Below, piece by piece: positions 1 through 64,000 of a stretch of 64,000 bases of DNA. Numbering within the stretch: position 1 is the first letter of the stretch; each line of letters opens with the position of its first letter. The notes below the pieces were generated by a model, which was given only the letters and a program-made list of their open reading frames with translations, made no database searches and was not told where the DNA came from. The DNA lies in assembly GCF_003465825.1 (NCBI RefSeq), contig NZ_QSBV01000001.1:62001-126000 (forward strand), given 5' to 3'. Origin of the DNA: Collinsella sp. AF02-46-1. Lineage in GTDB: Bacteria; Actinomycetota; Coriobacteriia; Coriobacteriales; Coriobacteriaceae. A program made the translations under genes and the position numbers.

Positions 1-167
1 GCGACGGCGCGCGGCGAGGGGCCTGCCGGATTCACGTTCACCGAGAAGTCAATGAGGTCGGAGGCGTCCCCTTCGCAAGCGATGCCAAGCGATTGCGTGC
101 TACCCCCATGCGCACGGGCGCGCAGGATTCCCCCGGCAGCCCGGGGCGCGGCGTGGTCTTCCCTCAT
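1..167 (-). CDS. cobD: Threonine-phosphate decarboxylase, N-terminal part (truncated by window edge)
   Basis: Only the first 55 or so residues lie in the window. They read MREDHAAPRAAGGILRARAH and continue with a GG motif, then DFSVNVNP near residue 42. The HGG and DFS-N-NP signatures are typical of the PLP-dependent L-threonine-O-3-phosphate decarboxylase CobD (CobC of aerobic producers), which makes the aminopropanol-phosphate arm attached by CbiB. The ATG at 167 overlaps the TGA stop of cbiB (ATGA), so it is translationally coupled as the last visible gene of the operon. A HisC-like aminotransferase is the alternative, but the operon position favours CobD. The PLP lysine lies outside the window. 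Confidence 0.78.
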   Translation of the reverse strand, partial: MREDHAAPRAAGGILRARAHGGSTQSLGIACEGDASDLIDFSVNVNPAGPSPRAV

Positions 168-1138
168 GCCATCGCCCCCACGGCGAGCACGACCGCCGCG
201 CGCGCGGCACCGAAGACGACGACCGCGCATACGGACGCGGTGAGCATAAGCCTTGTCGCCCGGGCGATGTCGCCCCACTCGATTTCGCGGGACGCGTCGC
301 CTATCGTCGGTTTCTCAACGAGCTTGCCGAAATACACCGCGGGTCCTGCCAGGCGCAGCCCGAGCGCGCCCGCGCACGCTGACTCGGTCTGCGCCGCATT
401 CGGGCTCGCATGGCGACGCCTGTCGCGGCGCCAGATGTGCGCCGCCCCGCGCGCGTCGAGCCCGACGATCGGGCATACGGCGATCATAAGCAGGGCCGAT
501 AAGCGCGAGGGAATCCAGTTCGCCGCATCGTCGAGGCGCGCCGAGGCGCAGCCGAAGTCGATGTAGCGCTCGTTTTTGTAGCCCACCATGCTGTCGAGCG
601 TATTCACCGCCTTGTACGCCATGCCCAAGGGCGCACCCCCGATCATAAGGTAGAAAAGCGGCGCGATGACGCCGTCGCTCGCGTTCTCCGCCACCGTTTC
701 CACGGCGGCACGTGCGACGCCGTGCTCGTCGAGAACAGACGTGTCGCGTCCCACGATGAGCCCGACGGCTTCGCGCGCCGCGACAAGGCCGCCCTTCGAG
801 AACGCGCGGGCCACGGCCAGGCTCTGGCGGCGCAGCTCGCATGTCGCGAGAATCTGATAGCTCGCCCATGCCTCGGCAACGAAGCGCAAGCCGGAGTGAA
901 CCATGCCGCAAAGATACAGGATGCCCCAGGTCAAAAGCCCACACGCAAGCGGAAGCGCCACGGCGAGCACAAGACCTGCGGCGCGCGTGCCCGCGGACGT
1001 TTGCGGGAATGCGCCCCGCAGGCGGCCTTCGGCCCACGTGATCGCGCGCCCCATGGCGACGACGGGATGGGGAAGCCAGCGCGGGTCGCCGAAGGCAAGG
1101 TCGGCCGCGAACCCGGCGGCGACGGCAAGAATCGTCAT
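164..1138 (-). CDS. cbiB: Adenosylcobinamide-phosphate synthase
   Basis: About 324 residues, the usual CbiB length. This membrane enzyme joins adenosylcobyric acid to aminopropanol (phosphate). Recognisable parts are the N-terminal FAADLAFGDPRWLPHPV signature, where GDP-x-x-x-PHPV is typical of CbiB/CobD family, the central ETVAENASDGVIAPLFY motif and the KAVNTLDSMVGYKNERY motif, with hydrophobic segments around residues 50-80 and at the C-terminus. The ATG at 1138 was chosen because it overlaps the upstream stop as TGATG and places the conserved N-terminus correctly; a longer reading frame extends upstream but has no family similarity. Its stop overlaps the start of cobD. Confidence 0.93.
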   Translation of the reverse strand: MTILAVAAGFAADLAFGDPRWLPHPVVAMGRAITWAEGRLRGAFPQTSAGTRAAGLVLAVALPLACGLLTWGILYLCGMVHSGLRFVAEAWASYQILATCELRRQSLAVARAFSKGGLVAAREAVGLIVGRDTSVLDEHGVARAAVETVAENASDGVIAPLFYLMIGGAPLGMAYKAVNTLDSMVGYKNERYIDFGCASARLDDAANWIPSRLSALLMIAVCPIVGLDARGAAHIWRRDRRRHASPNAAQTESACAGALGLRLAGPAVYFGKLVEKPTIGDASREIEWGDIARATRLMLTASVCAVVVFGAARAAVVLAVGAMA

Positions 1139-2139
1139 CACCGGGCATCGCCCCCCGAAGCGGGACGAACGTCGCGAAGGCAGCGCCCATCCCAGGTGGC
1201 GGCCCATGCGCCGCCCGGCTCGGTATGCACGTCGAAGTATCCAATTTTCGGGACAGCTAACTCGGAGAGCAGCGCTTTCACGGTACCCGCGTGAACGACG
1301 AAGACGGCGCGCCCACTCCCCTGGGCACGCTCCGATTTGCACGCCTCCCGAAACGCCGCGACGACGCGGCGGGTGAAATCGCTCTTGCCCTCGCCATGCG
1401 GGCAGCGCGTCTCGCACCAGGAGTCTACCCAGGCGCGGTAGCGCGCATCCTCTTTAAGCTCGGCGGCGCTTCGTCCCTCGAAGTCGCCGAAATCCATCTC
1501 GCGCAGACCGGGGCACGCCATAAGCTCCGCGTTCGGGAAGAGGATGCGCGCCGTCTGGTCGGTGCGGGCCATGCCGCTCGTGATAACACGGAACACGTCA
1601 CGATCGCACGCGAGGTCGCGCAAAGCGCGCTCGCCCGCGCTCGACAGGGGCTCGTCGGTGCCCGCCCCGCTGTAGCGATGGTCTTCCGTGCCCGCCGTGG
1701 CACCATGGCGCACGAAGACGACTTCCAAAGGCGCGCCCGCGCCCTGCGTCCCTCGAGGCGCATCATCAAGATTTCCCTTGATGACCTGGGGAATCCCGCA
1801 CGTCATGCGCACGACGACGTCGGCGCGCGCAGCGAGCGCGCATCCCAGGCGCCCCGCGCGCTCGCGCCATTGGGCGTCTTCCGCACGCATAGGGACGACC
1901 CCCGAGCCGACCAAGGACAGAATCACTACGTCGAAGCCGATCAGCCGCTCGAGCGCCCGGTCAGCGTCGAGCGCGCGTACGAGTTCCTCAGCACAGTAAG
2001 CGACACGGCCGGCAAAAGCCGCGGGCACGCCGCCCTCCGCAAACTGCGCCGCGTCGACGAAATCGTCCGCCGCGAACCCGAGCTTTTCGCGCACGAAGGT
2101 CCTCTTCCCCGAATGCGCGCCACCTACCACGAGCATCAT
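1138..2139 (-). CDS. CobU-like P-loop domain fused to CobC-type alpha-ribazole phosphatase
   Basis: A 333-residue fusion. Residues about 1-140 begin with a P-loop (MLVVGGAHSGKRT) and end with CGIPQVIKGN, a pattern resembling the bifunctional kinase/guanylyltransferase CobU. Residues about 150-333 are a histidine phosphatase domain with the catalytic VFVRHGATAGT motif near its start and FVVHAGT near its end, as in CobC, which removes the phosphate from alpha-ribazole phosphate. The start at 2139 overlaps the cobS stop as ATGA. A separate complete cobU lies two genes upstream, so the first domain is a second, more diverged CobU-like copy whose activity is uncertain. The fusion is consistent with nucleotide-loop assembly. 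Confidence 0.8.
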   Translation of the reverse strand: MMLVVGGAHSGKRTFVREKLGFAADDFVDAAQFAEGGVPAAFAGRVAYCAEELVRALDADRALERLIGFDVVILSLVGSGVVPMRAEDAQWRERAGRLGCALAARADVVVRMTCGIPQVIKGNLDDAPRGTQGAGAPLEVVFVRHGATAGTEDHRYSGAGTDEPLSSAGERALRDLACDRDVFRVITSGMARTDQTARILFPNAELMACPGLREMDFGDFEGRSAAELKEDARYRAWVDSWCETRCPHGEGKSDFTRRVVAAFREACKSERAQGSGRAVFVVHAGTVKALLSELAVPKIGYFDVHTEPGGAWAATWDGRCLRDVRPASGGDAR

Positions 2140-2903
2140 AGGAGCATGCCCCCCGCCACCAGCATGGCAAGCATCGCGAGCTCGGCCCATTGCAGAAACC
2201 ATCCGGCCAAATCCCCCGTCACCCCGCCGAAGCGGGACAGGGCAACATGGCGGTACCACGCGAGCGCCAAAAGCCCCGCCACCGCCATAAGGGCGCCGAC
2301 GGCCTGAGCGCACGCGACCATCCCTGCAGCCGAAGCCGCAGCGAAAGCGCAAAGCGGCACGACGATCGCCGCGTGCTTCTTAGCAGGCGAGAGCCCCGCG
2401 GCCATGCCGTCCGCACGCGCGGCAGGCCAGCATTCAACGGCGAGCCCCGAAAGCGAGCGGGAGAACACGAGCGAGCACAGAAGCGCGAGGAACGCCCCCG
2501 CCGTAAGCGGCAGCGCGGTGAACAGGGAAAACTGCAGAATAAGGTACACAACAACACCGATGACCCCGAAGGCGCCCGCCCGCGGGTCGTGCATGATCTC
2601 GAGCTTTCGCTCGCGCGGGGCCCAACTTGCAAGCGCATCGGAGGTGTCGCAGAGCCCGTCTAGGTGGATGCCTCCCGTCACCGCCACAGGCAGCGCCACG
2701 AGCACGGCCGCGACGATGGTCGCGGGCACGCCGAGCAGGTTCGCAACGTGTCCCCACGCCGTCATGAGGAACCCTTCCGCAAGGCCCACCAGGGGAAACG
2801 CGGCAAGCGCATGGGTTGACCCGAAATCGGTCCAGGCCGATTTCGGGACGGGGATGCGCGAGAACGTTCCGAACGCCGCGCCGATTGCCTCTGCTATCTT
2901 CAC
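2136..2903 (-). CDS. cobS: Adenosylcobinamide-GDP ribazoletransferase (cobalamin synthase)
   Basis: 255 residues with several hydrophobic segments, as expected for the integral-membrane CobS that joins adenosylcobinamide-GDP to alpha-ribazole(-phosphate). The N-terminus FGTFSRIPVP and the downstream GGIHLDGLCDTSDALASW motif are the CobS signatures; the acidic LDG-x-x-DT-x-D stretch is thought to bind metal. Translation appears to begin at a GTG (2903) that overlaps the cobU stop (GTGA). It sits between cobU and the CobU-like::CobC fusion, so the nucleotide-loop genes are contiguous. Confidence 0.94.
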   Translation of the reverse strand: MKIAEAIGAAFGTFSRIPVPKSAWTDFGSTHALAAFPLVGLAEGFLMTAWGHVANLLGVPATIVAAVLVALPVAVTGGIHLDGLCDTSDALASWAPRERKLEIMHDPRAGAFGVIGVVVYLILQFSLFTALPLTAGAFLALLCSLVFSRSLSGLAVECWPAARADGMAAGLSPAKKHAAIVVPLCAFAAASAAGMVACAQAVGALMAVAGLLALAWYRHVALSRFGGVTGDLAGWFLQWAELAMLAMLVAGGMLL

Positions 2904-3448
2904 CTTGTAGGTCCTTCACCTTTCATCCACACGGGAATCCCGCATACCACCTCGACTGCGCGGTCGGCCAGCGCCGCCACGCCCGCGTTCACGCGCGCGA
3001 GCGCGCGCCTCCATGCCTCGGTCCCCTCATCGTAGCGCATCTCATCGGCGAACACGTCGACGGTGACCACCACCGTATACGCAGCGGCCTGAGCGAGCCG
3101 TTCGATGCCTCCGAGCACCTCGCGCGCCACAGCGTCAGGGTCACGCGGGGACAAGCCGCCTTCCGCGAAAAGCTCGTTCGCAACCAGGTTGCCCACGTCT
3201 TCCAAAAGAAGCGTACAGCCGCGCGGAAGCTCGGGCACTGCGGTGCCCACGTCACGCGTGCGCTCGAGGGTGGAAAACCCCTTGCCCTCGCGCAGCGCCC
3301 GATGGCGCGCGATGCGGCGGGTGCCCTCTTCCCCGAAGGGCTCCATCGTTGCCAGGTACACGCGGGGGCCGTCGTGCCCGAGGCACAGAGACTCGGCGTA
3401 GGCGCTCTTGCCGCTCGCGGCGGCGCCGATAACGAGCGTCACCGTCAT
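2900..3448 (-). CDS. cobU: Adenosylcobinamide kinase / adenosylcobinamide-phosphate guanylyltransferase
   Basis: 182 residues, standard CobU length. The P-loop is at residues 5-14 (VIGAAASGKS), followed by YLATMEPFGEEGTRRIARHR, the conserved A-T-M/Q...D/E...RI..H region with the guanylylated histidine. It then has LLLEDVGNLVANELF and ends with the V-x-CGIPVWMKG signature. The enzyme phosphorylates adenosylcobinamide and transfers GMP to it. The ATG at 3448 overlaps the cobT stop. This copy keeps all family motifs, unlike the CobU-like domain of the fusion gene downstream, so it is probably the working enzyme. Confidence 0.94.
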   Translation of the reverse strand: MTVTLVIGAAASGKSAYAESLCLGHDGPRVYLATMEPFGEEGTRRIARHRALREGKGFSTLERTRDVGTAVPELPRGCTLLLEDVGNLVANELFAEGGLSPRDPDAVAREVLGGIERLAQAAAYTVVVTVDVFADEMRYDEGTEAWRRALARVNAGVAALADRAVEVVCGIPVWMKGEGPTR

Positions 3449-4587
3449 TTCACGGCCTCGAAATGCTCGTAAGCAGCCATGCCAGTCGCCGTGAACGTCT
3501 TCCCATCCCGGTATACGCGCAGCGCCGAATCCAGAAGGGGCAGATACGCCATGGCGCCCGCGCCCTCGCCCAAGTGCATGCCTGCGTCGAGGGGTGCCTT
3601 TATGCCGAGCTCGAGAAGGAGCTCCTGGCTTGCGGGTTCGCTTGATGCGTGGGTGCCCACGAGGTAGCCCAAGGCGTTGGGGCACAGGCGCGCCGCGCAC
3701 AGAGCCGCCGTGCAGGATATGACCCCGTCGAGGAGCGCCGGCGCCTTCGAGGCCGCGGCCCCCAGGTAGAAGCCGCACATCGCCGCGATGTCGAAGCCGC
3801 CCACCTTCGAGAGCACGTCGATCGGGTCGGCGGGATCGGGCGAGTTCGCGTCGATAGCGCGCTCGACCACGTCGCGCTTGCGCGCGAGCGAGGCGTCCGA
3901 GAGCCCCGCGCCGCGCCCGACGAGGCTCCGCGCGTCCGCCCGGATGAGCACTGCGGCCACCGCCGCCGAGGTGGTCGTGTTGCCGATGCCCATCTCGCCC
4001 GCGGCGAGAAGGCGCACGCCGGCGCGGGCAAGCCCGCACGCGACGGCGATTCCGACCTCGATCGCGCGCACGGCCCCATCTCGAGACATAGCGGGGCCGT
4101 GCGCGATGTTGCCACTCCCCCGCCGCACGTTCGCGCGCACCATGCGCGCGTCTTCTATGCCCCGGGCCATACCCACGTCGACGGGCACGACCTCGGCACC
4201 CGCGAACGCCGCCATGCGGCAGGCGCTCGTGGCCCCCTCGCACATGTTGCGCGCGACGGCTCGCGTCACGTCTTGCCCGCTTTGCGACACGCCTTCGGCA
4301 ACGATCCCGTTGTCGGAGAAGAATACCGCGAGCGCACGGGGAAACTCGGCCACCTCGGCGCTCCCCTGAGCTGCGGCGATACACGCGACGGCGTCTTCAA
4401 AGTCGCCCAATCCCCCCAAGGGGTGCGCGATGGAGTCCCACGCGGCGTACGCGGCGGCGCGGGCGCACTCGTCTGCGGGCTCGATCCGGGAGAGCGTGGC
4501 TTCGAGCACGGCGCCCGGCGCCGACGAGAACGCGCGCTCGACTTCCTCGCGGATGCAGGCAAGCGCGGTTTCGGTTGCTTCAGCCAT
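3445..4587 (-). CDS. cobT: Nicotinate-nucleotide--dimethylbenzimidazole phosphoribosyltransferase
   Basis: 380 residues. CobT activates the lower ligand base by transferring phosphoribose from nicotinate mononucleotide. Recognisable segments are VFFSDNGIVAEGVSQSG, then GSGNIAHGPAM, LLAAGEMGIGNTTTSAAV and the C-terminal LHLGEGAGA. The last contains the glutamate that acts as general base in the family (EGAGA). The start at 4587 was chosen over a much longer upstream reading frame because it fits family length and follows a purine-rich stretch (GGAGACGG). It overlaps the end of cbiA by 8 bases. Confidence 0.94.
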   Translation of the reverse strand: MAEATETALACIREEVERAFSSAPGAVLEATLSRIEPADECARAAAYAAWDSIAHPLGGLGDFEDAVACIAAAQGSAEVAEFPRALAVFFSDNGIVAEGVSQSGQDVTRAVARNMCEGATSACRMAAFAGAEVVPVDVGMARGIEDARMVRANVRRGSGNIAHGPAMSRDGAVRAIEVGIAVACGLARAGVRLLAAGEMGIGNTTTSAAVAAVLIRADARSLVGRGAGLSDASLARKRDVVERAIDANSPDPADPIDVLSKVGGFDIAAMCGFYLGAAASKAPALLDGVISCTAALCAARLCPNALGYLVGTHASSEPASQELLLELGIKAPLDAGMHLGEGAGAMAYLPLLDSALRVYRDGKTFTATGMAAYEHFEAVK

Positions 4588-5962
4588 GCCGTCTCCTCTC
4601 TGCAAACGACGCTGCGGCAGACGCGAACGCGCGCGCAACGTCGGGGTTCGCAGGATAGTACACATGCGGGAAGCCCGCAACCAGGGACGGGGTGGTCGAC
4701 ATGCACGGCCAGCCCTTGTCGCGCCGGGGCTTCTGCGCCCAGAAGTCGCCGCCCGGGCAGGTGGACTGCCAGTAGTGGAACTCGTGCGCGCGGATGCGTG
4801 TGCCGCGCGGCCCGTAGAGCCCGTCGCGTTGGGAAGTGAGCTCCACGTACCCGAAATGGGACAGCCTTCCCCCATTCTCGCTTGCGCCCTCAAGGGCGCC
4901 CGCAACAGGCCAGCGCCGCCCCTCGCTATCGGCGATTTCGCGCTGCAGGTACAGAAACCCACCGCATTCGGCGACCGTCGGCATGCCGGATTCCACCGCG
5001 CGCCGCACCGCCTCGCGCATCGGCGCGTTCTCGGAGAGCTGCCGCGCATGGAGCTCCGGGTAGCCGCCCCCCAGATAGAGGGCGCTTGTCCCCCGGGGCA
5101 ACTCGTTATCACACAGGGGGCTGAAAAAGGCCAGCTCGCAACCCAGGTCCTCGAGCGCGCGCAGGTTCTCCTCGTAGTAGAACGAGAACGCCTCGTCACG
5201 CGCGACGGCGACGATGGGCCGCGCTCCCGCGATCGGCTCCAACCGGTAAGGTTCCTCGCGGATATCGGGTGCCGTCACCGCTATTTCGAGCAAGCGGTCG
5301 ACGTCGACGCTCTTTTCCACCAGCTCGGCCATCTTGTCGATGCGCGCGGAGAGCTGCTCGACCTCGTCGGCGGTCACAAGCCCCAGATGCCGGCTTTCGA
5401 GCGAGAACGCCTCGTCGGCGGGGATATTCCCCAAAACCGCGACGCCCGTGTGCTTCTCGATCGCAGGCGCCGCGTAGGCGCAGGCAGCGGCGCTCGTCTT
5501 GTTCAGCACGACGCCGCGCACGTTCGCACAAGGCAGGAACTCGGCAATGCCGCGGATTACGGCGGCGAGCGATAAAGACGCCCCGCGCCCGTTCACCACT
5601 AAAACGACCGGCGTTTCCGTGTCGCGCGCAACCTGGTAGCTGCTCGCGTCGGCCACACCGGGCGCCATGCCGTCGTAGAAGCCCATAACCCCCTCGAGCA
5701 CCGCGACATCCGCGCCCGCGGCGCCGCGTGCGAGCAGGGCGCGCAGCGTCGGGGCGTCGGTGAAGAAGCCGTCTAAATTGCCCGAGCGCGCACCCACGAC
5801 GCGGCGATGAAAGAGCGGGTCAATGTAGTCGGGTCCGCATTTGAAGGCCGCGCATGCAAGGCCGCGACGCGCGAGCGCGCGCAGGAGCGCGCACGTGACG
5901 ACCGTCTTGCCGCTCCCGCTCGAGGGCGCAGCGACCATGAAGCGCGGGATGGACGTGCTCAC
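4580..5962 (-). CDS. cbiA: Cobyrinic acid a,c-diamide synthase
   Basis: 460 residues. The N-terminal dethiobiotin-synthetase-like ATPase domain has its P-loop at residues 13-21 (SSGSGKTVV) and the KCGPDYIDP signature. The C-terminal class I glutamine amidotransferase domain has the nucleophile in PTVAECGGFLYL and the closing histidine in AHEFHYW. CbiA amidates the a and c side chains of (cobalt-)cobyrinic acid. Translation starts at GTG (5962), overlapping the cbiET stop as GTGA. The protein is full-length. CbiP (CobQ), the related enzyme for the remaining amidations, is not in the window. Confidence 0.95.
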   Translation of the reverse strand: MSTSIPRFMVAAPSSGSGKTVVTCALLRALARRGLACAAFKCGPDYIDPLFHRRVVGARSGNLDGFFTDAPTLRALLARGAAGADVAVLEGVMGFYDGMAPGVADASSYQVARDTETPVVLVVNGRGASLSLAAVIRGIAEFLPCANVRGVVLNKTSAAACAYAAPAIEKHTGVAVLGNIPADEAFSLESRHLGLVTADEVEQLSARIDKMAELVEKSVDVDRLLEIAVTAPDIREEPYRLEPIAGARPIVAVARDEAFSFYYEENLRALEDLGCELAFFSPLCDNELPRGTSALYLGGGYPELHARQLSENAPMREAVRRAVESGMPTVAECGGFLYLQREIADSEGRRWPVAGALEGASENGGRLSHFGYVELTSQRDGLYGPRGTRIRAHEFHYWQSTCPGGDFWAQKPRRDKGWPCMSTTPSLVAGFPHVYYPANPDVARAFASAAASFAERRRHG

Positions 5963-7431
5963 TGGGCGCCGCCTTCCCCACCTGCGGCGTTGCAGTTAGC
6001 AAGCGAGACCACCTCAACGGATGGTTTCCCCTCGGCAGAGGGGTCCTCCCCGACAGGTGACTCAACAAGCGCCCCGACATCGGCAAGCTCCTCGGCATCC
6101 GCGCCCGCACCACGCGCGCTGACGAGGAACACGGGGTTTTGCGCCTTCATAAGATGGTGCGAGCCTACAGCCTCGGCGCGGGCGGCCGAAACCTGGCACG
6201 CCTCGAACTCCTTAAAGCGCGAACCCGAGAGGAGCGCGCACGCCTCGGTGAGCGTCTCAACGGTGACGCATGGCACGCACAGGCGAACCTGCGAGTTCTT
6301 CTCGAGCGCCGCCTCCACGATGGAGGGAAGCTCGCCCGCGCTCCCGCCGACGAACACGGCGTCGGGGACGGGCAGTTTCGCGAGCGCTTCGGGGGCGACA
6401 CCGGGGACCGCATGCACGTTGCCGCACCCGAATGCATCCGCGTTCTCTCGGATGAGCCGCACGCCGGCCGCGTTGCGCTCGACCGCCCATACCGACCCCG
6501 CTCGCGCGACGAGCGCCGCCTCGATCGACACGCTCCCCGTGCCGGCGCCGACATCCCACACGGTGTCGGTCGCGGTAAGGCGCAGCTTCGCGAGCGCGAC
6601 GGCGCGCACCTCCTGCTTGGTCATGGGAACGTCGCCGCGGATGAAGAGCTCGTCGGGAATGCCCGAGGAAGCGTACGGCCAGCGGGAGCTCGCGGCGCGG
6701 GATGCGCCCGCAGAGTCCGCCGCGAAAGAAGCCGCCGCGGGCGCAGACGCGCCGGCCGGCGCCTCGGAGGCTGCGCTAGAGCCCGCAGGCGACCCGGCGC
6801 AGCCTGCGAACTCGATAAGCATCACGTTCAAGTCGTCGAACGTCTGACCTGCGATTTCACTTGCGGTCGCGCAGGTGATGCGCTCGTCGGGGTACGACAG
6901 GCGCTCGGCCACCGTCACGCGCGCGTCCGCGAAGCCCGCCTGCACAAGCTCGCCCGAAAGCCGCGAGGGGTCTTCCCCGCCCGACGTGGCGAGGAAGAGC
7001 TCACCTGCGCGCTCGGCCTCGGCCACGATGTCGCACGCCACGCCGTGAGCGCTCGCGAAGCGCCAATCCTGCCATGGACGCGCGAGGCGCGCGGCGAGAT
7101 ACGACGCTGAGCTTATGCCGGGAATGACGCGCACGTCCACCCGCGCGTCGCCGGAGAGCGCCTCCACCAGGCGGCGCGCGCCGCTGAACAGCCCCACATC
7201 GCCCGTCATCACGACCACGGCGCGCTGCCACGACGCCGCATCAGTGAGCGCGGCGACGATGTCCGCCGTCTTCACGAGCTCGCATCTCACCACGTCGGGC
7301 GGCACGTCGATGCCGACAAGCGCGCGATGAGCGCCGATGACCACGTCGGCGATGTCGATCGCGTCGAGCGCCGCACGCGAGAGCAAGTCGGGGTTTCCGG
7401 GCCCCGCCCCGATGATCGTTACCTTTCGCAT
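5959..7431 (-). CDS. cbiET: Bifunctional cobalt-precorrin-7 C5-methyltransferase / C15-methyltransferase (decarboxylating)
   Basis: 490 residues joining CbiE and CbiT, as in CobL of aerobic producers. Residues 1-205 are a tetrapyrrole methylase (VTIIGAGPGNPDLLS at the start, VVVMTGDVGLFSGA in the middle). A long alanine/serine-rich linker of about 50 residues follows (around 208-255). From about 265 the CbiT domain shows MTKQEVRAVALAKL and the SAM-binding WDVGAGTGSVSIEAA. The C-terminal 40 residues are low complexity. The ATG at 7431 lies inside the end of cobJ (13-base overlap), suggesting translational coupling. Together the two activities methylate C5 and C15 and remove the C12 acetate carboxyl. 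Confidence 0.94.
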   Translation of the reverse strand: MRKVTIIGAGPGNPDLLSRAALDAIDIADVVIGAHRALVGIDVPPDVVRCELVKTADIVAALTDAASWQRAVVVMTGDVGLFSGARRLVEALSGDARVDVRVIPGISSASYLAARLARPWQDWRFASAHGVACDIVAEAERAGELFLATSGGEDPSRLSGELVQAGFADARVTVAERLSYPDERITCATASEIAGQTFDDLNVMLIEFAGCAGSPAGSSAASEAPAGASAPAAASFAADSAGASRAASSRWPYASSGIPDELFIRGDVPMTKQEVRAVALAKLRLTATDTVWDVGAGTGSVSIEAALVARAGSVWAVERNAAGVRLIRENADAFGCGNVHAVPGVAPEALAKLPVPDAVFVGGSAGELPSIVEAALEKNSQVRLCVPCVTVETLTEACALLSGSRFKEFEACQVSAARAEAVGSHHLMKAQNPVFLVSARGAGADAEELADVGALVESPVGEDPSAEGKPSVEVVSLANCNAAGGEGGAQ

Positions 7432-8162
7432 GGAATCTCCCGATACCCGCGCGGCGTGACCATACGGCCGCCTACGCGCTTCGTGTCCGCGTTGCCGACG
7501 AACACGGTGGTGAACATGTCGGCGTCGAACTCCCCCAGCTCGGAGAGCCTGCACATGCCCGACTGCTGCCCCTCGCGCCCGATGTTGCGTACCCAGCCGC
7601 AGAGCGTGTCGGGGGCCTTCCATTCGAGCATAATCTTCGCCGCGCGCGAGAGCCTGTCGGCGCGCTTTCTGCTGCGCGGGTTGTACAAACAGATGCAGAA
7701 GTCGGCGCTCGCCACGGCAGCGAGCCTGCGCTCGATGACCTCCCACGGCGTGAGCAGGTCGGAGAGCGACACGACCGCGAAGTCGTGGGCAAGCGGGGCG
7801 CCGAGCACCGCCGACCCGCTCTGAGCCGCGGTGGCCCCGGCGATAACTTCCACGTCTACATCGGGGTAGTCCTCCGCAAGCTCCAGCACGGGGCTCGCCA
7901 TGCCGTACACGCCCGCGTCACCGCTGCACACGAGCGCCACGGCTTCTCCGCTCTGCGCGCGCGAAAGCGCCAGGCGGCACCGTTCGACCTCGTGCATCAT
8001 CGGCGTCGCGAGATGCGCCGCGTCGGGCACGGCGGCGAGCGCGAGCTCCACGTATTTCGTGTACCCCACAACGATGTCGGCCGCCTCGAGCGCGCGCCGA
8101 GCCGCAATCGTCATGCCGTCGGGGCCGCCCGGGCCAATCCCCACCACGAAGAGCTTTCCCAT
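7419..8162 (-). CDS. cbiH: Cobalt-precorrin-3 C17-methyltransferase
   Basis: 247 residues, a single tetrapyrrole methylase domain. The N-terminal VVGIGPGGPDGMT and the GDAGVYGMASPV segment, followed by EVIAGATAAQSGSAVLGAPL, are characteristic of CbiH/CobJ, which performs methylation at C17 with ring contraction. FCICLYNPRSRKRAD is another family motif. Two adjacent start codons exist (GTG at 8165, ATG at 8162); the ATG has better spacing from an AGGAG ribosome-binding site and overlaps the cbiG stop by one base. No N- or C-terminal fusion is present. Confidence 0.94.
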   Translation of the reverse strand: MGKLFVVGIGPGGPDGMTIAARRALEAADIVVGYTKYVELALAAVPDAAHLATPMMHEVERCRLALSRAQSGEAVALVCSGDAGVYGMASPVLELAEDYPDVDVEVIAGATAAQSGSAVLGAPLAHDFAVVSLSDLLTPWEVIERRLAAVASADFCICLYNPRSRKRADRLSRAAKIMLEWKAPDTLCGWVRNIGREGQQSGMCRLSELGEFDADMFTTVFVGNADTKRVGGRMVTPRGYREIPCER

Positions 8163-9295
8163 CACCGCTCCTTAAACGAAAGTTCGATAGTTACCTTGGA
8201 AAACGCGACGGTCACGCCGCCGTGAGCGAGCTTCGGGAAGAAAAGTTTGCCCCCGCCCGCGAGCGCCGCGCGCTCGCACACGTTGTCGACCCCCACCGTC
8301 GCGCGCACGAAATCAGATGGCGAAACGCTGCCTTCGACCTGCGACAACTCCTCTGCGGAATACGTCGCGAGCGGGATACTGCGCGCGTGGCAGAAGGCGA
8401 GCAGACCCTCCTCGCGCGCCTTAACGTCGATCGTCGCCGCCTCGCGCACGGCCGAAGGCGAGATGCCCGCCTGCCCGCACGCGAGAAGAAACGCCTCCCC
8501 GATCGCTTCGGTGCACGCACCGCGACGGCACCCTATGCCCGCAACGATGCAGGGTAAGACAAGGTGAAGCGGCTCGGGCGCAGGCGCCTGCGCCCGCACG
8601 CCCGCCGGCTTCCCCGTCACACCGGCGGGCACGACCTCGCCCGTTGTCTCCGCCGCGCGAACGGACGCACCTGCATTCGCGCCAGCGAACGGCGACACGA
8701 CGATATCGGCCCGAGCGCGGTCGGACGCAATGTCAACCCCCTCAGGCGGCTGTCCCGAAATCGGCATGTCGGAATAGAGCGCCACGCGCCCGCCCGAAAG
8801 CAGCCGCGCCGACACTCGCTTGATAGCCTCGGGATTCGAAACGGCGAGCCCAGCACAGCGCGCCCACGTATCCACCGCCCACACGCCGCGGACGTCGGTC
8901 GCCGTGGTGATGACGGGGATGGCCCCTGCCGCGCGTGCCACAGTTTGCGCAAGCTCGTTCGCACCGCCCAAATGCCCCGACAAAAGCGAGACGGCAAAGC
9001 GCCCCGCCTCGTCGATCACCACAACCGCGGAATCGTTTGCCTTCGAGGCGACATGCGGCGCGATCGCCCGCACGGCGATGCCCGCCGCGCCCACGAACAG
9101 AAGCGCGTCCGACGCTTCCCACGCGAGCGCCGTCCATGCGCGCAGGTCGGCCTTCCCCTCGCCGAACCCGCGCGAAACGGAAACGTTCCAGCCAGAGTCA
9201 TCTTCACCTGTCTGCGCGCAATCGGAAAGCGCGCGTGCGGTGCGCTCCGCCAACGCATACCCCCTCTCAGTGAACGCTATGCAGGAAACCCTCAT
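8162..9295 (-). CDS. cbiG: Cobalt-precorrin-5A hydrolase
   Basis: 377 residues with the three CbiG parts. The N-terminal domain shows LLFVGAAGIAVRAIAPHV and LSGHLGGANELAQTVA. A linker region of about 40 alanine-rich residues (around 215-255) follows. The C-terminal domain starts at VAGIGCRRGACTEAI. CbiG opens the delta-lactone of cobalt-precorrin-5A, releasing acetaldehyde. The ATG at 9295 follows directly on the stop of the upstream methyltransferase gene without overlap. Length and motifs indicate an intact enzyme. Confidence 0.93.
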   Translation of the reverse strand: MRVSCIAFTERGYALAERTARALSDCAQTGEDDSGWNVSVSRGFGEGKADLRAWTALAWEASDALLFVGAAGIAVRAIAPHVASKANDSAVVVIDEAGRFAVSLLSGHLGGANELAQTVARAAGAIPVITTATDVRGVWAVDTWARCAGLAVSNPEAIKRVSARLLSGGRVALYSDMPISGQPPEGVDIASDRARADIVVSPFAGANAGASVRAAETTGEVVPAGVTGKPAGVRAQAPAPEPLHLVLPCIVAGIGCRRGACTEAIGEAFLLACGQAGISPSAVREAATIDVKAREEGLLAFCHARSIPLATYSAEELSQVEGSVSPSDFVRATVGVDNVCERAALAGGGKLFFPKLAHGGVTVAFSKVTIELSFKER

Positions 9296-9985
9296 CTAGC
9301 GCACCACCATCGTCGAGAAGTAGCTGCCCCGATCGGGCACATCGTCGAGCGAGCGGTACACGCGCTCGCCCGGAAGCCCACAGTCCTCTACGAGCTCGGC
9401 ACCGTCGAAGGCACCCTCCTCGCGAAGGATGCGCTTCGTGTCCGCAAGCGAGCGGCGCGCCTTCATGACCACCTTCGTCCCCGGCCAGCCGATTGCGCGG
9501 CGAACGTCATCGTAGCCGCCGGGCACGATGTGCAGAGGCGACGACATCTCGGGCGTGAGGTCGCGCTCGAGCGCCGCGGCGACCGCGCAGAAGCTCGGCA
9601 CGCCGGGAATGGCGCGCGCCTCGAACCCGCGGGCGCGCACGTCGGGCGCTATGCGCTGGAAGGTGGCGTAGATGCTTGGGTCCCCCAGGTTCAGCAGCGC
9701 GACGTCGCGGGCCGCATCCAGGTGCGCGACAAGCTCGCGAACAAGCGAGGCATGCTCGGCCGCGCGGCGCTCGGCGTCGCGCGTCATCGAGAATCGCACG
9801 GGGATCACCGTCTTGCCTGTAAGGTCGACGGCGCCGCGCACAATGTCAAGCGCGACCATGACCCCGTCCGCCGTTTGCGGTGCGGCGATGACCGGACACG
9901 ATTCGATTGTGCGGACGGCCTTGATCGTGAGCAGCTCGGGGTCGCCAGGCCCCGTGCCCACCCCGTACAGCACGCCTTTACTCAT
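9296..9985 (-). CDS. cbiL: Cobalt-factor II C20-methyltransferase
   Basis: 229 residues. The opening VLYGVGTGPGDPELLTIKAV is the CbiL/CobI signature (YGVG-x-GPGDPELLT), with LLNLGDPSIYATF in the SAM/tetrapyrrole pocket and AIPGVPSFCAVAAAL after it. It methylates C20 of cobalt-factor II (or precorrin-2), the first methylation after cobalt insertion. The ATG at 9985 overlaps the end of cbiD by 8 bases. I assign the cobalt-dependent (CbiL) form because the neighbours (cbiD, cbiG, cbiK) belong to the anaerobic route; sequence alone does not separate CbiL from CobI with certainty. Confidence 0.92.
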   Translation of the reverse strand: MSKGVLYGVGTGPGDPELLTIKAVRTIESCPVIAAPQTADGVMVALDIVRGAVDLTGKTVIPVRFSMTRDAERRAAEHASLVRELVAHLDAARDVALLNLGDPSIYATFQRIAPDVRARGFEARAIPGVPSFCAVAAALERDLTPEMSSPLHIVPGGYDDVRRAIGWPGTKVVMKARRSLADTKRILREEGAFDGAELVEDCGLPGERVYRSLDDVPDRGSYFSTMVVR

Positions 9986-11162
9986 ACGTCGCCCCCAATT
10001 CCCCGATAACAGCATCGGCGCCCGACGTGCGGAAAAGCTCGCGGCGCCCGGCGTCGAACACGACCGCGGCGATGTCGCATGCGCCCGCCGCGCGGCGGCG
10101 CAACCTGTCCTCGATTGCCGCAGCGAGCGAGGCGCGCACAGCATCCCCCACGCCGGCGGCCTCGATTACCTCAAGCGCCGTCGTGGTCGTGACCGACGAC
10201 ATGATCTCGTGCACGGTCTTCGCGCCCGCGCCGGCCAAGGCCGCGTGGGCGGCCAGAATCTCCGCGCGGCAGTCGGCGGTACGCGAATGGGTGTCCATGA
10301 TGCCGCCCGCGACCTTCACTAGCTTGCCGATGTGTCCCACAAGAAGGACATTGGTAAATCCCTCGCGAACGCAGCAATCAATCGCATCGCCCACAAAGTT
10401 GGAGATGAAGACCACCGGCGCACCGTTTAGGTGGAAATGCCCCGAGATGAACTGCCCGCCGTAGTTGCCGGGCGTGAGCACGACTCCGCGCCGCCCCATA
10501 GCCGCATGCTGCCGGATCTCGAGCTCGATGCTGTCGCGCAAGGCAGCGAGGCTGCGCGGCTCGACGATGCCCGTCGTACCCAGGATGGAGATGCCGTCCT
10601 CTATCCCCAGGTGCGGGTTGAAGGTCTTTTCGGCAAGGGCAACACCCTCGGGTACCGAAATCGTCACAGCAATATTTCCAGAAAAGCCGTGCGCGGCGCA
10701 CACCTCGCGCACCGCCGAAGTGATCATCGCGCGCGGCGTCGCGTTGATGGCGGCCGCCCCCACCGGCTGCTCAAGCCCGGGCAACGTCACGCGCCCCACG
10801 CCCACGCCGCCATCGACGGAAACTTCCGATTCGCGCGCGGGCACGCCCTTGCTGCCCGCAGCGCCCGTGCCCGGCCCCGCATGTTCCACGAGCGCGTACA
10901 CGAGCACGCCGTCGGTCACATCGGCATCGTCGCCTGCGTCCTTTCGCACGGCGCACTGGGCGCACCCCTCGCCGATGCATACGTCGACCACGTCCGTCTC
11001 GACGGGCAGCCCGCCGGGGGTGACGATCGACACGCGGCCCACGGTCTTTCGTGACAAGAGCATCTCGCAGGCCGCCTTCGCCGCGAGAGCGGCGCAGCTC
11101 CCCGTGGTGTAGCCGCAGCGCAGGCGGGTCGTCCCGGTATATATGTAGTGCTCGAAGGCCAC
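9978..11162 (-). CDS. cbiD: Cobalt-precorrin-5B C1-methyltransferase
   Basis: 394 residues, slightly longer than typical. The N-terminal LRCGYTTGSCAALAAKAA is the CbiD hallmark (GYTTGSCA), followed by VTPGG, INATPRAMI and the ILGTTGIVEPRS and FVGDAIDCC segments. CbiD is specific to the anaerobic (early cobalt insertion) pathway and methylates C1. The best start is GTG at 11162, two bases after the cbiF stop; the open frame continues upstream into cbiF but without family similarity. It is strong evidence for the oxygen-independent pathway in this organism. Confidence 0.93.
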   Translation of the reverse strand: MAFEHYIYTGTTRLRCGYTTGSCAALAAKAACEMLLSRKTVGRVSIVTPGGLPVETDVVDVCIGEGCAQCAVRKDAGDDADVTDGVLVYALVEHAGPGTGAAGSKGVPARESEVSVDGGVGVGRVTLPGLEQPVGAAAINATPRAMITSAVREVCAAHGFSGNIAVTISVPEGVALAEKTFNPHLGIEDGISILGTTGIVEPRSLAALRDSIELEIRQHAAMGRRGVVLTPGNYGGQFISGHFHLNGAPVVFISNFVGDAIDCCVREGFTNVLLVGHIGKLVKVAGGIMDTHSRTADCRAEILAAHAALAGAGAKTVHEIMSSVTTTTALEVIEAAGVGDAVRASLAAAIEDRLRRRAAGACDIAAVVFDAGRRELFRTSGADAVIGELGATYE

Positions 11163-11163
11163 G

Positions 11164-11955
11164 CTAGCTGCTCGCCTTCCGATACCCCGTGGCAAACGAA
11201 GGGTCGTAAAGCTTGCTGCGCTCGTACGACTCCGCTTGCGCGCCGTCGTGCGCAAGCCCGCCGCGAGCTCCGAGCACGCGGCCCACCACCACGAGCGCCG
11301 TGCGGTCGATGCCCTCTCGCGCGCCCGCATCGGCGAGCGTGCCCACTGTGCATCGCACCACGCGCTCCTCAGGCCAGGTCGCCTTATACACGAGCGCCGC
11401 CGGCTCGTCGGAGCTGCGGCCCGCGGCCAAAAGCTCGGCGGAAAGCTCGGCGAGCATACCCGAGCTCAGGAAGATGACCATAGTCGAGCCGCTTTCCGCC
11501 ATGGTGCGCATGCCCTCGCCCGCAGGCATGGGGGTGCGCCCGGAAAGCCGCGTGATCACGACCGACTGGCTGATTCCCGGCAGCGTGTATTCCTGGCGAA
11601 GCGCCGCCGCGGCACCGCAAAAGCTCGACACGCCGGGCACCACCTCGTAGTCCACGCCGCGCGCGTCGAGCGCGTCCATCTGCTCCTGGATGGCGCCGTA
11701 CAGGCACGGGTCGCCCGTGTGCAGGCGCACCACTTCCTCGCCCCGCGCATCTGCCGCGCACATCACGTCGAGCACTTCCTCCAAGGTCATGTGCGCGCTG
11801 TCGTAGACGATGCAGGATTCCTTGCACTCAGCGAGCAGCTCGGGGTTCACAAGGCTCCCCGCCCAAACGACCACGTCGGCCGCGTGCAGAAGGCGCGCCC
11901 CGCGCAGCGTGATAAGGTCGGCGGCGCCAGAGCCTGCGCCAACGATATGAATCAT
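11164..11955 (-). CDS. cbiF: Cobalt-precorrin-4 C11-methyltransferase
   Basis: 263 residues; first gene of the minus-strand corrinoid operon. The N-terminus IHIVGAGSGAADLITLRGAR, the VVWAGSLVNPELL segment, RLHTGDPCLYGAIQEQ and VVPGVSSFCGAAAAL identify CbiF/CobM, which methylates C11. The ATG at 11955 is preceded by a good AAGGGAAGG ribosome-binding site. The leader upstream on this strand (11956-12110) shows no recognisable cobalamin riboswitch, unlike the divergent transcript, so how this operon is regulated is not evident from the sequence. Confidence 0.94.
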   Translation of the reverse strand: MIHIVGAGSGAADLITLRGARLLHAADVVVWAGSLVNPELLAECKESCIVYDSAHMTLEEVLDVMCAADARGEEVVRLHTGDPCLYGAIQEQMDALDARGVDYEVVPGVSSFCGAAAALRQEYTLPGISQSVVITRLSGRTPMPAGEGMRTMAESGSTMVIFLSSGMLAELSAELLAAGRSSDEPAALVYKATWPEERVVRCTVGTLADAGAREGIDRTALVVVGRVLGARGGLAHDGAQAESYERSKLYDPSFATGYRKASS

Positions 11956-12086
11956 CCGAGCCTTCCCTTCCCGTTTCTCATCGCAACCGTTTACGCCGCC
12001 ATTCGCGCAGCGGGCAAAACACGGCGCCTGCGGCAGCAATCGGCGCAAATACGCAGGCAGGAGGCGCAATGCCGCCCGCGCTGGCT

Positions 12087-12115
12087 TTGACACGTTCACA
12101 AGTGCCCACTATCAT
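12087..12115 (+). promoter_or_regulatory. Promoter for the riboswitch-cbiK-transporter transcript
   Basis: TTGACA at 12087-12092 and TATCAT at 12110-12115 are separated by exactly 17 bases, a near-consensus vegetative promoter. Transcription would begin around 12122, about 40 bases before the cobalamin riboswitch. The -10 sits in an 11-base palindrome (ACTATCATAGT), so TATGAT is also present on the opposite strand, but no matching -35 for the cbiF operon is seen at the right distance. Confidence 0.7.
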
Positions 12116-12159
12116 AGTAAAAGTTTCGGCAACGAGCATATGACAATCGGATAAAAGGA

Positions 12160-12295
12160 AATGACCGGCGCGGCGCCTGCACAGCCCGCGCTGGCTTGCG
12201 GAGGGAACCAGGTGGGAATCCTGGGCAAGGGACATTACTGTATAGGACGCGCGGGCGAACCGCCTCGCGCCCCAAGCCAGACTGCTTCGCCTTTT
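12160..12295 (+). promoter_or_regulatory. Cobalamin (B12) riboswitch
   Basis: The conserved core appears in order on the plus strand: GGAGGGAACCAGGTGGGAAT then CCTGGGCAAGGGACATTACT (12200-12239), an arm with paired GCGCGGGCGAAC / CGCCTCGCG, and the closing AAGCCAGACTGC box at 12274-12285. These match the GGGAA-GGTG-AATCC and CTGTA elements of AdoCbl riboswitches. It lies between a promoter at 12087 and the cbiK start at 12414, so high corrinoid should reduce expression of the chelatase and importer. The exact ends are approximate. Confidence 0.87.
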
Positions 12296-12330
12296 CCTCA
12301 CGGCATCGCCGTGGCGTTAGCTCCTTGTGA

Positions 12331-12354
12331 ACCCCGAGGGGTGCGCTTTTCTTT
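12331..12354 (+). terminator. Possible riboswitch expression-platform terminator
   Basis: A short GC hairpin (ACCC-CGAG-GGGT) followed by GCGCTTTTCTTT lies between the riboswitch core and cbiK. It is short for an intrinsic terminator, but its place fits a riboswitch output element. An alternative hairpin, CACGGC-atc-GCCGTG, lies just upstream at about 12299-12313. Confidence 0.4.
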
Positions 12355-12413
12355 CGCTTGTGCCGACAAGCAACTGTCGCCGGGGGACCGGCAAACCGAG
12401 GAAAGGAAAAACC

Positions 12414-13340
12414 ATGTCCGACCAGATGTCACGCCGCGGCTTCATGGGCGCCGCAGCAACCGGAGCCGTCGCGCTCGCCGGAGTCGCGCTCGCGGGCTGC
12501 TCCAACACCTCCGCGAGTTCCGAGAAATCTAGTGAAAAGGAGAAGGCCGCGAAGCCGGTCATCCTCGTCACGAGCTTCGGCACGAGCTACAACGACTCGC
12601 GCCACATCACCATCGGCGCCATCGAAGACGCTATCCGCGAGAAGTACTGGCAGGACTACGACATCCGCCGCGCCTTCACCGCGCAGATCATCATCGACAA
12701 GCTGAAGAAGCGCGACGGCATCACGATCGACAACATGACCGAGGCGCTTGACCGCTGCGTGGAAGACGGCGTGAAGGAAATCGTCGTGCAGCCGACGCAT
12801 CTCATGGCTGGCCTGGAATACGCCGACGTGAAAGACGAGCTCGACAAGTACGCCGACAAGTTCGACAAGATCTCGCTCGGCGACCCGCTGCTCACCTCCG
12901 ACGACGACTACAAAAAGGTGGCCGCAGCCATTAAGGAGAACATGGCGTCCTTCGACGACGGCGAGACGGCGCTGTGCCTCATGGGCCACGGCACCGAAGC
13001 CGATTCCAACGCCGACTATGCCAAGATGCAGGAAGTGTTCAAGAACGAGGGTTTGACGCAGTTCTTCGTCGGCACCGTCGAGGCTGAACCGACCTGCGAG
13101 GATGTTATCGCCGCCGCGAGCGCCGCAGGCTACAAGAAGGCCGTGCTCGCGCCGTTCATGGTGGTCGCGGGCGACCACGCGAACAACGACATGGCAGACG
13201 AGACCGACCCCGACAGCTGGGCTGCGAAGTTCGTGGCCGCAGGCTTCGAAGTGACGTGCCTGCTCCAGGGTCTGGGACAGAACGTCGCGGTCGACGACAT
13301 CTACGTCTCGCACGTGGACGACGCCATCGCCAAGCTGTAA
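12414..13340 (+). CDS. cbiK: Exported sirohydrochlorin cobaltochelatase, Tat lipoprotein
   Basis: 308 residues. The N-terminus has a twin-arginine signal (SRRGFMGAAA, arginines at 7-8), a hydrophobic stretch and a lipobox LAGC with the acylated cysteine at residue 29, so the protein should be exported folded and anchored outside the membrane. From residue 48 the CbiK fold begins (VILVTSFGTSYNDSR). The metal-site histidines expected for CbiK are visible as LMGHGTEA (His192) and VAGDHANND (His255); QPTHLMAGLEY supplies His129 and Glu135. CbiK inserts Co2+ into sirohydrochlorin. The start follows a GAGGAAAGG site. A periplasmic CbiK is known from Desulfovibrio; whether this one feeds synthesis or handles metal or tetrapyrrole uptake is open. 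Confidence 0.88.
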   Translation: MSDQMSRRGFMGAAATGAVALAGVALAGCSNTSASSEKSSEKEKAAKPVILVTSFGTSYNDSRHITIGAIEDAIREKYWQDYDIRRAFTAQIIIDKLKKRDGITIDNMTEALDRCVEDGVKEIVVQPTHLMAGLEYADVKDELDKYADKFDKISLGDPLLTSDDDYKKVAAAIKENMASFDDGETALCLMGHGTEADSNADYAKMQEVFKNEGLTQFFVGTVEAEPTCEDVIAAASAAGYKKAVLAPFMVVAGDHANNDMADETDPDSWAAKFVAAGFEVTCLLQGLGQNVAVDDIYVSHVDDAIAKL

Positions 13341-13348
13341 ACTCGCCG

Positions 13349-13462
13349 CGCACGGGGGCGCCGGTCGCGTCCCCGTGCAACGGGCATGCGCCTTTCCCCG
13401 ACTGACGACGCATGCCCGTTGCATTCGCATCCCGACCGCCCACCGCACGGCGCGGGCGGTCG
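13349..13462 (+). repeat. Three consecutive intercistronic hairpins
   Basis: The gap between cbiK and the small lipoprotein gene is almost entirely inverted repeats: GCACGGGG/CCCCGTGC (13350-13378), a perfect 13-base stem CAACGGGCATGCG (13378-13390 with 13409-13421), and CGACCGCCC/GGGCGGTCG (13433-13441 with 13454-13462). None is followed by a T-run, so they look like mRNA processing or stability structures rather than terminators. Confidence 0.7.
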
Positions 13463-13486
13463 AAGCGATTGAAAGGAACCCCCTCC

Positions 13487-14020
13487 ATGTTGAAGAAAAC
13501 CCTCGTCTTCGCCCTGTCGGCGGCGCTTTGCGCGTTCTCGCTCGCCGGCTGCGCCGGAAATTCAATCGACAGCGCAAAGGCAAGCGATGCCGATTCCCAG
13601 GAAAAGACCGAACAGGCGGCCGATGCGCCCGCGGGCGCAAGCGCTGCCCCCATCACCGCCGACAAGGTGGCCGACGGCACCTATCCAATCACCGTAGATT
13701 CCAGCTCGAACATGTTCAGGATCGTGGACGCCCAGCTCATCGTGGAAAACGGCTCCATGCACTGCGTGATGACGCTTTCCGGCACGGGCTACGGCAAGCT
13801 CTTCATGGGCACGGGCGACGAGGCTGCCGCCGCGAGCGAGGCCGACTTCATCCCCTATGTGGAAAACGCGGAAGGCAAGTACACCTACGACGTGCCCGTT
13901 GATGCGCTCGACGAGGACACCGCCTGTGCCGCGTGGAGTATTAGAAAAGAGCAGTGGTACGACCGCACACTTGTGTTCGAATCCGCCGGCGTCGATCTGC
14001 GCGCCGACGCACTGAAGTAA
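13487..14020 (+). CDS. Small surface lipoprotein of the corrinoid uptake locus
   Basis: 177 residues with a lipoprotein signal: KK-T-LVFALSAALCAFS then LAGC with the cysteine at residue 22. After a low-complexity linker to about residue 60, one soluble domain follows (ADGTYPITVDSSSNMFRIVD through WYDRTLVFESAGVDLRADAL). Its features include a TLSGTGYGKLF segment and YTYDVPVDALDED. The same arrangement of segments recurs in the N-terminal part of the next gene, a substrate-binding protein. No enzyme motif is seen. It is probably an extracellular ligand or metal-capturing accessory of the importer (inference). The start at 13487 is preceded by GAAAGGA. Confidence 0.7.
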   Translation: MLKKTLVFALSAALCAFSLAGCAGNSIDSAKASDADSQEKTEQAADAPAGASAAPITADKVADGTYPITVDSSSNMFRIVDAQLIVENGSMHCVMTLSGTGYGKLFMGTGDEAAAASEADFIPYVENAEGKYTYDVPVDALDEDTACAAWSIRKEQWYDRTLVFESAGVDLRADALK

Positions 14021-14024
14021 CGCC

Positions 14025-15596
14025 ATGCGGTCGATTCTTCCCAAGGGGGAAAACAGGAAGCTCCACAGCATCGCGGCGCGCGCGATCGCCTGCGTTCTCG
14101 TCGCCCTGCTCGCGCTTCCCTTCGCGGGGTGCAGTGCGAGCCCGAACGCGACCGGTGGCACGGCGGGCTCTCAGGAATACACGGTGAGCGTCTCGCTTTC
14201 CGGCGGGTCAGGGCGCGCAAGCATCGCCTCACCCACCACAATTGTGAAGGATGGCGACACCTACACCGCGACCATCACCTGGTCGAGTTCGAACTACGAC
14301 AAGATGACCGTCGACGGCGTGGACTACGCGCCCGTAAACGACGGCGGCAACTCCACGTTCGAGATACCCGTCACGCTCGACGAGGACATCGCCGTGTCGG
14401 CCGAGACCGTCGCCATGTCGACGCCGCACACCATCGACTACACGCTCCACTTCGACTCATCCACCATGAAGGAGAAATCGGGCGACGATGCAAGCGGCGG
14501 CTCCCCTGCGGGAACGGCTTCAAGCGCCGCGGCCGACTTCCACAACGCCGATTTGGGCTGCGGCTGGGAGCCGACGGGAGCGCTTCAGCTTGAATACGCC
14601 GAGCACTTCACTGTCGACGAGTTCGAAGGCGGCCTGCGGCTTATCTGCGTTTCGAACGGGGAGCGCTTCCTCGTGGTGCCGCAAGATGCGAAGGTACCTG
14701 ATGGGTTAAGCTCCGACATCGCGGTCATAAGGCGCCCCGCCGACAAGGTGTACCTCGTGTCGTCGGCGACGATGTGCCTGGTCGACGCGCTCGATGCGAA
14801 CGACAATATCTTAATGTCGGGCACGAAAGCCGACGATTGCTCGGTCGCGGGCTTCAAAAGCGCGCTCGGAAGTGGGGCGATCGCCTACGGCGGCAAGTAC
14901 AGCGCGCCCGACTACGAGCGAATATCGGCCTCGGGCTGCACGCTCGCCATCGAGAACACCATGATCAACCACACGCCCGATGTGAAGGAAAAGCTGCAGA
15001 AGCTCGGGCTCGTCGTGCTCACCGAACAGTCGTCGAGCGAGCCCAAAGCACTCGGGCGCGTCGAGTGGATTAAGCTTTTCGGCGTCCTGTTCGACAAGGA
15101 AGACGAGGCCACGCACCTGTTCAACGAGCAGAAGGCCCGCGTCGAGCAAACGTCGGGGCTCGCGTCGTCAGGTAAAACCGTGGCGTATTTCTACATTAAC
15201 TCGAACGGGGCCGCCGTCACGCGGCGGGCGGGCGACTACGTGGCGCAGATGATCGAGCTTGCAGGCGGCAGCTACGCGCTCGATGACGCGCAGACGGCGT
15301 CGACGTCAGGTTCGTCAGTAACGCTCGAAATGGAGCGCTTCTACGCGACAGCGAAGGATGCCGACATCATCGTCTACAACGGCACCATCGACGAATCGGT
15401 TGCCACCTTGAACGACTTCGTAGGCAAAAACGCGCTATTGTCGCAGTTCAAAGCCGTGAAGAACGGCAACGTCTGGGTCACAAGCGCCGACATGTACCAG
15501 CAGATGACTTCTACCGCCGACATTATCGACGAGCTGCACGGGGCGTTCACCGGCGATGACGCGAGCGACTTCCATTATCTGAGGAAGCTCGGTTAG
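14025..15596 (+). CDS. ABC transporter substrate-binding lipoprotein, BtuF-like, with extra N-terminal domain
   Basis: 523 residues. The lipobox is PFAGC (cysteine near residue 36). Residues about 50-150 form a domain resembling the preceding small lipoprotein (IVKDGDTYTATITW, FEIPVTLDEDIAVSAETVAM). From about 185 to 520 is a class III periplasmic-binding fold of the BtuF/FhuD type: DIAVIRRPADKVYLVSSAT, LVVLTEQSSSEPKALGRVEW, VAYFYINSNGAAVTRRAGDY and VWVTSADMYQQ. It should deliver a corrinoid, tetrapyrrole or iron-complex type ligand to the permease encoded next. Genes on both sides are 4 bases away, so it is in one operon with cbiK. Confidence 0.85.
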   Translation: MRSILPKGENRKLHSIAARAIACVLVALLALPFAGCSASPNATGGTAGSQEYTVSVSLSGGSGRASIASPTTIVKDGDTYTATITWSSSNYDKMTVDGVDYAPVNDGGNSTFEIPVTLDEDIAVSAETVAMSTPHTIDYTLHFDSSTMKEKSGDDASGGSPAGTASSAAADFHNADLGCGWEPTGALQLEYAEHFTVDEFEGGLRLICVSNGERFLVVPQDAKVPDGLSSDIAVIRRPADKVYLVSSATMCLVDALDANDNILMSGTKADDCSVAGFKSALGSGAIAYGGKYSAPDYERISASGCTLAIENTMINHTPDVKEKLQKLGLVVLTEQSSSEPKALGRVEWIKLFGVLFDKEDEATHLFNEQKARVEQTSGLASSGKTVAYFYINSNGAAVTRRAGDYVAQMIELAGGSYALDDAQTASTSGSSVTLEMERFYATAKDADIIVYNGTIDESVATLNDFVGKNALLSQFKAVKNGNVWVTSADMYQQMTSTADIIDELHGAFTGDDASDFHYLRKLG

Positions 15597-15600
15597 CGCC

Positions 15601-16641
15601 ATGAGAAGCCGGCTTTCCATGGCATACGACGAATCGGGGCGCGCCGCGCGGTGTCGCGTCGTGACGGCGCTGCTCGCTGTTGCCCTCATCGTGCTCGTCG
15701 GGGCCAACCTGTGCATCGGGAGCGTGCTCGTGCCCGCAGACCACATCCCCGGCATCCTTTCGGGCGGCGCGGCCAATTCCATGGAAAGCCAGGTCATCTG
15801 GGAGATTCGCCTGCCGCGCGTGCTTTCAGCCGTGCTTCTCGGCGGGGCACTTTCGCTTTCCGGGTTCCTGCTGCAGACGTTTTTCAACAACCCCATCGCC
15901 GACCCGTTCATCTTGGGCGTCTCCTCGGGCGCAAAGTTCGTCGTCGCGCTTACGATGATCGTACTTCTAGGCGCGAACCAGGCCATGTCCTCGCCGGCCA
16001 TGGTGGCCGCAGCGTTTCTGGGCTCGCTTATCACCATCGGCTTCGTGCTCCTCATCGCACGGCGCATAAGTTCCATGGCCATGCTCATCGTGGCGGGCGT
16101 CATGGTGGGATACATCTGCTCGGCGGCGACGAACTTCCTCATCGCCTTCGCCGACGACCAGTCCATCGTGAACCTGCACAACTGGTCTTTGGGTAGCTTC
16201 TCGGGTTCGAGCTGGGACGACATCGCGGTCATCGCGGTCGTGGTGATCACCGTGAGCGCATGCGTATTCGCGATATCGAAGCCCCTTTCCGCCTTCCAGC
16301 TGGGAGAAGCCTACGCGAAAAGCGTCGGCGTGAACGTCGAACGCTTCCGCGTGGTGCTCGTCCTTCTAGCGAGCATGCTCTCCGCCTGCGTGACCGCGTT
16401 CGCTGGTCCGGTGTCGTTCGTAGGCATCGCGGTTCCGCATCTCGTGAAGTCGGCGCTAAAGTCGTCGAAGCCCATCCGCGTGATTCCTGCGTGCTTCTTG
16501 GGAGGCGCCATCTTCTGCGCGGGCTGCGATTTGATCGCGCGCACGCTGTTCTCTCCCGTCGAGCTTTCCATCAGCGCCGTCACCGCCATCTTCGGCGCTC
16601 CGGTGGTTATCGCGCTCATGTTGAAGAAGCGGGTGAGGTAG
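15601..16641 (+). CDS. FecCD-family ABC transporter permease (BtuC-like)
   Basis: 346 residues with about ten hydrophobic segments, the length and layout of BtuC/FecD permeases. Family signatures include WEIRLPRVLSAVLLGGALSL, GVSSGAKFVVAL (GxSSGA) and FVGIAVPHLVK near the C-terminal third, the last being the coupling region that contacts the ATPase. It is preceded by the binding protein and followed immediately by the ATPase, whose ATG abuts the TAG stop. Cargo is inferred as a corrinoid from the riboswitch and neighbours; siderophore and haem permeases share the same fold. Confidence 0.9.
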   Translation: MRSRLSMAYDESGRAARCRVVTALLAVALIVLVGANLCIGSVLVPADHIPGILSGGAANSMESQVIWEIRLPRVLSAVLLGGALSLSGFLLQTFFNNPIADPFILGVSSGAKFVVALTMIVLLGANQAMSSPAMVAAAFLGSLITIGFVLLIARRISSMAMLIVAGVMVGYICSAATNFLIAFADDQSIVNLHNWSLGSFSGSSWDDIAVIAVVVITVSACVFAISKPLSAFQLGEAYAKSVGVNVERFRVVLVLLASMLSACVTAFAGPVSFVGIAVPHLVKSALKSSKPIRVIPACFLGGAIFCAGCDLIARTLFSPVELSISAVTAIFGAPVVIALMLKKRVR

Positions 16642-17958
16642 ATGCGGGAATTCGTGCCGCGGCCCAAAACGCTCGGAGGGGACATTCCATGCTTAGACAG
16701 TCCTGAGCTCGCACGAAAGCGCCAGAAGGCACTTTCGGCTCGTGCGGAACTGCGCGCGGAACGCCTCTTCCGAGCGGAGCCGAACCTCGAAACTACGGTC
16801 GAAACGCAGGCTGACGGAGCGCCGCTTTTCCACATAAGCGACCTGTCGGCGGGCTACGACAAGAAGGTCGTAGTCGGAGGCGTCGATCTGGAGGTTCGCG
16901 CGGGCGACGTCGTGGCGCTCATCGGGCCGAACGGCTCGGGCAAGTCGACCATCTTAAAAACCATCACACGCCATCTGGCACCGCTTGCCGGCGCGGTCGA
17001 GCTCGACGGGCGGGAGATTTCCCGATGGAAGACGGCGGAGTTTGCAAAGAACCTTGCCGTTATGCTGACAGATCGCCCCCGGACCGAGCTCCTCACCTGC
17101 CGCGATGTCGTAGAGGCGGGAAGGCACCCCTACACCGGGCGAATGGGCACACTCTCGCCCGACGACCATAGTCGGGTCGACGAGGCCATGAAAACCGCAC
17201 GTGTGGAAGAGCTCGCCGAGCGCGACTTCATGCAGATAAGCGACGGGCAACGCCAGCGCGTCATACTCGCACGCGCCATCGCGCAGGATCCGCGTGTGCT
17301 CGTGCTCGACGAGCCCACGTCGTATCTCGATATCCGCTACCAGATCGACCTGCTGCGAATACTTCGCCACCTTGCGAAATCGCGGAATGTGGCTGTCATC
17401 ATGTCCATCCACGAACTCGAGCTCGCGCAGAAAAGCGCCGACAAGGTGATTTGCGTGAAGGACGGCCGGGTCTTCCGCGCCGGCGTACCCGAGGACATAT
17501 TCACGCGCGAGACGATTGGCGAGCTCTACGGCCTTCAACATGGCACCTTCAACGAGCGCTTCGGCAGCGTGGAAATTGGACGCCCGCACGGCGATGCGCA
17601 CACGTTCGTCATCGCCGGCGCAGGTACGGGGTCGGCTGTGTTTCGCCAGCTCATCCGGCAGGGCAAGGCGTTCTACACGGGCGTTCTGCACGAAGGGGAC
17701 ATCGACTGCGAGCTAGCGCGCGACCTGGCGGCGGAATGCGTGGCCGAGCGCGCCTTCGAGCCGATCGGGGATAAAACCATAGCCCGCGCCAAAGAGCTCC
17801 TCGTCCACTGCGCGCGCCTTATCGTGTGCCCCGCCGCCTTCGGCACCATTAACGCCCGCAACGCAGAGCTCGTCGAGTTCGCACGCTCGCACGGTATCGA
17901 GGTCATGCGAGCGTGCGAAGGCGCATCGGAGGATTCCCAATTGGGGTGGAAAGGATAA
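16642..17958 (+). CDS. ABC transporter ATPase (BtuD-like) with C-terminal Rossmann-like domain
   Basis: 438 residues, far longer than the usual 250-270. Residues 1-55 are an extra N-terminal stretch. The nucleotide-binding domain follows: Walker A ALIGPNGSGKST (near 95), signature ISDGQRQRVILARAIA, Walker B VLVLDEPTSYLD and the switch histidine in SIHELELA. From about residue 320 a separate domain begins (TFVIAGAGTGSAVFRQLIRQ, GVLHEGDIDCELA, IVCPAAFGTINARNAELVEF) with a glycine-rich nucleotide-binding look. Similar long BtuD-like ATPases occur in corrinoid importers of archaea and bacteria. It is the last gene of the plus-strand operon and ends at the G+C boundary. Confidence 0.88.
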   Translation: MREFVPRPKTLGGDIPCLDSPELARKRQKALSARAELRAERLFRAEPNLETTVETQADGAPLFHISDLSAGYDKKVVVGGVDLEVRAGDVVALIGPNGSGKSTILKTITRHLAPLAGAVELDGREISRWKTAEFAKNLAVMLTDRPRTELLTCRDVVEAGRHPYTGRMGTLSPDDHSRVDEAMKTARVEELAERDFMQISDGQRQRVILARAIAQDPRVLVLDEPTSYLDIRYQIDLLRILRHLAKSRNVAVIMSIHELELAQKSADKVICVKDGRVFRAGVPEDIFTRETIGELYGLQHGTFNERFGSVEIGRPHGDAHTFVIAGAGTGSAVFRQLIRQGKAFYTGVLHEGDIDCELARDLAAECVAERAFEPIGDKTIARAKELLVHCARLIVCPAAFGTINARNAELVEFARSHGIEVMRACEGASEDSQLGWKG

Positions 17959-17975
17959 ACTGGACTTTCTTTTAA

Positions 17976-18215
17976 GGATCCTCAGGCTACAGCTCCTACG
18001 CCGGCGAGGTCTACAAGGCGCCGGAGAACCTCGTAAACAGGAATTTCCACGCCGACGAGCCCAACCTGCTGTGGCTCACCGACATCACCGAGTTCAGGCT
18101 CCCGGGCGGCGAGAAGGTCTACCTGAGCCCGGTCATCGACTGCTTCGGCGGGATGCTCGTCGCCTGGTCGATCGGGCTGCACCCCGACAAGCGCCTCGCG
18201 AACTCGAGCCTGCGC
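17976..18215 (+). pseudogene. IS3-family transposase OrfB fragment
   Basis: In one frame from 17976 the sequence reads SSGYSSYAGEVYKAPENLVN, RNFHADEPNLLWLTDITEFR and VIDCFGGMLVAWSIGLHPDK, the start of the rve/DDE domain of IS3-family OrfB with the first catalytic Asp in WLTDITEF. There is no start codon, no OrfA and no C-terminal half, and the frame runs into the 3' end of the tetR gene. It is a dead internal fragment lying exactly between the G+C-rich corrinoid block and the rest of the window. Confidence 0.87.
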
Positions 18216-18827
18216 CTAATCCAAGCGAGATTCCAGACTCGACAGGCCATTGAGAGTCAGGTCGTTGGCGACCTCCGAGACGCGCTCGATAGGAACCGAG
18301 CCGTCAGACAGCGCCCATGTGCGATAGATTCCGATAATACCCGACAGCAAAAACGCCAGATAGTAGTCGAACATCTCGTCCTTGAGACCGTGGGGCAGCA
18401 GATCGCGCTCGGCAATCTCGTGCTCGAGCGGCGCACGAAGACGAGCCATAAAATCATCGAGCGGAATGTTCTCGATCAGCTGACGATTGAGCACCAGGTT
18501 GTTGCACAGCGCCTCGTTAACGGTTTTAAAGAAGGTCGCCGCCGCGCCCAGGGCGCGCTCGTTGGTGTCACCGTCCATGGAAGCAAGCGTTTTCTCGACC
18601 GAGTCGACAATCATCTCCACCACATCGACGGCAATGGCATCGAGCAAGCCATCAACCGTACCAAAGTGCACGTAGAAGGTTTTACGGTCGACATTGGCCT
18701 CGCGCGCGATGGCACTCACCGTAATGTCTGCCAGCGGCTTTTCCATGAGCAAGCGCTCAAAAGCGGAAAGGATGGCATTGCGGCTGCGAACGATACGGCG
18801 ATCAATACGCGGTTTACTGGTGGCCAT
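18216..18827 (-). CDS. TetR/AcrR-family transcriptional regulator
   Basis: 203 residues. The N-terminal helix-turn-helix reads AILSAFERLLMEKPLADITV then SAIAREANVDRKTFYVHFGT, the classic TetR DNA-binding core (ITVSAIA...VDRKTFYVHF). The C-terminal ligand domain is of the short type with no assigned ligand. The ATG at 18827 is preceded by AAGGGA and yields the usual TetR N-terminus; an alternative ATG lies 27 bases upstream. Its 3' end touches the IS3 fragment. A candidate operator (18871-18894) lies upstream, suggesting autoregulation. The gene downstream of it on this strand is the corrinoid block boundary, so its targets are unknown. Confidence 0.88.
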   Translation of the reverse strand: MATSKPRIDRRIVRSRNAILSAFERLLMEKPLADITVSAIAREANVDRKTFYVHFGTVDGLLDAIAVDVVEMIVDSVEKTLASMDGDTNERALGAAATFFKTVNEALCNNLVLNRQLIENIPLDDFMARLRAPLEHEIAERDLLPHGLKDEMFDYYLAFLLSGIIGIYRTWALSDGSVPIERVSEVANDLTLNGLSSLESRLD

Positions 18828-18870
18828 GGGTGTGTCCCTTCGATATGCGAGCATTCATCAACAGATGAGA

Positions 18871-18894
18871 GATAATCTACGTAAGAGGATTATC
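18871..18894. promoter_or_regulatory. Candidate TetR operator
   Basis: GATAATC (18871-18877) and GATTATC (18888-18894) form a 7-base inverted repeat with a 10-base spacer just upstream of the TetR-family gene. TetR proteins commonly bind inverted repeats at their own promoter. Only position and symmetry support this. Confidence 0.4.
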
Positions 18895-18943
18895 CCCCAT
18901 ACAGCTCAAATATGCCCCGCATCATGAAGAACGCACGACTGCC

Positions 18944-20251
18944 CTACCGCGACTTAGGGTGCTTCTTCTTATTGAGCGCCGACGGAGATACGCGGATACC
19001 GTCGCCCGTCTGGCGCACATAGGCTTTATGAGCCGGCTTAGCGGTCCCAGAAGCCTTCTGAGCGTGCTTCCTGGGATCAACGGTAACAGCATTCGTGGGG
19101 TGCGGCTTAGTGGGCGCAGAGGGCGTCTGAGGCTCGCGGCCGAGTTTGCGCATCACGCGATCCCAGCGCGCATGGATGCTCTCGTTGTGGGCGCTCTTAA
19201 GTCCCAGCAGGGGCGCAGCCAAAATGGTCGGCGCAATAAACGTAATGAGGCGCCACAGCAGATAGCCGGCGGTCGAAGCCGACCCAAAGAAATGACCCAA
19301 GAACAAAGCAAAGCCGCCCTCAGCGCCACCAGTTCCACCGGGCAAGGGAACCGCAGAGCTCAGCAGCTGGACAAAGGCGCTCGCGGCCATGACCGAGAAA
19401 AAGTCGACCTCGTGATGGCCAAAGGCAAGCATCAGGAAATACGGAACCAGATAGAAAAACGCGAGCTGCAGCATGGTGATAAACACGGTGAGCAGCATGG
19501 ACGAAAAATGTCCGGCCGAAAGCTTGAACTTCTCGGAGAAGGAGTAGATCTCGCCGTCGACAAACGTGCGCCATCCCTCGATCTTAGTGGCCGAGACACC
19601 TATGCGCTCGAGCCAATTGATGATGCAATGGGCAACGCGCGTGACGGTCTTAGGCATGAGCGCGACGGCGAAGATGCCCAGCAAGATGCAGCAATGCCCA
19701 CCAAAGCTAAAGACGCACAGCAGCGTCATGTCGCCATAGCGCTCGGCAAAAAACGGCATGCGAGCAAGCAGTAGGATAGCCCCCCAGGCAACGAGGCCAA
19801 ACTGGTACACGATAAAGCGCGTGAACTGCGTGGCTCCGGCCTCGCCGACATTTTGGCCCGCCTTGGTCAGGCGGTAGATCTGGGCGGGAGTCGAGCCCAT
19901 CATCATAGGCGTGAGGTTGCCAAAGAAGATGCCACTCGCCTCGACCGAGATCAGGTCGCGAATGCCGACGGGTGAATTGGGGTCAAGCCATACGGCGATC
20001 GCATAGGCCACAATGCCAAAGAACAGATACATGAACATGCAAAGACACGCGACAAAGAGCCATGACGCCTGCACGCTCGACATAGCGGCCCAGAACTGCC
20101 CCATCTGCCCGGTTACCACCAGATAGACGATATAACCCACCAGCACGACGCCGATAAAGATGGCGCCGCGGCGTGCGCTCTTATTGTCATCTCCGCCCGA
20201 GGCCTCAACCTCGACCTGGGGCTTAGACGTATGCTGAGAGGACTCCGTCAT
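18944..20251 (-). CDS. LPG-synthase-type integral membrane protein (AglD2/UPF0104 family)
   Basis: 435 residues. A charged N-terminus of about 40 residues precedes multiple membrane segments (first about 42-62, GAIFIGVVLVGYIVYLVV). The family core includes ISVEASGIFFGNLTPMMMGS, with the N-x-TP-x-x-x-G pattern, and SSAVPLPGGTGGAEGGFALF, typical of the lysylphosphatidylglycerol synthase TM/flippase domain. No soluble C-terminal aminoacyl-transfer domain is present; instead there is a lysine/proline-rich cytoplasmic tail of about 70 residues. Proteins of this type are implicated in lipid flipping, but the substrate here is unknown. The ATG at 20251 follows an AAGGAG site. Confidence 0.8.
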   Translation of the reverse strand: MTESSQHTSKPQVEVEASGGDDNKSARRGAIFIGVVLVGYIVYLVVTGQMGQFWAAMSSVQASWLFVACLCMFMYLFFGIVAYAIAVWLDPNSPVGIRDLISVEASGIFFGNLTPMMMGSTPAQIYRLTKAGQNVGEAGATQFTRFIVYQFGLVAWGAILLLARMPFFAERYGDMTLLCVFSFGGHCCILLGIFAVALMPKTVTRVAHCIINWLERIGVSATKIEGWRTFVDGEIYSFSEKFKLSAGHFSSMLLTVFITMLQLAFFYLVPYFLMLAFGHHEVDFFSVMAASAFVQLLSSAVPLPGGTGGAEGGFALFLGHFFGSASTAGYLLWRLITFIAPTILAAPLLGLKSAHNESIHARWDRVMRKLGREPQTPSAPTKPHPTNAVTVDPRKHAQKASGTAKPAHKAYVRQTGDGIRVSPSALNKKKHPKSR

Positions 20252-20355
20252 GAGACTCCTTCTAACAGTCAAAATATCTTGGTTATTGTACCCGTAAGGG
20301 CCATAGGAAGAACGCAAAGCTCTGGTTCAAACGGGAATTGCAGACGGTTGTTTGG

Positions 20356-20390
20356 AAATAAAAAACCCGGGCTTCCATGGGAAGACCGGG
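20356..20390 (-). terminator. Terminator of the tRNA-Glu cluster
   Basis: On the minus strand, CCCGGTCTTCC-cat-GGAAGCCCGGG is followed by TTTTTT and TATTTCC. It lies 11 bases after the last tRNA and stops the tRNA transcript before the LPG-synthase-like gene. Confidence 0.85.
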
Positions 20391-20401
20391 TATCAGATGC
20401 G

Positions 20402-20478
20402 TGGTAGCCCGTACCAGATTCGAACTGGTGATCTCCGCCTTGAGAGGGCGGCGTCCTAAACCGCTAGACGAACGGGCC
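20402..20478 (-). tRNA. tRNA-Glu (anticodon CTC), copy 3
   Basis: 77 bases on the minus strand with the encoded CCA end. The acceptor GGCCCGT pairs with ACGGGCT. The anticodon stem CCGCC/GGCGG encloses the loop CTCTCAA, giving anticodon CTC. The T-arm is ACCAG-TTCGAAT-CTGGT. It is identical to the two copies upstream and is the last of the transcript. Confidence 0.96.
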
Positions 20479-20500
20479 ATAGACCTCAGCAGAAAAGAAG

Positions 20501-20577
20501 TGGTAGCCCGTACCAGATTCGAACTGGTGATCTCCGCCTTGAGAGGGCGGCGTCCTAAACCGCTAGACGAACGGGCC
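20501..20577 (-). tRNA. tRNA-Glu (anticodon CTC), copy 2
   Basis: Identical in sequence to the copy at 20402-20478 and offset by exactly 99 bases, including the spacer. It has encoded CCA, anticodon loop CTCTCAA and the T-loop TTCGAAT. It is the middle member of a tandem triplet transcribed from the promoter at 20711-20739. Confidence 0.96.
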
Positions 20578-20599
20578 ATAGACCTCAGCAGAAAAGAAG

Positions 20600-20676
20600 T
20601 GGTAGCCCGTACCAGATTCGAACTGGTGATCTCCGCCTTGAGAGGGCGGCGTCCTAAACCGCTAGACGAACGGGCC
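20600..20676 (-). tRNA. tRNA-Glu (anticodon CTC), copy 1
   Basis: First copy of the tandem triplet on the minus strand, identical to the other two with the 99-base period. Its 5' flank differs from the repeated spacer and leads to the promoter. Confidence 0.96.
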
Positions 20677-20710
20677 ACATGACATCTGCACTGCCGTGCT
20701 GCGAGGAAAT

Positions 20711-20739
20711 ATATTACGGGACAAAAAACGTCAGCGCAA
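20711..20739 (-). promoter_or_regulatory. Promoter of the tRNA-Glu cluster
   Basis: On the minus strand, TTGCGC (20734-20739) and TAATAT (20711-20716) are separated by 17 bases, giving a start a few bases further on and about 25-30 bases before the first tRNA. Confidence 0.65.
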
Positions 20740-20803
20740 GAAGAAATTCCAAATTGCCGAAAAATTGTCGGCAGGTTATGGAACACGCAGGTAAACTGGG
20801 TAG

Positions 20804-22198
20804 CTAATTCAAGTTGAGATGGACCAAAAGAGCTTCGCGCTCGTTGGAAATGTTGTCTTCGATCACGGCGTCGAGGGCGGAGTTGAGTAGCTGGCCTAGC
20901 TCGGGCCCCGGCTTCACACCGGCGCGGATCAGGTCGCCGCCGTTAATGGCGAGCATCTTGAGCGTATAGGGTTCCCCCGCCTTCAGCAGCTCGTGCGCCA
21001 TTGCGCGCATCTCCTCAATCGTCTCGACGTAATAGAAGCACGACGGGGCCTTGCCCAGCGTGTCGGCACGCTTGAGGTCCATAAGCTCGTCGATTAAGCG
21101 CGCTGTATCGACGCCCTCGCCCGAAAGCGCGCGCATCATATTGAGCAGGCAGGAGCGCTCGGGGCGCAGCGGCTTATCGTGATATTTGATGAGCAGGCAC
21201 ACGTCGCGCACCAGGTCGTGCGAGAGCGCCAGGCGATCCATAATGACGCGCGCTTTCTTGGCGCCGAGCTCGGGATGACCGTAGAAGTGTCCGCTGCCGG
21301 CGTGATCGACCGAAAAGCACTCGGGCTTGGACACATCGTGCAAAAACGCCGCCCACATAAGGCTCGACGAGGGCGCGACGCCGTCGCACAGCGCCAGCTC
21401 CCCTGCCACCGTCAGCACGCGGGCGATATGCTCGTAGACGTTAAACGCATGATAGACACTGCTTTGATCAAACCCGCGAGCGGGCGCAAGCTCGGGCACG
21501 GCGGCACAGATGAGCTCGGGATAGCGAAGCATCGCGTCTCCCCCATGACCGGTCGAAAGAATGCCCTCGAGCTCAATACCCACACGCTCGCGCGCCACGG
21601 CATCGAGCAGCGGTGCGCACTCGGCAAGCGCGCGCTTGGTCTCGGGCTCAATCATAAAGTCAAGGCGGCAGGCAAAGCGTACCGCACGCAGCATGCGCAG
21701 GGCGTCCTCGTTAAAGCGGCGCTTGGGATCGCCGACAGCGCGAATCAGCTTGCGCTCCAGATCACCCTGGCCGTCATAGCGGTCGACAAGCCCGCGCTCG
21801 GGATGCCAGGCCATGGCGTTGACGGTAAAGTCGCGGCGCGCCAGATCGTCCTCGAGCGAGGCGGCACGCTCCACACTCTGGGGATGGCGACCATCGGTGT
21901 AAAAGCCATCCAGACGGTACGTGGTGACCTCGATACGCTCGCCATCGGAAATAGCCGTGATTCCGCCAAATTTAATGCCGGACTCCACAACCGCGATGCC
22001 GGCGGCCTCGAGCGCCGCTTTGGACTCCTGCCACAGGCCGCTACAGCACATATCAACATCGTGGCTGGGGCACCCCATCAGGGCGTCGCGCACCCAACCG
22101 CCCACGTACCAAGCCTCAAGACCAGCCGCCTCAAGCGCGCGCAGGACGCACAGGGACGCATCGGACGGTTGAGTACCGTTGAGCGAAACATTGCACAT
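20804..22198 (-). CDS. cca: CCA-adding tRNA nucleotidyltransferase with HD domain
   Basis: 464 residues. The class II nucleotidyltransferase head shows YVGGWVRDALMGCPSHDVDM, with the catalytic D-x-D pair in the last part, then RRDFTVNAMAWHPERGLVDR and RFNEDALRMLRAVRFACRLD. The C-terminal half has an HD motif (WAAFLHDVSKPECF) as in PolyA_pol/HD proteins, which may remove 2',3'-cyclic phosphates. The start at 22198 follows AGGAGG at good spacing. It repairs or adds CCA ends of tRNAs. The neighbouring tRNA-Glu genes already encode CCA, so the adjacency is probably incidental. Confidence 0.92.
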   Translation of the reverse strand: MCNVSLNGTQPSDASLCVLRALEAAGLEAWYVGGWVRDALMGCPSHDVDMCCSGLWQESKAALEAAGIAVVESGIKFGGITAISDGERIEVTTYRLDGFYTDGRHPQSVERAASLEDDLARRDFTVNAMAWHPERGLVDRYDGQGDLERKLIRAVGDPKRRFNEDALRMLRAVRFACRLDFMIEPETKRALAECAPLLDAVARERVGIELEGILSTGHGGDAMLRYPELICAAVPELAPARGFDQSSVYHAFNVYEHIARVLTVAGELALCDGVAPSSSLMWAAFLHDVSKPECFSVDHAGSGHFYGHPELGAKKARVIMDRLALSHDLVRDVCLLIKYHDKPLRPERSCLLNMMRALSGEGVDTARLIDELMDLKRADTLGKAPSCFYYVETIEEMRAMAHELLKAGEPYTLKMLAINGGDLIRAGVKPGPELGQLLNSALDAVIEDNISNEREALLVHLNLN

Positions 22199-22335
22199 GC
22201 CTATGGCCTCCTGCACTTGTGAGCATAAATCGATGGTTCTCAAGAAGTCTAACAAGAAACGAGAAAACACGCACACGCAATCGCGTCGTCGATTAGATAA
22301 ATCGAGACAGCAGACGCCACATACGTTCAGCGCGC

Positions 22336-22371
22336 AAAAAACACCCGCCTTGGTAATCCAAAGCGGGTGTT
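22336..22371 (-). terminator. Terminator after the kinase gene at 22394
   Basis: AACACCCGC and GCGGGTGTT enclose a second pair TTGG/CCAA; on the minus strand the stem is followed by TTTTTT. It separates the PTS locus from cca. Confidence 0.88.
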
Positions 22372-22393
22372 CGGCAACGACGTATCGATGCTG

Positions 22394-23326
22394 CTAGCAG
22401 ACCTGGCGAACCTCAATGTGCTTCATATATTCGTCCACCTTGGCAAAATCGCCCAGACCGGGGCACTCGACCACGTTGGCGCCGGTGGCCATCGAGAGGC
22501 GCAGGGCATCCTCGACGCGCTCGGGGGCGTCGTGCCACACGGACAGGAAGGCGGCCAGCGAGGAGTCGCCCGCGCAGACGGTCGACAGCAGCTTGACGTC
22601 GAAAGTGCGGTTGGCAAACCAGATGTGCTCGCCGTTGGAGAAGTACGCGCCGTCGCCGCCGAGCGTCAGCAGTACATTCTTAGCGCCCTTGGCGTGCAGC
22701 TCGGCCATGGCGCCCTTGACGGACTCGTCGTCGCCACCGCTCACCTTAATGCCAAAGATGTCGAGCAGCTCGTCGTCGTTAGGCTTAATGAGCAACGGCT
22801 CCATAGCAATGAGGTCGGCCAGCTGATGGCTCGAGATATCGAGCACGAACTCGGCGCCCTTCGCCTTCACGCGACGCAGGACCTCTGCCAGGAAGCTCTC
22901 GGAGGTGTTGGGGGGCAGCGAGCCGCTGATAACCAGGCAGGTCATGTCATCGAGCGAATCGATAAGCTCAAACATCTCCTGCTCGTTGGCTTCGTTGATG
23001 GCGGCACCGGCGTTGACCATGTTGTACTCGGTGTCGGGACCGGCGTTGAGGAACACGTTAACACGCGTGATGCCGTCAGTCCACACGGGCTTGACGGGCA
23101 CGCCCAGGGCCTCGGCGCCCTTAACGATATACTCACCCGAGAAGCCGGCGAAGAAGCCCAGGATCGTGGTGTCGACGCCGTAGTGGTCGAGCGTAAACGA
23201 AACGTTGAGACCCTTGCCGTTGGGGGTGTAGACAGCGTTACGGGTGCGGGTAACGGTGTTGGCGGACAAGCCATCGCAGGAGATGTTGTAGTCAATAGCG
23301 GGATTTGCAGTAAGCGTGTAAATCAT
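22394..23326 (-). CDS. PfkB-family hexose kinase, 1-phosphofructokinase type (copy 1)
   Basis: 310 residues, the length of FruK/LacC. The opening MIYTLTANPAIDYNI is the family start, GKGLNVSFTLDHYGVDT the sugar-binding element, and VISGSLPP plus LIKPNDDELLDIFG the central motifs. The catalytic region reads STVCAGDSSLAAFLSVWHD; the usual G-AGD is C-AGD here, with the catalytic Asp retained. It probably phosphorylates fructose-1-phosphate from the adjacent PTS, although tagatose-6-phosphate kinases are similar. It is terminal in the ptsH-ptsI-kinase run and is followed by its own terminator. The paralogue at 23510-24442 is just upstream. Confidence 0.85.
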   Translation of the reverse strand: MIYTLTANPAIDYNISCDGLSANTVTRTRNAVYTPNGKGLNVSFTLDHYGVDTTILGFFAGFSGEYIVKGAEALGVPVKPVWTDGITRVNVFLNAGPDTEYNMVNAGAAINEANEQEMFELIDSLDDMTCLVISGSLPPNTSESFLAEVLRRVKAKGAEFVLDISSHQLADLIAMEPLLIKPNDDELLDIFGIKVSGGDDESVKGAMAELHAKGAKNVLLTLGGDGAYFSNGEHIWFANRTFDVKLLSTVCAGDSSLAAFLSVWHDAPERVEDALRLSMATGANVVECPGLGDFAKVDEYMKHIEVRQVC

Positions 23327-23447
23327 GAATGTTCCTTTCACGAAGCAACGAGTTAATGAAAGTATATTCCACGCTTCGGCAAAAGGCTACAACAACTCGG
23401 TGAACGGTGTGGAACGCGTGAAGCGCGGCTCCGAGGTTCGAGTGGGA

Positions 23448-23473
23448 CAAAAAACGGCGCCCCGGTCGAAACC
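23448..23473 (-). terminator. Terminator between the two PfkB kinases
   Basis: On the minus strand ACGGCGtCCCGGT-ttcg-ACCGGGgCGCCGT is followed by TTTTTTGT. It follows the stop of the kinase at 23510 and precedes the second kinase, implying that copy 1 has its own promoter or depends on read-through. Confidence 0.88.
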
Positions 23474-23509
23474 GGGACGCCGTATGCGCACGAGTTTGTC
23501 GTGTTTCGC

Positions 23510-24442
23510 TTACTTGCGATCGAGCTTGCGAACGGCAACGCGCTTGCTGTACTCGTCGACGTGACCAAAGTCGCCGATGCCGACGGACTCAGCAACGTTG
23601 GCGCCGGTGGCCATAGCGAGCTTCATGGCCTCCTCGACGTTGTCGCGATCCCTGTACCACTTGTGCAGGAACGCAGCGAGGGTGCAGTCGCCGGCGCAGA
23701 CGGAAGAGACAAGCTTGATGTTGAACTCACGCTTGGCATACCAGATGTCCTCGCCGTTGGAGAAGTAAGCGTCACCGCGGCTACCACGGGTGAGCAGCAC
23801 GTTCTGGACGCCGGCCTCGTGAGCCAGCTTCATGGCAACGCGGACCTCGTCGTCGGTGTCGACCGGCACGCCGAAGATAGCCTTCATCTCGTGATGGTTC
23901 GGCTTAATGAGCAGCGGCTTCTTGTGAGCGAGCTCCTTGAGCTTGTCGGAGGACAGGTCCAGGACGACGTCGGCGCCACGGGCCTGAGCGTGCTCCATGA
24001 CCTGAGCCAGGAAGTCGGGCGTAGCTTTGGGAGGCACGGAGCCGGAGACGATCAGGCACTCAAGGTCGCCCGCGGTGTCCAGGATGTTGTAGAGCTCCTC
24101 CTGATGCTGCGGCGTGATCGGAGCACCGGGGTTCAGGATGCCGTACTCGTGCTGGCCATCGTTGACGTAGGTGTTGATGCGCGTGATACCGTCGGTCCAG
24201 ACCGGGCGGCAGAGGCAACCCAGGTTCATGACCTCCTCGACGATGAACTTGCCCGTGAAGCCGGCGAAGAAACCGAGCGCGACGGTGTCGACGCCCATCT
24301 TCTTAAAGGCGAAGGACACGTCGAGGCCCTTGCCGTTAGCCGTGTAGCTGGCCGAGCCGGTGCGGACGTTCTCGTCGGGCTCGAGCGGAGAGCTCGAAAC
24401 CGTCATGTCGACAGCCGGGTTAGCGGTTAGCGTGTAGAACAT
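23510..24442 (-). CDS. PfkB-family hexose kinase, 1-phosphofructokinase type (copy 2)
   Basis: 310 residues, clearly paralogous to the neighbouring kinase throughout (MFYTLTANPAVDMTV, GKGLDVSFAFKKMGVDTVAL, PVWTDGITRINTYVN). The catalytic segment is SSVCAGDCTLAAFLHKWY, again with C replacing the first G of GAGD. LIKPNHHEMKAIFGV is the nucleotide/sugar motif. The two copies differ enough (for example GILNPGAPITP against NMVNAGAAINE) to suggest different substrates or conditions. It lies 74 bases downstream of ptsI and was probably duplicated in tandem. Confidence 0.85.
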   Translation of the reverse strand: MFYTLTANPAVDMTVSSSPLEPDENVRTGSASYTANGKGLDVSFAFKKMGVDTVALGFFAGFTGKFIVEEVMNLGCLCRPVWTDGITRINTYVNDGQHEYGILNPGAPITPQHQEELYNILDTAGDLECLIVSGSVPPKATPDFLAQVMEHAQARGADVVLDLSSDKLKELAHKKPLLIKPNHHEMKAIFGVPVDTDDEVRVAMKLAHEAGVQNVLLTRGSRGDAYFSNGEDIWYAKREFNIKLVSSVCAGDCTLAAFLHKWYRDRDNVEEAMKLAMATGANVAESVGIGDFGHVDEYSKRVAVRKLDRK

Positions 24443-24516
24443 TTACAGTACCCCCTGTATATGTGAGGGCCGCGTGGCCGGCCCATTCCAACCACGCGGT
24501 TACCTCTGATACCAAA

Positions 24517-26220
24517 TTAGCGAGCTGCGGACTCGAGCAGTGCCTTGACCTCGGCAGCGGTGTTGCAGGCGAGCGCCTTCTCGGCGAGCTCGTCGCACTC
24601 GGCCTTGGTCCACTGGCTGATGGTCTTGCGGGCGCGCAGGATGGACGGAGCGCTCATCGAGAACTCCTCCAGGCCCCAGCTGATCAGCAGCGGCTCGAGC
24701 AACGGATCGGCAGCGGCCTCGCCGCACATACCGACCATGATGCCGGCCTTCACGCCGCTCTCGATGATGTTCTTGAGCGAGCGGAGCACGGCGGGATAGT
24801 AAACCTGGTACAGGTTGGAGATGGTGTCGTTGCCACGGTCGGCGCACATGGTGTAGCCGATCAGGTCGTTGGTGCCGATGGAGAAGAAGTCGGCGACCTC
24901 GGCCAGGCGGTCAGCGAGCAGCGAGGCGGCAGGCGTCTCGACCATGATGCCGACCTCGATGTTCTCGTTGAACTTGCGACCCTCTTCGGTCAGCTCGGCC
25001 TTGCACTGCTCGACGAGCTCCTTGACAGCCAAGACTTCCTCGACGCAGGTGACGAGCGGGATCATGATCTTGACGTCACCGAAGGCGCTGGCGCGCAGCA
25101 GGGCGCGGAGCTGGACCTTGTACTGGTCGGGGTTGGCCAGGCAGTAACGCACGGCGCGGAAGCCCATGAAGGGGTTCTCTTCCTTGACCATGTGCAGGTA
25201 CGGAATCTCCTTGTCGCCACCCACATCGAGCGTGCGGATGATGACCGGAGCACCCTTGAGCGCGCTGGCGACCTTACGGTAGGCGTTGAACTGCTCCTCC
25301 TCGGAAGGAAGCTCAGCAGAGTCCATGAACAGGAACTCGGAACGGAACAGGCCGATAGCCTCGGCGTCGTGATCGAGCGCGTTGGGCACGTCATCGGGGT
25401 TGCCGATGTTGCAGGCAATGATCTTCTTGATGCCGTCGGCAGTCACGGACGGCTTGCCGCGGAAGGCCTCGAGAGCCGCCTTCTCGGCAGCGAAAGCCTC
25501 GGCCTTGGCAGTGTAAGCGGCGAGCGTCTCCTCATCGGGATCGGCCTCGACGATACCCTTGCCACCGTCGACGACAACGGTCATGCCGTTGCGCAGTGCG
25601 GTGCAGCTGTTGGAAACCGAAAGGACAGCCGGGATCTCGAGGGCGCGCGCAATGATTGCGGAGTGCGACGTGCGGCCACCAGTCTCGGTGACGATACCGG
25701 CAACGTGCGCCTTATCGATCGTGGCGGTCATGGACGGCGTGAGGTCGTGCACGACAACGACGGTGTTCTCGGGCAGGACGGAGAGGTCGACGACCTCCTT
25801 ACCCAGCAACTCGGCCAGAATGCCGGTACGGATGTCGGCGATGTCGGCCGCGCGCAGACGGAACATCTCGTCGTCCATGGACAGGAACATGTTCTCGAAC
25901 ATGGTCGAGGTGTCCATGAGCGCCTGCTCGGCGCAGGTGCCGCCGTCAATGGCGGCGTTGATGGCGTCGGTCATGCCCGGATCCTGAGCCAGGACAATGT
26001 GTCCGCTCATGATCTCGGCCTCGGCCTCGCCCACCGTCTCCTTCATGTGGTCGGCCTGAGCCTGAGTCTTCTCGCAGAAGACCGAAAGAGCGGTCTGATA
26101 GCGTTCCTTCTCTGCTGCCGAATCAGCAACCTCGTGCGGCTCAAACGTCAAGTCGGGATCGACGGCGACCATAACGGTGCCGATACCGATGCCCTCGGAA
26201 GCGTTGACTCCCTGATACAT
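24517..26220 (-). CDS. ptsI: PTS enzyme I (phosphoenolpyruvate-protein phosphotransferase)
   Basis: 567 residues. The N-terminal domain carries the phosphorylated histidine in TETGGRTSHSAIIARAL. The C-terminal PEP-binding barrel shows EAIGLFRSEFLFMD, APVIIRTLDVGGDKE, ENPFMGFRAVRYCL, GIMVETPAASL, FFSIGTNDLIGYTM and GMCGEAAADP. It passes phosphate from PEP to HPr. Two nearby ATGs exist (26226 and 26220); the second has the better distance from AGAGG. It follows ptsH on the same strand. Confidence 0.95.
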   Translation of the reverse strand: MYQGVNASEGIGIGTVMVAVDPDLTFEPHEVADSAAEKERYQTALSVFCEKTQAQADHMKETVGEAEAEIMSGHIVLAQDPGMTDAINAAIDGGTCAEQALMDTSTMFENMFLSMDDEMFRLRAADIADIRTGILAELLGKEVVDLSVLPENTVVVVHDLTPSMTATIDKAHVAGIVTETGGRTSHSAIIARALEIPAVLSVSNSCTALRNGMTVVVDGGKGIVEADPDEETLAAYTAKAEAFAAEKAALEAFRGKPSVTADGIKKIIACNIGNPDDVPNALDHDAEAIGLFRSEFLFMDSAELPSEEEQFNAYRKVASALKGAPVIIRTLDVGGDKEIPYLHMVKEENPFMGFRAVRYCLANPDQYKVQLRALLRASAFGDVKIMIPLVTCVEEVLAVKELVEQCKAELTEEGRKFNENIEVGIMVETPAASLLADRLAEVADFFSIGTNDLIGYTMCADRGNDTISNLYQVYYPAVLRSLKNIIESGVKAGIMVGMCGEAAADPLLEPLLISWGLEEFSMSAPSILRARKTISQWTKAECDELAEKALACNTAAEVKALLESAAR

Positions 26221-26270
26221 TCCCATTCCTCTCTCCGTGTCATGTGATAAAGCGTTTTGCCATATCCATG

Positions 26271-26308
26271 ACAAAAGAGCGCAGCTACCTTACAACAGGT
26301 CACTGCGC
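26271..26308 (-). terminator. Attenuator-like hairpin between ptsH and ptsI
   Basis: On the minus strand GCGCAG-tg-ACCT-gttgta-AGGT-ag-CTGCGC is followed by TCTTTTGT. Lying between HPr and enzyme I, it may let HPr be made in excess over enzyme I by partial termination. Confidence 0.7.
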
Positions 26309-26353
26309 CCCCAAATATGAACTTAGTTGTTCAACATGCGACCCGTTTGAGTT

Positions 26354-26617
26354 CTACTCGCCAAGACCGCTCTTGATGAGCTCGATGGCAGCAGCCAGAG
26401 CCTCGGCCTCGTCGGCGCCGTCGCACTTGACCTCGACCTCGGTACCGCAGGGGATACCAGCAGCCATGAGGGCCATCGGGGACTTGCCGTTGACCTCCTT
26501 CTCGGGGGTGACGACCGTCACGTCACAGGCATACTTGCCCATGGTGGAGGCGAACAGACCAGCCGGACGCATGTGCAGACCCTGAGGATTAACGAGGGTA
26601 GCCTTCTCAGAAACCAT
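26354..26617 (-). CDS. ptsH: PTS phosphocarrier protein HPr
   Basis: 87 residues. The active-site histidine is in NPQGLHMRPAGLFAS near residue 15, and the regulatory serine in VNGKSPMALMAAG near residue 46, matching HPr closely. HPr takes phosphate from enzyme I and gives it to the EIIA domain of the permease encoded upstream. The presence of the serine site suggests HPr kinase-type regulation is possible, but no hprK is seen here. The start at 26617 follows AAAGGAG. Confidence 0.95.
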   Translation of the reverse strand: MVSEKATLVNPQGLHMRPAGLFASTMGKYACDVTVVTPEKEVNGKSPMALMAAGIPCGTEVEVKCDGADEAEALAAAIELIKSGLGE

Positions 26618-26710
26618 AATTGACTCCTTTTTGTGTTTAACCCCTGTCATGCATGTGGCAGGAGTCAGATTCACGACGTTGTTTATATTAACTCACATCA
26701 AACGGTTTTT

Positions 26711-26928
26711 CATTGTGTTTCGCACGAATTGTTGGACAGATGTCGTTCCTGTACGTTCGTCTGCCGGGCGGGGCGGTTAAGTTTGCTGCTCTACAGTCCT
26801 GCGCAAGACGGAAAGCACATTAAGTGCTTTCCTTTGCGTGCGGAACTCGCGACAAACTGAACCGCCCCGCCCGGCAGGCAAGCTGCGGAAACTCGGTCGG
26901 TCCAGAGCAATATCGTGCAAACAGAATT
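26711..26928. repeat. Large imperfect inverted repeat (fold-back element) between fruA and ptsH
   Basis: Two arms of about 75 bases (26711-26786 and 26853-26928) are inverted copies. The core CTGCCGGGCGGGGCGGTT (26761-26778) matches 26860-26877 perfectly, and the outer parts align with small gaps. The middle holds a further perfect stem GGAAAGCAC (26810-26818 with 26824-26832). No open reading frame is supported. It accounts for most of the 505-base gap between ptsH and the fruA stop; the rest (26929-27052) shows nothing I recognise. It could be a MITE-like element or a structured RNA. Confidence 0.75.
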
Positions 26929-27052
26929 CTGGCTAATTTTTTGTTCGCCTGGTTGATCTAGTTGATGGAGCCTATCTATACCCTCTTGTGGACTGAGGAC
27001 TGTCCCAAACTGCCGGCAGAAAAGGAACGTCCCTAAGTGCCGAGTAGGGATG

Positions 27053-27090
27053 AAAAAGGCGGAGGCCCTGGTGAGGGTCTCCGCCTTTTT
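27053..27090. terminator. Bidirectional terminator after fruA
   Basis: AAAAAGGCGGAG-g-CCCT-ggtg-AGGG-t-CTCCGCCTTTTT is a strong symmetrical hairpin with A- and T-runs on both sides. It lies 33 bases beyond the fruA stop. Confidence 0.92.
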
Positions 27091-27122
27091 ACAGGGGGCG
27101 ATATTAATCGCTGACTGCTGGA

Positions 27123-29126
27123 TTAGACCAGGCGGGCGTTGATCGTCTTGGCGATCTCGGCGGCGTCGGTGGAACCCTTGACGGTGCCACGGAAGTCCTC
27201 GTCCATGAGCGCCTCGGCGACCTTGGACAGGATCTTGAGGTGCGTGGTGCCAGCCTGTGCACCGGGGATGAGCAGGGCGATAGCCACGTTGACGGGAGCG
27301 CCGTCCATGGTGTCCCAACCGGTCACGCCGGATTCGTCCTTAACGACGATGACGGCGGCCTCGGTAATGGCGTCGGACTTGGCATGCGGGATGGCGAAGC
27401 CCTCCATCATGCCCGTGGTGCCCTCGGCCTCGCGGGCCAGGAAGGCGTTCATCACGGCGTCGGCGTCGCTTGCGATACCGGCCTTGACGGCCTGGTTGGA
27501 AACGAAGCTCAGAGCCTCGTCACGAGAAGCGAAGTCCTCGGCGACAAAGACATTCTCGACCTTCACGAAGTCGGCAGCCTCGGCCTTGGGGGCCTCGACG
27601 GCAGCGGCCTTGGGGGCCTCAACGGGCTTGGCTGCAGGAGCGGCCTTCTGGTTCTTCTCAAAGTCGTACTTCTTGAAGGCCACGAACAGGATGCCACCGA
27701 CCACAGCGCCGATGAGGATAGCGAGGACCCAAAGCGGACCGTTCTCGACAACGGGCAGGACCAGGAAGCCACCGTGAGGCGCCGGATCGTGAACGTTGAA
27801 CATAATGGTCAGGATCGAAGCGATAGAGGAACCGAGCATCATGATGGGCATGACGGGCCAGATGTTCTTGGTCATGAACGGAATGGCGCCCTCGGTGATG
27901 TGGGTGCAACCAAGGATGAGGTTGACGACACCGGCGTCGTGATCCTCCTGGCTGAAGTACTTCTTGCCGACAACGACGGCGAAGGTAGTGATCAGCGGCG
28001 GAACGATGCAGGCGGCGGAGACGGCAGCCATGAAGTTAGTGCCGAAGTTGTAGGTATCGGTGCCAACGCCGGCAGCCAGTGCCTCGGTGAGCATAGCAGT
28101 ACCAGTGACGTAAGCAGCCTTGTTGACCGGGCCACCCATGTCAAAGGCGCACATGCAGCCGATGGCAAGACCCAGGACAACGGCGCCAGAGGCGGACAGG
28201 CCCTTGAGGAAGTCCATCATGGCGGTGTTGATGGCAGCCATGGGGCCGGAAATGCCGAGCATGACCAGGCCGACGATAGCCGTCGAGAACAGCGGGTACA
28301 GGAAGATGGCCTTGAGGCCGTCCAGGTTCTTGGGCAGACCGGCAAAGACCTTCTCGAGCAGCAGGATGACATAGCCAGCGAGGAAGCCGCCGACGATGCC
28401 GCCCAGGAAGCCGAAGCCCACGCCGGCGCCACCGGCGTCGATCATGCCGGTCTCGGCGTTAACAGGCAGGCCCTGAATGGCGATCATACCGGCAACAAAA
28501 CCAGGGACGAGCGCCGGGCGCTTACCGATGGACTCGGCGATGTAGGCGGAAAGCACCGGAACCATGAGGTTCATGGCGATGCCGCCGATGATCTTGAGCA
28601 TCGCAGCAAAGCTGTTGTAGTCAGACGCCGTCGAATCGAAGGACGTAATGCCCCACAGGAACGAGACGGCGGTCAGGACACCACCGGCAACGACGAAGAC
28701 CAGCATATGGCTGACGCCGTTCATAAGGTGCTTGTAGATGACGTGACCGATGGACTCCTTCTCCTCGGCCTCGTCCTCGACATCGGCAGCGGCTGCAACC
28801 GTGTTGTCGCCCTTGGCGGCGAGCGCGCGGTCAATCAGCTTACCGGCGGCCTCAACGGACAGGGCCTTGGAAACACCAACGGAAACCATGGGCTTGCCGG
28901 CGAAACGCTCAGCCTGGACATCCTTATCGGCTGCGACGACGACGGCCTTGGCACCAGCGATCTCACTCTTGGTGAGCTCGTTCTCGACACCGACCTGGCC
29001 ATGAGTCTCGACCTTAATGGTCAGACCGCGCTCGGCAGCTGCCTTCTCCAGCGCCTCCTTCGCCATGAAGGTGTGCGCGATGCCGGTCGGGCAACCGGTG
29101 GCGGCGATGATGTCAAACTTAGCCAT
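27123..29126 (-). CDS. fruA: PTS fructose permease, domains EIIB-EIIC-EIIA
   Basis: 667 residues. The EIIB domain (1-100) has the phosphorylated cysteine in AATGCPTGIAHTFMA. The EIIC membrane domain (about 125-470) contains MNGVSHMLVFVVAGGVLTAV, GFLGGIVGGFLAGY, CAFDMGGPVNKAAYVTG and ITEGAIPF. A linker of Ala/Pro/Lys (about 480-520) leads to the EIIA domain (about 520-667), whose active histidine is in EGFAIPHAKSDAI. It takes up fructose as fructose-1-phosphate, the substrate of the two kinases nearby. The start at 29126 follows AAGGAGGGAC. Its promoter region is shared with the divergent RpiR-type gene. Confidence 0.94.
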   Translation of the reverse strand: MAKFDIIAATGCPTGIAHTFMAKEALEKAAAERGLTIKVETHGQVGVENELTKSEIAGAKAVVVAADKDVQAERFAGKPMVSVGVSKALSVEAAGKLIDRALAAKGDNTVAAAADVEDEAEEKESIGHVIYKHLMNGVSHMLVFVVAGGVLTAVSFLWGITSFDSTASDYNSFAAMLKIIGGIAMNLMVPVLSAYIAESIGKRPALVPGFVAGMIAIQGLPVNAETGMIDAGGAGVGFGFLGGIVGGFLAGYVILLLEKVFAGLPKNLDGLKAIFLYPLFSTAIVGLVMLGISGPMAAINTAMMDFLKGLSASGAVVLGLAIGCMCAFDMGGPVNKAAYVTGTAMLTEALAAGVGTDTYNFGTNFMAAVSAACIVPPLITTFAVVVGKKYFSQEDHDAGVVNLILGCTHITEGAIPFMTKNIWPVMPIMMLGSSIASILTIMFNVHDPAPHGGFLVLPVVENGPLWVLAILIGAVVGGILFVAFKKYDFEKNQKAAPAAKPVEAPKAAAVEAPKAEAADFVKVENVFVAEDFASRDEALSFVSNQAVKAGIASDADAVMNAFLAREAEGTTGMMEGFAIPHAKSDAITEAAVIVVKDESGVTGWDTMDGAPVNVAIALLIPGAQAGTTHLKILSKVAEALMDEDFRGTVKGSTDAAEIAKTINARLV

Positions 29127-29251
29127 GTGTCCCTCCTTTTTAAGTTTTGCGCCCGCAGGCGCTCCCCTACACGCGCGTCCTTGCGCGCTTTTCCACAACT
29201 GAAAGATACCAACCTACCGTCCGCGTGAGAAGAGACACGGCGCAATTCTCC

Positions 29252-29291
29252 GGTGAAAGGTTCTTTCATAACCGTAAACGGTAGGTGAAAG
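29252..29291. promoter_or_regulatory. Candidate operator in the fruA/rpiR divergent promoter region
   Basis: TGAAAGGTTCTTTCA (29254-29268) is a perfect 6+3+6 palindrome, and the half-site GGTGAAAG recurs at 29284-29291. RpiR/MurR-type regulators bind such palindromes between divergent genes. Binding itself is not shown. A possible TATACT -10 for the regulator is at 29345-29350. Confidence 0.5.
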
Positions 29292-29398
29292 TTTACCATC
29301 AACACTTGAAACGGCAAGGTGTATCTTGTAATTGAAAATCCCCCTATACTATGACATTACAAAACGAGTCCGATTATCATGCCAACCAGGAGCCATCC

Positions 29399-30256
29399 AT
29401 GACCGATAGTAGCAAGAGCGCACTTTCCCTCATTAGTACCCATCAGGGATACAGCGAGTCAGAGCAGCGCATTGTCGACTATATATTGGAGCACCAGTCC
29501 GAGGCGCCACGCCTCACGGCAGCTCAGCTCTCGCGCGCCGCCGCCACGTCCGAGGCGACCGTTTCGCGCTTCTGCCGCAAGCTTGGCTTTGGCAGCTTCC
29601 GCAGCTTTCAGTTTTCCCTGGCGAGGGATTTGGAAAGCCAGCGCAACGAGGGCCTGACTGACGAAGTCTCACTCGACAACATGGAGCAGAGCCTTAAGAA
29701 CATCCTGGCTGCCAAGGTGAGCGAGCTTAATGCGACCATCGACGGGATCGACCACGATACGCTGGCGGCTGTTGTACATGCCCTTAAGCATGCAGGGGTT
29801 ATTGAGTTTGCGGCTGTGGGCAATACGAACGCGGTCGCGCTCGATGCGACATTTAAGTTTTCGCAGCTGGGCCTTCGCTGCATGGCGAGCACCATCAGCG
29901 AGACCTCGATCGGGTTTGCGCTCACACTACGCCCCGGCGACGTCATCGTGCTAATCTCAAACTCCGGCAAATCGCGCCGACTGAATCGCATGGCAAAAGC
30001 GGCTCGCGACTGCGGCGCAACCGTAGTCGTCATCAGCAGCGACAGCAAATCCCCGCTCGCGCGCCTGGCAGACTACACTTTTAATACCGTCAACCACGAA
30101 GCGCTGCTGACGACGGGCGACTTTGCGTTCTCTAAGATAAGCGCCACAATGATCATAGAGGTCATCTACAACTTCCTGCTGCCCGAAATCGAGGACGCCC
30201 GAGAGCACATCAGCTACTACGAGGAGCTCATCCAGCCGGATAAGGTCGTTGAGTAG
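29399..30256 (+). CDS. MurR/RpiR-family transcriptional regulator with SIS domain
   Basis: 285 residues. The N-terminal HTH_6 domain includes SEQRIVDYILEH and AAATSEATVSRFCRKLGFGS, with FRSFQFSLARDL after it. The SIS sugar-phosphate domain (about 125-260) contains GVIEFAAVGNTNAVALDATF and VIVLISNSGKSRRLNRMAKA. The start at 29399 is chosen for its AGGAG site at 29388-29392. Divergent from fruA and with a palindrome between them, it probably senses a sugar phosphate from the PTS and controls the locus (inference). Confidence 0.9.
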   Translation: MTDSSKSALSLISTHQGYSESEQRIVDYILEHQSEAPRLTAAQLSRAAATSEATVSRFCRKLGFGSFRSFQFSLARDLESQRNEGLTDEVSLDNMEQSLKNILAAKVSELNATIDGIDHDTLAAVVHALKHAGVIEFAAVGNTNAVALDATFKFSQLGLRCMASTISETSIGFALTLRPGDVIVLISNSGKSRRLNRMAKAARDCGATVVVISSDSKSPLARLADYTFNTVNHEALLTTGDFAFSKISATMIIEVIYNFLLPEIEDAREHISYYEELIQPDKVVE

Positions 30257-30281
30257 GTAAATTGGGGAGCCGATAGACGCC

Positions 30282-30453
30282 TCTCGTCACGAAACACGCC
30301 CATCTACTACGTTTTAACCGCAACCGCCAACCATACACCCAAAATAGAGAAAACCGCAGGCGTTCTACCTGCGGTTTTCTTTTTGCAATTCTTGGCGTGG
30401 TTGCCGATGCCCTACCAAACGTAGTAGATGGACCCATTTCGTGGCGGCCGGGT
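30282..30453. repeat. Imperfect inverted repeat surrounding a terminator
   Basis: The left arm (30282-30332) and right arm (30399-30453) are inverted copies around the identical core AAACGTAGTAGATGG (30418-30432 on the plus strand) with similar flanks on both sides (GGTTG-CG-TGC and TTTCGTG-CG). The terminator at 30348-30384 sits in the middle. It fills the gap between the convergent rpiR-type gene and recN. Confidence 0.72.
30348..30384 (+). terminator. Terminator after the RpiR-family gene
   Basis: AGAAAACCGCAGG (30348-30360), a 7-base loop, then CCTGCGGTTTTCT (30368-30380) and TTTT. It is a perfect 13-base stem with a T-run on the plus strand. Confidence 0.93.
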
Positions 30454-30477
30454 TGGACATGCATGTGGCGGCTCGGC

Positions 30478-32106
30478 CTAGGCACGCGCCTCCGCAAGCA
30501 TCTGCCTGGCGTGCGCCAGGCTTGCCTCGGACTGATCGCCGCTGAGCATGCGGGCGATCTCGGCGGTACGCGCTTCGCCAGTTACCTCGTCCAAATGCGT
30601 CTGGGGAACATCGCCCGGTTCCTTGCTGACGACATAATGCTTGTCAGCCATGACGGCGACTTGCGCCAAGTGGGTTACGACAATCACCTGATGCGTAGCG
30701 GCGAGATCTGCCAGCACGCCCGCGAGTGCACGCGCCGTGGAGCCACCGACACCAGCATCGACCTCGTCAAATACCAGAGTGTCGACACCATCAGCATTAC
30801 CCAAGACCACCTTGCTCGCCAACATGACGCGGCTAAGCTCGCCGCCCGACGCAATTCGGCGCAGGGGACGCGGCGTCAAGCCGGCACCGCTGCGATACAA
30901 AAGCTCATAGCTCGAAGGACCCGCCGGCGTCCACTCGGCGCGCGGAAGATCACGCGACTCCCAAACGAGCTCGGCGCCGCCCATCTCCAAGCGTGCCATC
31001 TGACGACCAACCTCGTGGCAGAAGCGCGGGGCCGCCGTATTGCGAGCGCGCTTAAGCGCCTTGGCAGCGGCAAACAACTCGCGCTCAGCAGCACCAAGTG
31101 ATTCGCGCGCCTTTTTGATCTGTTCATCGCCATCATCGACCAGGGACAGCAGCTCTTGCGAGCGATCGCGCATGGCAAAAACATCGTCCATGGTGGGACC
31201 CCACTGACGCAACAGGCCCTTGAGGTCGGAATACCGCTCACGCATGCGAGCGAGCTCGCGCGGGTCGAAGGCGACGCCATCGCGATAAGCACGCAGCTCG
31301 TTGGCGCAATCCTCGAGTAAGATGCAGGCATTCGAAAGTGCGTCGGCGATGTCACCCAGTTTGCGATCGACGGTAGCCATTCGAGAAAGCTCTGCCACGG
31401 CACTGTTCACGGCATCGAGCGCTCCCCCTTCGGCGGCAAGCGATGCATGGGCATCGTTAGCCGTCGCCACCAAGACCTCGGCGTGCTCCGAGCGCGGCAG
31501 CAGCTCCTCGAGCTCCTCATACTCGCCCGGCTTGGGGTCGACCTCGCCGATGCGCTCGAGGGCAAAGCGCGCCTCCTCGACGCGGCTCCCCTGCGCACGT
31601 GAGGCCTCTTCGACGCGTCGAACCTCCTTGGCGGCAGCGCGCGATGCCTTAAAGCAGGCGCGATACGCATCCAGCGCCTCGAGCGCAGAGCGCCCTGCCC
31701 ACGCATCGACCATCGCAACGTGATGCGCCGGGTCGAGCAAGCGCTGGTGCTCGTGCTGGCCGCACAGATCCATCATCACGCCAACGCGCTCCGAAAGCTC
31801 GCGCACACTGGCGATGCGGCCGTCAATCTTCACGCGGCTGCGGCCCTCGGCAGAAAGGCTGCGCTGGACCGTGAAGCCTTCCGTGTCGTGCGGGCCGTCG
31901 AACAAGCGCGCCTCGACACTCGCCAGCGCCTCGCCCTCGCGCACCGTCGACGAATCCGCGCGCTCACCCAAAATAAGCTTGAGGGCCGAGAGCAGCGCGG
32001 TCTTGCCGGCACCGGTCTCGCCGGTCAGGACAGTCAGGCCGGTACTCGGCACCAGCGTCGCCTCGCGAATGAGTGCAATGTTAGAAACCTGCAGCTCATC
32101 GATCAT
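30478..32106 (-). CDS. recN: DNA repair protein RecN
   Basis: 542 residues, full length for this SMC-like ATPase. It opens with MIDELQVSNIALIREA and Walker A TVLTGETGAGKTALLSAL. It carries CGQHEHQRLLDPAHH, then a long helical middle (about 150-350), and ends with signature IASGGELSRVMLASKVVL, Walker B DTLVFDEVDAGVGG and VTHLAQVAVMAD. RecN acts in double-strand break repair. It overlaps the end of nadK by 11 bases and is the last gene of the efp/nusB/nadK run, a common actinobacterial and clostridial order. Confidence 0.95.
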   Translation of the reverse strand: MIDELQVSNIALIREATLVPSTGLTVLTGETGAGKTALLSALKLILGERADSSTVREGEALASVEARLFDGPHDTEGFTVQRSLSAEGRSRVKIDGRIASVRELSERVGVMMDLCGQHEHQRLLDPAHHVAMVDAWAGRSALEALDAYRACFKASRAAAKEVRRVEEASRAQGSRVEEARFALERIGEVDPKPGEYEELEELLPRSEHAEVLVATANDAHASLAAEGGALDAVNSAVAELSRMATVDRKLGDIADALSNACILLEDCANELRAYRDGVAFDPRELARMRERYSDLKGLLRQWGPTMDDVFAMRDRSQELLSLVDDGDEQIKKARESLGAAERELFAAAKALKRARNTAAPRFCHEVGRQMARLEMGGAELVWESRDLPRAEWTPAGPSSYELLYRSGAGLTPRPLRRIASGGELSRVMLASKVVLGNADGVDTLVFDEVDAGVGGSTARALAGVLADLAATHQVIVVTHLAQVAVMADKHYVVSKEPGDVPQTHLDEVTGEARTAEIARMLSGDQSEASLAHARQMLAEARA

Positions 32107-32956
32107 GACGCACTCCGTAGAACACGCGGCTCACGGAGTTATAAAAGCTCTCGGGACCGTAATCGAGAAGCAGCACATCTCCGGGACCGCGACGCACGGC
32201 CACGCTCTCGACCGTGCCATCGCAGGTAATAAACTGTCCGTCGATGGCAATCGCCGGCACGCTCGGGCGATCGTCGGACATAAAGATCTCGACTACATCG
32301 CTCGGCGAGGTCAAAAAGGCGCGAGCCTGAATGGTATGCGGGGCGATGGGCACACAGACCATACCCGTGTAATCGGGGCTGACAATGGGACCGCCGGCGG
32401 AAAGCGCATAGCCGGTGGAGCCGGTCGCCGTCGAAACGACGACACCGTCGCCGCGCAGGCGATCGATATGATGGCCGGACACCGTGATGTCAAACTCAAC
32501 CATATCGGACAGGGGGCCGCGCGTAAGTGCCATATCGTTGAGGGCAAACGTGCGCACGACATCCTTCGTGCCATCGTCGCGCACGGACACGATATCCGCG
32601 GCGATAGTGGCGCGGCGGCTCACGTGCAGCTCACCGGACAGAGCATCGCTCACGACCTGCAGAATGTCGCGCTCCTCGGGGCTCGCAGCAGTTAAAAAGC
32701 CCAGGTGACCATAGGAAAGACCAAGGATAGGAATCTCGCGATGGTTGAGGATGCGGGCAGCGCGCAGCAACGTACCGTCGCCGCCGAGCGTAATGACCAG
32801 ATCTGAGCCATCAATATCAGGCGTGCTTTGAATCTTCGATCGCTGGTCGGCAGCCCATGCGACCTCGTAGCCCTGGCGCGAAAGCCAAAGCTCGAGCATC
32901 AGACCGCTCTCGACGGCCTCTTGCTTGTAGTAATTGGGAACCAGAAAGACCTTCAT
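32096..32956 (-). CDS. nadK: NAD kinase
   Basis: 286 residues. The GGDG motif is in DLVITLGGDGTLLRAARI, and the second conserved block DGVVVSTATGSTGYALSAGG with GGPIVSP follows. ATP- or polyphosphate-dependent phosphorylation of NAD to NADP is expected. LGLSYGHLGFL is a conserved neighbour of the active site (usually N-x-G-x-LGFL). The start at 32956 overlaps the tlyA stop by 4 bases, so tlyA-nadK-recN are coupled. Confidence 0.95.
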   Translation of the reverse strand: MKVFLVPNYYKQEAVESGLMLELWLSRQGYEVAWAADQRSKIQSTPDIDGSDLVITLGGDGTLLRAARILNHREIPILGLSYGHLGFLTAASPEERDILQVVSDALSGELHVSRRATIAADIVSVRDDGTKDVVRTFALNDMALTRGPLSDMVEFDITVSGHHIDRLRGDGVVVSTATGSTGYALSAGGPIVSPDYTGMVCVPIAPHTIQARAFLTSPSDVVEIFMSDDRPSVPAIAIDGQFITCDGTVESVAVRRGPGDVLLLDYGPESFYNSVSRVFYGVRHDR

Positions 32957-33756
32957 AGCGTTGCAGCTTTCTCGCTCAAAACCGATACCTGGGATTGCAG
33001 CTCATCGTCGGTACGTCCGCCGGGGGCAAACCTCATGCCGTACAGGAAAAACTCAACGTTTCCCTTGGCACCATGAATGGGCGACACGCACACATCGACC
33101 GGGAACAGCCCCTTGGCAGCAAAGAGTTCAACTGCCGCAACGAGTGTATCGCGGCGCACGGCGGGGTCGGTCACAATTCCGCCCTCGCCCACCAGCGCCG
33201 CCGGAGCCTCAAACTGCGGCTTTACGAGCGTGCAGAATGCACCCGTAGGCGCCAGGCACGCCAGCACCGCATCGATAATGTTCGCGATGCTGGTAAACGA
33301 GACGTCACACACAGCCAGGTCGATAGCGCCGGCATAGCCAAGCTCGGGCAGCTGCGTCACGTTTGTGCGCTCATGCAGCGTCACGCGATCGTCCTGACGC
33401 AACGACCAATCGAACTGGGCGCGACCCACGTCCACCGAGACAACTGTCGCAGCTCCGCGCTTAAGCAGGCAATCGGTAAAGCCGCCGGTAGAGCAGCCCA
33501 CATCCAGACAGGCAAGGCCCGTCGGATTGATACCAAACGCATCAAGCGCGCCTTCGAGCTTAAGACCGCCGCGGCCAACATAGGGAATGCGCCCCTTCAC
33601 GTGCAACGGCAGGCCCGGGGTCACCTTAAGGCCCGGCGAAGTCAAGCGCTCGCCGCCACTCGAGACCAAGCCGGCCATAAGAGTGCGAAGGGCATCCGCG
33701 CGATCGGCGCAGATGCCCTGTGAAATCAGTTCGTCATCAAGACGCACGCGTTTCAT
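32953..33756 (-). CDS. tlyA: TlyA-family rRNA (cytidine-2'-O)-methyltransferase
   Basis: 267 residues. An N-terminal S4 RNA-binding domain (MKRVRLDDELISQGIC) is followed by an FtsJ-like methyltransferase with YVGRGGLKLEGALDAFGI, CLDVGCSTGGFTDCLL and VSVDVGRAQFDWSLR. TlyA methylates 16S and 23S rRNA and sets capreomycin sensitivity in mycobacteria; older annotations call it hemolysin A. The start at 33756 gives the usual N-terminus, although a codon at 33768 is possible. It overlaps nadK. Confidence 0.92.
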   Translation of the reverse strand: MKRVRLDDELISQGICADRADALRTLMAGLVSSGGERLTSPGLKVTPGLPLHVKGRIPYVGRGGLKLEGALDAFGINPTGLACLDVGCSTGGFTDCLLKRGAATVVSVDVGRAQFDWSLRQDDRVTLHERTNVTQLPELGYAGAIDLAVCDVSFTSIANIIDAVLACLAPTGAFCTLVKPQFEAPAALVGEGGIVTDPAVRRDTLVAAVELFAAKGLFPVDVCVSPIHGAKGNVEFFLYGMRFAPGGRTDDELQSQVSVLSEKAATL

Positions 33757-33791
33757 GAATGCCATCAACCATTCGTATCCAGAGATGCGGC

Positions 33792-34031
33792 CTAGCTATC
33801 CTGGGATTCATTTGCCGCATCCTCATCGTATTCCTGCTCGAGCTTGTCGGCCTCACGCGGCGTCAGCTCAAACTTGTCGACCATATCGACCGCGCGGGAG
33901 CCCAGCTCAATCGCTTCGTCAAACAGATCGAGTGAACGCTCCAAGGAGGTATCTTTGGAGCGAACGGTAGCGATGATCTGGTCCAGACGGTCCGAGATCT
34001 CGTCAAAGTTGCGTACAGAACCCTCTGGCAT
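33792..34031 (-). CDS. xseB: Exodeoxyribonuclease VII small subunit
   Basis: 79 residues, the normal size. The helical hairpin reads FDEISDRLDQIIATVRSKDT then LERSLDLFDEAIELGSRAVD, with the L-E-x-S-L-x-x-F-x-x-G/A-x-x-L pattern of XseB. It needs XseA for nuclease activity. xseA, commonly adjacent, is absent here: the next genes are nusB upstream and tlyA downstream, each within 40 bases. Confidence 0.88.
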   Translation of the reverse strand: MPEGSVRNFDEISDRLDQIIATVRSKDTSLERSLDLFDEAIELGSRAVDMVDKFELTPREADKLEQEYDEDAANESQDS

Positions 34032-34033
34032 GG

Positions 34034-34621
34034 CTACTCCTCGACGGAGTCGGCCTCGACGGCCTCAGCAGCGTCCACACCCTCGGCCAGCACACCAGCC
34101 TCAGCCTGGGCAACCGCAACTTTAGCGGCAGCCTCGGCAGCCTGGGCCTCCTCGCGAGCGCGATCCTCGGCGAGCAGCTCTTGGTACAGGTCCTCGCCCG
34201 GCAGCTCCTCGCTGCGAGCGATCTTGCCCAGCACGCCGTTGACGAACGACGCGGACTGGTCGGTGCCGTAGGCCTTGGCAAGCTCGACGGCCTCGTTGAT
34301 CACGATGGCGTCCGAGACCTCCTCGTCGGTGAGGAAACGCATCTCGTAGACGGCGATACGCAGCAGATTGCGGTCGGCGCCGGGCATGCGCATAAGATCC
34401 CAGTTCTTGGCGACGGCGCGCAGGGCACAGTCGATGCGATCGATATGCTCGTAGGCACCGCGGCACAGCTCCAGCGCATAGGGGTCGAGGGGGCCCTTCG
34501 AGATCAGGAAATCGCCCTCGAGGACGCGCTCGAGCGGGCTGTCCGTGGCCTCGGCCTGGAACAGCAGCTGCAGCGCCTGACTGCGGGCAAGCGTACGCCC
34601 GCGATAAACCTTAAGGCTCAA
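34034..34621 (-). CDS. nusB: Transcription antitermination factor NusB
   Basis: 195 residues. The NusB fold covers residues 5-145 (RTLARSQALQLLFQAEATDS at the start; LLRIAVYEMRFLTDEEVSDA, VINEAVELAKAYGTDQSASF and VNGVLGKIA at the end). It binds boxA RNA with S10 (NusE) in rRNA antitermination. About 45 extra C-terminal residues are rich in Ala and Glu and have no family match, so they are probably disordered. The gene is three bases from the Asp23 gene and three from xseB. Confidence 0.94.
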   Translation of the reverse strand: MSLKVYRGRTLARSQALQLLFQAEATDSPLERVLEGDFLISKGPLDPYALELCRGAYEHIDRIDCALRAVAKNWDLMRMPGADRNLLRIAVYEMRFLTDEEVSDAIVINEAVELAKAYGTDQSASFVNGVLGKIARSEELPGEDLYQELLAEDRAREEAQAAEAAAKVAVAQAEAGVLAEGVDAAEAVEADSVEE

Positions 34622-34624
34622 AGG

Positions 34625-34987
34625 TTACTCCTTGGGGAAAACGAGGCCGTCGATGCAAACGTCAACGCGCTCGACCTCAACGCCCACCTGGGCATCGATG
34701 GCAGCGACCACGGCAGCGCGAACGGCCTCGGCGAGTTTCTTGAACGGATAGCCAAAGAACACCACAACGCGCACGGTGAGTGCGAGCTTGTCGCCGACGA
34801 CCTCGGTCTCGACCGCCGGCTCGGAAGCCGGGGCCTTGGACGAGAGCATCATGGAGACAAGGTTGGTGGCAAGGTCCTTGACGCCAACGGAGGCGATGCC
34901 CTCGACATCGGACACGGCGCGCGAGACGATGGCGGTCAGAACATCGGGCGAAATGCCGATGCCGTCAATCTTGATTTCCTGGGGCAT
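34625..34987 (-). CDS. Asp23/Gls24 family envelope stress protein
   Basis: 120 residues. The family core runs from IKIDGIGISPDVLTAIVSRA and VSDVEGIASVG, through LTVRVVVFFGYPFKKLAEAV to VERVDVCIDGLVF. Asp23/Gls24 proteins are small soluble or membrane-tethered proteins linked to cell-envelope homeostasis; in many Gram-positives a copy lies beside nusB and efp, as here. It has a strong TAGGAGGA site before the ATG at 34987. There is no catalytic motif. Confidence 0.9.
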   Translation of the reverse strand: MPQEIKIDGIGISPDVLTAIVSRAVSDVEGIASVGVKDLATNLVSMMLSSKAPASEPAVETEVVGDKLALTVRVVVFFGYPFKKLAEAVRAAVVAAIDAQVGVEVERVDVCIDGLVFPKE

Positions 34988-35011
34988 GAGTCCTCCTAGA
35001 AGAGTTGGTTG

Positions 35012-35575
35012 CTAGACGCGGGAGACGAACTTGCCGTCGCGGGTGTCAACCTTGATGACCTCGCCCTCGTTGAGGTACATGGGGACCTGGATGACAGCGC
35101 CGGTGTCGATCGTGGCCGGCTTGGTGGAACCCTGGACGGTGTCGCCCTTAAAGCCCGGGTCGGTCTGGACGATGGTGGTCTCGATGAACATCGGCGGAGT
35201 CACGCCCATGAGCTCATCGTCGGCGAAGAGCAGCTGGCAGATGTCGTTCTCGCGCAGCCACTTGGAGTTCTCGCCCACCATGTCCTCGGGAACGGGAACC
35301 TGCTCATAGGATTCGTTGTCCATGAAGATGTAGTCGGTGCCATCGTTGTAGAGGTACTGGAACTCACGGGTGGTGAGCATGACGCTCTCGAACTTGGTGC
35401 CGGCGTTGCAGGTGTTCTCGACGACGCGGCCGCTCTTGATGTCGCGGGTCTTGTAGCGCACAAACGCGCCGCCCTTGCCCGGCTTGACATGCTGGAACTC
35501 GACGATGGTGTAGACCTTGTCCTTAATGCGGAGACCGAGGCCGTTCTTGAAGTCGGCGGTAGAAATGGTAGGCAT
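35012..35575 (-). CDS. efp: Translation elongation factor P
   Basis: 187 residues with the three-domain EF-P length. MPTISTADFKNGLGLRIKDK is the start, and the tip loop that reaches the ribosomal P-site reads VKPGKGGAFVRYK, with an unmodified-looking lysine (PGKGGA). The C-terminus GDTVQGSTKPATIDTGAVI then VPMYLNEGEVIKVDTRDG matches the family. EF-P relieves stalling at polyproline. No EpmA/EpmB-like modification genes are seen nearby. The start at 35575 was chosen over one 33 bases upstream by family alignment. Confidence 0.95.
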   Translation of the reverse strand: MPTISTADFKNGLGLRIKDKVYTIVEFQHVKPGKGGAFVRYKTRDIKSGRVVENTCNAGTKFESVMLTTREFQYLYNDGTDYIFMDNESYEQVPVPEDMVGENSKWLRENDICQLLFADDELMGVTPPMFIETTIVQTDPGFKGDTVQGSTKPATIDTGAVIQVPMYLNEGEVIKVDTRDGKFVSRV

Positions 35576-35669
35576 AGCGACCTTTCTTGTTATGGGCAGA
35601 ACGCACAAGCGTCCAAATTACATACGAGCGAAATTATACACTTGCAGACGGCGCCTGCAGCGAGCGCAT

Positions 35670-35712
35670 AAAAAGAGAACGCGGGGCGTCCGAATTGCTC
35701 CGGAGGCCCCGC
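35670..35712 (-). terminator. Terminator between pepP and efp
   Basis: On the minus strand GCGGGG-c-CTCCG-gagcaatt-CGGA-c-GCCCCGC is followed by GTTCTCTTTTT. It lies just after the pepP stop, so efp and the genes beyond it probably have another promoter. Confidence 0.85.
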
Positions 35713-35735
35713 CCCAAACTATCTACCGAAGTAGA

Positions 35736-36866
35736 CTAGCAATCGATGACGTGAAGGTCATGCGGCGTCTTGGTGAAGGGCTCGTAGCCGTTCTCGGTGA
35801 CCACGCCGTAGTCCTCCAGGCGCACGCCGCCCACGCCGGGCAGGTAGACGCCGGGCTCCATGGTGATAACCGAGCCGACCTCGATGATATTCTTGCTGCG
35901 GTTGAAGTTGGGCAGCTCGTGGATGTCAATGCCCACGCCGTGGCCCAGACCATGGTTGTAGTAATCACCATAGCCGGCATCGCCGATGATCTTCTTGGAA
36001 AGCTTGAAAATGTCGTTGCCCTCGACGCCCGGATGGATGGCGGCGACGCACTCCTCGTGCGCACGGCGCACGAGCGCGTACAAGTCGAGCTGCTCCTGCG
36101 TGGGCTCGCCCATCACGACGGTACGAGTCATGTCGGAGCGGTAGTCGCAATAGCCCGCGCCATAATCCATGAGAACGAAGTCGCCCTTCTCGATCACGCG
36201 GTCGCTCGGGACGGCATGCGGGTTGGCGGTGTTGGGGCCGCTCGCCACGATGGAGCCGAAGGCCAGGCTGTCGGCGCCGTTGGCGAACATAAAGTTCTCG
36301 AGCTCGTTGCGAACCTGCTTCTCGGTCATACCGGGCTTAATATAGCCGAGCATGTGCTGGAAGGCGGCGTCGGTAATCGACTGCGCATGGCGCATGAGCT
36401 CGATCTCCTCGGCGTCCTTGATGGCGCGCATCTTGCGAATGTCGTCATGCATCCGCGGCAGCATGCAGGCGACGGAACGATCCTCAAGGCCACGCTGGAT
36501 ACCCTGGTAGAAGTTGATCTGCATGTCGTCCTCGACAGCGCAGACACGGCACTTGTTAGCCGCGATCTTGCCGGCGACCCAACCGGGGATGGTGCCCTCG
36601 TCCATGTCGTAGACCCAGGGGCTGCCGGCGGACGTGTTCTCCTCAAAGCTGTTGAGATAGCGTGAGTCGGTATGGAACAGGCACTGGTCGGCCGTAATAA
36701 ATGCAGCGTGCGGGAACTCGAAGGTGTAGTCGAAGACGCCCTTCACGCCCGTGAGCCAACGAAGGTTGGCCTCGTCGCGCACGACGATAGCGTCGTAGCC
36801 GCGCTCAGCCATCAGGGCACGGACACGCTCGATACGACCGGCAGGACCGGCAGCAAACTCAGACAT
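35736..36866 (-). CDS. Xaa-Pro aminopeptidase (M24 family)
   Basis: 376 residues. The N-terminal creatinase-like domain (1-130) is followed by the pita-bread metallopeptidase with its metal ligands: VLMDYGAGYCDYRSDMTRTV (two Asp), HGLGHGVGIDIHELP (His), VITMEPGVYLPG (Glu) and GVRLEDYGVV (Glu). This set binds two metal ions and cleaves X-Pro peptides. The start at 36866 is chosen for AAGGAAT spacing and family alignment. Creatinase-type alternatives are less likely given the efp neighbour, a common pairing in Gram-positive bacteria. Confidence 0.9.
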   Translation of the reverse strand: MSEFAAGPAGRIERVRALMAERGYDAIVVRDEANLRWLTGVKGVFDYTFEFPHAAFITADQCLFHTDSRYLNSFEENTSAGSPWVYDMDEGTIPGWVAGKIAANKCRVCAVEDDMQINFYQGIQRGLEDRSVACMLPRMHDDIRKMRAIKDAEEIELMRHAQSITDAAFQHMLGYIKPGMTEKQVRNELENFMFANGADSLAFGSIVASGPNTANPHAVPSDRVIEKGDFVLMDYGAGYCDYRSDMTRTVVMGEPTQEQLDLYALVRRAHEECVAAIHPGVEGNDIFKLSKKIIGDAGYGDYYNHGLGHGVGIDIHELPNFNRSKNIIEVGSVITMEPGVYLPGVGGVRLEDYGVVTENGYEPFTKTPHDLHVIDC

Positions 36867-36998
36867 GCAGATTCCTTTCTTATTGTCCTCATAAAAGCGG
36901 GACGGGCCTCGATCGAAAGATGGAATCGCGCGCGATTCGCAACCGATTGGAAACCCGCCCCTCAACATGATACGAAAGACGATGTATGTCAATAAATC

Positions 36999-38108
36999 CT
37001 AGAGAAGTTCTTTGCGAGAAGCCAAGTATGCGTGAGCATGGCGGTCGAGAACCTCGTCCTCAACGCTCGTTAGACGAATGGCGCCGAGCGCCGCGGGCAG
37101 CGGCAACATGCTGCGGTTCGAGCGAACAAACTGCTGCCTGCGGAACTCCTCGATATATGCGGCAGGCTCCAGATCGAAGGCAAGCTCCTCGATACCAAAG
37201 TCCTCCAGGCAGTCATCGACCTCAAAGACGTAATCGATATCAAAGTCGCAGGCATCATGTGCTAGGCGCGCCTCAAAGCGCATCCCCTCGGACAGCAGCT
37301 GGTAGGCAGGAACCTGCACCGCGGCTTTGCCCAGGCAGACGCGCAGAGTACGCTCCCCCGTCTTGCCAAAGTCTAGAGCGTGGCGGGCGCTGGGATTCGT
37401 AGCCATCAGTACGTCCTTACGGGCAGTCTGAGACCACTGAACGGCATTGACGAGCGCGACCTCCTCGCCCGCGAGAATCTCGGGGACGGTCTCGGTAAAC
37501 TGATTCCAGCGGGACTTGCTGCTCGAAAGCATGGTGCCAACAAGTACCACATAGCCAAGTTTGAGGTCATCGGGGTCCGCCTCGCGAACAAGATCAAGGT
37601 CACACACGACCAACCCCGGCTCGGGACGGAACGCGATAGCGGGAAGCGCATTCGCCGACGAGGCAACGAGCGGCCTCATGGTCGTCGCGACCGTGAGCAT
37701 GGCGTCAAACGTCGTCGGCAGCAAGGCGCACTCGGTGCGACCGCACCACTGATTGGCACACCAGCAAACGACTGAGCAGGTCGCCGTGTCGCCGACAGCG
37801 ACAACGAGATCATCGCAGGTAATGCCGTTAGCCGACAGCGCGCCAAAGACGGTATCGGCATCGACCAGCGTAGCACCGGCAGGCGAAACCTCGAGGACGA
37901 GCGGCGACACGGCAAAACCGGCGTCAACCAGTGCATGCTCGACAACCTCGCCAAAACGCTCGGATGTGGCGTCGTTCCAAACCACCATCGCACGCTTAGG
38001 CTTGCCCACAGCCGAGGCAAACATGCGCGACAGCTCCTCGAACGCCCCCAATCCGACGCGGACATCGACACTGCGGTTTTGGAAATTGATAAGTTGACGG
38101 CGAATCAT
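36999..38108 (-). CDS. Degenerate 3-dehydroquinate synthase-like protein
   Basis: 369 residues, aligning with AroB over most of its length (DDLVVAVGDTATCSVVCWCA for the GGG-GD-AGF region; CALLPTTFDAMLTVATTMRP for VPTT-LLAQVDSSVGGKT; LVVCDLDLV for VVADPDLL). The key elements are gone: the GGKT lysine loop is VATTM, and the zinc-site motifs HTFGHA and HGEAV, with the glutamate ligand before them, are not recognisable (ARHALDFGKTGERTLR, LSEGMRFEARLAHDACDF). It is co-transcribed with aroK by a 4-base overlap. I see an intact reading frame but not an intact active site, so it may have another role. Confidence 0.75.
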   Translation of the reverse strand: MIRRQLINFQNRSVDVRVGLGAFEELSRMFASAVGKPKRAMVVWNDATSERFGEVVEHALVDAGFAVSPLVLEVSPAGATLVDADTVFGALSANGITCDDLVVAVGDTATCSVVCWCANQWCGRTECALLPTTFDAMLTVATTMRPLVASSANALPAIAFRPEPGLVVCDLDLVREADPDDLKLGYVVLVGTMLSSSKSRWNQFTETVPEILAGEEVALVNAVQWSQTARKDVLMATNPSARHALDFGKTGERTLRVCLGKAAVQVPAYQLLSEGMRFEARLAHDACDFDIDYVFEVDDCLEDFGIEELAFDLEPAAYIEEFRRQQFVRSNRSMLPLPAALGAIRLTSVEDEVLDRHAHAYLASRKELL

Positions 38109-38638
38109 AGCAGTCCACGCTCCAAAAGCATCTCGGCACAAAGGTAGGAAACGTCCTCGAAGGACTTGTTGCGAATATCAAGGGTAATATCGGCCGCCTG
38201 GCGATACAGCGGACGGCGATGCTCAAACAAGCGCGCAGCGTGCTCGGGCGAGCGGAAATCGGGCCGGGTATCGGAGCGACGAATCTGGCGCAACGAGTCC
38301 TCAAAGTCGCCTTCGAGGTACACGCATGTACCCATCTCGTGCATCAGCTCAATGTTCACCGGCGTCTCGACGATGCCGCCTCCGCACGATACCAGCAGGC
38401 TGCGCTCGCTTTGAAGCGAACGGAGTGCCGAGGTCTCGAGCTCGCGAAAACGATCCTCGCCCTCGGTCTCAAATATCTCGGTCACCGACTTGCCACATCG
38501 ACGCACAACCAAACGATCGGTATCGATAAAACGCCGCTTGAACATAGTGCCGACGTTGCGCGCGAGCGTCGATTTGCCCGCGCCCAAAAAGCCGATAAAG
38601 AAGATATGGTCGCAGCCGTGTTTGATGTGCTGAGACAT
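38105..38638 (-). CDS. aroK: Shikimate kinase-like protein
   Basis: 177 residues. P-loop FFIGFLGAGKSTLARNVG at residues 12-29, then RRFIDTDRLVVRRCGKSVTE with the Asp of the DTD element, EIFETEGEDRFRELETSALR and LVSCGGGIVETPVN, all family motifs of shikimate kinase. A DTRPDFRSPEHAARLFEHRR lid region is present. It should phosphorylate shikimate, but the gene next to it (aroB-like) has lost its active site, so the pathway context is weak. A gluconokinase-like role cannot be excluded. Confidence 0.82.
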   Translation of the reverse strand: MSQHIKHGCDHIFFIGFLGAGKSTLARNVGTMFKRRFIDTDRLVVRRCGKSVTEIFETEGEDRFRELETSALRSLQSERSLLVSCGGGIVETPVNIELMHEMGTCVYLEGDFEDSLRQIRRSDTRPDFRSPEHAARLFEHRRPLYRQAADITLDIRNKSFEDVSYLCAEMLLERGLL

Positions 38639-38646
38639 GGCGAAAC

Positions 38647-39144
38647 CTATTCCTCGCAGGGAAGGTCGCGCAGGGCCCGGCGCTCAAAGATACGGAAGAT
38701 CTGCGTGTACCACAGGTCCTGGGTTGCCTGCGGCTTGACCAGAATAGTGTCAACGCCGGCAAAGTTACCGCTCCACACGTCCGTGTACAGCTGATCGCCG
38801 ATCAGCACCGCCTCGTCTGCCGTGGCGCCAAGGCGCTTAAGACCCGCCTTCAAGGCAAACGGGGCGGGCTTCATGGCGTGGCTGATGGCCTCGAGTCCCA
38901 GCTCGCGTGCAGAGCTCATGACCTGATCGCGATGCCAGTTGTTGGACACCATGCACAGCTTAAAGCCTTTGGCGCGGGCGGTATCGAGCCAAGCGGAAAC
39001 CGCGGCGGGAACCTGCTCGGTGTCGCGCGGAACCAGAGTGTTATCGCGATCGAGCAGAATGGCGCGTTTGCCGTCGGCCCACAGGGTATCAAGGTCGATG
39101 CGATCGACCGAGGCAACGTATCGTTTGGGGCTAAATATCCTCAT
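38647..39144 (-). CDS. YqeG-type HAD phosphatase
   Basis: 165 residues. HAD motif I is AILLDRDNTLVPRDT, motif II LCMVSNNWHRD, and motif III/IV MKPAPFALKAGLKRLG with EAVLIGDQLYTDVWSGNFAG. This is the pattern of YqeG/GEP4-type phosphatases, some of which act on phosphatidylglycerophosphate. The ATG at 39144 follows two bases after the mltG stop. The family is commonly near aroE/aroK and ruvX-like genes in Gram-positive bacteria. Confidence 0.85.
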   Translation of the reverse strand: MRIFSPKRYVASVDRIDLDTLWADGKRAILLDRDNTLVPRDTEQVPAAVSAWLDTARAKGFKLCMVSNNWHRDQVMSSARELGLEAISHAMKPAPFALKAGLKRLGATADEAVLIGDQLYTDVWSGNFAGVDTILVKPQATQDLWYTQIFRIFERRALRDLPCEE

Positions 39145-39145
39145 G

Positions 39146-40579
39146 CTAATTCCAAGACTGTTGATGCTCTTCGTAGGTTTGCGAGAAGTACTCCTCGTCC
39201 TGCGTAATGTAGAAATACAGGTCATCGGAGTCGGTCGGCTCAAGCGTGGCCTTGAGTGCCTCGAGCGACGGAGAGCAGATGGGCGTGGGTGGCAGGCCCT
39301 CGTGCTTATAGGTGTTATACGGACTATCGCTCTGCAGGTCGTCGGCGGTAACCTCGCCACCGGTGACATACATCATGGTCGCATCGCTGTTGAGATAGCG
39401 CAGACCGTCGAGCTTGCCGGCAAGGCGGTTGTAGAAGACCGAGCCCACGTGTGCACGTTGATCGGCGTTGAGGCCCTCGCGCTCAACGATAGAGGCCAAG
39501 TTGACGATGTCGTAGTCGGACATCTCCACACCGTAGCGCTCCTTGATCTTGGCTTCGCAGCTCGCAAAGTCAAGCGACTTGTACTCAGTCTTAAACTGAT
39601 CGAGCATGGCGCGAATCACGTCATCGGCCGTCGGCGAATCACCCAACGAATAGGTCTTGGGGAACAAGAAACCCTCGAGCGAGTCGTTGGCGGCGCCCTT
39701 AAGGAAGCTATAGTCATCCACGTAATTGGAGGCCTTAGCCTGGTTGAGGAAGTCTTCCTTAGAGATGCTGTCGTAGGCCTGGGCCACACGGTCGGCGACT
39801 TGATCGACCGTCAGGCCCTCAGGGATAGTCAGCGCATTGGAGCCCGCGTTAGGACCTTCCATGAGCTGCTGAACAACCTTGGTCGCATCCATGAGCGTGG
39901 TGAACGAGTAGGTACCAGGCTTGAGCGACATATCGGCGTTGAGCTTTTTCACCGCCGCGTAGTAATCCTTGGGATTTTCGACGATATGGTTCTCGGAGAG
40001 AATCGAGGCGATCGCATCACCCGAAGCACCGTCGGGAATGGTCACCGTAACCTGCTGACCAGCCGTGACCTTCGTATCCTCACCGGCAAAGAAGCCCTTG
40101 ACGGCAGGCACGACAAAGAAAGCGATAGTAGCAAGCGCGATAACGGCCACCACAACGCCGATGATCATAGGAACCGGAGAACTCTTCTTTAGAGCACCGC
40201 GACGAGCATGCGTGTTGTAGCTCGAGCGGGCCGCCGGAGCAACGCCATGCGAACCGCGAGCGTGATGCGAATGCGATTGGGGGGCCTGCGTTCGCTGAGT
40301 AGGTGCCTGATGCTTAAAGCGAGCACCGCCTGCAGGCTGAGCCGAACGAGCAGCGGGCTGCTGAGCCGCGTGAGAAACCGGATACTGAACCGAACGAGCA
40401 GAAGACTGCTGACCCGTCCGTTGAACAGGTTGGGCCGAACGAGAGGAGAACTGCACCGGGCGCGCGGCAGATTGAGCTGCGCGCTGGGTCGGCTGTGCCG
40501 GACGCTGGCCAGGCTGAGCAGGGCGCGACGACGGCTGACGTGTACGATTCGGCTGGCGCGGATCGGGAGCGCTAGGCAT
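39146..40579 (-). CDS. mltG: Endolytic murein transglycosylase MltG
   Basis: 477 residues. The first 130 are a low-complexity, Gln/Pro/Ala/Ser/Arg-rich cytoplasmic region with repeated Q-P and R-S-A-Q-P units. One membrane segment follows (SPVPMIIGVVVAVIALATIA then FFVVPAV). The YceG/MltG domain starts with a LysM-like part (VTVTIPDGASGDAIASILSE) and contains YPLT-like core segments GFLFPKTYSLGDSPTADDVI, IVNLASIVEREG (catalytic Glu) and YNTYKHEGLPPTPICSPSLE. It cuts nascent glycan strands. It overlaps ruvX by 8 bases, an order seen widely (ruvX-mltG). Confidence 0.93.
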   Translation of the reverse strand: MPSAPDPRQPNRTRQPSSRPAQPGQRPAQPTQRAAQSAARPVQFSSRSAQPVQRTGQQSSARSVQYPVSHAAQQPAARSAQPAGGARFKHQAPTQRTQAPQSHSHHARGSHGVAPAARSSYNTHARRGALKKSSPVPMIIGVVVAVIALATIAFFVVPAVKGFFAGEDTKVTAGQQVTVTIPDGASGDAIASILSENHIVENPKDYYAAVKKLNADMSLKPGTYSFTTLMDATKVVQQLMEGPNAGSNALTIPEGLTVDQVADRVAQAYDSISKEDFLNQAKASNYVDDYSFLKGAANDSLEGFLFPKTYSLGDSPTADDVIRAMLDQFKTEYKSLDFASCEAKIKERYGVEMSDYDIVNLASIVEREGLNADQRAHVGSVFYNRLAGKLDGLRYLNSDATMMYVTGGEVTADDLQSDSPYNTYKHEGLPPTPICSPSLEALKATLEPTDSDDLYFYITQDEEYFSQTYEEHQQSWN

Positions 40580-41000
40580 GCGAAACCTCCTCGTTTTTAC
40601 GATCAAGCCACGTCTGCAAAAACAGGCTGGCGGCAATCATGTCAATCTTGCCCCTCATCTGCTTTTCGTTGAGGCCCTGCTCGCGCAGGATACGCTTGGC
40701 CTCTTGCGAGGACAGGCGCTCGTCCTCAAACTCCAACGGAAGATCGAGCTCGTCGGCAATCTTTTGCGCAACAGCGGCAACACGCTCGGCCTGGGGACCG
40801 GGCTCACCGGCCATGGTCAGGGGACGCCCACTTACCAGGATATCGGGCTCATAGTCCTCGACCAGGTAGCGGAACGTCTTGGCCATACCGGTGACCTCTG
40901 CAGCCGGGAGCACCTTGACAGGCATCGCCATCTTGCCATCACGGCTCGAGACGGCGATGCCGATCCTGGTCTCCCCTATGTCCAGCGCAAGCGCGACCAC
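40572..41000 (-). CDS. ruvX: Holliday junction resolvase-like protein RuvX (YqgF)
   Basis: 142 residues. VALALDIGETRIGIAVSSRD is the RNase H-like strand with the first acidic residue, then YEPDILVSGRPLTMAGEPGP and LEFEDERLSSQEAKRILREQ with further acidic residues. YqgF is linked to pre-16S rRNA processing and to Holliday junctions. It starts with GTG at 41000, 17 bases after alaS, which is the common alaS-ruvX arrangement. Confidence 0.92.
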   Translation of the reverse strand: MVALALDIGETRIGIAVSSRDGKMAMPVKVLPAAEVTGMAKTFRYLVEDYEPDILVSGRPLTMAGEPGPQAERVAAVAQKIADELDLPLEFEDERLSSQEAKRILREQGLNEKQMRGKIDMIAASLFLQTWLDRKNEEVSHA

Positions 41001-41017
41001 AGCGACTACCTAGATTC

Positions 41018-43675
41018 TTAGGCGCCGAGCGCGGTCTTAGCGGCCGCAAGGGCATCGGCGATGCCGGCGGCATTCTTGCCACCGGCCTGGGCCATGTTGG
41101 GACGGCCGCCACCGCGACCGTCGACCAGGCCCGCGATCTGCTTGATCACGTTACCGGCGTGGAAACCGGCCTTGACGGCGTCATCGGAGCCGGCGGCGAG
41201 CAGGGCCGGGGTGCCCTTCTCGGTCACGCTGGCGACGACGCAGGCGACAGGACCGGCGACCTTCTGGTGCACGGTATCCCAGACGTTGCGCAGGTCGGCA
41301 GCCTCAAGGCCCTGGAGCTCAGCGACGACGAGCTTGTAGCCGTCGAGCTCGACGGCGCCCTCGATGGCGCTGGAGATAGCGTCGGAGGAGCCACCGGTCA
41401 GCGCCTTCTTGAGCTTGTTGGAAGTCTCGCGCAGCTCGGCCTGCAGGTTCTCCACGCGGGCGGGAACCTCATCCACGCGGCACTTGAGCGCAGCAGCGGC
41501 GGCGTCGACGAGCGCCAGACGGTCGGCCATGTAGTCGAGAGCACCCTTAGAGGTCACGGCCTCAATACGGCGGACGTTGGAGCCCGTAGAGGACTCGGAA
41601 ATGATCTTGAACAGGCCGATCTCGGCGGTGTTGGCAGCGTGCGTGCCACCGCAGAGTTCGCGGGAGAACGGCTGGTCCTCGGCGCCCACGGAGACAACGC
41701 GGACGACGTCGCCATACTTCTCACCAAACAGGGCGACAGCACCGGCGGACTTGGCCTCGTCAATGCCCATGACGCGGGTCAAGACCGGCTTGGAGGCGAA
41801 GATCTGCTGGTTGACCAGGTCCTCGACAGCCTTGAGCTGCTCGGAGGACAGGGCCTCGAAGTGCGTGAAGTCAAAGCGCAGGTGCTCAGGCGTCACCAGC
41901 GAGCCGGCCTGGGAGACATGCTCGCCCAGGACCTGCTTAAGCGCGGCGTCGAGCAGGTGCGTGGCGGTGTGGTTGCGGCGCAGGAAGCCACGGCGCTCGG
42001 CGTCAAGCGTGGCGGTCACAGCGGCACCGACAGTCAGCGTGCCATCGACAACGTGCGCGACGTGGGCATACAGACCGTTGTGGTTCTTGGTGTCGGCAAC
42101 GGTCAGAACAACCCCCTCGGCGGAAAGCTTGCCGGCATCGCCCTGCTGGCCACCCATCTCGGCATAGAACGGGGTGCGGTCGAGAACGACCTCGACGTCC
42201 TCGCCGGCGGCAGCGGACTCGACGGACTCGCCGTTGCGCACGATGGCAACAACCTTGGCGCCTACGATCACATCGTTGTCATAGCCGTCGAACTCAGTCG
42301 CGGCGACCTTGTCGGAAAGTTCGACCCACACGTCGTTGAAGCTGCCCCAGGCGTCGCCCTTGGCATTGGCGCGGGCGCGGGCCTTCTGGTCCTCCATGCA
42401 GGCGGTGAAGCCGTCCATGTCGACGTCGTGGCCAGCGGTGCCGGCGATCTCGACGGTCAGGTCGATGGGGAAACCAAAGGTGTCGTGCAGCTTAAAGGCA
42501 ACATCGCCCGGAAGCACAGCGCCCTCGGCAAGCGCTGCCAGGGCCTCATCCAGGTAGACGCGACCGTTGTCGAGCGTCGTGGAGAAGCGCTCCTCCTCGG
42601 AGGCGACGATACCCTTGACGAGCGCGACGTTCTTGAGCAGCTCGGGATAGGCCTCGCCCATCTGAGCGTTGACCTCGTCGATAAACTTGGTCAGGAAGGC
42701 GCCCTCGATACCCAGCAGGCGACCGTGGAACACGGCACGGCGAAGCAGGCGTCGAAGGACGTACTCGCGACCCTCGTTACCGGGCAGGATGCCGTCCGAG
42801 ATCATAAAGTCGACGGCACGAGAGTGATCCGCGATGATACGCAGCGAGCGGCTGGCACCGGAGTAATCGTCGGCGTCATAGGTCTTGCCGCTGATCTCCT
42901 CGCCCAGCTTGATGAGGTGCTGCATCAGATCGCCGTCGTAATTGGCGGTCTTGTGCTGCATGATGGCGGCCATGCGCTCTAGGCCCATGCCCGTATCGAG
43001 GTTGCGGTGCGGCAGCTCTGGCATGGAGCCGTCCTCCTGGCGGTCGTACTGGGTAAAGACGAGATTCCAGAACTCCAGGAAGCGGTCGCAGTCGCAGCCG
43101 GGCTTGCAGTCGGGGCTGCCGCAGCCAACCTCCTCGCCCATGTCAAAGTAAATCTCAGAGCACGGACCGCAGGGGCCGGTGGGGCCAGCGGCCCAGAAGT
43201 TGTCGTCCTCGCCCAGGCGGGAGATATGATCCTCGGCAACGCCCAGGGAGCGCCACACATCGTGGGTCTCGTCGTCCTCGGTAAAGACAGTAAAGTACAG
43301 GCGGTCGAGAGGCAGCTTGAACTCCTTGGTAATGAGCTCAAAGGCCCAAGCGCAGGCCTGCTGCTTGGAGACGCCACCAAAGGAGAAGTCGCCGAGCATC
43401 TCAAAGAAGGACAGGTGACGGCCGTCCTCGCCGATGCAATCGATGTCGTTGGTGCGGACGCACTTCTGGCAAGAGATTGCGCCGATCTCCTTCATGGTCT
43501 TCTTGCCCTGGTAATACTCCTTAAACTGGTTCATGCCGGCGTTGGCAAGCAGCAGCGAAGGATCGTCGGGGACGAGGGACGAAGAAGGATAGAGCTTAAG
43601 ACCGCGCTCCTCAAAGAAGTTGAGGAACTTAGAGCGAATCTCAGCCGTAGTCATTGACGGGTAGTCAGCACTCAT
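41018..43675 (-). CDS. alaS: Alanine--tRNA ligase
   Basis: 885 residues. The class II catalytic core begins MTTAEIRSKFLNFFEERGLK and includes the NDID and GLERMA segments (DTGMGLERMAAIMQ). The editing domain has the zinc-site HTATHLLDAAL and later CGGTHAANT, and the C-terminal DHHA1-type region ends GGGRGGRPNMAQAGG. Two starts are possible: 43675, behind GAGGAG, and 43654; the first is taken. No T-box is found in its leader, which has a simple promoter. Confidence 0.96.
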   Translation of the reverse strand: MSADYPSMTTAEIRSKFLNFFEERGLKLYPSSSLVPDDPSLLLANAGMNQFKEYYQGKKTMKEIGAISCQKCVRTNDIDCIGEDGRHLSFFEMLGDFSFGGVSKQQACAWAFELITKEFKLPLDRLYFTVFTEDDETHDVWRSLGVAEDHISRLGEDDNFWAAGPTGPCGPCSEIYFDMGEEVGCGSPDCKPGCDCDRFLEFWNLVFTQYDRQEDGSMPELPHRNLDTGMGLERMAAIMQHKTANYDGDLMQHLIKLGEEISGKTYDADDYSGASRSLRIIADHSRAVDFMISDGILPGNEGREYVLRRLLRRAVFHGRLLGIEGAFLTKFIDEVNAQMGEAYPELLKNVALVKGIVASEEERFSTTLDNGRVYLDEALAALAEGAVLPGDVAFKLHDTFGFPIDLTVEIAGTAGHDVDMDGFTACMEDQKARARANAKGDAWGSFNDVWVELSDKVAATEFDGYDNDVIVGAKVVAIVRNGESVESAAAGEDVEVVLDRTPFYAEMGGQQGDAGKLSAEGVVLTVADTKNHNGLYAHVAHVVDGTLTVGAAVTATLDAERRGFLRRNHTATHLLDAALKQVLGEHVSQAGSLVTPEHLRFDFTHFEALSSEQLKAVEDLVNQQIFASKPVLTRVMGIDEAKSAGAVALFGEKYGDVVRVVSVGAEDQPFSRELCGGTHAANTAEIGLFKIISESSTGSNVRRIEAVTSKGALDYMADRLALVDAAAAALKCRVDEVPARVENLQAELRETSNKLKKALTGGSSDAISSAIEGAVELDGYKLVVAELQGLEAADLRNVWDTVHQKVAGPVACVVASVTEKGTPALLAAGSDDAVKAGFHAGNVIKQIAGLVDGRGGGRPNMAQAGGKNAAGIADALAAAKTALGA

Positions 43676-43721
43676 AGAGGGAATCTCCTCGGTTTCACAT
43701 CGAAACAGTTCAAACGTAACG

Positions 43722-43749
43722 ATATTACCATCCCACCGCGCCTGTGCAA
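43722..43749 (-). promoter_or_regulatory. Promoter of alaS operon
   Basis: On the minus strand TTGCAC (43744-43749) and TAATAT (43722-43727) are spaced by 16 bases, followed by a leader of about 40 bases and GAGGAG before alaS. Confidence 0.65.
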
Positions 43750-43777
43750 AAAAGAGGGCCGCCAAACAGCGACCCTC
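43747..43777 (-). terminator. Terminator upstream of alaS
   Basis: On the minus strand GAGGG-tCGC-tgttt-GGCG-g-CCCTC is followed by TTTTTTGC. It insulates alaS from transcription arriving from the AI-2E exporter side; its T-run overlaps the alaS -35 element. Confidence 0.72.
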
Positions 43778-43814
43778 CAGCGAAAGTGCACGTTATTTAG
43801 TACTGTGCGATCCT

Positions 43815-43843
43815 TTGAAAAAGGGCTGCTGTAGAATTACATA
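43815..43843 (+). promoter_or_regulatory. Promoter of the small membrane protein gene
   Basis: TTGAAA (43815-43820) and TACATA (43838-43843) are separated by 17 bases. AAGGAGAG before the ATG at 43870 supplies the ribosome-binding site. Confidence 0.6.
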
Positions 43844-43869
43844 TAAGAGTCACCCGGAAGGAGAGATCG

Positions 43870-44109
43870 ATGAAAAGCAAACGTTTTTTCCTCAATGCAC
43901 TTCTGTTAGCGACACTTTTAACGCTTTTGGCTTTCACCTGCTGGTACGCAAACCAACCAGCATTTGGCTACGTGTTGTATGCAGTAATGTCCGGCGATAA
44001 GGCTTATTACACTCTACGCGCAATTGACATTCTCTTTTTCTATGTTGCCGGCCCCTTATCAATCGCTTTGCTCGCGTTTCTTGTCATTTTCAACTTCAAG
44101 AAACGTTAA
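43870..44109 (+). CDS. Small hypothetical membrane protein
   Basis: 79 residues, no family recognised. A KSKR start leads into a first membrane segment (about 8-26, LNALLLATLLTLLAFTCWYA). A loop with VMSGDKAYYTLRAID follows, then a second membrane segment (about 52-73, ILFFYVAGPLSIALLAFLVI) and a KKR end. The positive charges at both ends predict both termini inside. It has its own promoter and Shine-Dalgarno, and a lower G+C than its neighbours. It is transcribed towards the AI-2E exporter gene, ending 6 bases from it, while alaS lies behind it. Confidence 0.72.
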   Translation: MKSKRFFLNALLLATLLTLLAFTCWYANQPAFGYVLYAVMSGDKAYYTLRAIDILFFYVAGPLSIALLAFLVIFNFKKR

Positions 44110-44115
44110 TAGGAC

Positions 44116-45528
44116 CTATTTAGAATCCGAGTCGTCCATGGAGCCGTCGATGCCGGTTTTTGTATCGTCGTCCGTGTTGGAGTCATCGTCCTTGGCAAAG
44201 GGGTTCTTGAAGAAGCCCGTGGCATCGGGCTGCAGACCAGAGATCTTAATCCAGGGATTATCGAGCTCGGGCTTGGGCATGGCCTTGGCCTCGGGCGCAG
44301 TCTCGTTGCCGATGAGTTCGGACTCGTAGATGAAGGTGTCGTCGCCGAGCGCGTCGTAGGCGGCGACCGGGTTGCCATCGGCATCGCGGTACGGCGTGCC
44401 CTTAAACACGGCGCCGTCATAGGCCACAAGCTGTCGGCCGGTCTCATTCTCGAAGTAGTACACGAAGATACCCTTGAGGGCTGCACACAGCGGGATGGCA
44501 ATAATCATGCCGATGGGGCCCATGAGTGCCGAGCCAATAACGAGCGCCGTGAGGCTCATGATGGGATGCACCTGCACCGAGCTCTGCATGACCTTAGGCG
44601 AAATCACATTATCAGTGACGTTTTGCGCGACCATCGTCACGATGAGCGTCCACAACGCCAACATGGGGCTGAACATGAAACCGAGCACTGTGGCGATTGC
44701 CGCGCTCACCCAGGGGCCGACGACCGGAACCAAATGCATGATGCCGGTAAAGATAGCCATGAGCGCCGCATACGGATGGCCGATAATCATAAAACCAATA
44801 AAGGCGAGGAAACCACCGCAGATGGACGTCACGACCATACCGCGCATGTAGCCGCCGACAGAGCGAGAAAGGATGGCGACCATAAAGCGGTACGAAGTCT
44901 CCTTCTCCTGACCGATGATGGTGCAAATCTCGTGGTGCATGCGAGGATAATCGCAGGCCATCCAGTAGGCAAGCACCAGACCAAGGAAGATCACGAACAA
45001 CTGCGAGGCCGTATTGGTGATGAGCGGGAACACACCGCGGCCAAGCTCGGCAGCGATCTGAGACACATACTTCGATGCCACGGTAACCAGCGACGAAAGA
45101 TTATCGTCCAAATACTCCATGAGCGGCGTGTTGTTGAGCGTCTTGACATGCGAGACCATCTCGTTGAGGTCGCCACCCGCAACACGAAGCTGCTCGGGCA
45201 GGCGGCTCAGGACTTCCATGATCTGACCAAAAAGAATCGGCGACAAGATGCAAACAACACCGACGAGCACGGCAACAACAACAATAAGCGCTATAAGCGA
45301 ACCGATGCCGCGATTCACGCCATGATGCTCGAGCCAGTTGGTGATCGGGGACATCACAAAAGCAATGATGGAACCGACTGCCAAAAACTCGATGACCGGT
45401 GCCAGGATGCCCATAAGGTTAAAGATGACGGCAGCGATGACAATGCAGCCGACGACGCCCCAAATGCGCAGCGTCAGAATACGGGTATCGCGAAGCGTGC
45501 GGTCGATTTGTTGGGGGTGCTCACTCAT
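44116..45528 (-). CDS. AI-2E family transporter (PerM/YdiK-type)
   Basis: 470 residues. Eight or so membrane segments with the family motifs: IIAFVMSPITNWLEHHGVNR near the start, GFLAFIGFMIIGHPYAALMA and IMHLVPVVGPWVSAAIATVL near the end of the membrane part, then VTDNVISPKVMQSSVQVHPI. The last 115 residues are a hydrophilic acidic tail rich in Asp/Ser/Thr. Family members export AI-2 or exchange ions; the substrate here is not known. Its start overlaps the sigma-factor stop by 4 bases. Confidence 0.88.
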   Translation of the reverse strand: MSEHPQQIDRTLRDTRILTLRIWGVVGCIVIAAVIFNLMGILAPVIEFLAVGSIIAFVMSPITNWLEHHGVNRGIGSLIALIVVVAVLVGVVCILSPILFGQIMEVLSRLPEQLRVAGGDLNEMVSHVKTLNNTPLMEYLDDNLSSLVTVASKYVSQIAAELGRGVFPLITNTASQLFVIFLGLVLAYWMACDYPRMHHEICTIIGQEKETSYRFMVAILSRSVGGYMRGMVVTSICGGFLAFIGFMIIGHPYAALMAIFTGIMHLVPVVGPWVSAAIATVLGFMFSPMLALWTLIVTMVAQNVTDNVISPKVMQSSVQVHPIMSLTALVIGSALMGPIGMIIAIPLCAALKGIFVYYFENETGRQLVAYDGAVFKGTPYRDADGNPVAAYDALGDDTFIYESELIGNETAPEAKAMPKPELDNPWIKISGLQPDATGFFKNPFAKDDDSNTDDDTKTGIDGSMDDSDSK

Positions 45529-46316
45529 GAACGAACCATCACTCCGTCGGGGTCGATCTTATCTTGAATCTTCTTAAGCGTGCGGCGCAGCAGACGCGAA
45601 ACCTGCACCTGCGAGATGCCCAGCTTCTTGGCGATCTCGATCTGGGTCATGCCCTTCACAAAACGCAGCTCGATAACCTCGCGCTCGCGCGGCGAGAAAT
45701 CGCGGATGGCTTCCTCGATTACCAGACGGTCATCGGTAAAGTCGAGCTCGTTGTCATCGTCGGCGTAACGATCGAGAATCGAAGGCGCATCATCGGAATC
45801 GGACGCACCGGGGGCCTCGATGGGCACCGAGGTGTAGGCCGAGGACGATTCCATGGCTTCGAGCACCTCGTCGACGGTTACGCCAAGATAATCGGCGATT
45901 TCCTCAACCTTGGGCGAACGCTGAAGCTCGTTGGTGAGCTTGTCGGTGGCCTGGTTAACCTTGGCAGAGAGCTCCTGCAGACGACGCGGCACGCGCACAC
46001 TCCAGCCCTTGTCGCGGAAGTGGCGCTTAATCTCGCCCAAGATGGTGGGCGTGGCAAACGTCGTGAACTCGAGTCCGCGCTCGGGATCAAAGCGATCGAT
46101 AGCCTTGAGCAAGCCCAAGTACCCGACCTGCAAAAGGTCATCGAGCGGCTCGCCGCGGTTCTTGAATTTGTTGGCAAGAAACCTTACCAGGTTCATATGG
46201 GACATGACGAGCTGCTCGCGAGCATCCGGATCACCGGTCTCCTTATAACGACGAAACAGCTCGCGGGTTTTCTCCTTGTCCCAAGCGGTCTTGCCGCTCC
46301 GGGAGCGTTCGGTCAT
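45525..46316 (-). CDS. RNA polymerase sigma factor, SigB/SigF type
   Basis: 263 residues with regions 2, 3 and 4. Region 2 includes MSHMNLVRFLANKFKNRGEP and DLLQVGYLGLLKAIDRFDPE, then ATPTILGEIKRHFRDKGWSV. Region 3 has RRLQELSAKVNQATDKLTNE, and region 4 SPREREVIELRFVKGMTQIE with EIAKKLGISQVQVSRLLRRT as the -35 helix-turn-helix. This is the general-stress/sporulation subgroup. It follows the RsbW-like gene by one base and leads into the AI-2E exporter by overlap. No RsbV-type antagonist is seen. Confidence 0.93.
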   Translation of the reverse strand: MTERSRSGKTAWDKEKTRELFRRYKETGDPDAREQLVMSHMNLVRFLANKFKNRGEPLDDLLQVGYLGLLKAIDRFDPERGLEFTTFATPTILGEIKRHFRDKGWSVRVPRRLQELSAKVNQATDKLTNELQRSPKVEEIADYLGVTVDEVLEAMESSSAYTSVPIEAPGASDSDDAPSILDRYADDDNELDFTDDRLVIEEAIRDFSPREREVIELRFVKGMTQIEIAKKLGISQVQVSRLLRRTLKKIQDKIDPDGVMVRS

Positions 46317-46317
46317 A

Positions 46318-46695
46318 TTAGATATCCGCCTTGAGGTCGAGGGAAAGCGTTAGGGGCGCTGTAGTCTTTTCGTAGGAGTCGCACACACTCGCCAAAATGA
46401 GCTCGGCATACACGGCAGCCTGGTCATCCTCATCGACAGTCGCCTGGTCGCCAAAGGTAAAGGTCATGCCCACATGCGATTCGTCGACATCGAATTTGAT
46501 CGAGATATTGTCGGAATCAACAGCCGTGCAGCCAAAGATGAAGGCTTCTTCGGCAGCCATACGAATGTCCTCGATGCGATCGACGGACATAGAGCACAGG
46601 GCGCCGACGTTGGCGGCCGTCATGCGCACCAAGCGCGCGAGACGCGGATCACCGGCAACGCTCAGCGTAATGGGGCAGGTTGCTTCGCTACTCAT
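46318..46695 (-). CDS. RsbW-like anti-sigma factor, degenerate ATP-binding motifs
   Basis: 125 residues, with the RsbW/HATPase_c outline: SVAGDPRLARLVRMTAANVG, SVDRIEDIRMAAEEAFIFGC, and VGMTFTFGDQATVDEDDQAA. In RsbW/SpoIIAB the N-box is E-A-x-x-N-A; here the corresponding EEAFIFG has no Asn, and the G1/G2 glycine boxes are not evident. It may bind sigma without kinase activity. The start at 46695 overlaps the upstream DUF948 gene by 8 bases, and the sigma gene starts one base after its stop, so it is likely the dedicated partner. Confidence 0.72.
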   Translation of the reverse strand: MSSEATCPITLSVAGDPRLARLVRMTAANVGALCSMSVDRIEDIRMAAEEAFIFGCTAVDSDNISIKFDVDESHVGMTFTFGDQATVDEDDQAAVYAELILASVCDSYEKTTAPLTLSLDLKADI

Positions 46696-47275
46696 CGCAG
46701 GACTCCTCGGAGGTCTCGGCAGGCGTATAGGTGTAATACTGAGCAGGCTTAGCAGCGGGCTTCTGAACATCATCGTCGTCAGCAGCGGCATCGTCGTCGC
46801 CAATCAGAACGCGCTCAGTGGGCTGCTCGGCCTCGGCAGCGGCAGCGGCGAGCTTGCGATCGGCGTCGGCTGCAGGAGCCTTCACCTTATTGAAGAGCTT
46901 CTGCACGGCGCCAGCAGCAGAATCAGTCACGCTCGATACGGCATTGCTGGCCTCGGCCACGCTGCCCGTGACCTCGGAGATGTCGCGAACGACCGCCTCA
47001 ACCTCAACGAGGTTAGACGTCAGAGCATCAACGGCAGTCTTGCTCGACTTGAGGAGCGGCTCCATCTGGGCAAGTGCCGGCGTAAGCTCGTCAACGGCGC
47101 CATCAAGCTTTGCCACCACGGGCTGAGCCTCGGCAATCGTATTGTTGAGGTCGGTTACCGTCTTGTCGAGCGAATCAACGACGGTGCGGGTCTTGCGCAG
47201 CGTGAGCGCGAGCTCGACAACAGCCCACACGCCGGCAACGGCGAGCACCAGCAGGGCGATTTGAATGGGACTCAT
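46688..47275 (-). CDS. DUF948-family membrane-anchored coiled-coil protein
   Basis: 195 residues. An N-terminal membrane segment (IQIALLVLAVAGVWAVVELA) is followed by a long helical heptad region (RKTRTVVDSLDKTVTDLNNT through SDSVTDSAAG, about 28-130), typical of DUF948 proteins. The C-terminus is acidic and alanine-rich (IGDDDAAADDDDVQKPA). Related proteins in Bacillus are general-stress proteins, which fits the following RsbW-sigma genes. The start at 47275 follows GGGAGG. No enzymatic motif is present. Confidence 0.82.
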   Translation of the reverse strand: MSPIQIALLVLAVAGVWAVVELALTLRKTRTVVDSLDKTVTDLNNTIAEAQPVVAKLDGAVDELTPALAQMEPLLKSSKTAVDALTSNLVEVEAVVRDISEVTGSVAEASNAVSSVTDSAAGAVQKLFNKVKAPAADADRKLAAAAAEAEQPTERVLIGDDDAAADDDDVQKPAAKPAQYYTYTPAETSEESCDE

Positions 47276-47375
47276 ACAAGCCTCCCAAAGGAATCGAAAT
47301 ACAGACGCTGTTCATGGTACCCCAAAGGGGACCGAACATGCCAAGCGTGAGATCCTGGGACAAAATAATCAGCAG

Positions 47376-48725
47376 TTACTTCGGTGCATTCCCGCTGCGG
47401 TCGCGTTCGCTTTGCTCTACGCGCCATTCTTCCCAACCGCGGCCGGCAGGCTGCCAAAATGCACCGCGTTCTAAGCCTTCGGGCAAATAGCGCTGGTCGA
47501 CCCAGCCTTCGGGATAATCGTGCGGATACTTATACACACCGTATTCATCGCTGCCCGGGCGATGGCGATCGCGCAGGTAGCTGGGCACCTCGCGAAGACC
47601 ACTGCTGTGGATATCGGCCAGCGCCGCATCGATCGAGGCCTCGCACGCGTTGGACTTAGGCGCCAGGCACACATAGAGCGCAGCCTGAGCCAGGTTGATG
47701 CGACACTCGGGATAGCCAATGACCTCGGCAGATTTAAATGCGGCATGTGCCACCAAAAGCGCCTGCGGGTCGGCGTTGCCAACATCCTCGGAAGCCTGAA
47801 TCATAATGCGGCGAGCGATAAACTTGGGATCCTCCCCTGCATCGATCATGCGCGCGAGCCAATAGATCGTGGCATCGGGATCGCTGCCGCGCATAGATTT
47901 AATAAACGCACTGATAATGTCGTAGTGCATGTCACCGTTTTTGTCATACGAAAACCCACGACGTGGATTGGCGATCTTCACGTCATCCACGGTAATGGGA
48001 TAGCGTTCCCCCGCCGCCGGCGCTGGCGTTCCCTCAGTATCGGGACGCGTAACGGCAATCTCACTCGCAAGCTCGAGCGTCGTGAGCGCCGAGCGCGCAT
48101 CACCCGCGGCCAGCGTGCAAATGGTCTTGACTGTATCCTCATCGGCCGAGAACTTACCGTTTAAACCCTGCGGCGCCTCGAGCGCACGCTCAATGAGCAT
48201 GGCGATATCCTCGTCCTTCAGGTGCTCAAGCTCTACCACACGCCCACGCGAGAGCAATGCCGAGTTGACCTCAAAGTACGGGTTTTCCGTCGTGGCGCCA
48301 ATCATAATGACGGTGCGGTTCTCGACCGCATGCAGCAGGGCATCTTGCTGCGACTTCGAAAAGCGATGGATCTCATCGATAAACAGAATGGTGCGGCGGT
48401 CGTAGGTGTTCAGACGGGTCTTAGCCTCATCGATTACGCGGCGCAGGTCCTTCACAGTGCCCGTCACGGCGCTGACCTCGACAAACTCGCTCTTGGTATG
48501 GTTGGCGATAATGTGGGCCAGCGTCGTCTTACCCGTACCGGCCGGCCCGTACAGAATCACGCTCGAAAGCACATCGTGCTCGATCGCGGCACGCAACCAT
48601 GAACCCTTACCGACGGCCTTTTGCTGGCCCACATACTCGTCGAGCGAATTAGGGCGCATGCGCACCGCAAGCGGCGCATTCTGAAAGGAACGCTCGCGCG
48701 TCGAAGCAGAAAAAAGGTCGTCCAT
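47376..48725 (-). CDS. rarA: Replication-associated recombination protein A (RarA/MgsA)
   Basis: 449 residues from MDDLFSAS; earlier in-frame starts at 48731 and 48740 are possible. The AAA+ core has RMRPNSLDEYVGQQKAVGKG, Walker A VILYGPAGTGKTTLAHI, Walker B RRTILFIDEIHRFSKSQQDA, sensor 1 VIMIGATTENPYF and sensor 2 AGDARSALTTLE. The C-terminal tetramerisation domain includes IISAFIKSMRGSDPDATIYW then LARMIDAGED. It acts at stalled forks with RecA. It lies upstream of the sigma/DUF948 group, 100 bases away. Confidence 0.93.
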   Translation of the reverse strand: MDDLFSASTRERSFQNAPLAVRMRPNSLDEYVGQQKAVGKGSWLRAAIEHDVLSSVILYGPAGTGKTTLAHIIANHTKSEFVEVSAVTGTVKDLRRVIDEAKTRLNTYDRRTILFIDEIHRFSKSQQDALLHAVENRTVIMIGATTENPYFEVNSALLSRGRVVELEHLKDEDIAMLIERALEAPQGLNGKFSADEDTVKTICTLAAGDARSALTTLELASEIAVTRPDTEGTPAPAAGERYPITVDDVKIANPRRGFSYDKNGDMHYDIISAFIKSMRGSDPDATIYWLARMIDAGEDPKFIARRIMIQASEDVGNADPQALLVAHAAFKSAEVIGYPECRINLAQAALYVCLAPKSNACEASIDAALADIHSSGLREVPSYLRDRHRPGSDEYGVYKYPHDYPEGWVDQRYLPEGLERGAFWQPAGRGWEEWRVEQSERDRSGNAPK

Positions 48726-48785
48726 AGCCATCCCGTGCATCAATCAAAAACGTTTTCCACAAACAGTATACCGAATAAATACGAA

Positions 48786-50033
48786 CTACCGTTCGTTAAT
48801 ATAGGTACGATGCGGAAACTTTAGACCCGGGAACAGCTTGCTCGTCAGCTCGCAGAAATAACCGTCCGTCATGCTCGCGATGTAATCCACCACGGCTTGA
48901 TCCTTGTCGTCCTGCCAGGCATAGGTACGATCGTAGTAGGAAAGCTGCTGCTCAATGCGCGAAATATGGTGCTTAAAGATATAAGAGGACTCGTCGCCAC
49001 TGTTTAGATCCCGCAGGCAACGGTCGTAGAGCTTTTCGAACGCCTCGCGCAGCTCCTCCTCGGAATCGCCTTCGATACCGCCCTTGCTATAGATCTTCTC
49101 GTAGTTCTCGCGCTTGGCTCGGCGAATTTCCTCAAACAGGTCCTCGCTCATCTCGATGCGCGGCTTACCATAGCTATGCTCAACGATATCGATGGAAGCG
49201 TGCGTGAGGATCCAGCTGTTATAGGCGCCGCCCCGACCATCGTCAAAAGCGTCGGGCGAAAGCAGACCCGCCGCGATCGCATCCTGACGGTCACGACCGA
49301 CGTAGGCAAGAATATCCGAGATGCGAACGACGCAGCCCTCGAGCGTCATGGGACGCAGGTGCCCAATGGCGCCATAGCCCGTGGCGATGCAGTCCTCGAC
49401 CGCCTGATCGAACTGGTCAAAGGAGCCCATATCCGACAATTCAAACACGCGTTGCTCGTACTCGCCGTTATGGCATAGCACGCCGTCGAGCGTCTGGAGC
49501 GACACGTTGCGGCCATACAGGGCGTCGAGCACGCGGACCGACTGCACGTTATGGAAAAAGTAGCGACCCGTGCGCTCATGATAGATATCGTTGAGAAAAC
49601 GCTCACCGGCATGGCCGAAAGGCGTGTGGCCCAAGTCGTGGCCTAAGCCAATCGCCTCGATCAGATCGCAGTTGAGCCCCAGGGCGCAACCGATATCGCG
49701 CGCAATGCGCGAAACAAGCTGCACGTGCAGGCCACGACGCGACAGGTCGTCGTTGCTGCGAAAACTGAAGACCTGTGTTTTGCCGGCATAGCGAGTGTAC
49801 GCCGGAAGATGAAGAATCTTTTCGGTATCGCGCATAAACGCCGGACGCATAAGCGTGCCTTTGTCGGAGGCGCGATCAATACGACGAATGACCTGATCGT
49901 CGTTGCAACGATACGGGTTAACATAGCCCGAAGCACGATCGGTGGCAATGCGCTCGAAAAGTTCGGGCGACAACGCCGAGGGAATTCGGTCCATGCGCGC
50001 CTTAATGACGGCCGTTTCTTGATTAGTTGCCAT
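48786..50033 (-). CDS. Deoxyguanosinetriphosphate triphosphohydrolase-like HD protein
   Basis: 415 residues. The HD motif is in IEAIGLGHDLGHTPFGHAGE, preceded by YTRYAGKTQVFSFRSNDDLS and followed by GVLCHNGEYEQRVFE. These are the dGTPase family signatures. The metal-dependent hydrolase removes triphosphate from dGTP. The C-terminal part is helical (about 250-400). The start at 50033 was chosen over 50060 for its AAGGA-type site and family alignment. Confidence 0.9.
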   Translation of the reverse strand: MATNQETAVIKARMDRIPSALSPELFERIATDRASGYVNPYRCNDDQVIRRIDRASDKGTLMRPAFMRDTEKILHLPAYTRYAGKTQVFSFRSNDDLSRRGLHVQLVSRIARDIGCALGLNCDLIEAIGLGHDLGHTPFGHAGERFLNDIYHERTGRYFFHNVQSVRVLDALYGRNVSLQTLDGVLCHNGEYEQRVFELSDMGSFDQFDQAVEDCIATGYGAIGHLRPMTLEGCVVRISDILAYVGRDRQDAIAAGLLSPDAFDDGRGGAYNSWILTHASIDIVEHSYGKPRIEMSEDLFEEIRRAKRENYEKIYSKGGIEGDSEEELREAFEKLYDRCLRDLNSGDESSYIFKHHISRIEQQLSYYDRTYAWQDDKDQAVVDYIASMTDGYFCELTSKLFPGLKFPHRTYINER

Positions 50034-50064
50034 GGCATGCTCCTTAAAAAGGATGCGCAATCGG

Positions 50065-50487
50065 TTACAATGTCCAGCCCACGACCTCGATTATGGCAAA
50101 TATCGGCACCAAAAACGGGAGCAATGGCAGGGAGCGCGATTTTGTGAAGAGGCAGGAGAGGGCCAGGACCAGGAGCGCGACGGCAAATGCCACGATGCCG
50201 CCCAGAGGGTCGAGCGTGCAAAGCGCGAAAAGCGCCTTGGCATCCCCCATGCCGATGCCGGGGGCCTGGCGGAAACGCCGCCAAAGCGACTCGGTCAGCA
50301 CAAGGGAAAGGTACACGATAACGGCAGGACCGGCGTGGTCAAGCGCCGTGTTCAAGCCCCTGTCCAGCCAAACGCCTGCAAACGCCGCCACGGCGCATGC
50401 GGCGGCAAGCGCGTTGGGAAACCGCCGTTCACGGACATCAATCACCGCACCGGCAAAGGCGCAGATCCAAAAGGGAATATAGACCAT
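50065..50487 (-). CDS. Type IV prepilin peptidase-like (A24) membrane protein
   Basis: 140 residues with about five hydrophobic segments, lacking the N-terminal methylase domain of full PilD. The two catalytic aspartates of the A24 family are placed as expected: GAVIDVRERRFPNALA and GIGMGDAKALFALC. Short versions are typical of archaeal-type and Tad/Flp preflagellin or prepilin peptidases. No pilin or secretion ATPase is in the window. The start at 50487 is the likely one; a longer frame exists. Confidence 0.78.
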   Translation of the reverse strand: MVYIPFWICAFAGAVIDVRERRFPNALAAACAVAAFAGVWLDRGLNTALDHAGPAVIVYLSLVLTESLWRRFRQAPGIGMGDAKALFALCTLDPLGGIVAFAVALLVLALSCLFTKSRSLPLLPFLVPIFAIIEVVGWTL

Positions 50488-50519
50488 TGAACACCTCCCG
50501 GGGCAGTCTCTAAAAAGCA

Positions 50520-50563
50520 AAAACCACCACAGAGGTGCCTGTCCCCTTTGTGGTGGTTTTGGT
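50520..50563 (-). terminator. Terminator of the GT2 gene, AAGGGGAC repeat type
   Basis: AAAACCACCACA and TGTGGTGGTTTT enclose GAGGTGCC-tgtCCCCTT on the plus strand (AAGGGGACAGGCACC on the minus). The T-run suits termination in both directions. The same element, slightly changed, recurs at 58162-58206. Confidence 0.85.
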
Positions 50564-50568
50564 GGTGG

Positions 50569-51864
50569 TTATTTAGCGCCCTGCATGACCTCGTCGAGGG
50601 TAACGTTGACGGCATGCTGCGTCGGGACCCAGTCGACCTTCAGGAACAACGCAGCCACCGTAATGGGGATATAGCTGAACATAAAGATCGGGAAGGTAAA
50701 CAGGTTGGTCACCAGGCGCCACTTTTGCGCGCAATGGATGTGCTTGTACTCGAAGATAGTCGTGAGCAGCGCCAGGATAAAGAAGGTCTGATACATCATC
50801 GCGAAGGTCATAATGAGCGAGGCGGCACAAGCCTGCATCTCAACCTCGGTGGCCAAGAAGCCGTGCGAAAGCCCGCCCACGATGAGGAAGGTCGCGTTGG
50901 CGAGCATGGAGATCAGGGACAGCAGCATACCCGGAGCAATCGTCATAAACATGTCGTAGGCGGCAAAGCGGTGATAACGGAAGGTCGACTTGACCAGATG
51001 CTTACCGTAGGTAAAGAACACCTGGTAGAAGCCCTTGGTCCAGCGCATACGCTGCTTCCAGGACGCCTTAAACGTCACGGGCTGCTCGTCAAAAAACTCC
51101 GCCGACGCATAACCGATGCGAATGCCGTGAATGGCACAGAACGTAGTGAACTGGATGTCCTCGGTCAGCGTATGGAACTGCCAGCCGTGCATGCCCTCAA
51201 TAACGCTAGCCGAGATAAGGTAGCCCGAACCCGATACGGCGCAGGACGTCTTGCAGATGTTGCGCGCGTTGTTGAGAAAACGCGCCTCGCGCAGATACCA
51301 AGTGGCATTCGCTGCCGAGATCCACGAGCTTCCGAAGTTCTTGGAGTTACGATAGCTCGTGACCACATGGAAGCCCTGGTCAAAGGCATCATTCATCTTG
51401 GACACGTAATCGCGGGCGATAACATTATCGGCATCGAAGATAAAGTAACCTTCAAAGGTGTCGGGATACTCGTTAAGGATACGGTCGAAACCAAAGTCCA
51501 TGACCCAGCTCTTGCCTTTACGGGCCAGGTCGTTTCGCTCGTACACGACAGCGCCCGCCTCGCGCGCGAGCTGCGCGGTGTTATCGGTGCAGGCATCGGC
51601 GACGACAAAGACCTCGATGAGCTCGGACGGATAATCCTGGTCCTTGATGGAGCGAACGAGGTTGGCGATCACGGCCTCCTCGTTATGCGCCGCGATAAAG
51701 AAGGCATACCGGTGGAGTTTTTTGGCCTTGGGAGGCGCGACCTCGCCGCGGAGAGCACCGATGACAAAGAAGACCACCTGGTACAAGAAGCAGACCGTGA
51801 GCAGCGTGACGACAATCTGGTTGAAGATCACGATGGGTGTGTTGGTTTGTAAAAAGGCGAGCAT
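50569..51864 (-). CDS. Processive family 2 glycosyltransferase
   Basis: 431 residues. After an N-terminal membrane segment (about 14-38), the GT-A domain shows YAFFIAAHNEEAVIANLVRS, EVFVVADACTDNTAQLA, EGYFIFDADNVIARDYVSKM with a DxD-like D-A-D, and TEDIQFTTFCA. The acceptor motif K-Q-R-M-R-W (Q-x-x-R-W) follows, as in cellulose/hyaluronan/PNAG synthases. Four or so C-terminal membrane segments complete the protein. It probably builds an extracellular or cell-wall polysaccharide; the sugar is unknown. Confidence 0.88.
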   Translation of the reverse strand: MLAFLQTNTPIVIFNQIVVTLLTVCFLYQVVFFVIGALRGEVAPPKAKKLHRYAFFIAAHNEEAVIANLVRSIKDQDYPSELIEVFVVADACTDNTAQLAREAGAVVYERNDLARKGKSWVMDFGFDRILNEYPDTFEGYFIFDADNVIARDYVSKMNDAFDQGFHVVTSYRNSKNFGSSWISAANATWYLREARFLNNARNICKTSCAVSGSGYLISASVIEGMHGWQFHTLTEDIQFTTFCAIHGIRIGYASAEFFDEQPVTFKASWKQRMRWTKGFYQVFFTYGKHLVKSTFRYHRFAAYDMFMTIAPGMLLSLISMLANATFLIVGGLSHGFLATEVEMQACAASLIMTFAMMYQTFFILALLTTIFEYKHIHCAQKWRLVTNLFTFPIFMFSYIPITVAALFLKVDWVPTQHAVNVTLDEVMQGAK

Positions 51865-51946
51865 GCAGGCTCCCAGGAACGTGTTACGTAAACAACCGTA
51901 TATCTTACCGCAGGCTTACCGAGTTCAAGAAACCACCTAATACTGG

Positions 51947-52960
51947 CTAGGCTTCGAGCAGACCGAGCTGCGGTACGATTTCGTCGCCGGCAGCAGTGCG
52001 ACCAAGCGAACGCGGGGCTAAGTCGTCGAGGACGGCGGCGAGATCCCACGGCAGCTCGTCGCGGCACTCAATGCGCTCTCCCGTCACGGGATGATCGAAC
52101 GCCACGCGCCAGGAATGGAGGAATTGCCTGGTCAGACCCTGATCGGCACGCGCATCGCACTTACCGTAGAGCGGATCGCCCACGCAGGCGTGGTTGATAT
52201 GGCGCATGTGCACGCGAATCTGATGCGTGCGGCCCGTAAACAGGTGGCACTCGACGAGCGTATAACCGTCGTCAAAACGCGTGGAATCAAAGCGCTCGAG
52301 GACCTTAAAGGTCGTAATGGCCTGGCGCGCGAAAGGATCGTCCGAAACTGCCATCTTGACACGGTCACGCGTAGAACGGGCAATGCCGGTGTTAATGGTG
52401 CCCTCGTCCATAGCGATATGACCGTGAACGAGCGTAATGTAGCGGCGGTCGAGCGTGCGCGTACGGATAAGATTTTGGAGCGCGCGCTGGGTGTCGTCGT
52501 CCTTGGCAGCAAGCATGAGACCCGAGGTATCGCGATCCAAACGATGCACGATACCGGGGCGATCCTCGCCCTGCACAGTGCCCAGATGGTCGATACCGCA
52601 GTGATAGACCAGGGCATTCGCGAGCGTACCGCTCTCATGACCATGCGCAGGATGGCACACCAGGCCGCGCTGCTTGGAGAGCACAATGAGATATTCGTCC
52701 TCATAGCGAATGTCGAGCGGGATGGCTTCGGGAATCACATCGGTCGGGTCGTGCGGCTCGGGCAAATCGACCGAAATACGGTCACCGGCCCGCACGGCGT
52801 ACTTTTTGGACAGGCAGGTCTCGCCATTGACACATACGGCACCGCCCTCAATCAGATGCGCGCAGGCAGAGCGCGTAGGACAGCCGTCATTGGCGCCCAG
52901 ATAGGCGTCAAGGCGCTGACCAGCGGCATCGTCGGCAACAAGGATATGAATGTCAGCCAT
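51947..52960 (-). CDS. rluD: RluD-family 23S rRNA pseudouridine synthase
   Basis: 337 residues. An N-terminal S4-like domain (GQRLDAYLGANDGCPTRSAC, VCVNGE) precedes the catalytic RsuA/RluA domain with the active aspartate in GIVHRLDRDTSGLMLAAKDD. LFTGRTHQIRVHMRHINHAC is another family signature. It isomerises uridines in 23S rRNA. The ATG at 52960 overlaps lspA's stop by one base (lspA-rluD, a common order). Confidence 0.93.
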   Translation of the reverse strand: MADIHILVADDAAGQRLDAYLGANDGCPTRSACAHLIEGGAVCVNGETCLSKKYAVRAGDRISVDLPEPHDPTDVIPEAIPLDIRYEDEYLIVLSKQRGLVCHPAHGHESGTLANALVYHCGIDHLGTVQGEDRPGIVHRLDRDTSGLMLAAKDDDTQRALQNLIRTRTLDRRYITLVHGHIAMDEGTINTGIARSTRDRVKMAVSDDPFARQAITTFKVLERFDSTRFDDGYTLVECHLFTGRTHQIRVHMRHINHACVGDPLYGKCDARADQGLTRQFLHSWRVAFDHPVTGERIECRDELPWDLAAVLDDLAPRSLGRTAAGDEIVPQLGLLEA

Positions 52961-53559
52961 TAGCGCTCATTCCTTTCGCGAATCTTGCGGGCACGCTCCC
53001 CACGCTGCTTGGCTTTGCGCTTGGCGCGGGCCTCGTCACGGGCGTTAAGCTCGGCGGTCGCATCGACCTCACGGGCCGCGGGGCTCAAGAACATGTAGCC
53101 GAAGAGGGCGAGCACGACGCCCACGGTAATGCCGATATCGGCCACATTGAAGACGGGGAAGTCGATGAAGGTGGTGGCAATAAAATCGGTCACGAAGCCA
53201 AAGGCCAAACGATCGATAGCGTTGCCGATAGCACCGCCCGCAACCATCGCCATGCCCACAACCTCAAGATGGGCGAGCTGGGGTGCACGAACGAGGTACA
53301 CGGCAATAGCGATAATGACCGCCAACGCCAGCACGGCAAACGCGACACCATGCCCCTCGCCCATGCTAAAGGCAGCACCGATATTACGGACAAACATAAA
53401 GTCGATAACACCGGGGATGACGGTCACATGCAAAGCGTCGCCCACGGCACGAACCGCAAGCTTGGTCAGCTGGTCAACAAGCAGCACAACCAGCGCCACC
53501 CCACCAGCAACACCCAACCGCCAACGCAAAGGCGGCGTCATATCCCCAGCACGACCCAA
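52960..53559 (-). CDS. lspA: Lipoprotein signal peptidase
   Basis: 199 residues with four membrane segments. LVVLLVDQLTKLAVR, FMFVRNIGAAFSM, GGAIGNAIDRLAFGFVTDFI and DFPVFNVADIGITVGV provide the catalytic aspartates of signal peptidase II (in NAIDR and NVAD). The C-terminal 45 residues are highly basic, an extension beyond the usual length. The start is TTG at 53559 (AGGGG seven bases upstream) or ATG at 53541. It would process the lipoproteins of the corrinoid block. Confidence 0.92.
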   Translation of the reverse strand: MGRAGDMTPPLRWRLGVAGGVALVVLLVDQLTKLAVRAVGDALHVTVIPGVIDFMFVRNIGAAFSMGEGHGVAFAVLALAVIIAIAVYLVRAPQLAHLEVVGMAMVAGGAIGNAIDRLAFGFVTDFIATTFIDFPVFNVADIGITVGVVLALFGYMFLSPAAREVDATAELNARDEARAKRKAKQRGERARKIRERNER

Positions 53560-53677
53560 ATCAATCCCCTAGCCTCAAGAACATCGAATTACGTTTAACG
53601 TAAGTAATCATCTTATAGTGACAAACGCCAAACGCGCAGCATATTCACCAACGCTAGCGAAATAATCAGCATAAAAC

Positions 53678-53712
53678 AAAAGCGGCATTCCGAAAAACAG
53701 AATGCCGCTTTT
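53678..53712. terminator. Terminator after ileS
   Basis: AAAAGCGGCATTC (53678-53690) and GAATGCCGCTTTT (53700-53712) form a 13-base perfect stem with A- and T-runs on both sides, 70 bases beyond the ileS stop. Confidence 0.9.
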
Positions 53713-53781
53713 ATTCAGCGGAGCAAATGGGCCGAAGGCGCCCAAATTCTCCCTATAACTAAAATGCCGAGTTACCGTGCC

Positions 53782-56583
53782 TTAAAGGGCATTCGCACAA
53801 CGCTTACAGATGTGAGCATGGCCGTTGTACTCGCCGACGGTGGTGCGGTAGTTCCAGCAACGGTCGCAGCACTCGCCCTCGGCAGCATCGATGGCAACAG
53901 AAAGCTCCTCGCCCTGGGTAAGCTCAACATCGGAGACGATGTAAAACTCGGCCAGGTCGACGGCCTTGTCGCCGGTCAGCAGCGCATACATTTCGGCGGG
54001 AACGACCGCCTTGACGCGGACCTGCTGGCTCTTGGTGAAGGTGCCAGCGGAGCGGGCATCCTCAAGGGCCTTGGTCACGACGCTACGGAGCTCGAGTGAA
54101 GCCTCGAGCACGCCCTCAAAATCGTTGGCCTCGTCGACCGTGATGGGCGACTTGTACCAATCGAGCAGCGCGGCGTACTTCTGGTGATCGACGCAGCCGG
54201 CGGGCGCATAGGCCATGGCCTCGTCGACCGTATAGGACAAGATCGGCTGCAGGTCGCGCATGAGCATCGAGAAGAGCTCGGCCAGCACGGTCTGGGCGCT
54301 GCGACGCTCGAGCGAACCGGGCTTCTCGCAGTACAGACGGTCCTTCAGGGCGTCGAGATACACGTTGGAGAGCTCGGTAACCACAAAGTCGTAAAGCGCA
54401 CGGTAGGCGCGCGGGAACTCGTAGCTGGCGTAGGCATCGTCGACCTCGGCCTGGACCTGGGTCAGGCGGGCGACCATGAGCTTGTCGAGCGGCAGCAGGT
54501 CGGCAAAGGCGACGCCGTCGGTCTCGGGCTCAAACTGACCCTCGAGCTCGGAGAGCAGGAATCGCAGCGTGTTGCGGAAACGACGGTAGGCATCGGACGT
54601 ACGAGCGAGAATCTCGTGGTCGATGGAGACGTCGGAGCTGGTATCGACGGAGGCGACCCACAGACGGATGATGTCGGCACCCATCTCGTCGCAGACCTTA
54701 TTGGGGTCGATGACGTTGCCGAGCGACTTGGACATCTTGCGGCCCTGGCCGTCGAGGGTAAAGCCCTGCGAGACGACCGCCTTGTACGGAGCGTGGCCGT
54801 TGGCGCCCACCGAGGTGAGCAGTGAGCTCTGGAACCAACCGCGGTGCTGGTCAGAGCCCTCGAGGTAGACGTCCGCCGGGTACTCCAGCTCGGGACGGTA
54901 CTCGCAGACGGCCTTCCAAGACACGCCGGAGTCCCACCACACGTCAAGGATGTCCTTATCAGCCTTGAGGTGATGGCCACCGCACTTGGGGCAGACGCAG
55001 GCCTCGCCCAGATAGCTCTCAGGAGCGTCGGTGAACCAGGCGTCGGAGCCCTTCTCGTGGAAGAGCTTGATGACGGCGTCGAGCGTGGCGTCGTTCATGA
55101 CCTTCTCGCCACAGTCGGCGCAGGTGTAGCTGGGGATAGGCACACCCCAGTTGCGCTGACGGCTGATGCACCAGTCGGGACGCTGCTCGACCATGGCGCC
55201 AATGCGGTTGGCGGCGTGGGCCGGATACCACTTGACGTTCTCGCGGACCTCTTTGCCAGCCTGCTCGCGCAAGCCGGTCTTGTCCATCGAGACGAACCAC
55301 TGGTCGGTAGCACGGAAGAGCACCGGGTGCTTGCAGCGCCAGCAGTGCGGATAGCTGTGCGTGATCTTCTTCTCGAGGACCAGGGTGCCACGCTCGCGCA
55401 GGAACTCGATGATGTGCGGGTTGGCCTCATCGGTGTCCATACCGCTGAAGGGGCCGCCGGTGCCAAACTCCTCGCCGGTGTAGAACTTGCCGTCGTCATC
55501 GACCGGCATGCAGATGTCGGTGATGCCCTCCTTGAGGCAGGCAAAGTAGTCGTCGACGCCGTGACCGGGCGAGTTGTGGACGATACCGGTACCGTCATCG
55601 ACACCGACGTAATCGGCCAGCAGCGCCACGCCCTCGACACCGTCAAAGATCGGCTGCTTGTAGTGGATGTGGTGGAAGGTCTCGGCGGGAACCACATAGG
55701 GCTTGCCGTCGACCATGACCGGGGTGTACTCCCAGCCAAACTCCTCGCAGCACTTGGGAGCCAGGTCCTCGAGCATGACCTCGGCACGGCCATCGTGCTC
55801 AACGGCGACATAGGCGGCGCCGGGCTTAAGGGAAACGGCCTGGTCGGAGGGGATGGTCCACGGTGTGGTCGTCCAGATGATGAAGTCGACCGGGCCGTCG
55901 AAGTCCTCGAGGCCGGCGGGCTTGGTGGTCATCTCAAAGCGCACGAAAATGGACGGGCTCGTCTCGTCGGAGTACTCGATCTCTGCCTCGGCGAGTGCGG
56001 TGTGGCAATGCTTGCACCAGTGAACCGGCTTGTGGCCGCGATAGATCATGCCCTTATCGAACATGGCCTTAAAGACCTCGATGTCGGCGGCATCATGCTG
56101 GTGATAGAGCGTCAGATAGGGGTTGTCCCAGTCGCCGAGCACGCCCAGACGGCGGAAGCCGGCCTTCTGGAGCTCGATGTTCTCGACAGCGAACTTGTTG
56201 CAAAGCTCACGGATCTTGGCCGTGGAGGTCTGGTTGAACTTCTCGGTGCCGAGCTTCTCCTCGACCTTGTGCTCAATCGGCTGACCGTGGCAGTCCCAAC
56301 CGGGGACATAGGGAACCTCATAGCCCTGCATCATCCAGTAACGGTTGATCATGTCCTTGGAGATCTTGTTCATGGCATGGCCGATGTGGATCGGGCCGTT
56401 GGCGTACGGAGGACCGTCGTGCAGCACGAACTTCTTGTGACCCTCGTTCTTCTTCAGAACCTGCTCGTAGACCTTGTTGTCCTGCCAGTCCTTGAGTCGC
56501 TTGGGCTCGGACTTGGAAAGACCGGCACGCATGGGAAATCCGGTTTTAGGCAGATTCATCGTCTGCTTGTACTCGTTTGCCAC
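53782..56583 (-). CDS. ileS: Isoleucine--tRNA ligase
   Basis: 933 residues. The class I signature HIGH is in GPIHIGHAMNKISKDMINRY and KMSKS in GRKMSKSLGNVIDPNKV. The editing domain (about 200-400) holds WTTTPWTIPSDQAVSL. The C-terminal zinc finger is GECCDRCWNYRTTVGE then CKRCANAL at the extreme end. It is the bacterial type with a full C-terminal zinc domain. The ATG at 56583 follows an AAGGGG site. A T-box leader lies upstream. Confidence 0.97.
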   Translation of the reverse strand: MANEYKQTMNLPKTGFPMRAGLSKSEPKRLKDWQDNKVYEQVLKKNEGHKKFVLHDGPPYANGPIHIGHAMNKISKDMINRYWMMQGYEVPYVPGWDCHGQPIEHKVEEKLGTEKFNQTSTAKIRELCNKFAVENIELQKAGFRRLGVLGDWDNPYLTLYHQHDAADIEVFKAMFDKGMIYRGHKPVHWCKHCHTALAEAEIEYSDETSPSIFVRFEMTTKPAGLEDFDGPVDFIIWTTTPWTIPSDQAVSLKPGAAYVAVEHDGRAEVMLEDLAPKCCEEFGWEYTPVMVDGKPYVVPAETFHHIHYKQPIFDGVEGVALLADYVGVDDGTGIVHNSPGHGVDDYFACLKEGITDICMPVDDDGKFYTGEEFGTGGPFSGMDTDEANPHIIEFLRERGTLVLEKKITHSYPHCWRCKHPVLFRATDQWFVSMDKTGLREQAGKEVRENVKWYPAHAANRIGAMVEQRPDWCISRQRNWGVPIPSYTCADCGEKVMNDATLDAVIKLFHEKGSDAWFTDAPESYLGEACVCPKCGGHHLKADKDILDVWWDSGVSWKAVCEYRPELEYPADVYLEGSDQHRGWFQSSLLTSVGANGHAPYKAVVSQGFTLDGQGRKMSKSLGNVIDPNKVCDEMGADIIRLWVASVDTSSDVSIDHEILARTSDAYRRFRNTLRFLLSELEGQFEPETDGVAFADLLPLDKLMVARLTQVQAEVDDAYASYEFPRAYRALYDFVVTELSNVYLDALKDRLYCEKPGSLERRSAQTVLAELFSMLMRDLQPILSYTVDEAMAYAPAGCVDHQKYAALLDWYKSPITVDEANDFEGVLEASLELRSVVTKALEDARSAGTFTKSQQVRVKAVVPAEMYALLTGDKAVDLAEFYIVSDVELTQGEELSVAIDAAEGECCDRCWNYRTTVGEYNGHAHICKRCANAL

Positions 56584-56626
56584 GGTACCCCTTTCTTGTC
56601 ATGGGCGCACACGCCCTCTGGGCACC

Positions 56627-56925
56627 AAAAAAGCGCCCGTCCCTACAAGCTGGGACGAAGCGCCACAAACGGGCTGCACGCCCGCAAAAGCTCTTCGCTT
56701 AACCACCCAGCTTAGATGCCCTCGCCCGCGTATTCGCGCGCTCGCATCCGTTACTCGGCTGGTCTGTATCGACGACCATCTCGGCGATGTCTACTAAGAC
56801 GAACCTGCGCGGCACGTCCGTTGGGACCGCAGCTCCGGGGTGATTTTCATCGGTCGCATGCACGGGTTCTCAGCGCTCCCCGCTCTCTGTAGCATGCGGA
56901 CGGCCGACTACTCGTCCCCATCAAC
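56627..56925 (-). promoter_or_regulatory. ileS: T-box leader of ileS (isoleucine)
   Basis: On the minus strand the leader begins GGGGACGAGTAGTCGG, has the stem-I motif ACAGAGAGC, and then GATGAAAATCACC with ATC (Ile) as the probable specifier. The T-box core GGGTGGTTAAGCG is at about 56696-56708, and the terminator hairpin GCGC-CCGTCCC / GGGACG-aa-GCGCC (56627-56664) follows with a T-run. Uncharged tRNA-Ile would stabilise the antiterminator and raise ileS expression. The ends are approximate, and the core differs from the textbook GGGTGG-ACCGCG. This accounts for most of the 485-base gap before the dehydrogenase gene; a divergent promoter region fills the rest. Confidence 0.85.
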
Positions 56926-57068
56926 GCTTATGCGCTGTATGGTAACACGGTCAACGCCGGCGAAAAACCCTCAACATCGGTTTCATACTTTAGAAACTTC
57001 TCGCGATCGCAAGCACTCACTTGGAGCAAAATACCTGAAAGCACTTTATCTAACGAAAGAAGGCTGCT

Positions 57069-58151
57069 ATGCGCACGATTGGAATGAGCGACTACACCGT
57101 CGGCGAGGACTGCTTTGACGAGCTGCCCGGCGCACTGGACGAGTACGGAGCGACCAAGGTCGCGATTATCGGTGGTAAACGAGCACTGGCAGCGGCGCTT
57201 CCCGGTATCGAAGCGGCGCTGGAGGGCACCGACGTCGAGATTCTGGAGACGCGCGTCTACGGCACCAACAGTACGCGCGCCAATATCGCCAAGGTTGTTA
57301 ACTCCCCCGCCTGCCGAGAGGCCGATGTGCTCATCGCATGCGGCGGCGGCAAAGCGCTCGACACCGTGAAGACCGCAGCCATCGAGCTCAAGAAGATCGT
57401 CTTTACGGTACCGACGATCTGCTCCAACTGCTCGGCCGCGACCGCCATTGCCGTTGTCTACAACGACGACGGCTCGCTCGAGGGCTATTCGTACCCCAAC
57501 CGCCCCGCGCACATCTTCATCAACCCCAAGATCATCGCCGAGGCTCCGGCGGAGTACTTCTGGGCGGGCGTGGGCGATGCCCTGTCCAAGCAGCCCGAGG
57601 TCGAGTACGCCACGAGCGCCGGCAACCTGGAGCACACCGCAGGTCTTGGCCTGGCGCTCGCACACACCTGCTCCGAGCCGCTGTTTACCTATGGCGTGCA
57701 GGGTCTTGAGGACGTTCGCCAGAACCTGTCGACCGAAGCCGTCAAGCAGATCGCGCTCGATATCGTGGTCAACACGGGCTACGTCTCCAACCTGACCAAC
57801 CAAAACGATTACTACTACAACTCGAGCGTGGCGCACGCGTTCTACAACGCTTCCTGCAGCATTCCGCGCGAGGGCTCCTACCTGCACGGCGAGGTCGTAA
57901 GCCTGGGTGTGCTGGTACTGTTCGCCTATACGGACGATACCGAGAACCTTGAGCGCTACGCCGCCTTTAACAATCAGATGGGCCTGCCCGTGACGCTTGA
58001 GCAGGTCGGGCTTTCCGAGGCTGATATCCCTGCCCTGTGCGAGTACGCGCACGCCACCAACGAATGGAAGCAAGGCAACCCGGAGCCCTTCACCGACGAG
58101 AAATTCGCCGCCGCCATCAAGGCCGCCAACGCTTACGGCCACACGCTCTAG
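57069..58151 (+). CDS. Iron-containing alcohol/glycerol dehydrogenase-like protein
   Basis: 360 residues. The NAD-binding part shows VAIIGGKRALAAALPGIEAA, LIACGGGKALDTVKTAA and VFTVPTICSNCSAATAIAVV. The metal-binding region follows with PAEYFWAGVGDALSKQPEVE, ALAHTCSEPL and EGSYLHGEVVSLGVLVLF, the HGE containing a ligand histidine. This is the GldA-like branch of Fe-ADH enzymes; the closest described activity is glycerol dehydrogenase, but the substrate is not certain. The start at 57069 follows AAGAAGG. Confidence 0.85.
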   Translation: MRTIGMSDYTVGEDCFDELPGALDEYGATKVAIIGGKRALAAALPGIEAALEGTDVEILETRVYGTNSTRANIAKVVNSPACREADVLIACGGGKALDTVKTAAIELKKIVFTVPTICSNCSAATAIAVVYNDDGSLEGYSYPNRPAHIFINPKIIAEAPAEYFWAGVGDALSKQPEVEYATSAGNLEHTAGLGLALAHTCSEPLFTYGVQGLEDVRQNLSTEAVKQIALDIVVNTGYVSNLTNQNDYYYNSSVAHAFYNASCSIPREGSYLHGEVVSLGVLVLFAYTDDTENLERYAAFNNQMGLPVTLEQVGLSEADIPALCEYAHATNEWKQGNPEPFTDEKFAAAIKAANAYGHTL

Positions 58152-58161
58152 GACTGACCCA

Positions 58162-58206
58162 AAACCACCACAAAGGGGACGGGCACCTTTCTGGTGGTTT
58201 TTTATT
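58162..58206 (+). terminator. Terminator after the dehydrogenase gene, AAGGGGAC repeat type
   Basis: AAAACCACCA and TGGTGGTTTTTT enclose AAAGGGGACGGGCACCTTT. It is a variant of the hairpin at 50520-50563. Confidence 0.85.
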
Positions 58207-58665
58207 GCTCCAGCATTCAGTTCGTACTCGAACCCGATTCTTTACGAGAAAGGGTTCGGGTACGTTTTTTGTTTATCGGAAATTCTGCGGAAGGACTACT
58301 CGGAACGGTAAACAGAAACGAACAGAGGCAGGGTATCATCGTGGTGATGGTATCCTGCCTTTTGTTTTGCGGGATCAAGGTCGCTTTATGCGAACTTGAT
58401 CGCCACTTATATGGGGCATTGATGGCAATTGCTTCGTACGTGCATACCGAGAGCCTGTACACCTCTGGCAAGGCGTAAAACACTAGACTTTGTTCCAAAG
58501 TCCGTGTGCTAAGGGGGCAGGCCCCTTAGAATTCCTGTGGAGTGTGTACGCACGTACGCTGGAAAACGGCAAAATTTCGCTATATCAGGGCGTTCTATCA
58601 TTGGAGAGTATGGTATACACGGCTTAGTTCAACAAATAAGAATTTATATATAAAGGAGAATATTG
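58207..58665. other. Gene-free stretch with hairpins
   Basis: No coding region is supported. Visible structures are CGAACCC/GGGTTCG followed by GTACGTTTTTT (about 58228-58270), GGCAGGGTATCATC/GATGGTATCCTGCC followed by TTTTGTTTT (about 58326-58367), the palindrome GACTTTG-ttc-CAAAGTC near 58485, and CTAAGGGG-gcagg-CCCCTTAG (58509-58529). The A+T content rises towards the peptidase gene that follows, marking entry into foreign DNA. Confidence 0.6.
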
Positions 58666-59268
58666 ATGAAACTGTTTTTATGTTCTCACTTTTCAAGTGT
58701 AGGAAGTCTGATAAAGGAAGAAATTGAAAATAAAAAAGTCGCATTTATTCCAACAGCTTCGCTGCGTGAAGGCTACACCGGTTATGTCGGCTCGGCTCGA
58801 AAATTATTCAAAAAGTTGGGAGCAATCGTAACTGAAATTGATATTTCAACGGAGGCTTATTCAACGATACAGTCTCTTTTTGAAGATGCGGATGTGATCT
58901 ATTTTACCGGCGGAAATTCTTTTTTCCTTATAGACCAGCTCCGTAAAACGGGAACGGATGAGCTGTTGAAGAAAGAATTGGCAAAGGGAAAACTGATGAT
59001 TGGTGAATCGGCAGGTGCGATTGTATGCGCTCCAAGCATCCAATATATCGAGCAAATGGATGAAATGCCGGAGGACTACTCACAAGAAGATGATGCAGGG
59101 CTTAATTTGATTGATTTCTATGTTCTTCCGCATTATCTCACAGCACCATTTAAGAAAGTTACCGAGAAAATAATGGCTGAGTTTTCGGATTTGAATCTAT
59201 GCCCAATTAACAACCGTCAGGGAATTGTAATTGATGGTGAAGGTTCAAAGGTAATTTGCAAAGACTAA
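58666..59268 (+). CDS. Peptidase E-like (S51 family) protein
   Basis: 200 residues. The fold is that of peptidase E/cyanophycinase-like S51 enzymes: KVAFIPTASLREGYTGYVGS, DVIYFTGGNSFFLIDQLRKT, and the catalytic serine in LMIGESAGAIVCAPSIQYIE (G-E-S-A-G-A). FYVLPHYLTAP supplies the conserved His region and NNRQGIVIDG the end. Such enzymes cut Asp-X dipeptides or related substrates. One 60-base row at 58681 has 18 G/C, far below its neighbours, so it is foreign. The ATG at 58666 follows AAAGGAGAA. It is flanked by mobile-element remains. Confidence 0.85.
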   Translation: MKLFLCSHFSSVGSLIKEEIENKKVAFIPTASLREGYTGYVGSARKLFKKLGAIVTEIDISTEAYSTIQSLFEDADVIYFTGGNSFFLIDQLRKTGTDELLKKELAKGKLMIGESAGAIVCAPSIQYIEQMDEMPEDYSQEDDAGLNLIDFYVLPHYLTAPFKKVTEKIMAEFSDLNLCPINNRQGIVIDGEGSKVICKD

Positions 59269-59383
59269 TTTGAAAATTCCAGTTTGCTGTACTCGTTCCT
59301 AGCAGGGTTTGGGGCGGGCACGCCCCAACAAGAAGCTGTCCTAAAGGGGCAAGAATGGGGACTGCGGATGATTTCTTGGACCG

Positions 59384-59605
59384 TTACGCGGCCCTTCCCA
59401 GCGCGGAGCGGAACTCAGCCGGCGTGCGGCCACCGAGCGCATCGCTGCGCCTCTCCGTATTATATCGACCGATCCAGCCCCCGAGCTCCTCGATGAAGCG
59501 GGCGGGGGTCCAGTCCGACCAGTCCCTGCCGTGCCAGAACTCCTTCTTGAGCAGGCCGAAGAAGCCCTCCATCGCCGCGTTGTCCGGGCTGCAGCCCTTT
59601 GCGGA
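59384..59605 (-). pseudogene. IS3-family transposase OrfB, C-terminal fragment
   Basis: In one frame on the minus strand the text reads SAKGCSPDNAAMEGFFGLLK then KEFWHGRDWSDWTPARFIEE and RYNTERRSDALGGRTPAEFR up to a stop at 59384. This is the end of an IS3-family OrfB with the last catalytic Glu in MEGFFG and the YN...R...LGG-TPAE tail. Homology begins abruptly at 59605, where a stop lies nearby upstream. It is the other half of the transposase type seen at 17976-18215. Confidence 0.87.
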
Positions 59606-59611
59606 CTGGAT

Positions 59612-59710
59612 TGGCTACACTGATGTGGACAGTTCCGGGAGGGGCGCAAGAGACGGGAAGGCCGCGTGCGCGTTCCTGCGCGAGGGCCGCGGGGAGGGGC
59701 TGCCTGGGTA
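59612..59710. mobile_element. Possible IS end region
   Basis: Between the two transposon-derived fragments is a G+C-rich stretch beginning TGATGTGGACAGTTCCGGG. A frame reading GARDGKAACAFLREGRGEGL resembles the start of an IS3 OrfA helix region, but I cannot confirm it. It may be the left end of the element whose right part is at 59384-59605. Confidence 0.35.
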
Positions 59711-59715
59711 CGGCG

Positions 59716-59859
59716 CCTGTCAACTCGGTCTACGTCTTTGATGACCGGGTCGTACTCAATATCAACTTCACGGATGATGCCAAAACGGTCACCCGTGAGG
59801 AAGTGTTGGGTTCGAGTGCTGTGGACAATGTTCCAGCATGCTGGGATCGAACTCGCTAG
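59716..59859 (+). pseudogene. Serine-recombinase C-terminal fragment (relic)
   Basis: One frame reads PVNSVYVFDDRVVLNINFTD then DAKTVTREEVLGSSAVDNVP and stops at 59859. The VNSVYVFDD-VVL-NF pattern followed by T-KT and GSS is typical of the last residues of large serine recombinases of integrative elements. The catalytic N-terminal domain is absent. It overlaps the 3' end of the DUF523 gene on the other strand, so its arrival probably changed that gene's tail. Confidence 0.55.
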
Positions 59860-60280
59860 CCGGAATCACACGGTACCCGTGACGCAGCAGCAGATCGACA
59901 AAAACACCATTGCCCGCGGTGAGCGTACCGCTAAAGGTGCCATCGTAGACGTGACCCGTACCGCACGAGGGGCTGCGGTCCTGCAAAATGCACGCAACGA
60001 TCTCGGACGGGCCGCCCGCCTGCTCGCACATATCGAGCGCGCGCTGAGCACCCTGGCGAAACTCGCGATCGACCGAGATGCCCTCGCAGGTACAAACCTC
60101 GCCATCCACAATCTCGGACGGCTTGCGCGGTGTGGGCAAGCCGCCAAAAACCTCGGGGCACACCAACAGGACCTCGGTCCCTGTGCGTTCGCAGGCCTCG
60201 ACCAACGCGCGATGGTAATTGTCGAGCCCGTTATATTTGCAGCTCTCTCCCATCAAGCAGGCACTCACCACGATCTTCAT
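59789..60280 (-). CDS. DUF523 family protein
   Basis: 163 residues. The DUF523 signatures are MKIVVSACLMGESCKYNG at the start, LLVCPEVFGGLPTPRKPSEI and ILQDRSPSCGTGHVYDGTFS, with conserved cysteines and the S-P-S-C-G element. Function is unknown; some relatives occur fused to DUF1722 domains or near sulfur or thiol genes. The start at 60280 gives the family N-terminus. The last 15 or so residues (EHCPQHSNPTLPHG) are read through the sequence that looks like a recombinase relic, so the natural C-terminus may have been altered. It follows ftsH after a terminator. Confidence 0.85.
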   Translation of the reverse strand: MKIVVSACLMGESCKYNGLDNYHRALVEACERTGTEVLLVCPEVFGGLPTPRKPSEIVDGEVCTCEGISVDREFRQGAQRALDMCEQAGGPSEIVACILQDRSPSCGTGHVYDGTFSGTLTAGNGVFVDLLLRHGYRVIPASEFDPSMLEHCPQHSNPTLPHG

Positions 60281-60299
60281 ACATATCCCTCCCAAACAA

Positions 60300-60336
60300 A
60301 ACGCCCCATTTGAGATAGAAACTCAAATGGGGCGTT
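60300..60336 (-). terminator. Terminator after ftsH
   Basis: AACGCCCCATTTGAG and CTCAAATGGGGCGTT pair as a perfect 15-base stem with a 7-base loop; on the minus strand it is followed by TTGTTTGGG. It lies between ftsH and the DUF523 gene. Confidence 0.9.
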
Positions 60337-60355
60337 CGACGTTGTGCAACCAGCC

Positions 60356-62263
60356 TTACTGCTGCTTTGGCATCAGCGGATTCTCGCGCGTGAGGAGATT
60401 CATGAACTCCTCGCCCGTGATCGTCTCCTTCTTGTACAGATAACGAGCCAGCTCATGGAGCTTAAACTTGTTCTCCTTGAGGATCTGCAGGGCGCGGTCA
60501 TGTGCGTCCTCGATCAGCTTGGCGACGATCGCGTCGACGCGCTCGGCCGTACCGGGGGCACAGGTGAGCGACGTGTCCTGGTTGAGGTAGGCATTCTGAA
60601 CGGTACCGAGCGCCATCATGCCAAACTCTTCCGACATACCAAAGCGCGTCACCATGTTGCGGGCGAGCTTGGTGGCCTGCTCGATATCATTGGCCGCGCC
60701 AGTCGTCATCTCACCAAAGATGAGCTCCTCGGCAGCACGTCCGCCGCAGTAGACAGCGAGCTTGTCGAGCACCTCCTGGCGCGTGGTCAAGAAGCGCTCG
60801 TCCTCCTCGACCTGCATGGTGTAGCCCAGAGCACCGCTCGTACGCGGCACGATGGTGATCTTCGTAACCGGCGCAGAACCCTTCTGGCGGGCGGCAACGA
60901 TGGCATGGCCGATCTCGTGATAGGACACGACCTGTTTCTCGTGATCGGACAGCACCGTGGACTTACGCTGCTGGCCGGCGATGACGACCTCCACCGACTC
61001 CTCAAAGTCATCCTGCGTGGCGCGCTTGCGACCCTCGCGGACGGCGCGCAGGGCGCCCTCGTTGATGATGTTGGCCAGGTCGGCACCCGAGGCGCCAGGC
61101 GTGGCGCGGGCGATCGCGGTCAGGTCGATCGGCGGCTGCGTCTTCACGCTCTTGGCGTGCAGTTCAAGGATATTCTTGCGACCGGTCAGGTCGGGCAGCT
61201 CAACGGGGATGCGGCGGTCGAAGCGGCCGGGGCGCAGCAGGGCCGGATCAAGGCTGTCGGGACGGTTGGTCGCAGCGAGGACGACGATACCCTTGTGGTT
61301 ATCGAATCCATCCATCTCGGTCAGCAGCTGATTGAGCGTCTGCTCGCGCTCGTCGTTGCCACTAAAGCCGCCGCCATCGCGCTTCTTGCCGATGGTATCG
61401 ATCTCGTCGATAAAGACGATGCACGGGGCCTTTTCCTTGGCCTGCTTAAACAGGTCGCGAACCTTAGCGGCGCCGCGGCCGACAAACATCTCAACAAACT
61501 CAGAACCAGAAATACTAAAGAACGGCACGCCCGCCTCGCCGGCCACAGCCTTGGCGAGCAGGGTTTTACCGGTACCCGGAGGGCCGACAAGGAGAGCGCC
61601 GCGTGGCAGTTTGGCGCCGATCTCCTCGTAGCGCTGCGGCTTCTCCAGAAAGTCGACGACCTCCTTGAGGGACTCCTTAGCCTCTTCCTGGCCGGCGACA
61701 TCCTTAAAGGTCACGCCCACGTCCTTGGAGGCGATCACGCGCGCGCCGGACTTGCCCAGTCCGCCGCCGCCAAAACCACCGCCGCCAAAGTTCATCGACG
61801 GACCGTCATCACCCATGGCCTTCTTCATGCGTCGGTTGAGCCACCAGCCAATCAGGAAGAAAATCGCCATGGGAAGAATGAGGGTGAGCAGGTAGTAGGT
61901 CATCAAACCCGAGTTCTTGTCGGGAACGACCGATTCCAGGGACGCACCGGATTCAAGCACGCGATCGGTAAAACCCGCATCATTCGGCACACCGGTCGTC
62001 TTGTAGGCGATGTTCTCGTCCTCGCCCTTCTTGGTGTAATAAATCGTGTAATCGTCCGTGTTGTACTCGACCTTGTTGACGCTCTTCTTATCGAGCGCTT
62101 TGACAAACGTCGAGTAATCGGTCTTCGTAATCTGCTGCGTGTGACCGATGTTGGGGAACAGAACGGTCGAGAGCACGAGGTAGACGACGAAGGCGATGAG
62201 CACGTAGAGGATCATATTCCGTCTACGTTTGTTGTCATCCATCTCCATCTGCTTGAACTCCAT
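60356..62263 (-). CDS. ftsH: ATP-dependent zinc metalloprotease FtsH
   Basis: 635 residues. Two membrane segments (about 18-38 and 118-140) flank an extracytoplasmic domain. The AAA core shows [20 protein letters not shown], Walker [21 protein letters not shown], Walker [18 protein letters not shown], then the [23 protein letters not shown]. The protease has HEIGH (the HExxH zinc site) and a later aspartate in [15 protein letters not shown] glycine-rich stretch ([11 protein letters not shown]) precedes the AAA domain. The start is taken at 62263, though ATGs at 62248 and 62242 are possible. It degrades membrane proteins and regulators. Confidence 0.95.
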
Positions 62264-62340
62264 CTACTGGGGTTGATAATGGTTTCTAGAATACCCAACC
62301 CGAGCGACGATAAACCGACGCCGGGCACGAAAGGACAGAG

Positions 62341-62826
62341 ATGGCATCACTGGAAGTCGGCAAGGTTCAAATCTATACGGGCGACGGCAAGGGCAAGACG
62401 ACGGCTGCGCTGGGGCTCGCGCTGCGCGCCACGGGCTATGGACTTAACGTACTCATGCTTCAGTTTGCCAAGAAGCTGCACTGCGCCGAACATGACGCAG
62501 CGCCTCGATTGGGGCTACGCATCGTACAAGCCGACCGCGACACGCCCGAGGCTTGCGCCGCGCAGATCATGGAGCTCGCACGCGAGCAGATATCACAGGT
62601 CGACGTTCTGATTTTGGACGAACTCGGCGAGGCCATGCGCCGAGGCTTTGTGACGCGCGATGATGTCGAGGCGCTCATTGCGACAAAGCCCGCCACCACA
62701 GAGCTCGTACTCACCGGCCGCGATCTTCTCCCGCTCGCCGATCTAGCGGACCTGGTCACCGAAATGCGCCCCGTAAAACACTACTTCGACGAAGGCCTCC
62801 TAGCCCGCCAAGGCATCGAATACTAA
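62341..62826 (+). CDS. cobO: Corrinoid adenosyltransferase (CobO/BtuR type)
   Basis: 161 residues. The P-loop is in GKVQIYTGDGKGKTTAALGL, the family's G-D-G-K-G-K-T motif, and the Walker B-like QVDVLILDELGEAM follows, with TTELVLTGRD near the end and EMRPVKHYFDEGLLARQGIE at the C-terminus. It adds the 5'-deoxyadenosyl group to cob(I)alamin or cobinamide intermediates. It lies apart from the corrinoid block at the other end of the window, divergent from ftsH, and ends at a large palindromic terminator. It is the only adenosylation enzyme seen here. Confidence 0.94.
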   Translation: MASLEVGKVQIYTGDGKGKTTAALGLALRATGYGLNVLMLQFAKKLHCAEHDAAPRLGLRIVQADRDTPEACAAQIMELAREQISQVDVLILDELGEAMRRGFVTRDDVEALIATKPATTELVLTGRDLLPLADLADLVTEMRPVKHYFDEGLLARQGIEY

Positions 62827-62912
62827 ATGATCCGAAGGGGACGGAGGAAAACGGATCATTTTGCCTTATCGCCAGGTCAATGATCCGTTTTCCTCCGTCC
62901 CCTACGGATCAT
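62827..62912. repeat. 33-base inverted repeat between convergent cobO and MATE genes
   Basis: Left arm 62827-62859 and right arm 62880-62912 are inverted copies with one mismatch, separated by 20 bases. Each arm is itself bounded by ATGATCCG and CGGATCAT, so hairpins can form within each arm or between arms. The AAGGGGACGG piece recalls the terminator repeats at 50520 and 58162. It could stop transcription from both sides, but has no T-run. Confidence 0.8.
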
Positions 62913-64000
62913 TAGGCGGTGGCGCGGCCGAGCCAGTTGCCGCTGTGGTGGTAGATGGTAAACATCGTGGCCGTGATGAGCCAGGTTACGGGGTAAACCA
63001 GCAGCAGATGCTCAAGCGACGGATCGAACGGCATAATCGCAAACACCCAGATCACCCTGAGCACGACGGTGCCAAAAATCGTGAGCATCATAGGCTGGAA
63101 GCTCACGCCAGCGCCGCGGATGGAGCCGGACGCGTTTTCGATAATCGAGAAGATCGCGTAGAACGGCGCGATGAAATGAAGAATCGTCGTGGTGTAGGCC
63201 GAAATCGAAGCATCGTCGACAAACAGACGCGACAACGGACCCGAGAACACCAGTAGCACGGCAGACAGGCCACCAATGAGCATAAACGACAGCACAAGCG
63301 ACGTATGGTAGCCCTTGCGCATGCGCTCGTAGTTGCGCGCGCCAAAGTTCTGTGCCGAGAACGTGGTGATCGAAACGCCAAGCGCCTCGGTAACCATCCA
63401 GACAATGCCATCCAAACGGCCCGAAAGACCCCACGCCGTGGTGACATCGGCACCAAACGAGTTGACCGACACCTGAATCAAAACGTTGGAAATCGAATAC
63501 GCAGCAGACTGAAAGCCAAGCGGCAGACCACACGAGATCATGCTCTTACAAATGCCAGGATCAATGCAGAGTTTGGACAGTGAAAGCCGCCACGCACCCG
63601 GAGCGTGCATCATACGAATCACGATCATCGTGGCGTTGGAGCAAATGGTCAGCGCCACCGCGATGCCGCAGCCCAGAGCCTCCATATGAAGCACGGCAAC
63701 GAAGATGACATCCAGCACCGCATTAACAAGGCAGCCGGAAGCAATGATCACAGCAGGACCGCGTGTGTCGCCCACGGCGCGCAGCAGCGCCGTTCCCATA
63801 TTGAGCAGCAGCGCCGCAACCATGGCGGCAAAATAGCAACGAGCATAGGCCACGCCCTCGGCCAATAGTTCATGCGGCGTGTTCATAAGTACCAGCATGG
63901 GCTCAACGAACACTATGCCAAGAATCGAGAAAACGATACCGCCCACCAGCGCGAGCGTCATGGCCGTATGGACCGAACGACTCAATCGCTCATCATCGTG
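62912..64000 (-). CDS. MATE-family efflux transporter (5' end outside the window)
   Basis: The C-terminal 360 residues are inside the window; the frame continues to the right edge as HDDERLSRSVHTAMTLALVG, an internal part of a MATE protein, so the true start lies beyond 64000. About nine membrane segments are visible. Family motifs include TALLRAVGDTRGPAVIIASG, NALDVIFVAVLHMEALG-like GCGIAVALT, and TAWGLSGRLDGIVWMVTEAL. Most MATE proteins export drugs or metabolites coupled to Na+ or H+. It ends two bases past the large inverted repeat that separates it from cobO. Confidence 0.9.
   Translation of the reverse strand, partial: HDDERLSRSVHTAMTLALVGGIVFSILGIVFVEPMLVLMNTPHELLAEGVAYARCYFAAMVAALLLNMGTALLRAVGDTRGPAVIIASGCLVNAVLDVIFVAVLHMEALGCGIAVALTICSNATMIVIRMMHAPGAWRLSLSKLCIDPGICKSMISCGLPLGFQSAAYSISNVLIQVSVNSFGADVTTAWGLSGRLDGIVWMVTEALGVSITTFSAQNFGARNYERMRKGYHTSLVLSFMLIGGLSAVLLVFSGPLSRLFVDDASISAYTTTILHFIAPFYAIFSIIENASGSIRGAGVSFQPMMLTIFGTVVLRVIWVFAIMPFDPSLEHLLLVYPVTWLITATMFTIYHHSGNWLGRATA

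Follow-up and report, generated by a model that had tools for sequence, protein, structure and literature searches.

An operon encoding an exported CbiK-family chelatase, a predicted NEAT-fold lipoprotein and a FecCD-type importer: a candidate route for tetrapyrrole salvage into B12 synthesis

Introduction

B12 synthesis in Porphyromonas gingivalis was reportedly called an enigma by Roper in 2000. The IhtABCDE system of this bacterium comprises an exported CbiK-like lipoprotein together with a binding protein, a permease and an ATPase, and is thought, according to the accessible text of its description, to serve the acquisition of heme iron (PMC10913741); the steps leading to precorrin-2 are reported absent from the same species in the accessible part of a genomic survey (PMC6461909). 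In Desulfovibrio, a B12 element lies over cbiK-cbiL and over btuCDF (PMC545781, accessible text). Shelton et al. defined a class of tetrapyrrole-precursor salvagers and demonstrated a dependence on ALA in three species (PMC6461909, accessible part), and the available portion of a review names Collinsella aerofaciens as a precorrin-2 auxotroph (PMC8123684).

In the accessible parts of these surveys of salvagers and auxotrophs, the route by which the ring enters the cell is unstated. Here we describe a gene cassette of Collinsella that supplies candidate parts for such a route, amenable to testing with purified proteins. A search of the open-licence literature found no work joining Iht, the Desulfovibrio B12 element, precursor salvage and Collinsella auxotrophy.

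Results

As shown in Table 1, the window (the whole 64,000-nucleotide stretch of DNA analysed) carries a promoter and a leader followed by genes for CbiK, a lipoprotein (LP2), a binding protein (BP3), a permease and an ATPase, all on the + strand and in the single run that a preliminary description of this DNA had reported, with gaps of 0-4 bases from LP2 to the ATPase. The promoter, too, was found as near to consensus as had been claimed; it occurs once in the sequence, whereas 50 shuffled sequences averaged 0.1 occurrences (sd 0.4). None of the five genes in the run encodes a TonB-dependent outer-membrane receptor; two such receptors flank the CbiK gene of Alistipes (L104).

Table 1. Position and main attributes of the features discussed in the text
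Feature	Coordinates	Strand	Attributes
Divergent corrin operon	164..12099	-	CbiF, CbiD, CbiL, CbiG, CbiH, CbiET, CbiA, CobT, CobU, CobS, CobC-like phosphatase, CbiB
Sigma-70-type promoter	12087..12115	+	TTGACA-17-TATCAT; 11/12 consensus positions
Divergent cobalamin-riboswitch-like leader	12154..12300	+	Core 12203-12221, then CATTACTGT and AAGCCAGA boxes
Terminator-like hairpin, possible expression platform	12320..12342	+	Weak: 1 found, 0.9 expected
Exported CbiK chelatase	12414..13340	+	Tat signal, lipobox Cys29, Glu135, His192, His255
Lipoprotein LP2	13487..14020	+	Residues ~60-170 (13667-13996): predicted NEAT-fold domain
Substrate-binding lipoprotein BP3	14025..15596	+	Residues ~46-150 (14160-14474) homologous to the LP2 NEAT-like domain, then Peripla_BP_2
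FecCD-family permease	15601..16641	+	FecCD 9.5e-82
ABC ATPase	16642..17958	+	ABC_tran 9e-31; ~140-residue C-terminal extension

The corrin operon, in which the naming order of the three TP_methylases was deduced from position and similarity, continues in the nearest genome (G001) with a class I/II aminotransferase, a CbiP-type amidotransferase, BtuR, CbiC and CbiJ. For the permease and the ATPase, the best NCBIfam models were BtuC (210.6 of 334 bits) and the corrinoid ATPase PRK09536 (244.1 of 537), respectively. Both scores lie below the curated cut-offs, so that the earlier label 'BtuFCD-like' is only loosely right and not established. The C-terminal extension of the ATPase had no match in Pfam.

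CbiK belongs to family PF06180 (E 5.4e-79, 265.6 bits, cut-off 26.2); its score with the NCBIfam equivalog SiroCoChCbiK was below the cut-off (227.2 of 400 bits). The N-terminal sequence, MSDQMSRRGFMG...VALAGC, contains the twin-arginine motif and the lipobox cysteine (Cys29) noticed previously, and His192 and His255, also pointed out then, align with the two histidines of Salmonella CbiK, while Glu135 aligns with the conserved Glu, completing the catalytic Glu/His/His set. Salmonella CbiK (1qgo) is the closest relative in the PDB (4e-44), followed by FetB/IhtB of P. gingivalis (5.9e-38). The protein is 100% identical to the CbiK encoded on a C. aerofaciens contig (L061), which suggests a Collinsella origin for the window. 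It is a putative sirohydrochlorin cobaltochelatase. A cytoplasmic CbiK with a misread start was considered and rejected: no start codon occurs between signal and domain in the sequence read, and the relatives are anchored by other means.

Among 35 cassette genomes (13 of the same genus, G038, G045 and a further 20 identified by way of named loci), CbiK N-termini could be read in 34, that of G074 being cut at a contig end. Reading by eye revealed a signal-peptide-like N-terminus at 31/34 loci; of the other three, L097 and L101 are truncated where the locus ends, and in L019 no signal can be made out. The mode of anchoring varied: a Tat lipoprotein signal (window, L054, L080), a Sec lipoprotein signal (e.g., L055, L091, L099, L103), a Tat signal without lipobox (L057, L059), or a signal plus SLH repeats (L082-L090, Pfam-confirmed in all three scanned, namely L083, L085 and L086). 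In the SLH proteins, CbiK is fused to an LP2-type domain. Such a variety of anchors argues that the extracytoplasmic location itself is what is being selected.

The catalytic Glu/His/His set was kept in 22/23 exported CbiK domains. The exception, intact and exported (L059, genome G037), has lost both histidines and belongs to a genome without CbiD. In the CbiK tree, the 23 rows from Actinomycetota and Bacillota formed one group (99/97), which includes L019, labelled exported despite having no visible signal; Alistipes joined FetB through long branches, a placement flagged as doubtful.

The leader scored 15.2 bits with RF00174 (12154-12281, E 0.099), short of the gathering score of 31.5, and a scan of the whole window with Rfam at gathering returned tRNAs only and no riboswitch. 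Still, the window contains a single copy of the B12 core GGGAA-N(1-6)-GGTGNNANTCC, and 0/100 shuffles contain one, which dismisses a chance origin. Six divergent Coriobacteriia leaders aligned with 37 invariant columns, the core and its surroundings being kept, and 10/21 predicted pairs showed changes on both sides. A B12 core (at most two substitutions, looser cores being accepted by eye through the following CACTGT-type box) or an Rfam match preceded CbiK at 19/24 loci, the 24 including L101, where only 300 bases upstream do not allow the core to be judged. No core was found ahead of CbiK in L059, L091, L102 or L103; two relatives passed Rfam, L095 with RF00174 (49.7 bits) and L055 with RF01689 (41.5 bits). 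Judging from core and pairing, the leader is real and cobalamin-riboswitch-like. The riboswitch claimed beforehand stands as regards a conserved core, unique in the window, and predicted pairs with double changes, and falls short of the gathering score for membership in RF00174 or clan CL00101.

LP2 matched no Pfam family at E 0.001; with PF05031 it reached 13.9 of the 32.8 bits of the cut-off (29.2 for a relative, L103), and precomputed annotation places PF05031 on two other homologues. When the LP2 profile was compared with the PDB, the best E was only 0.84. The predicted structure, however, gave a NEAT fold in 43/50 of the structural matches listed, and the NEAT entries in the PDB match list are mostly heme-bound. 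An initial likeness of LP2 to PplA, which lay for the most part in the signal region, was set aside. LP2 is thus a predicted NEAT-fold lipoprotein, with tetrapyrrole binding as a putative function. For BP3, the match with Peripla_BP_2 was at 5e-31, and the best match of its profile (6.5e-9) was Lmo2184, which we take to be a heme-binding protein.

The cassette was also found in further Coriobacteriia and in Bacillota, where CbiK is a lipoprotein or SLH-anchored. In a set of 58 relatives, 35 of them from the same genus (with the window's own assembly lying outside the set), the long CbiK was found in 13 same-genus genomes, exactly those with CbiD (13/35), and each has all five cassette genes. 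Since 12/13 of these copies are near-identical and the cassette adjoins the cbi operon, the genus profile amounts to few independent events; the near-identity, together with the cluster being a single transferable island, means that profile statistics overstate independence.

The permease was present in the 13 cassette genomes and in each of the five genomes of the genus that carry a CbiK-CysG fusion (61-71% identity in the latter; in two pieces at contig ends in G009), with none at E 1e-40 in the other 17. The five siroheme-type genomes have no CbiD, no LP2 and no exported CbiK; their CbiK-CysG fusion shows no visible signal, and HemB and HemC were not found in 3/5 searched (G009, G017, G018). 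No B12 core was found near their importer, nor any Rfam match at gathering at four of these loci, a threshold that the genus's own leader also fails. Sirohydrochlorin and precorrin-2 are common to the siroheme and cobalamin pathways, and such a cargo would suit both kinds of genome; the importer of the five might instead import B12.

In the 13 same-genus cassette genomes we found no HemB, HemC or CysG-N, no CobA over the cut-off (the lower matches being other corrin methylases), no CbiX outside the CbiK frame and no second CbiK. The searches for early ring genes covered HemB, HemC and CobA, with HemA, HemL and HemD outside them; as positive controls, CysG-N, HemB, HemC and CobA were found in 9-11 of 14 known genomes, and CbiX in 10. 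All 13/13 corrin-making Collinsella therefore have the gene content of tetrapyrrole-precursor salvagers (late corrin genes present; HemB, HemC and CobA absent), with neither a ring route nor a cytoplasmic chelatase candidate detected by these searches. The classical arrangement is seen in G042, which has CbiK without a signal plus HemB, HemC, CobA, CysG-N and CbiD.

Across all 35 cassette genomes, HemB, HemC and CobA were all absent in 26 and all present in seven, while G061 had HemB and HemC only and G068 CobA only; the early ring genes retained in 9/35 count against salvage. CbiD was seen in 23/26 of the ring-gene-free genomes, the other three (G065, G071, G073) showing only other B12 genes nearby. 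A second CbiK-family gene accompanied the cassette in 2/26 ring-gene-free genomes versus 4/7 of those with all three genes (Fisher p 0.011, with G061 and G068 left out, genomes that are not independent and 3/7 lacking a second chelatase). The two ring-gene-free cases, G071 and G073, have a second CbiK of ~265 residues, a signal-less length, and this also counts against salvage. CbiX matches in the genomes reached through named loci fell within CbiK frames, apart from two weak ones attributed to chance (22.7 bits in G061; 22.2 in G059, with neighbours).

The cobalt (or nickel) importer CbiM was present in 12/13 corrin-making Collinsella versus 1/7 other Collinsella tested, and over the cut-off in 18/35 cassette genomes. 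No riboswitch was found at gathering in the CbiM neighbourhood (L131), where, again, the genus's own leader would also fail. Cobalt probably enters the cytoplasm of CbiM-bearing Collinsella, and its insertion could hence happen inside.

Discussion

Computation here shows the parts of the cassette and their export signals, the retention of the catalytic triad, a NEAT fold by prediction, conservation of both operon and leader, and the missing early ring genes. The reading that we favour, with some confidence, is that the cassette is a salvage gate through which ring-auxotrophic bacteria feed a sirohydrochlorin-type tetrapyrrole into B12 synthesis. The cargo would be sirohydrochlorin, or siroheme or precorrin-2 converted to it. 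CbiK, anchored outside to lipid or wall, would insert cobalt; LP2 and BP3, if the fold of their NEAT-like domains is a guide, may relay the cobalt-tetrapyrrole through these domains to the one in BP3 that binds the substrate, and the FecCD permease and the ATPase would, given their families, import it. Inside the cell, CbiL and the other Cbi enzymes would take it to the complete corrin, a completion that is itself an established pathway, and the B12 product would presumably turn the operon off through the riboswitch.

The earlier interpretation is supported in part. Its suggestion that a metal-tetrapyrrole is handled at the surface before uptake gains more support than the sequence alone could give, from the predicted NEAT fold, the varied surface anchors and, in the corrin-making genomes of the genus, the failure to find early ring genes or another chelatase of the CbiK/CbiX/CysG kind. 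The occurrence of CbiM in 12/13 Collinsella makes the outside insertion step less sure than the uptake step, and that cobalt must be inserted outside the cell we hold only tentatively. Equally tentative is the broader picture of host-associated anaerobes from at least two phyla, plus a TonB-linked variant in Bacteroidota, in which a surface cobaltochelatase charges scavenged sirohydrochlorin and a NEAT relay and ABC importer bring in cobalt-sirohydrochlorin as the first intracellular intermediate, so that B12 synthesis would depend on siroheme-pathway intermediates of other organisms.

The importer might instead carry a metal-free tetrapyrrole, the cobalt being inserted inside by a Tat-targeted CbiK that folds and acts in the cytoplasm, either ahead of export or with no export at all. 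Proteins that use the Tat pathway are folded by the time they are exported, CbiM occurs in 12/13 corrin-making Collinsella, and the five siroheme-type genomes pair the same importer family with a signal-free CbiK-CysG fusion. However, the only CbiK of some relatives bears Sec lipoprotein signals or SLH anchors, unfit for a cytoplasmic role, and no CbiM over the cut-off was found in 17/35 cassette genomes; we consider cytoplasmic insertion unlikely. Somewhat less likely still is a heme-iron system like Iht or Isd, with the CbiK-like lipoprotein binding heme or removing its iron and the NEAT domains relaying heme. Structure searches indicated heme carriers as much as anything else, which counts against salvage. 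Most of the NEAT domains among the PDB matches listed have heme bound, and the best match of BP3 is presumably a heme binder. FetB/IhtB, the second-best PDB relative, is itself thought to remove heme iron (PMC10913741, accessible text). What speaks against heme iron are the B12-riboswitch cores, the cbi neighbourhood, the co-occurrence with CbiD, and the cobaltochelatase triad, whose histidines are missing from an intact exported CbiK only in the CbiD-free G037; on account of leader, cbi linkage and triad, a heme-only reading was rejected.

An ordinary corrinoid (BtuFCD) importer beside an incidental CbiK, with a riboswitch merely regulating B12 uptake, would agree with the B12 leader and with the best, albeit sub-threshold, NCBIfam models. 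Yet it would leave unexplained the fixed place of CbiK with a NEAT partner across two phyla, the fusion of CbiK to LP2-type domains in the SLH proteins and the missing ring genes, and homologous importers occur without a B12 core in siroheme-type genomes. Of the alternatives, we find this the least credible, and its plain form was rejected on account of the NEAT and CbiK partners.

If the salvage reading is correct, (cobalt-)sirohydrochlorin joins the currencies exchanged by gut microbes. Salvage would also explain the ring source of predicted precorrin-2 auxotrophs such as C. aerofaciens, and it suggests that IhtB, at present classed with heme-iron acquisition, deserves re-examination. The pairing of CbiK with an importer, presented before as new, is only half so, being preceded by Iht (PMC10913741) and by the Desulfovibrio B12 element (PMC545781), as far as the accessible texts go. 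What is new is the proposed NEAT relay, together with the connection to precorrin-2 auxotrophy and the forms of CbiK anchored at the surface in Gram-positive gut bacteria; in the open-licence literature, with subscription journals mostly outside, we found no work on a CbiK anchored at the surface or through SLH repeats, nor any that combines NEAT, a chelatase and cobalamin.

The cassette, as we read it, is a variant form of tetrapyrrole acquisition at the cell surface; its cargo is probably new, and it probably includes an extracellular step of B12 synthesis. Salmonella CbiK, a sirohydrochlorin cobaltochelatase, shares with the window CbiK the family and the catalytic residues, besides being its best PDB relative, but is cytoplasmic, whereas the window protein is exported and the sole candidate chelatase. 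Isd-type heme relays, which are iron-regulated, resemble the cassette in passing from a NEAT lipoprotein to a binding protein and a FecCD permease, the fold being predicted here; they differ in that LP2 stays below the Pfam cut-off, and that its partner is a chelatase under a B12-type leader. In Desulfovibrio, a second, cytoplasmic CbiK was reportedly described by Lobo in 2008, whereas none was found here. The CbiK-P of Desulfovibrio vulgaris (PDB 2xvx) is, like the window CbiK, extracytoplasmic with the triad kept, and the genus has its B12 element over cbiK-cbiL and btuCDF (PMC545781, accessible text).

In Iht, too, an exported lipoprotein of the CbiK family is accompanied by a binding protein, a permease and an ATPase, in a host reported to lack the steps to precorrin-2 (PMC6461909, accessible part). 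Unlike the cassette, it has an outer-membrane TonB receptor, a heme/iron assignment and no NEAT domains, and the accessible text on it reports no B12 riboswitch (PMC10913741). Finally, the salvagers of Shelton et al. share with the corrin-making Collinsella a complete late pathway and missing early ring steps; the accessible part of that study names no uptake route (PMC6461909), for which the cassette is a candidate.

Conservation of the Corrin Operon and Cassette

The corrin operon and the divergent cassette headed by the exported CbiK (window 4066–17941) share 96.9–98.4% DNA identity across Collinsella, Ellagibacter, Senegalimassilia, Gordonibacter and one Coriobacteriia MAG. Because the identity is this high across these Coriobacteriia, the comparison points to a recently transferred B12 island comprising both units. 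In the four loci used for the cross-genus DNA comparison (L065, L068, L073 and L074), identity to the window ends at 17928–17941; the Collinsella copies run on.

A remnant of a transposase of the integrase-core (rve) type sits directly at the edge of the putative island, and repeated tRNA genes are also present in the window (see the table).

Mobile-element and tRNA features in the window
Feature	Position	Strand	Remarks
Transposase remnant, integrase core (rve, PF00665)	17976–18212		PF00665 match, 8.6e-9
tRNA gene in three identical copies, within 99-base repeats	20405–20676	minus	

Variant CbiK Proteins and Architectures

In five same-genus genomes without CbiD, CbiK is joined to the CysG N-terminal domain in one protein (L020–L024, in G009, G017, G018, G023 and G024). 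The three of these fusions that were aligned (L020, L021 and L022) carry Ala or Ser in place of the catalytic Glu, with both His kept. The CbiK of locus L059, from another genome without CbiD (G037), has a Tat signal, and both of its catalytic histidines are gone (replaced by Trp and Tyr); judging from these residues, it has possibly turned into a binder.

The Alistipes MAG locus L104 has a cbi cluster with a lipoprotein CbiK that is flanked by two TonB-dependent receptors. When the genome of this MAG was searched, HemB, HemC and CobA gave no match above the cut-off.

Both NEAT-like domains were found together in two further proteins, one separate from the main run of its locus (L103:15819–16871) and the other adjoining a CbiK without signal (L060:3–875).

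Tandem CbiK domains occur in an exported protein at L094, L099 and L101, and the Glu/His/His triad is kept in both domains of L094 and of L099. At L082–L090, a single polypeptide combines SLH repeats with CbiK and ends in a domain of the LP2 type, so that the predicted relay domain is here fused to the chelatase itself.
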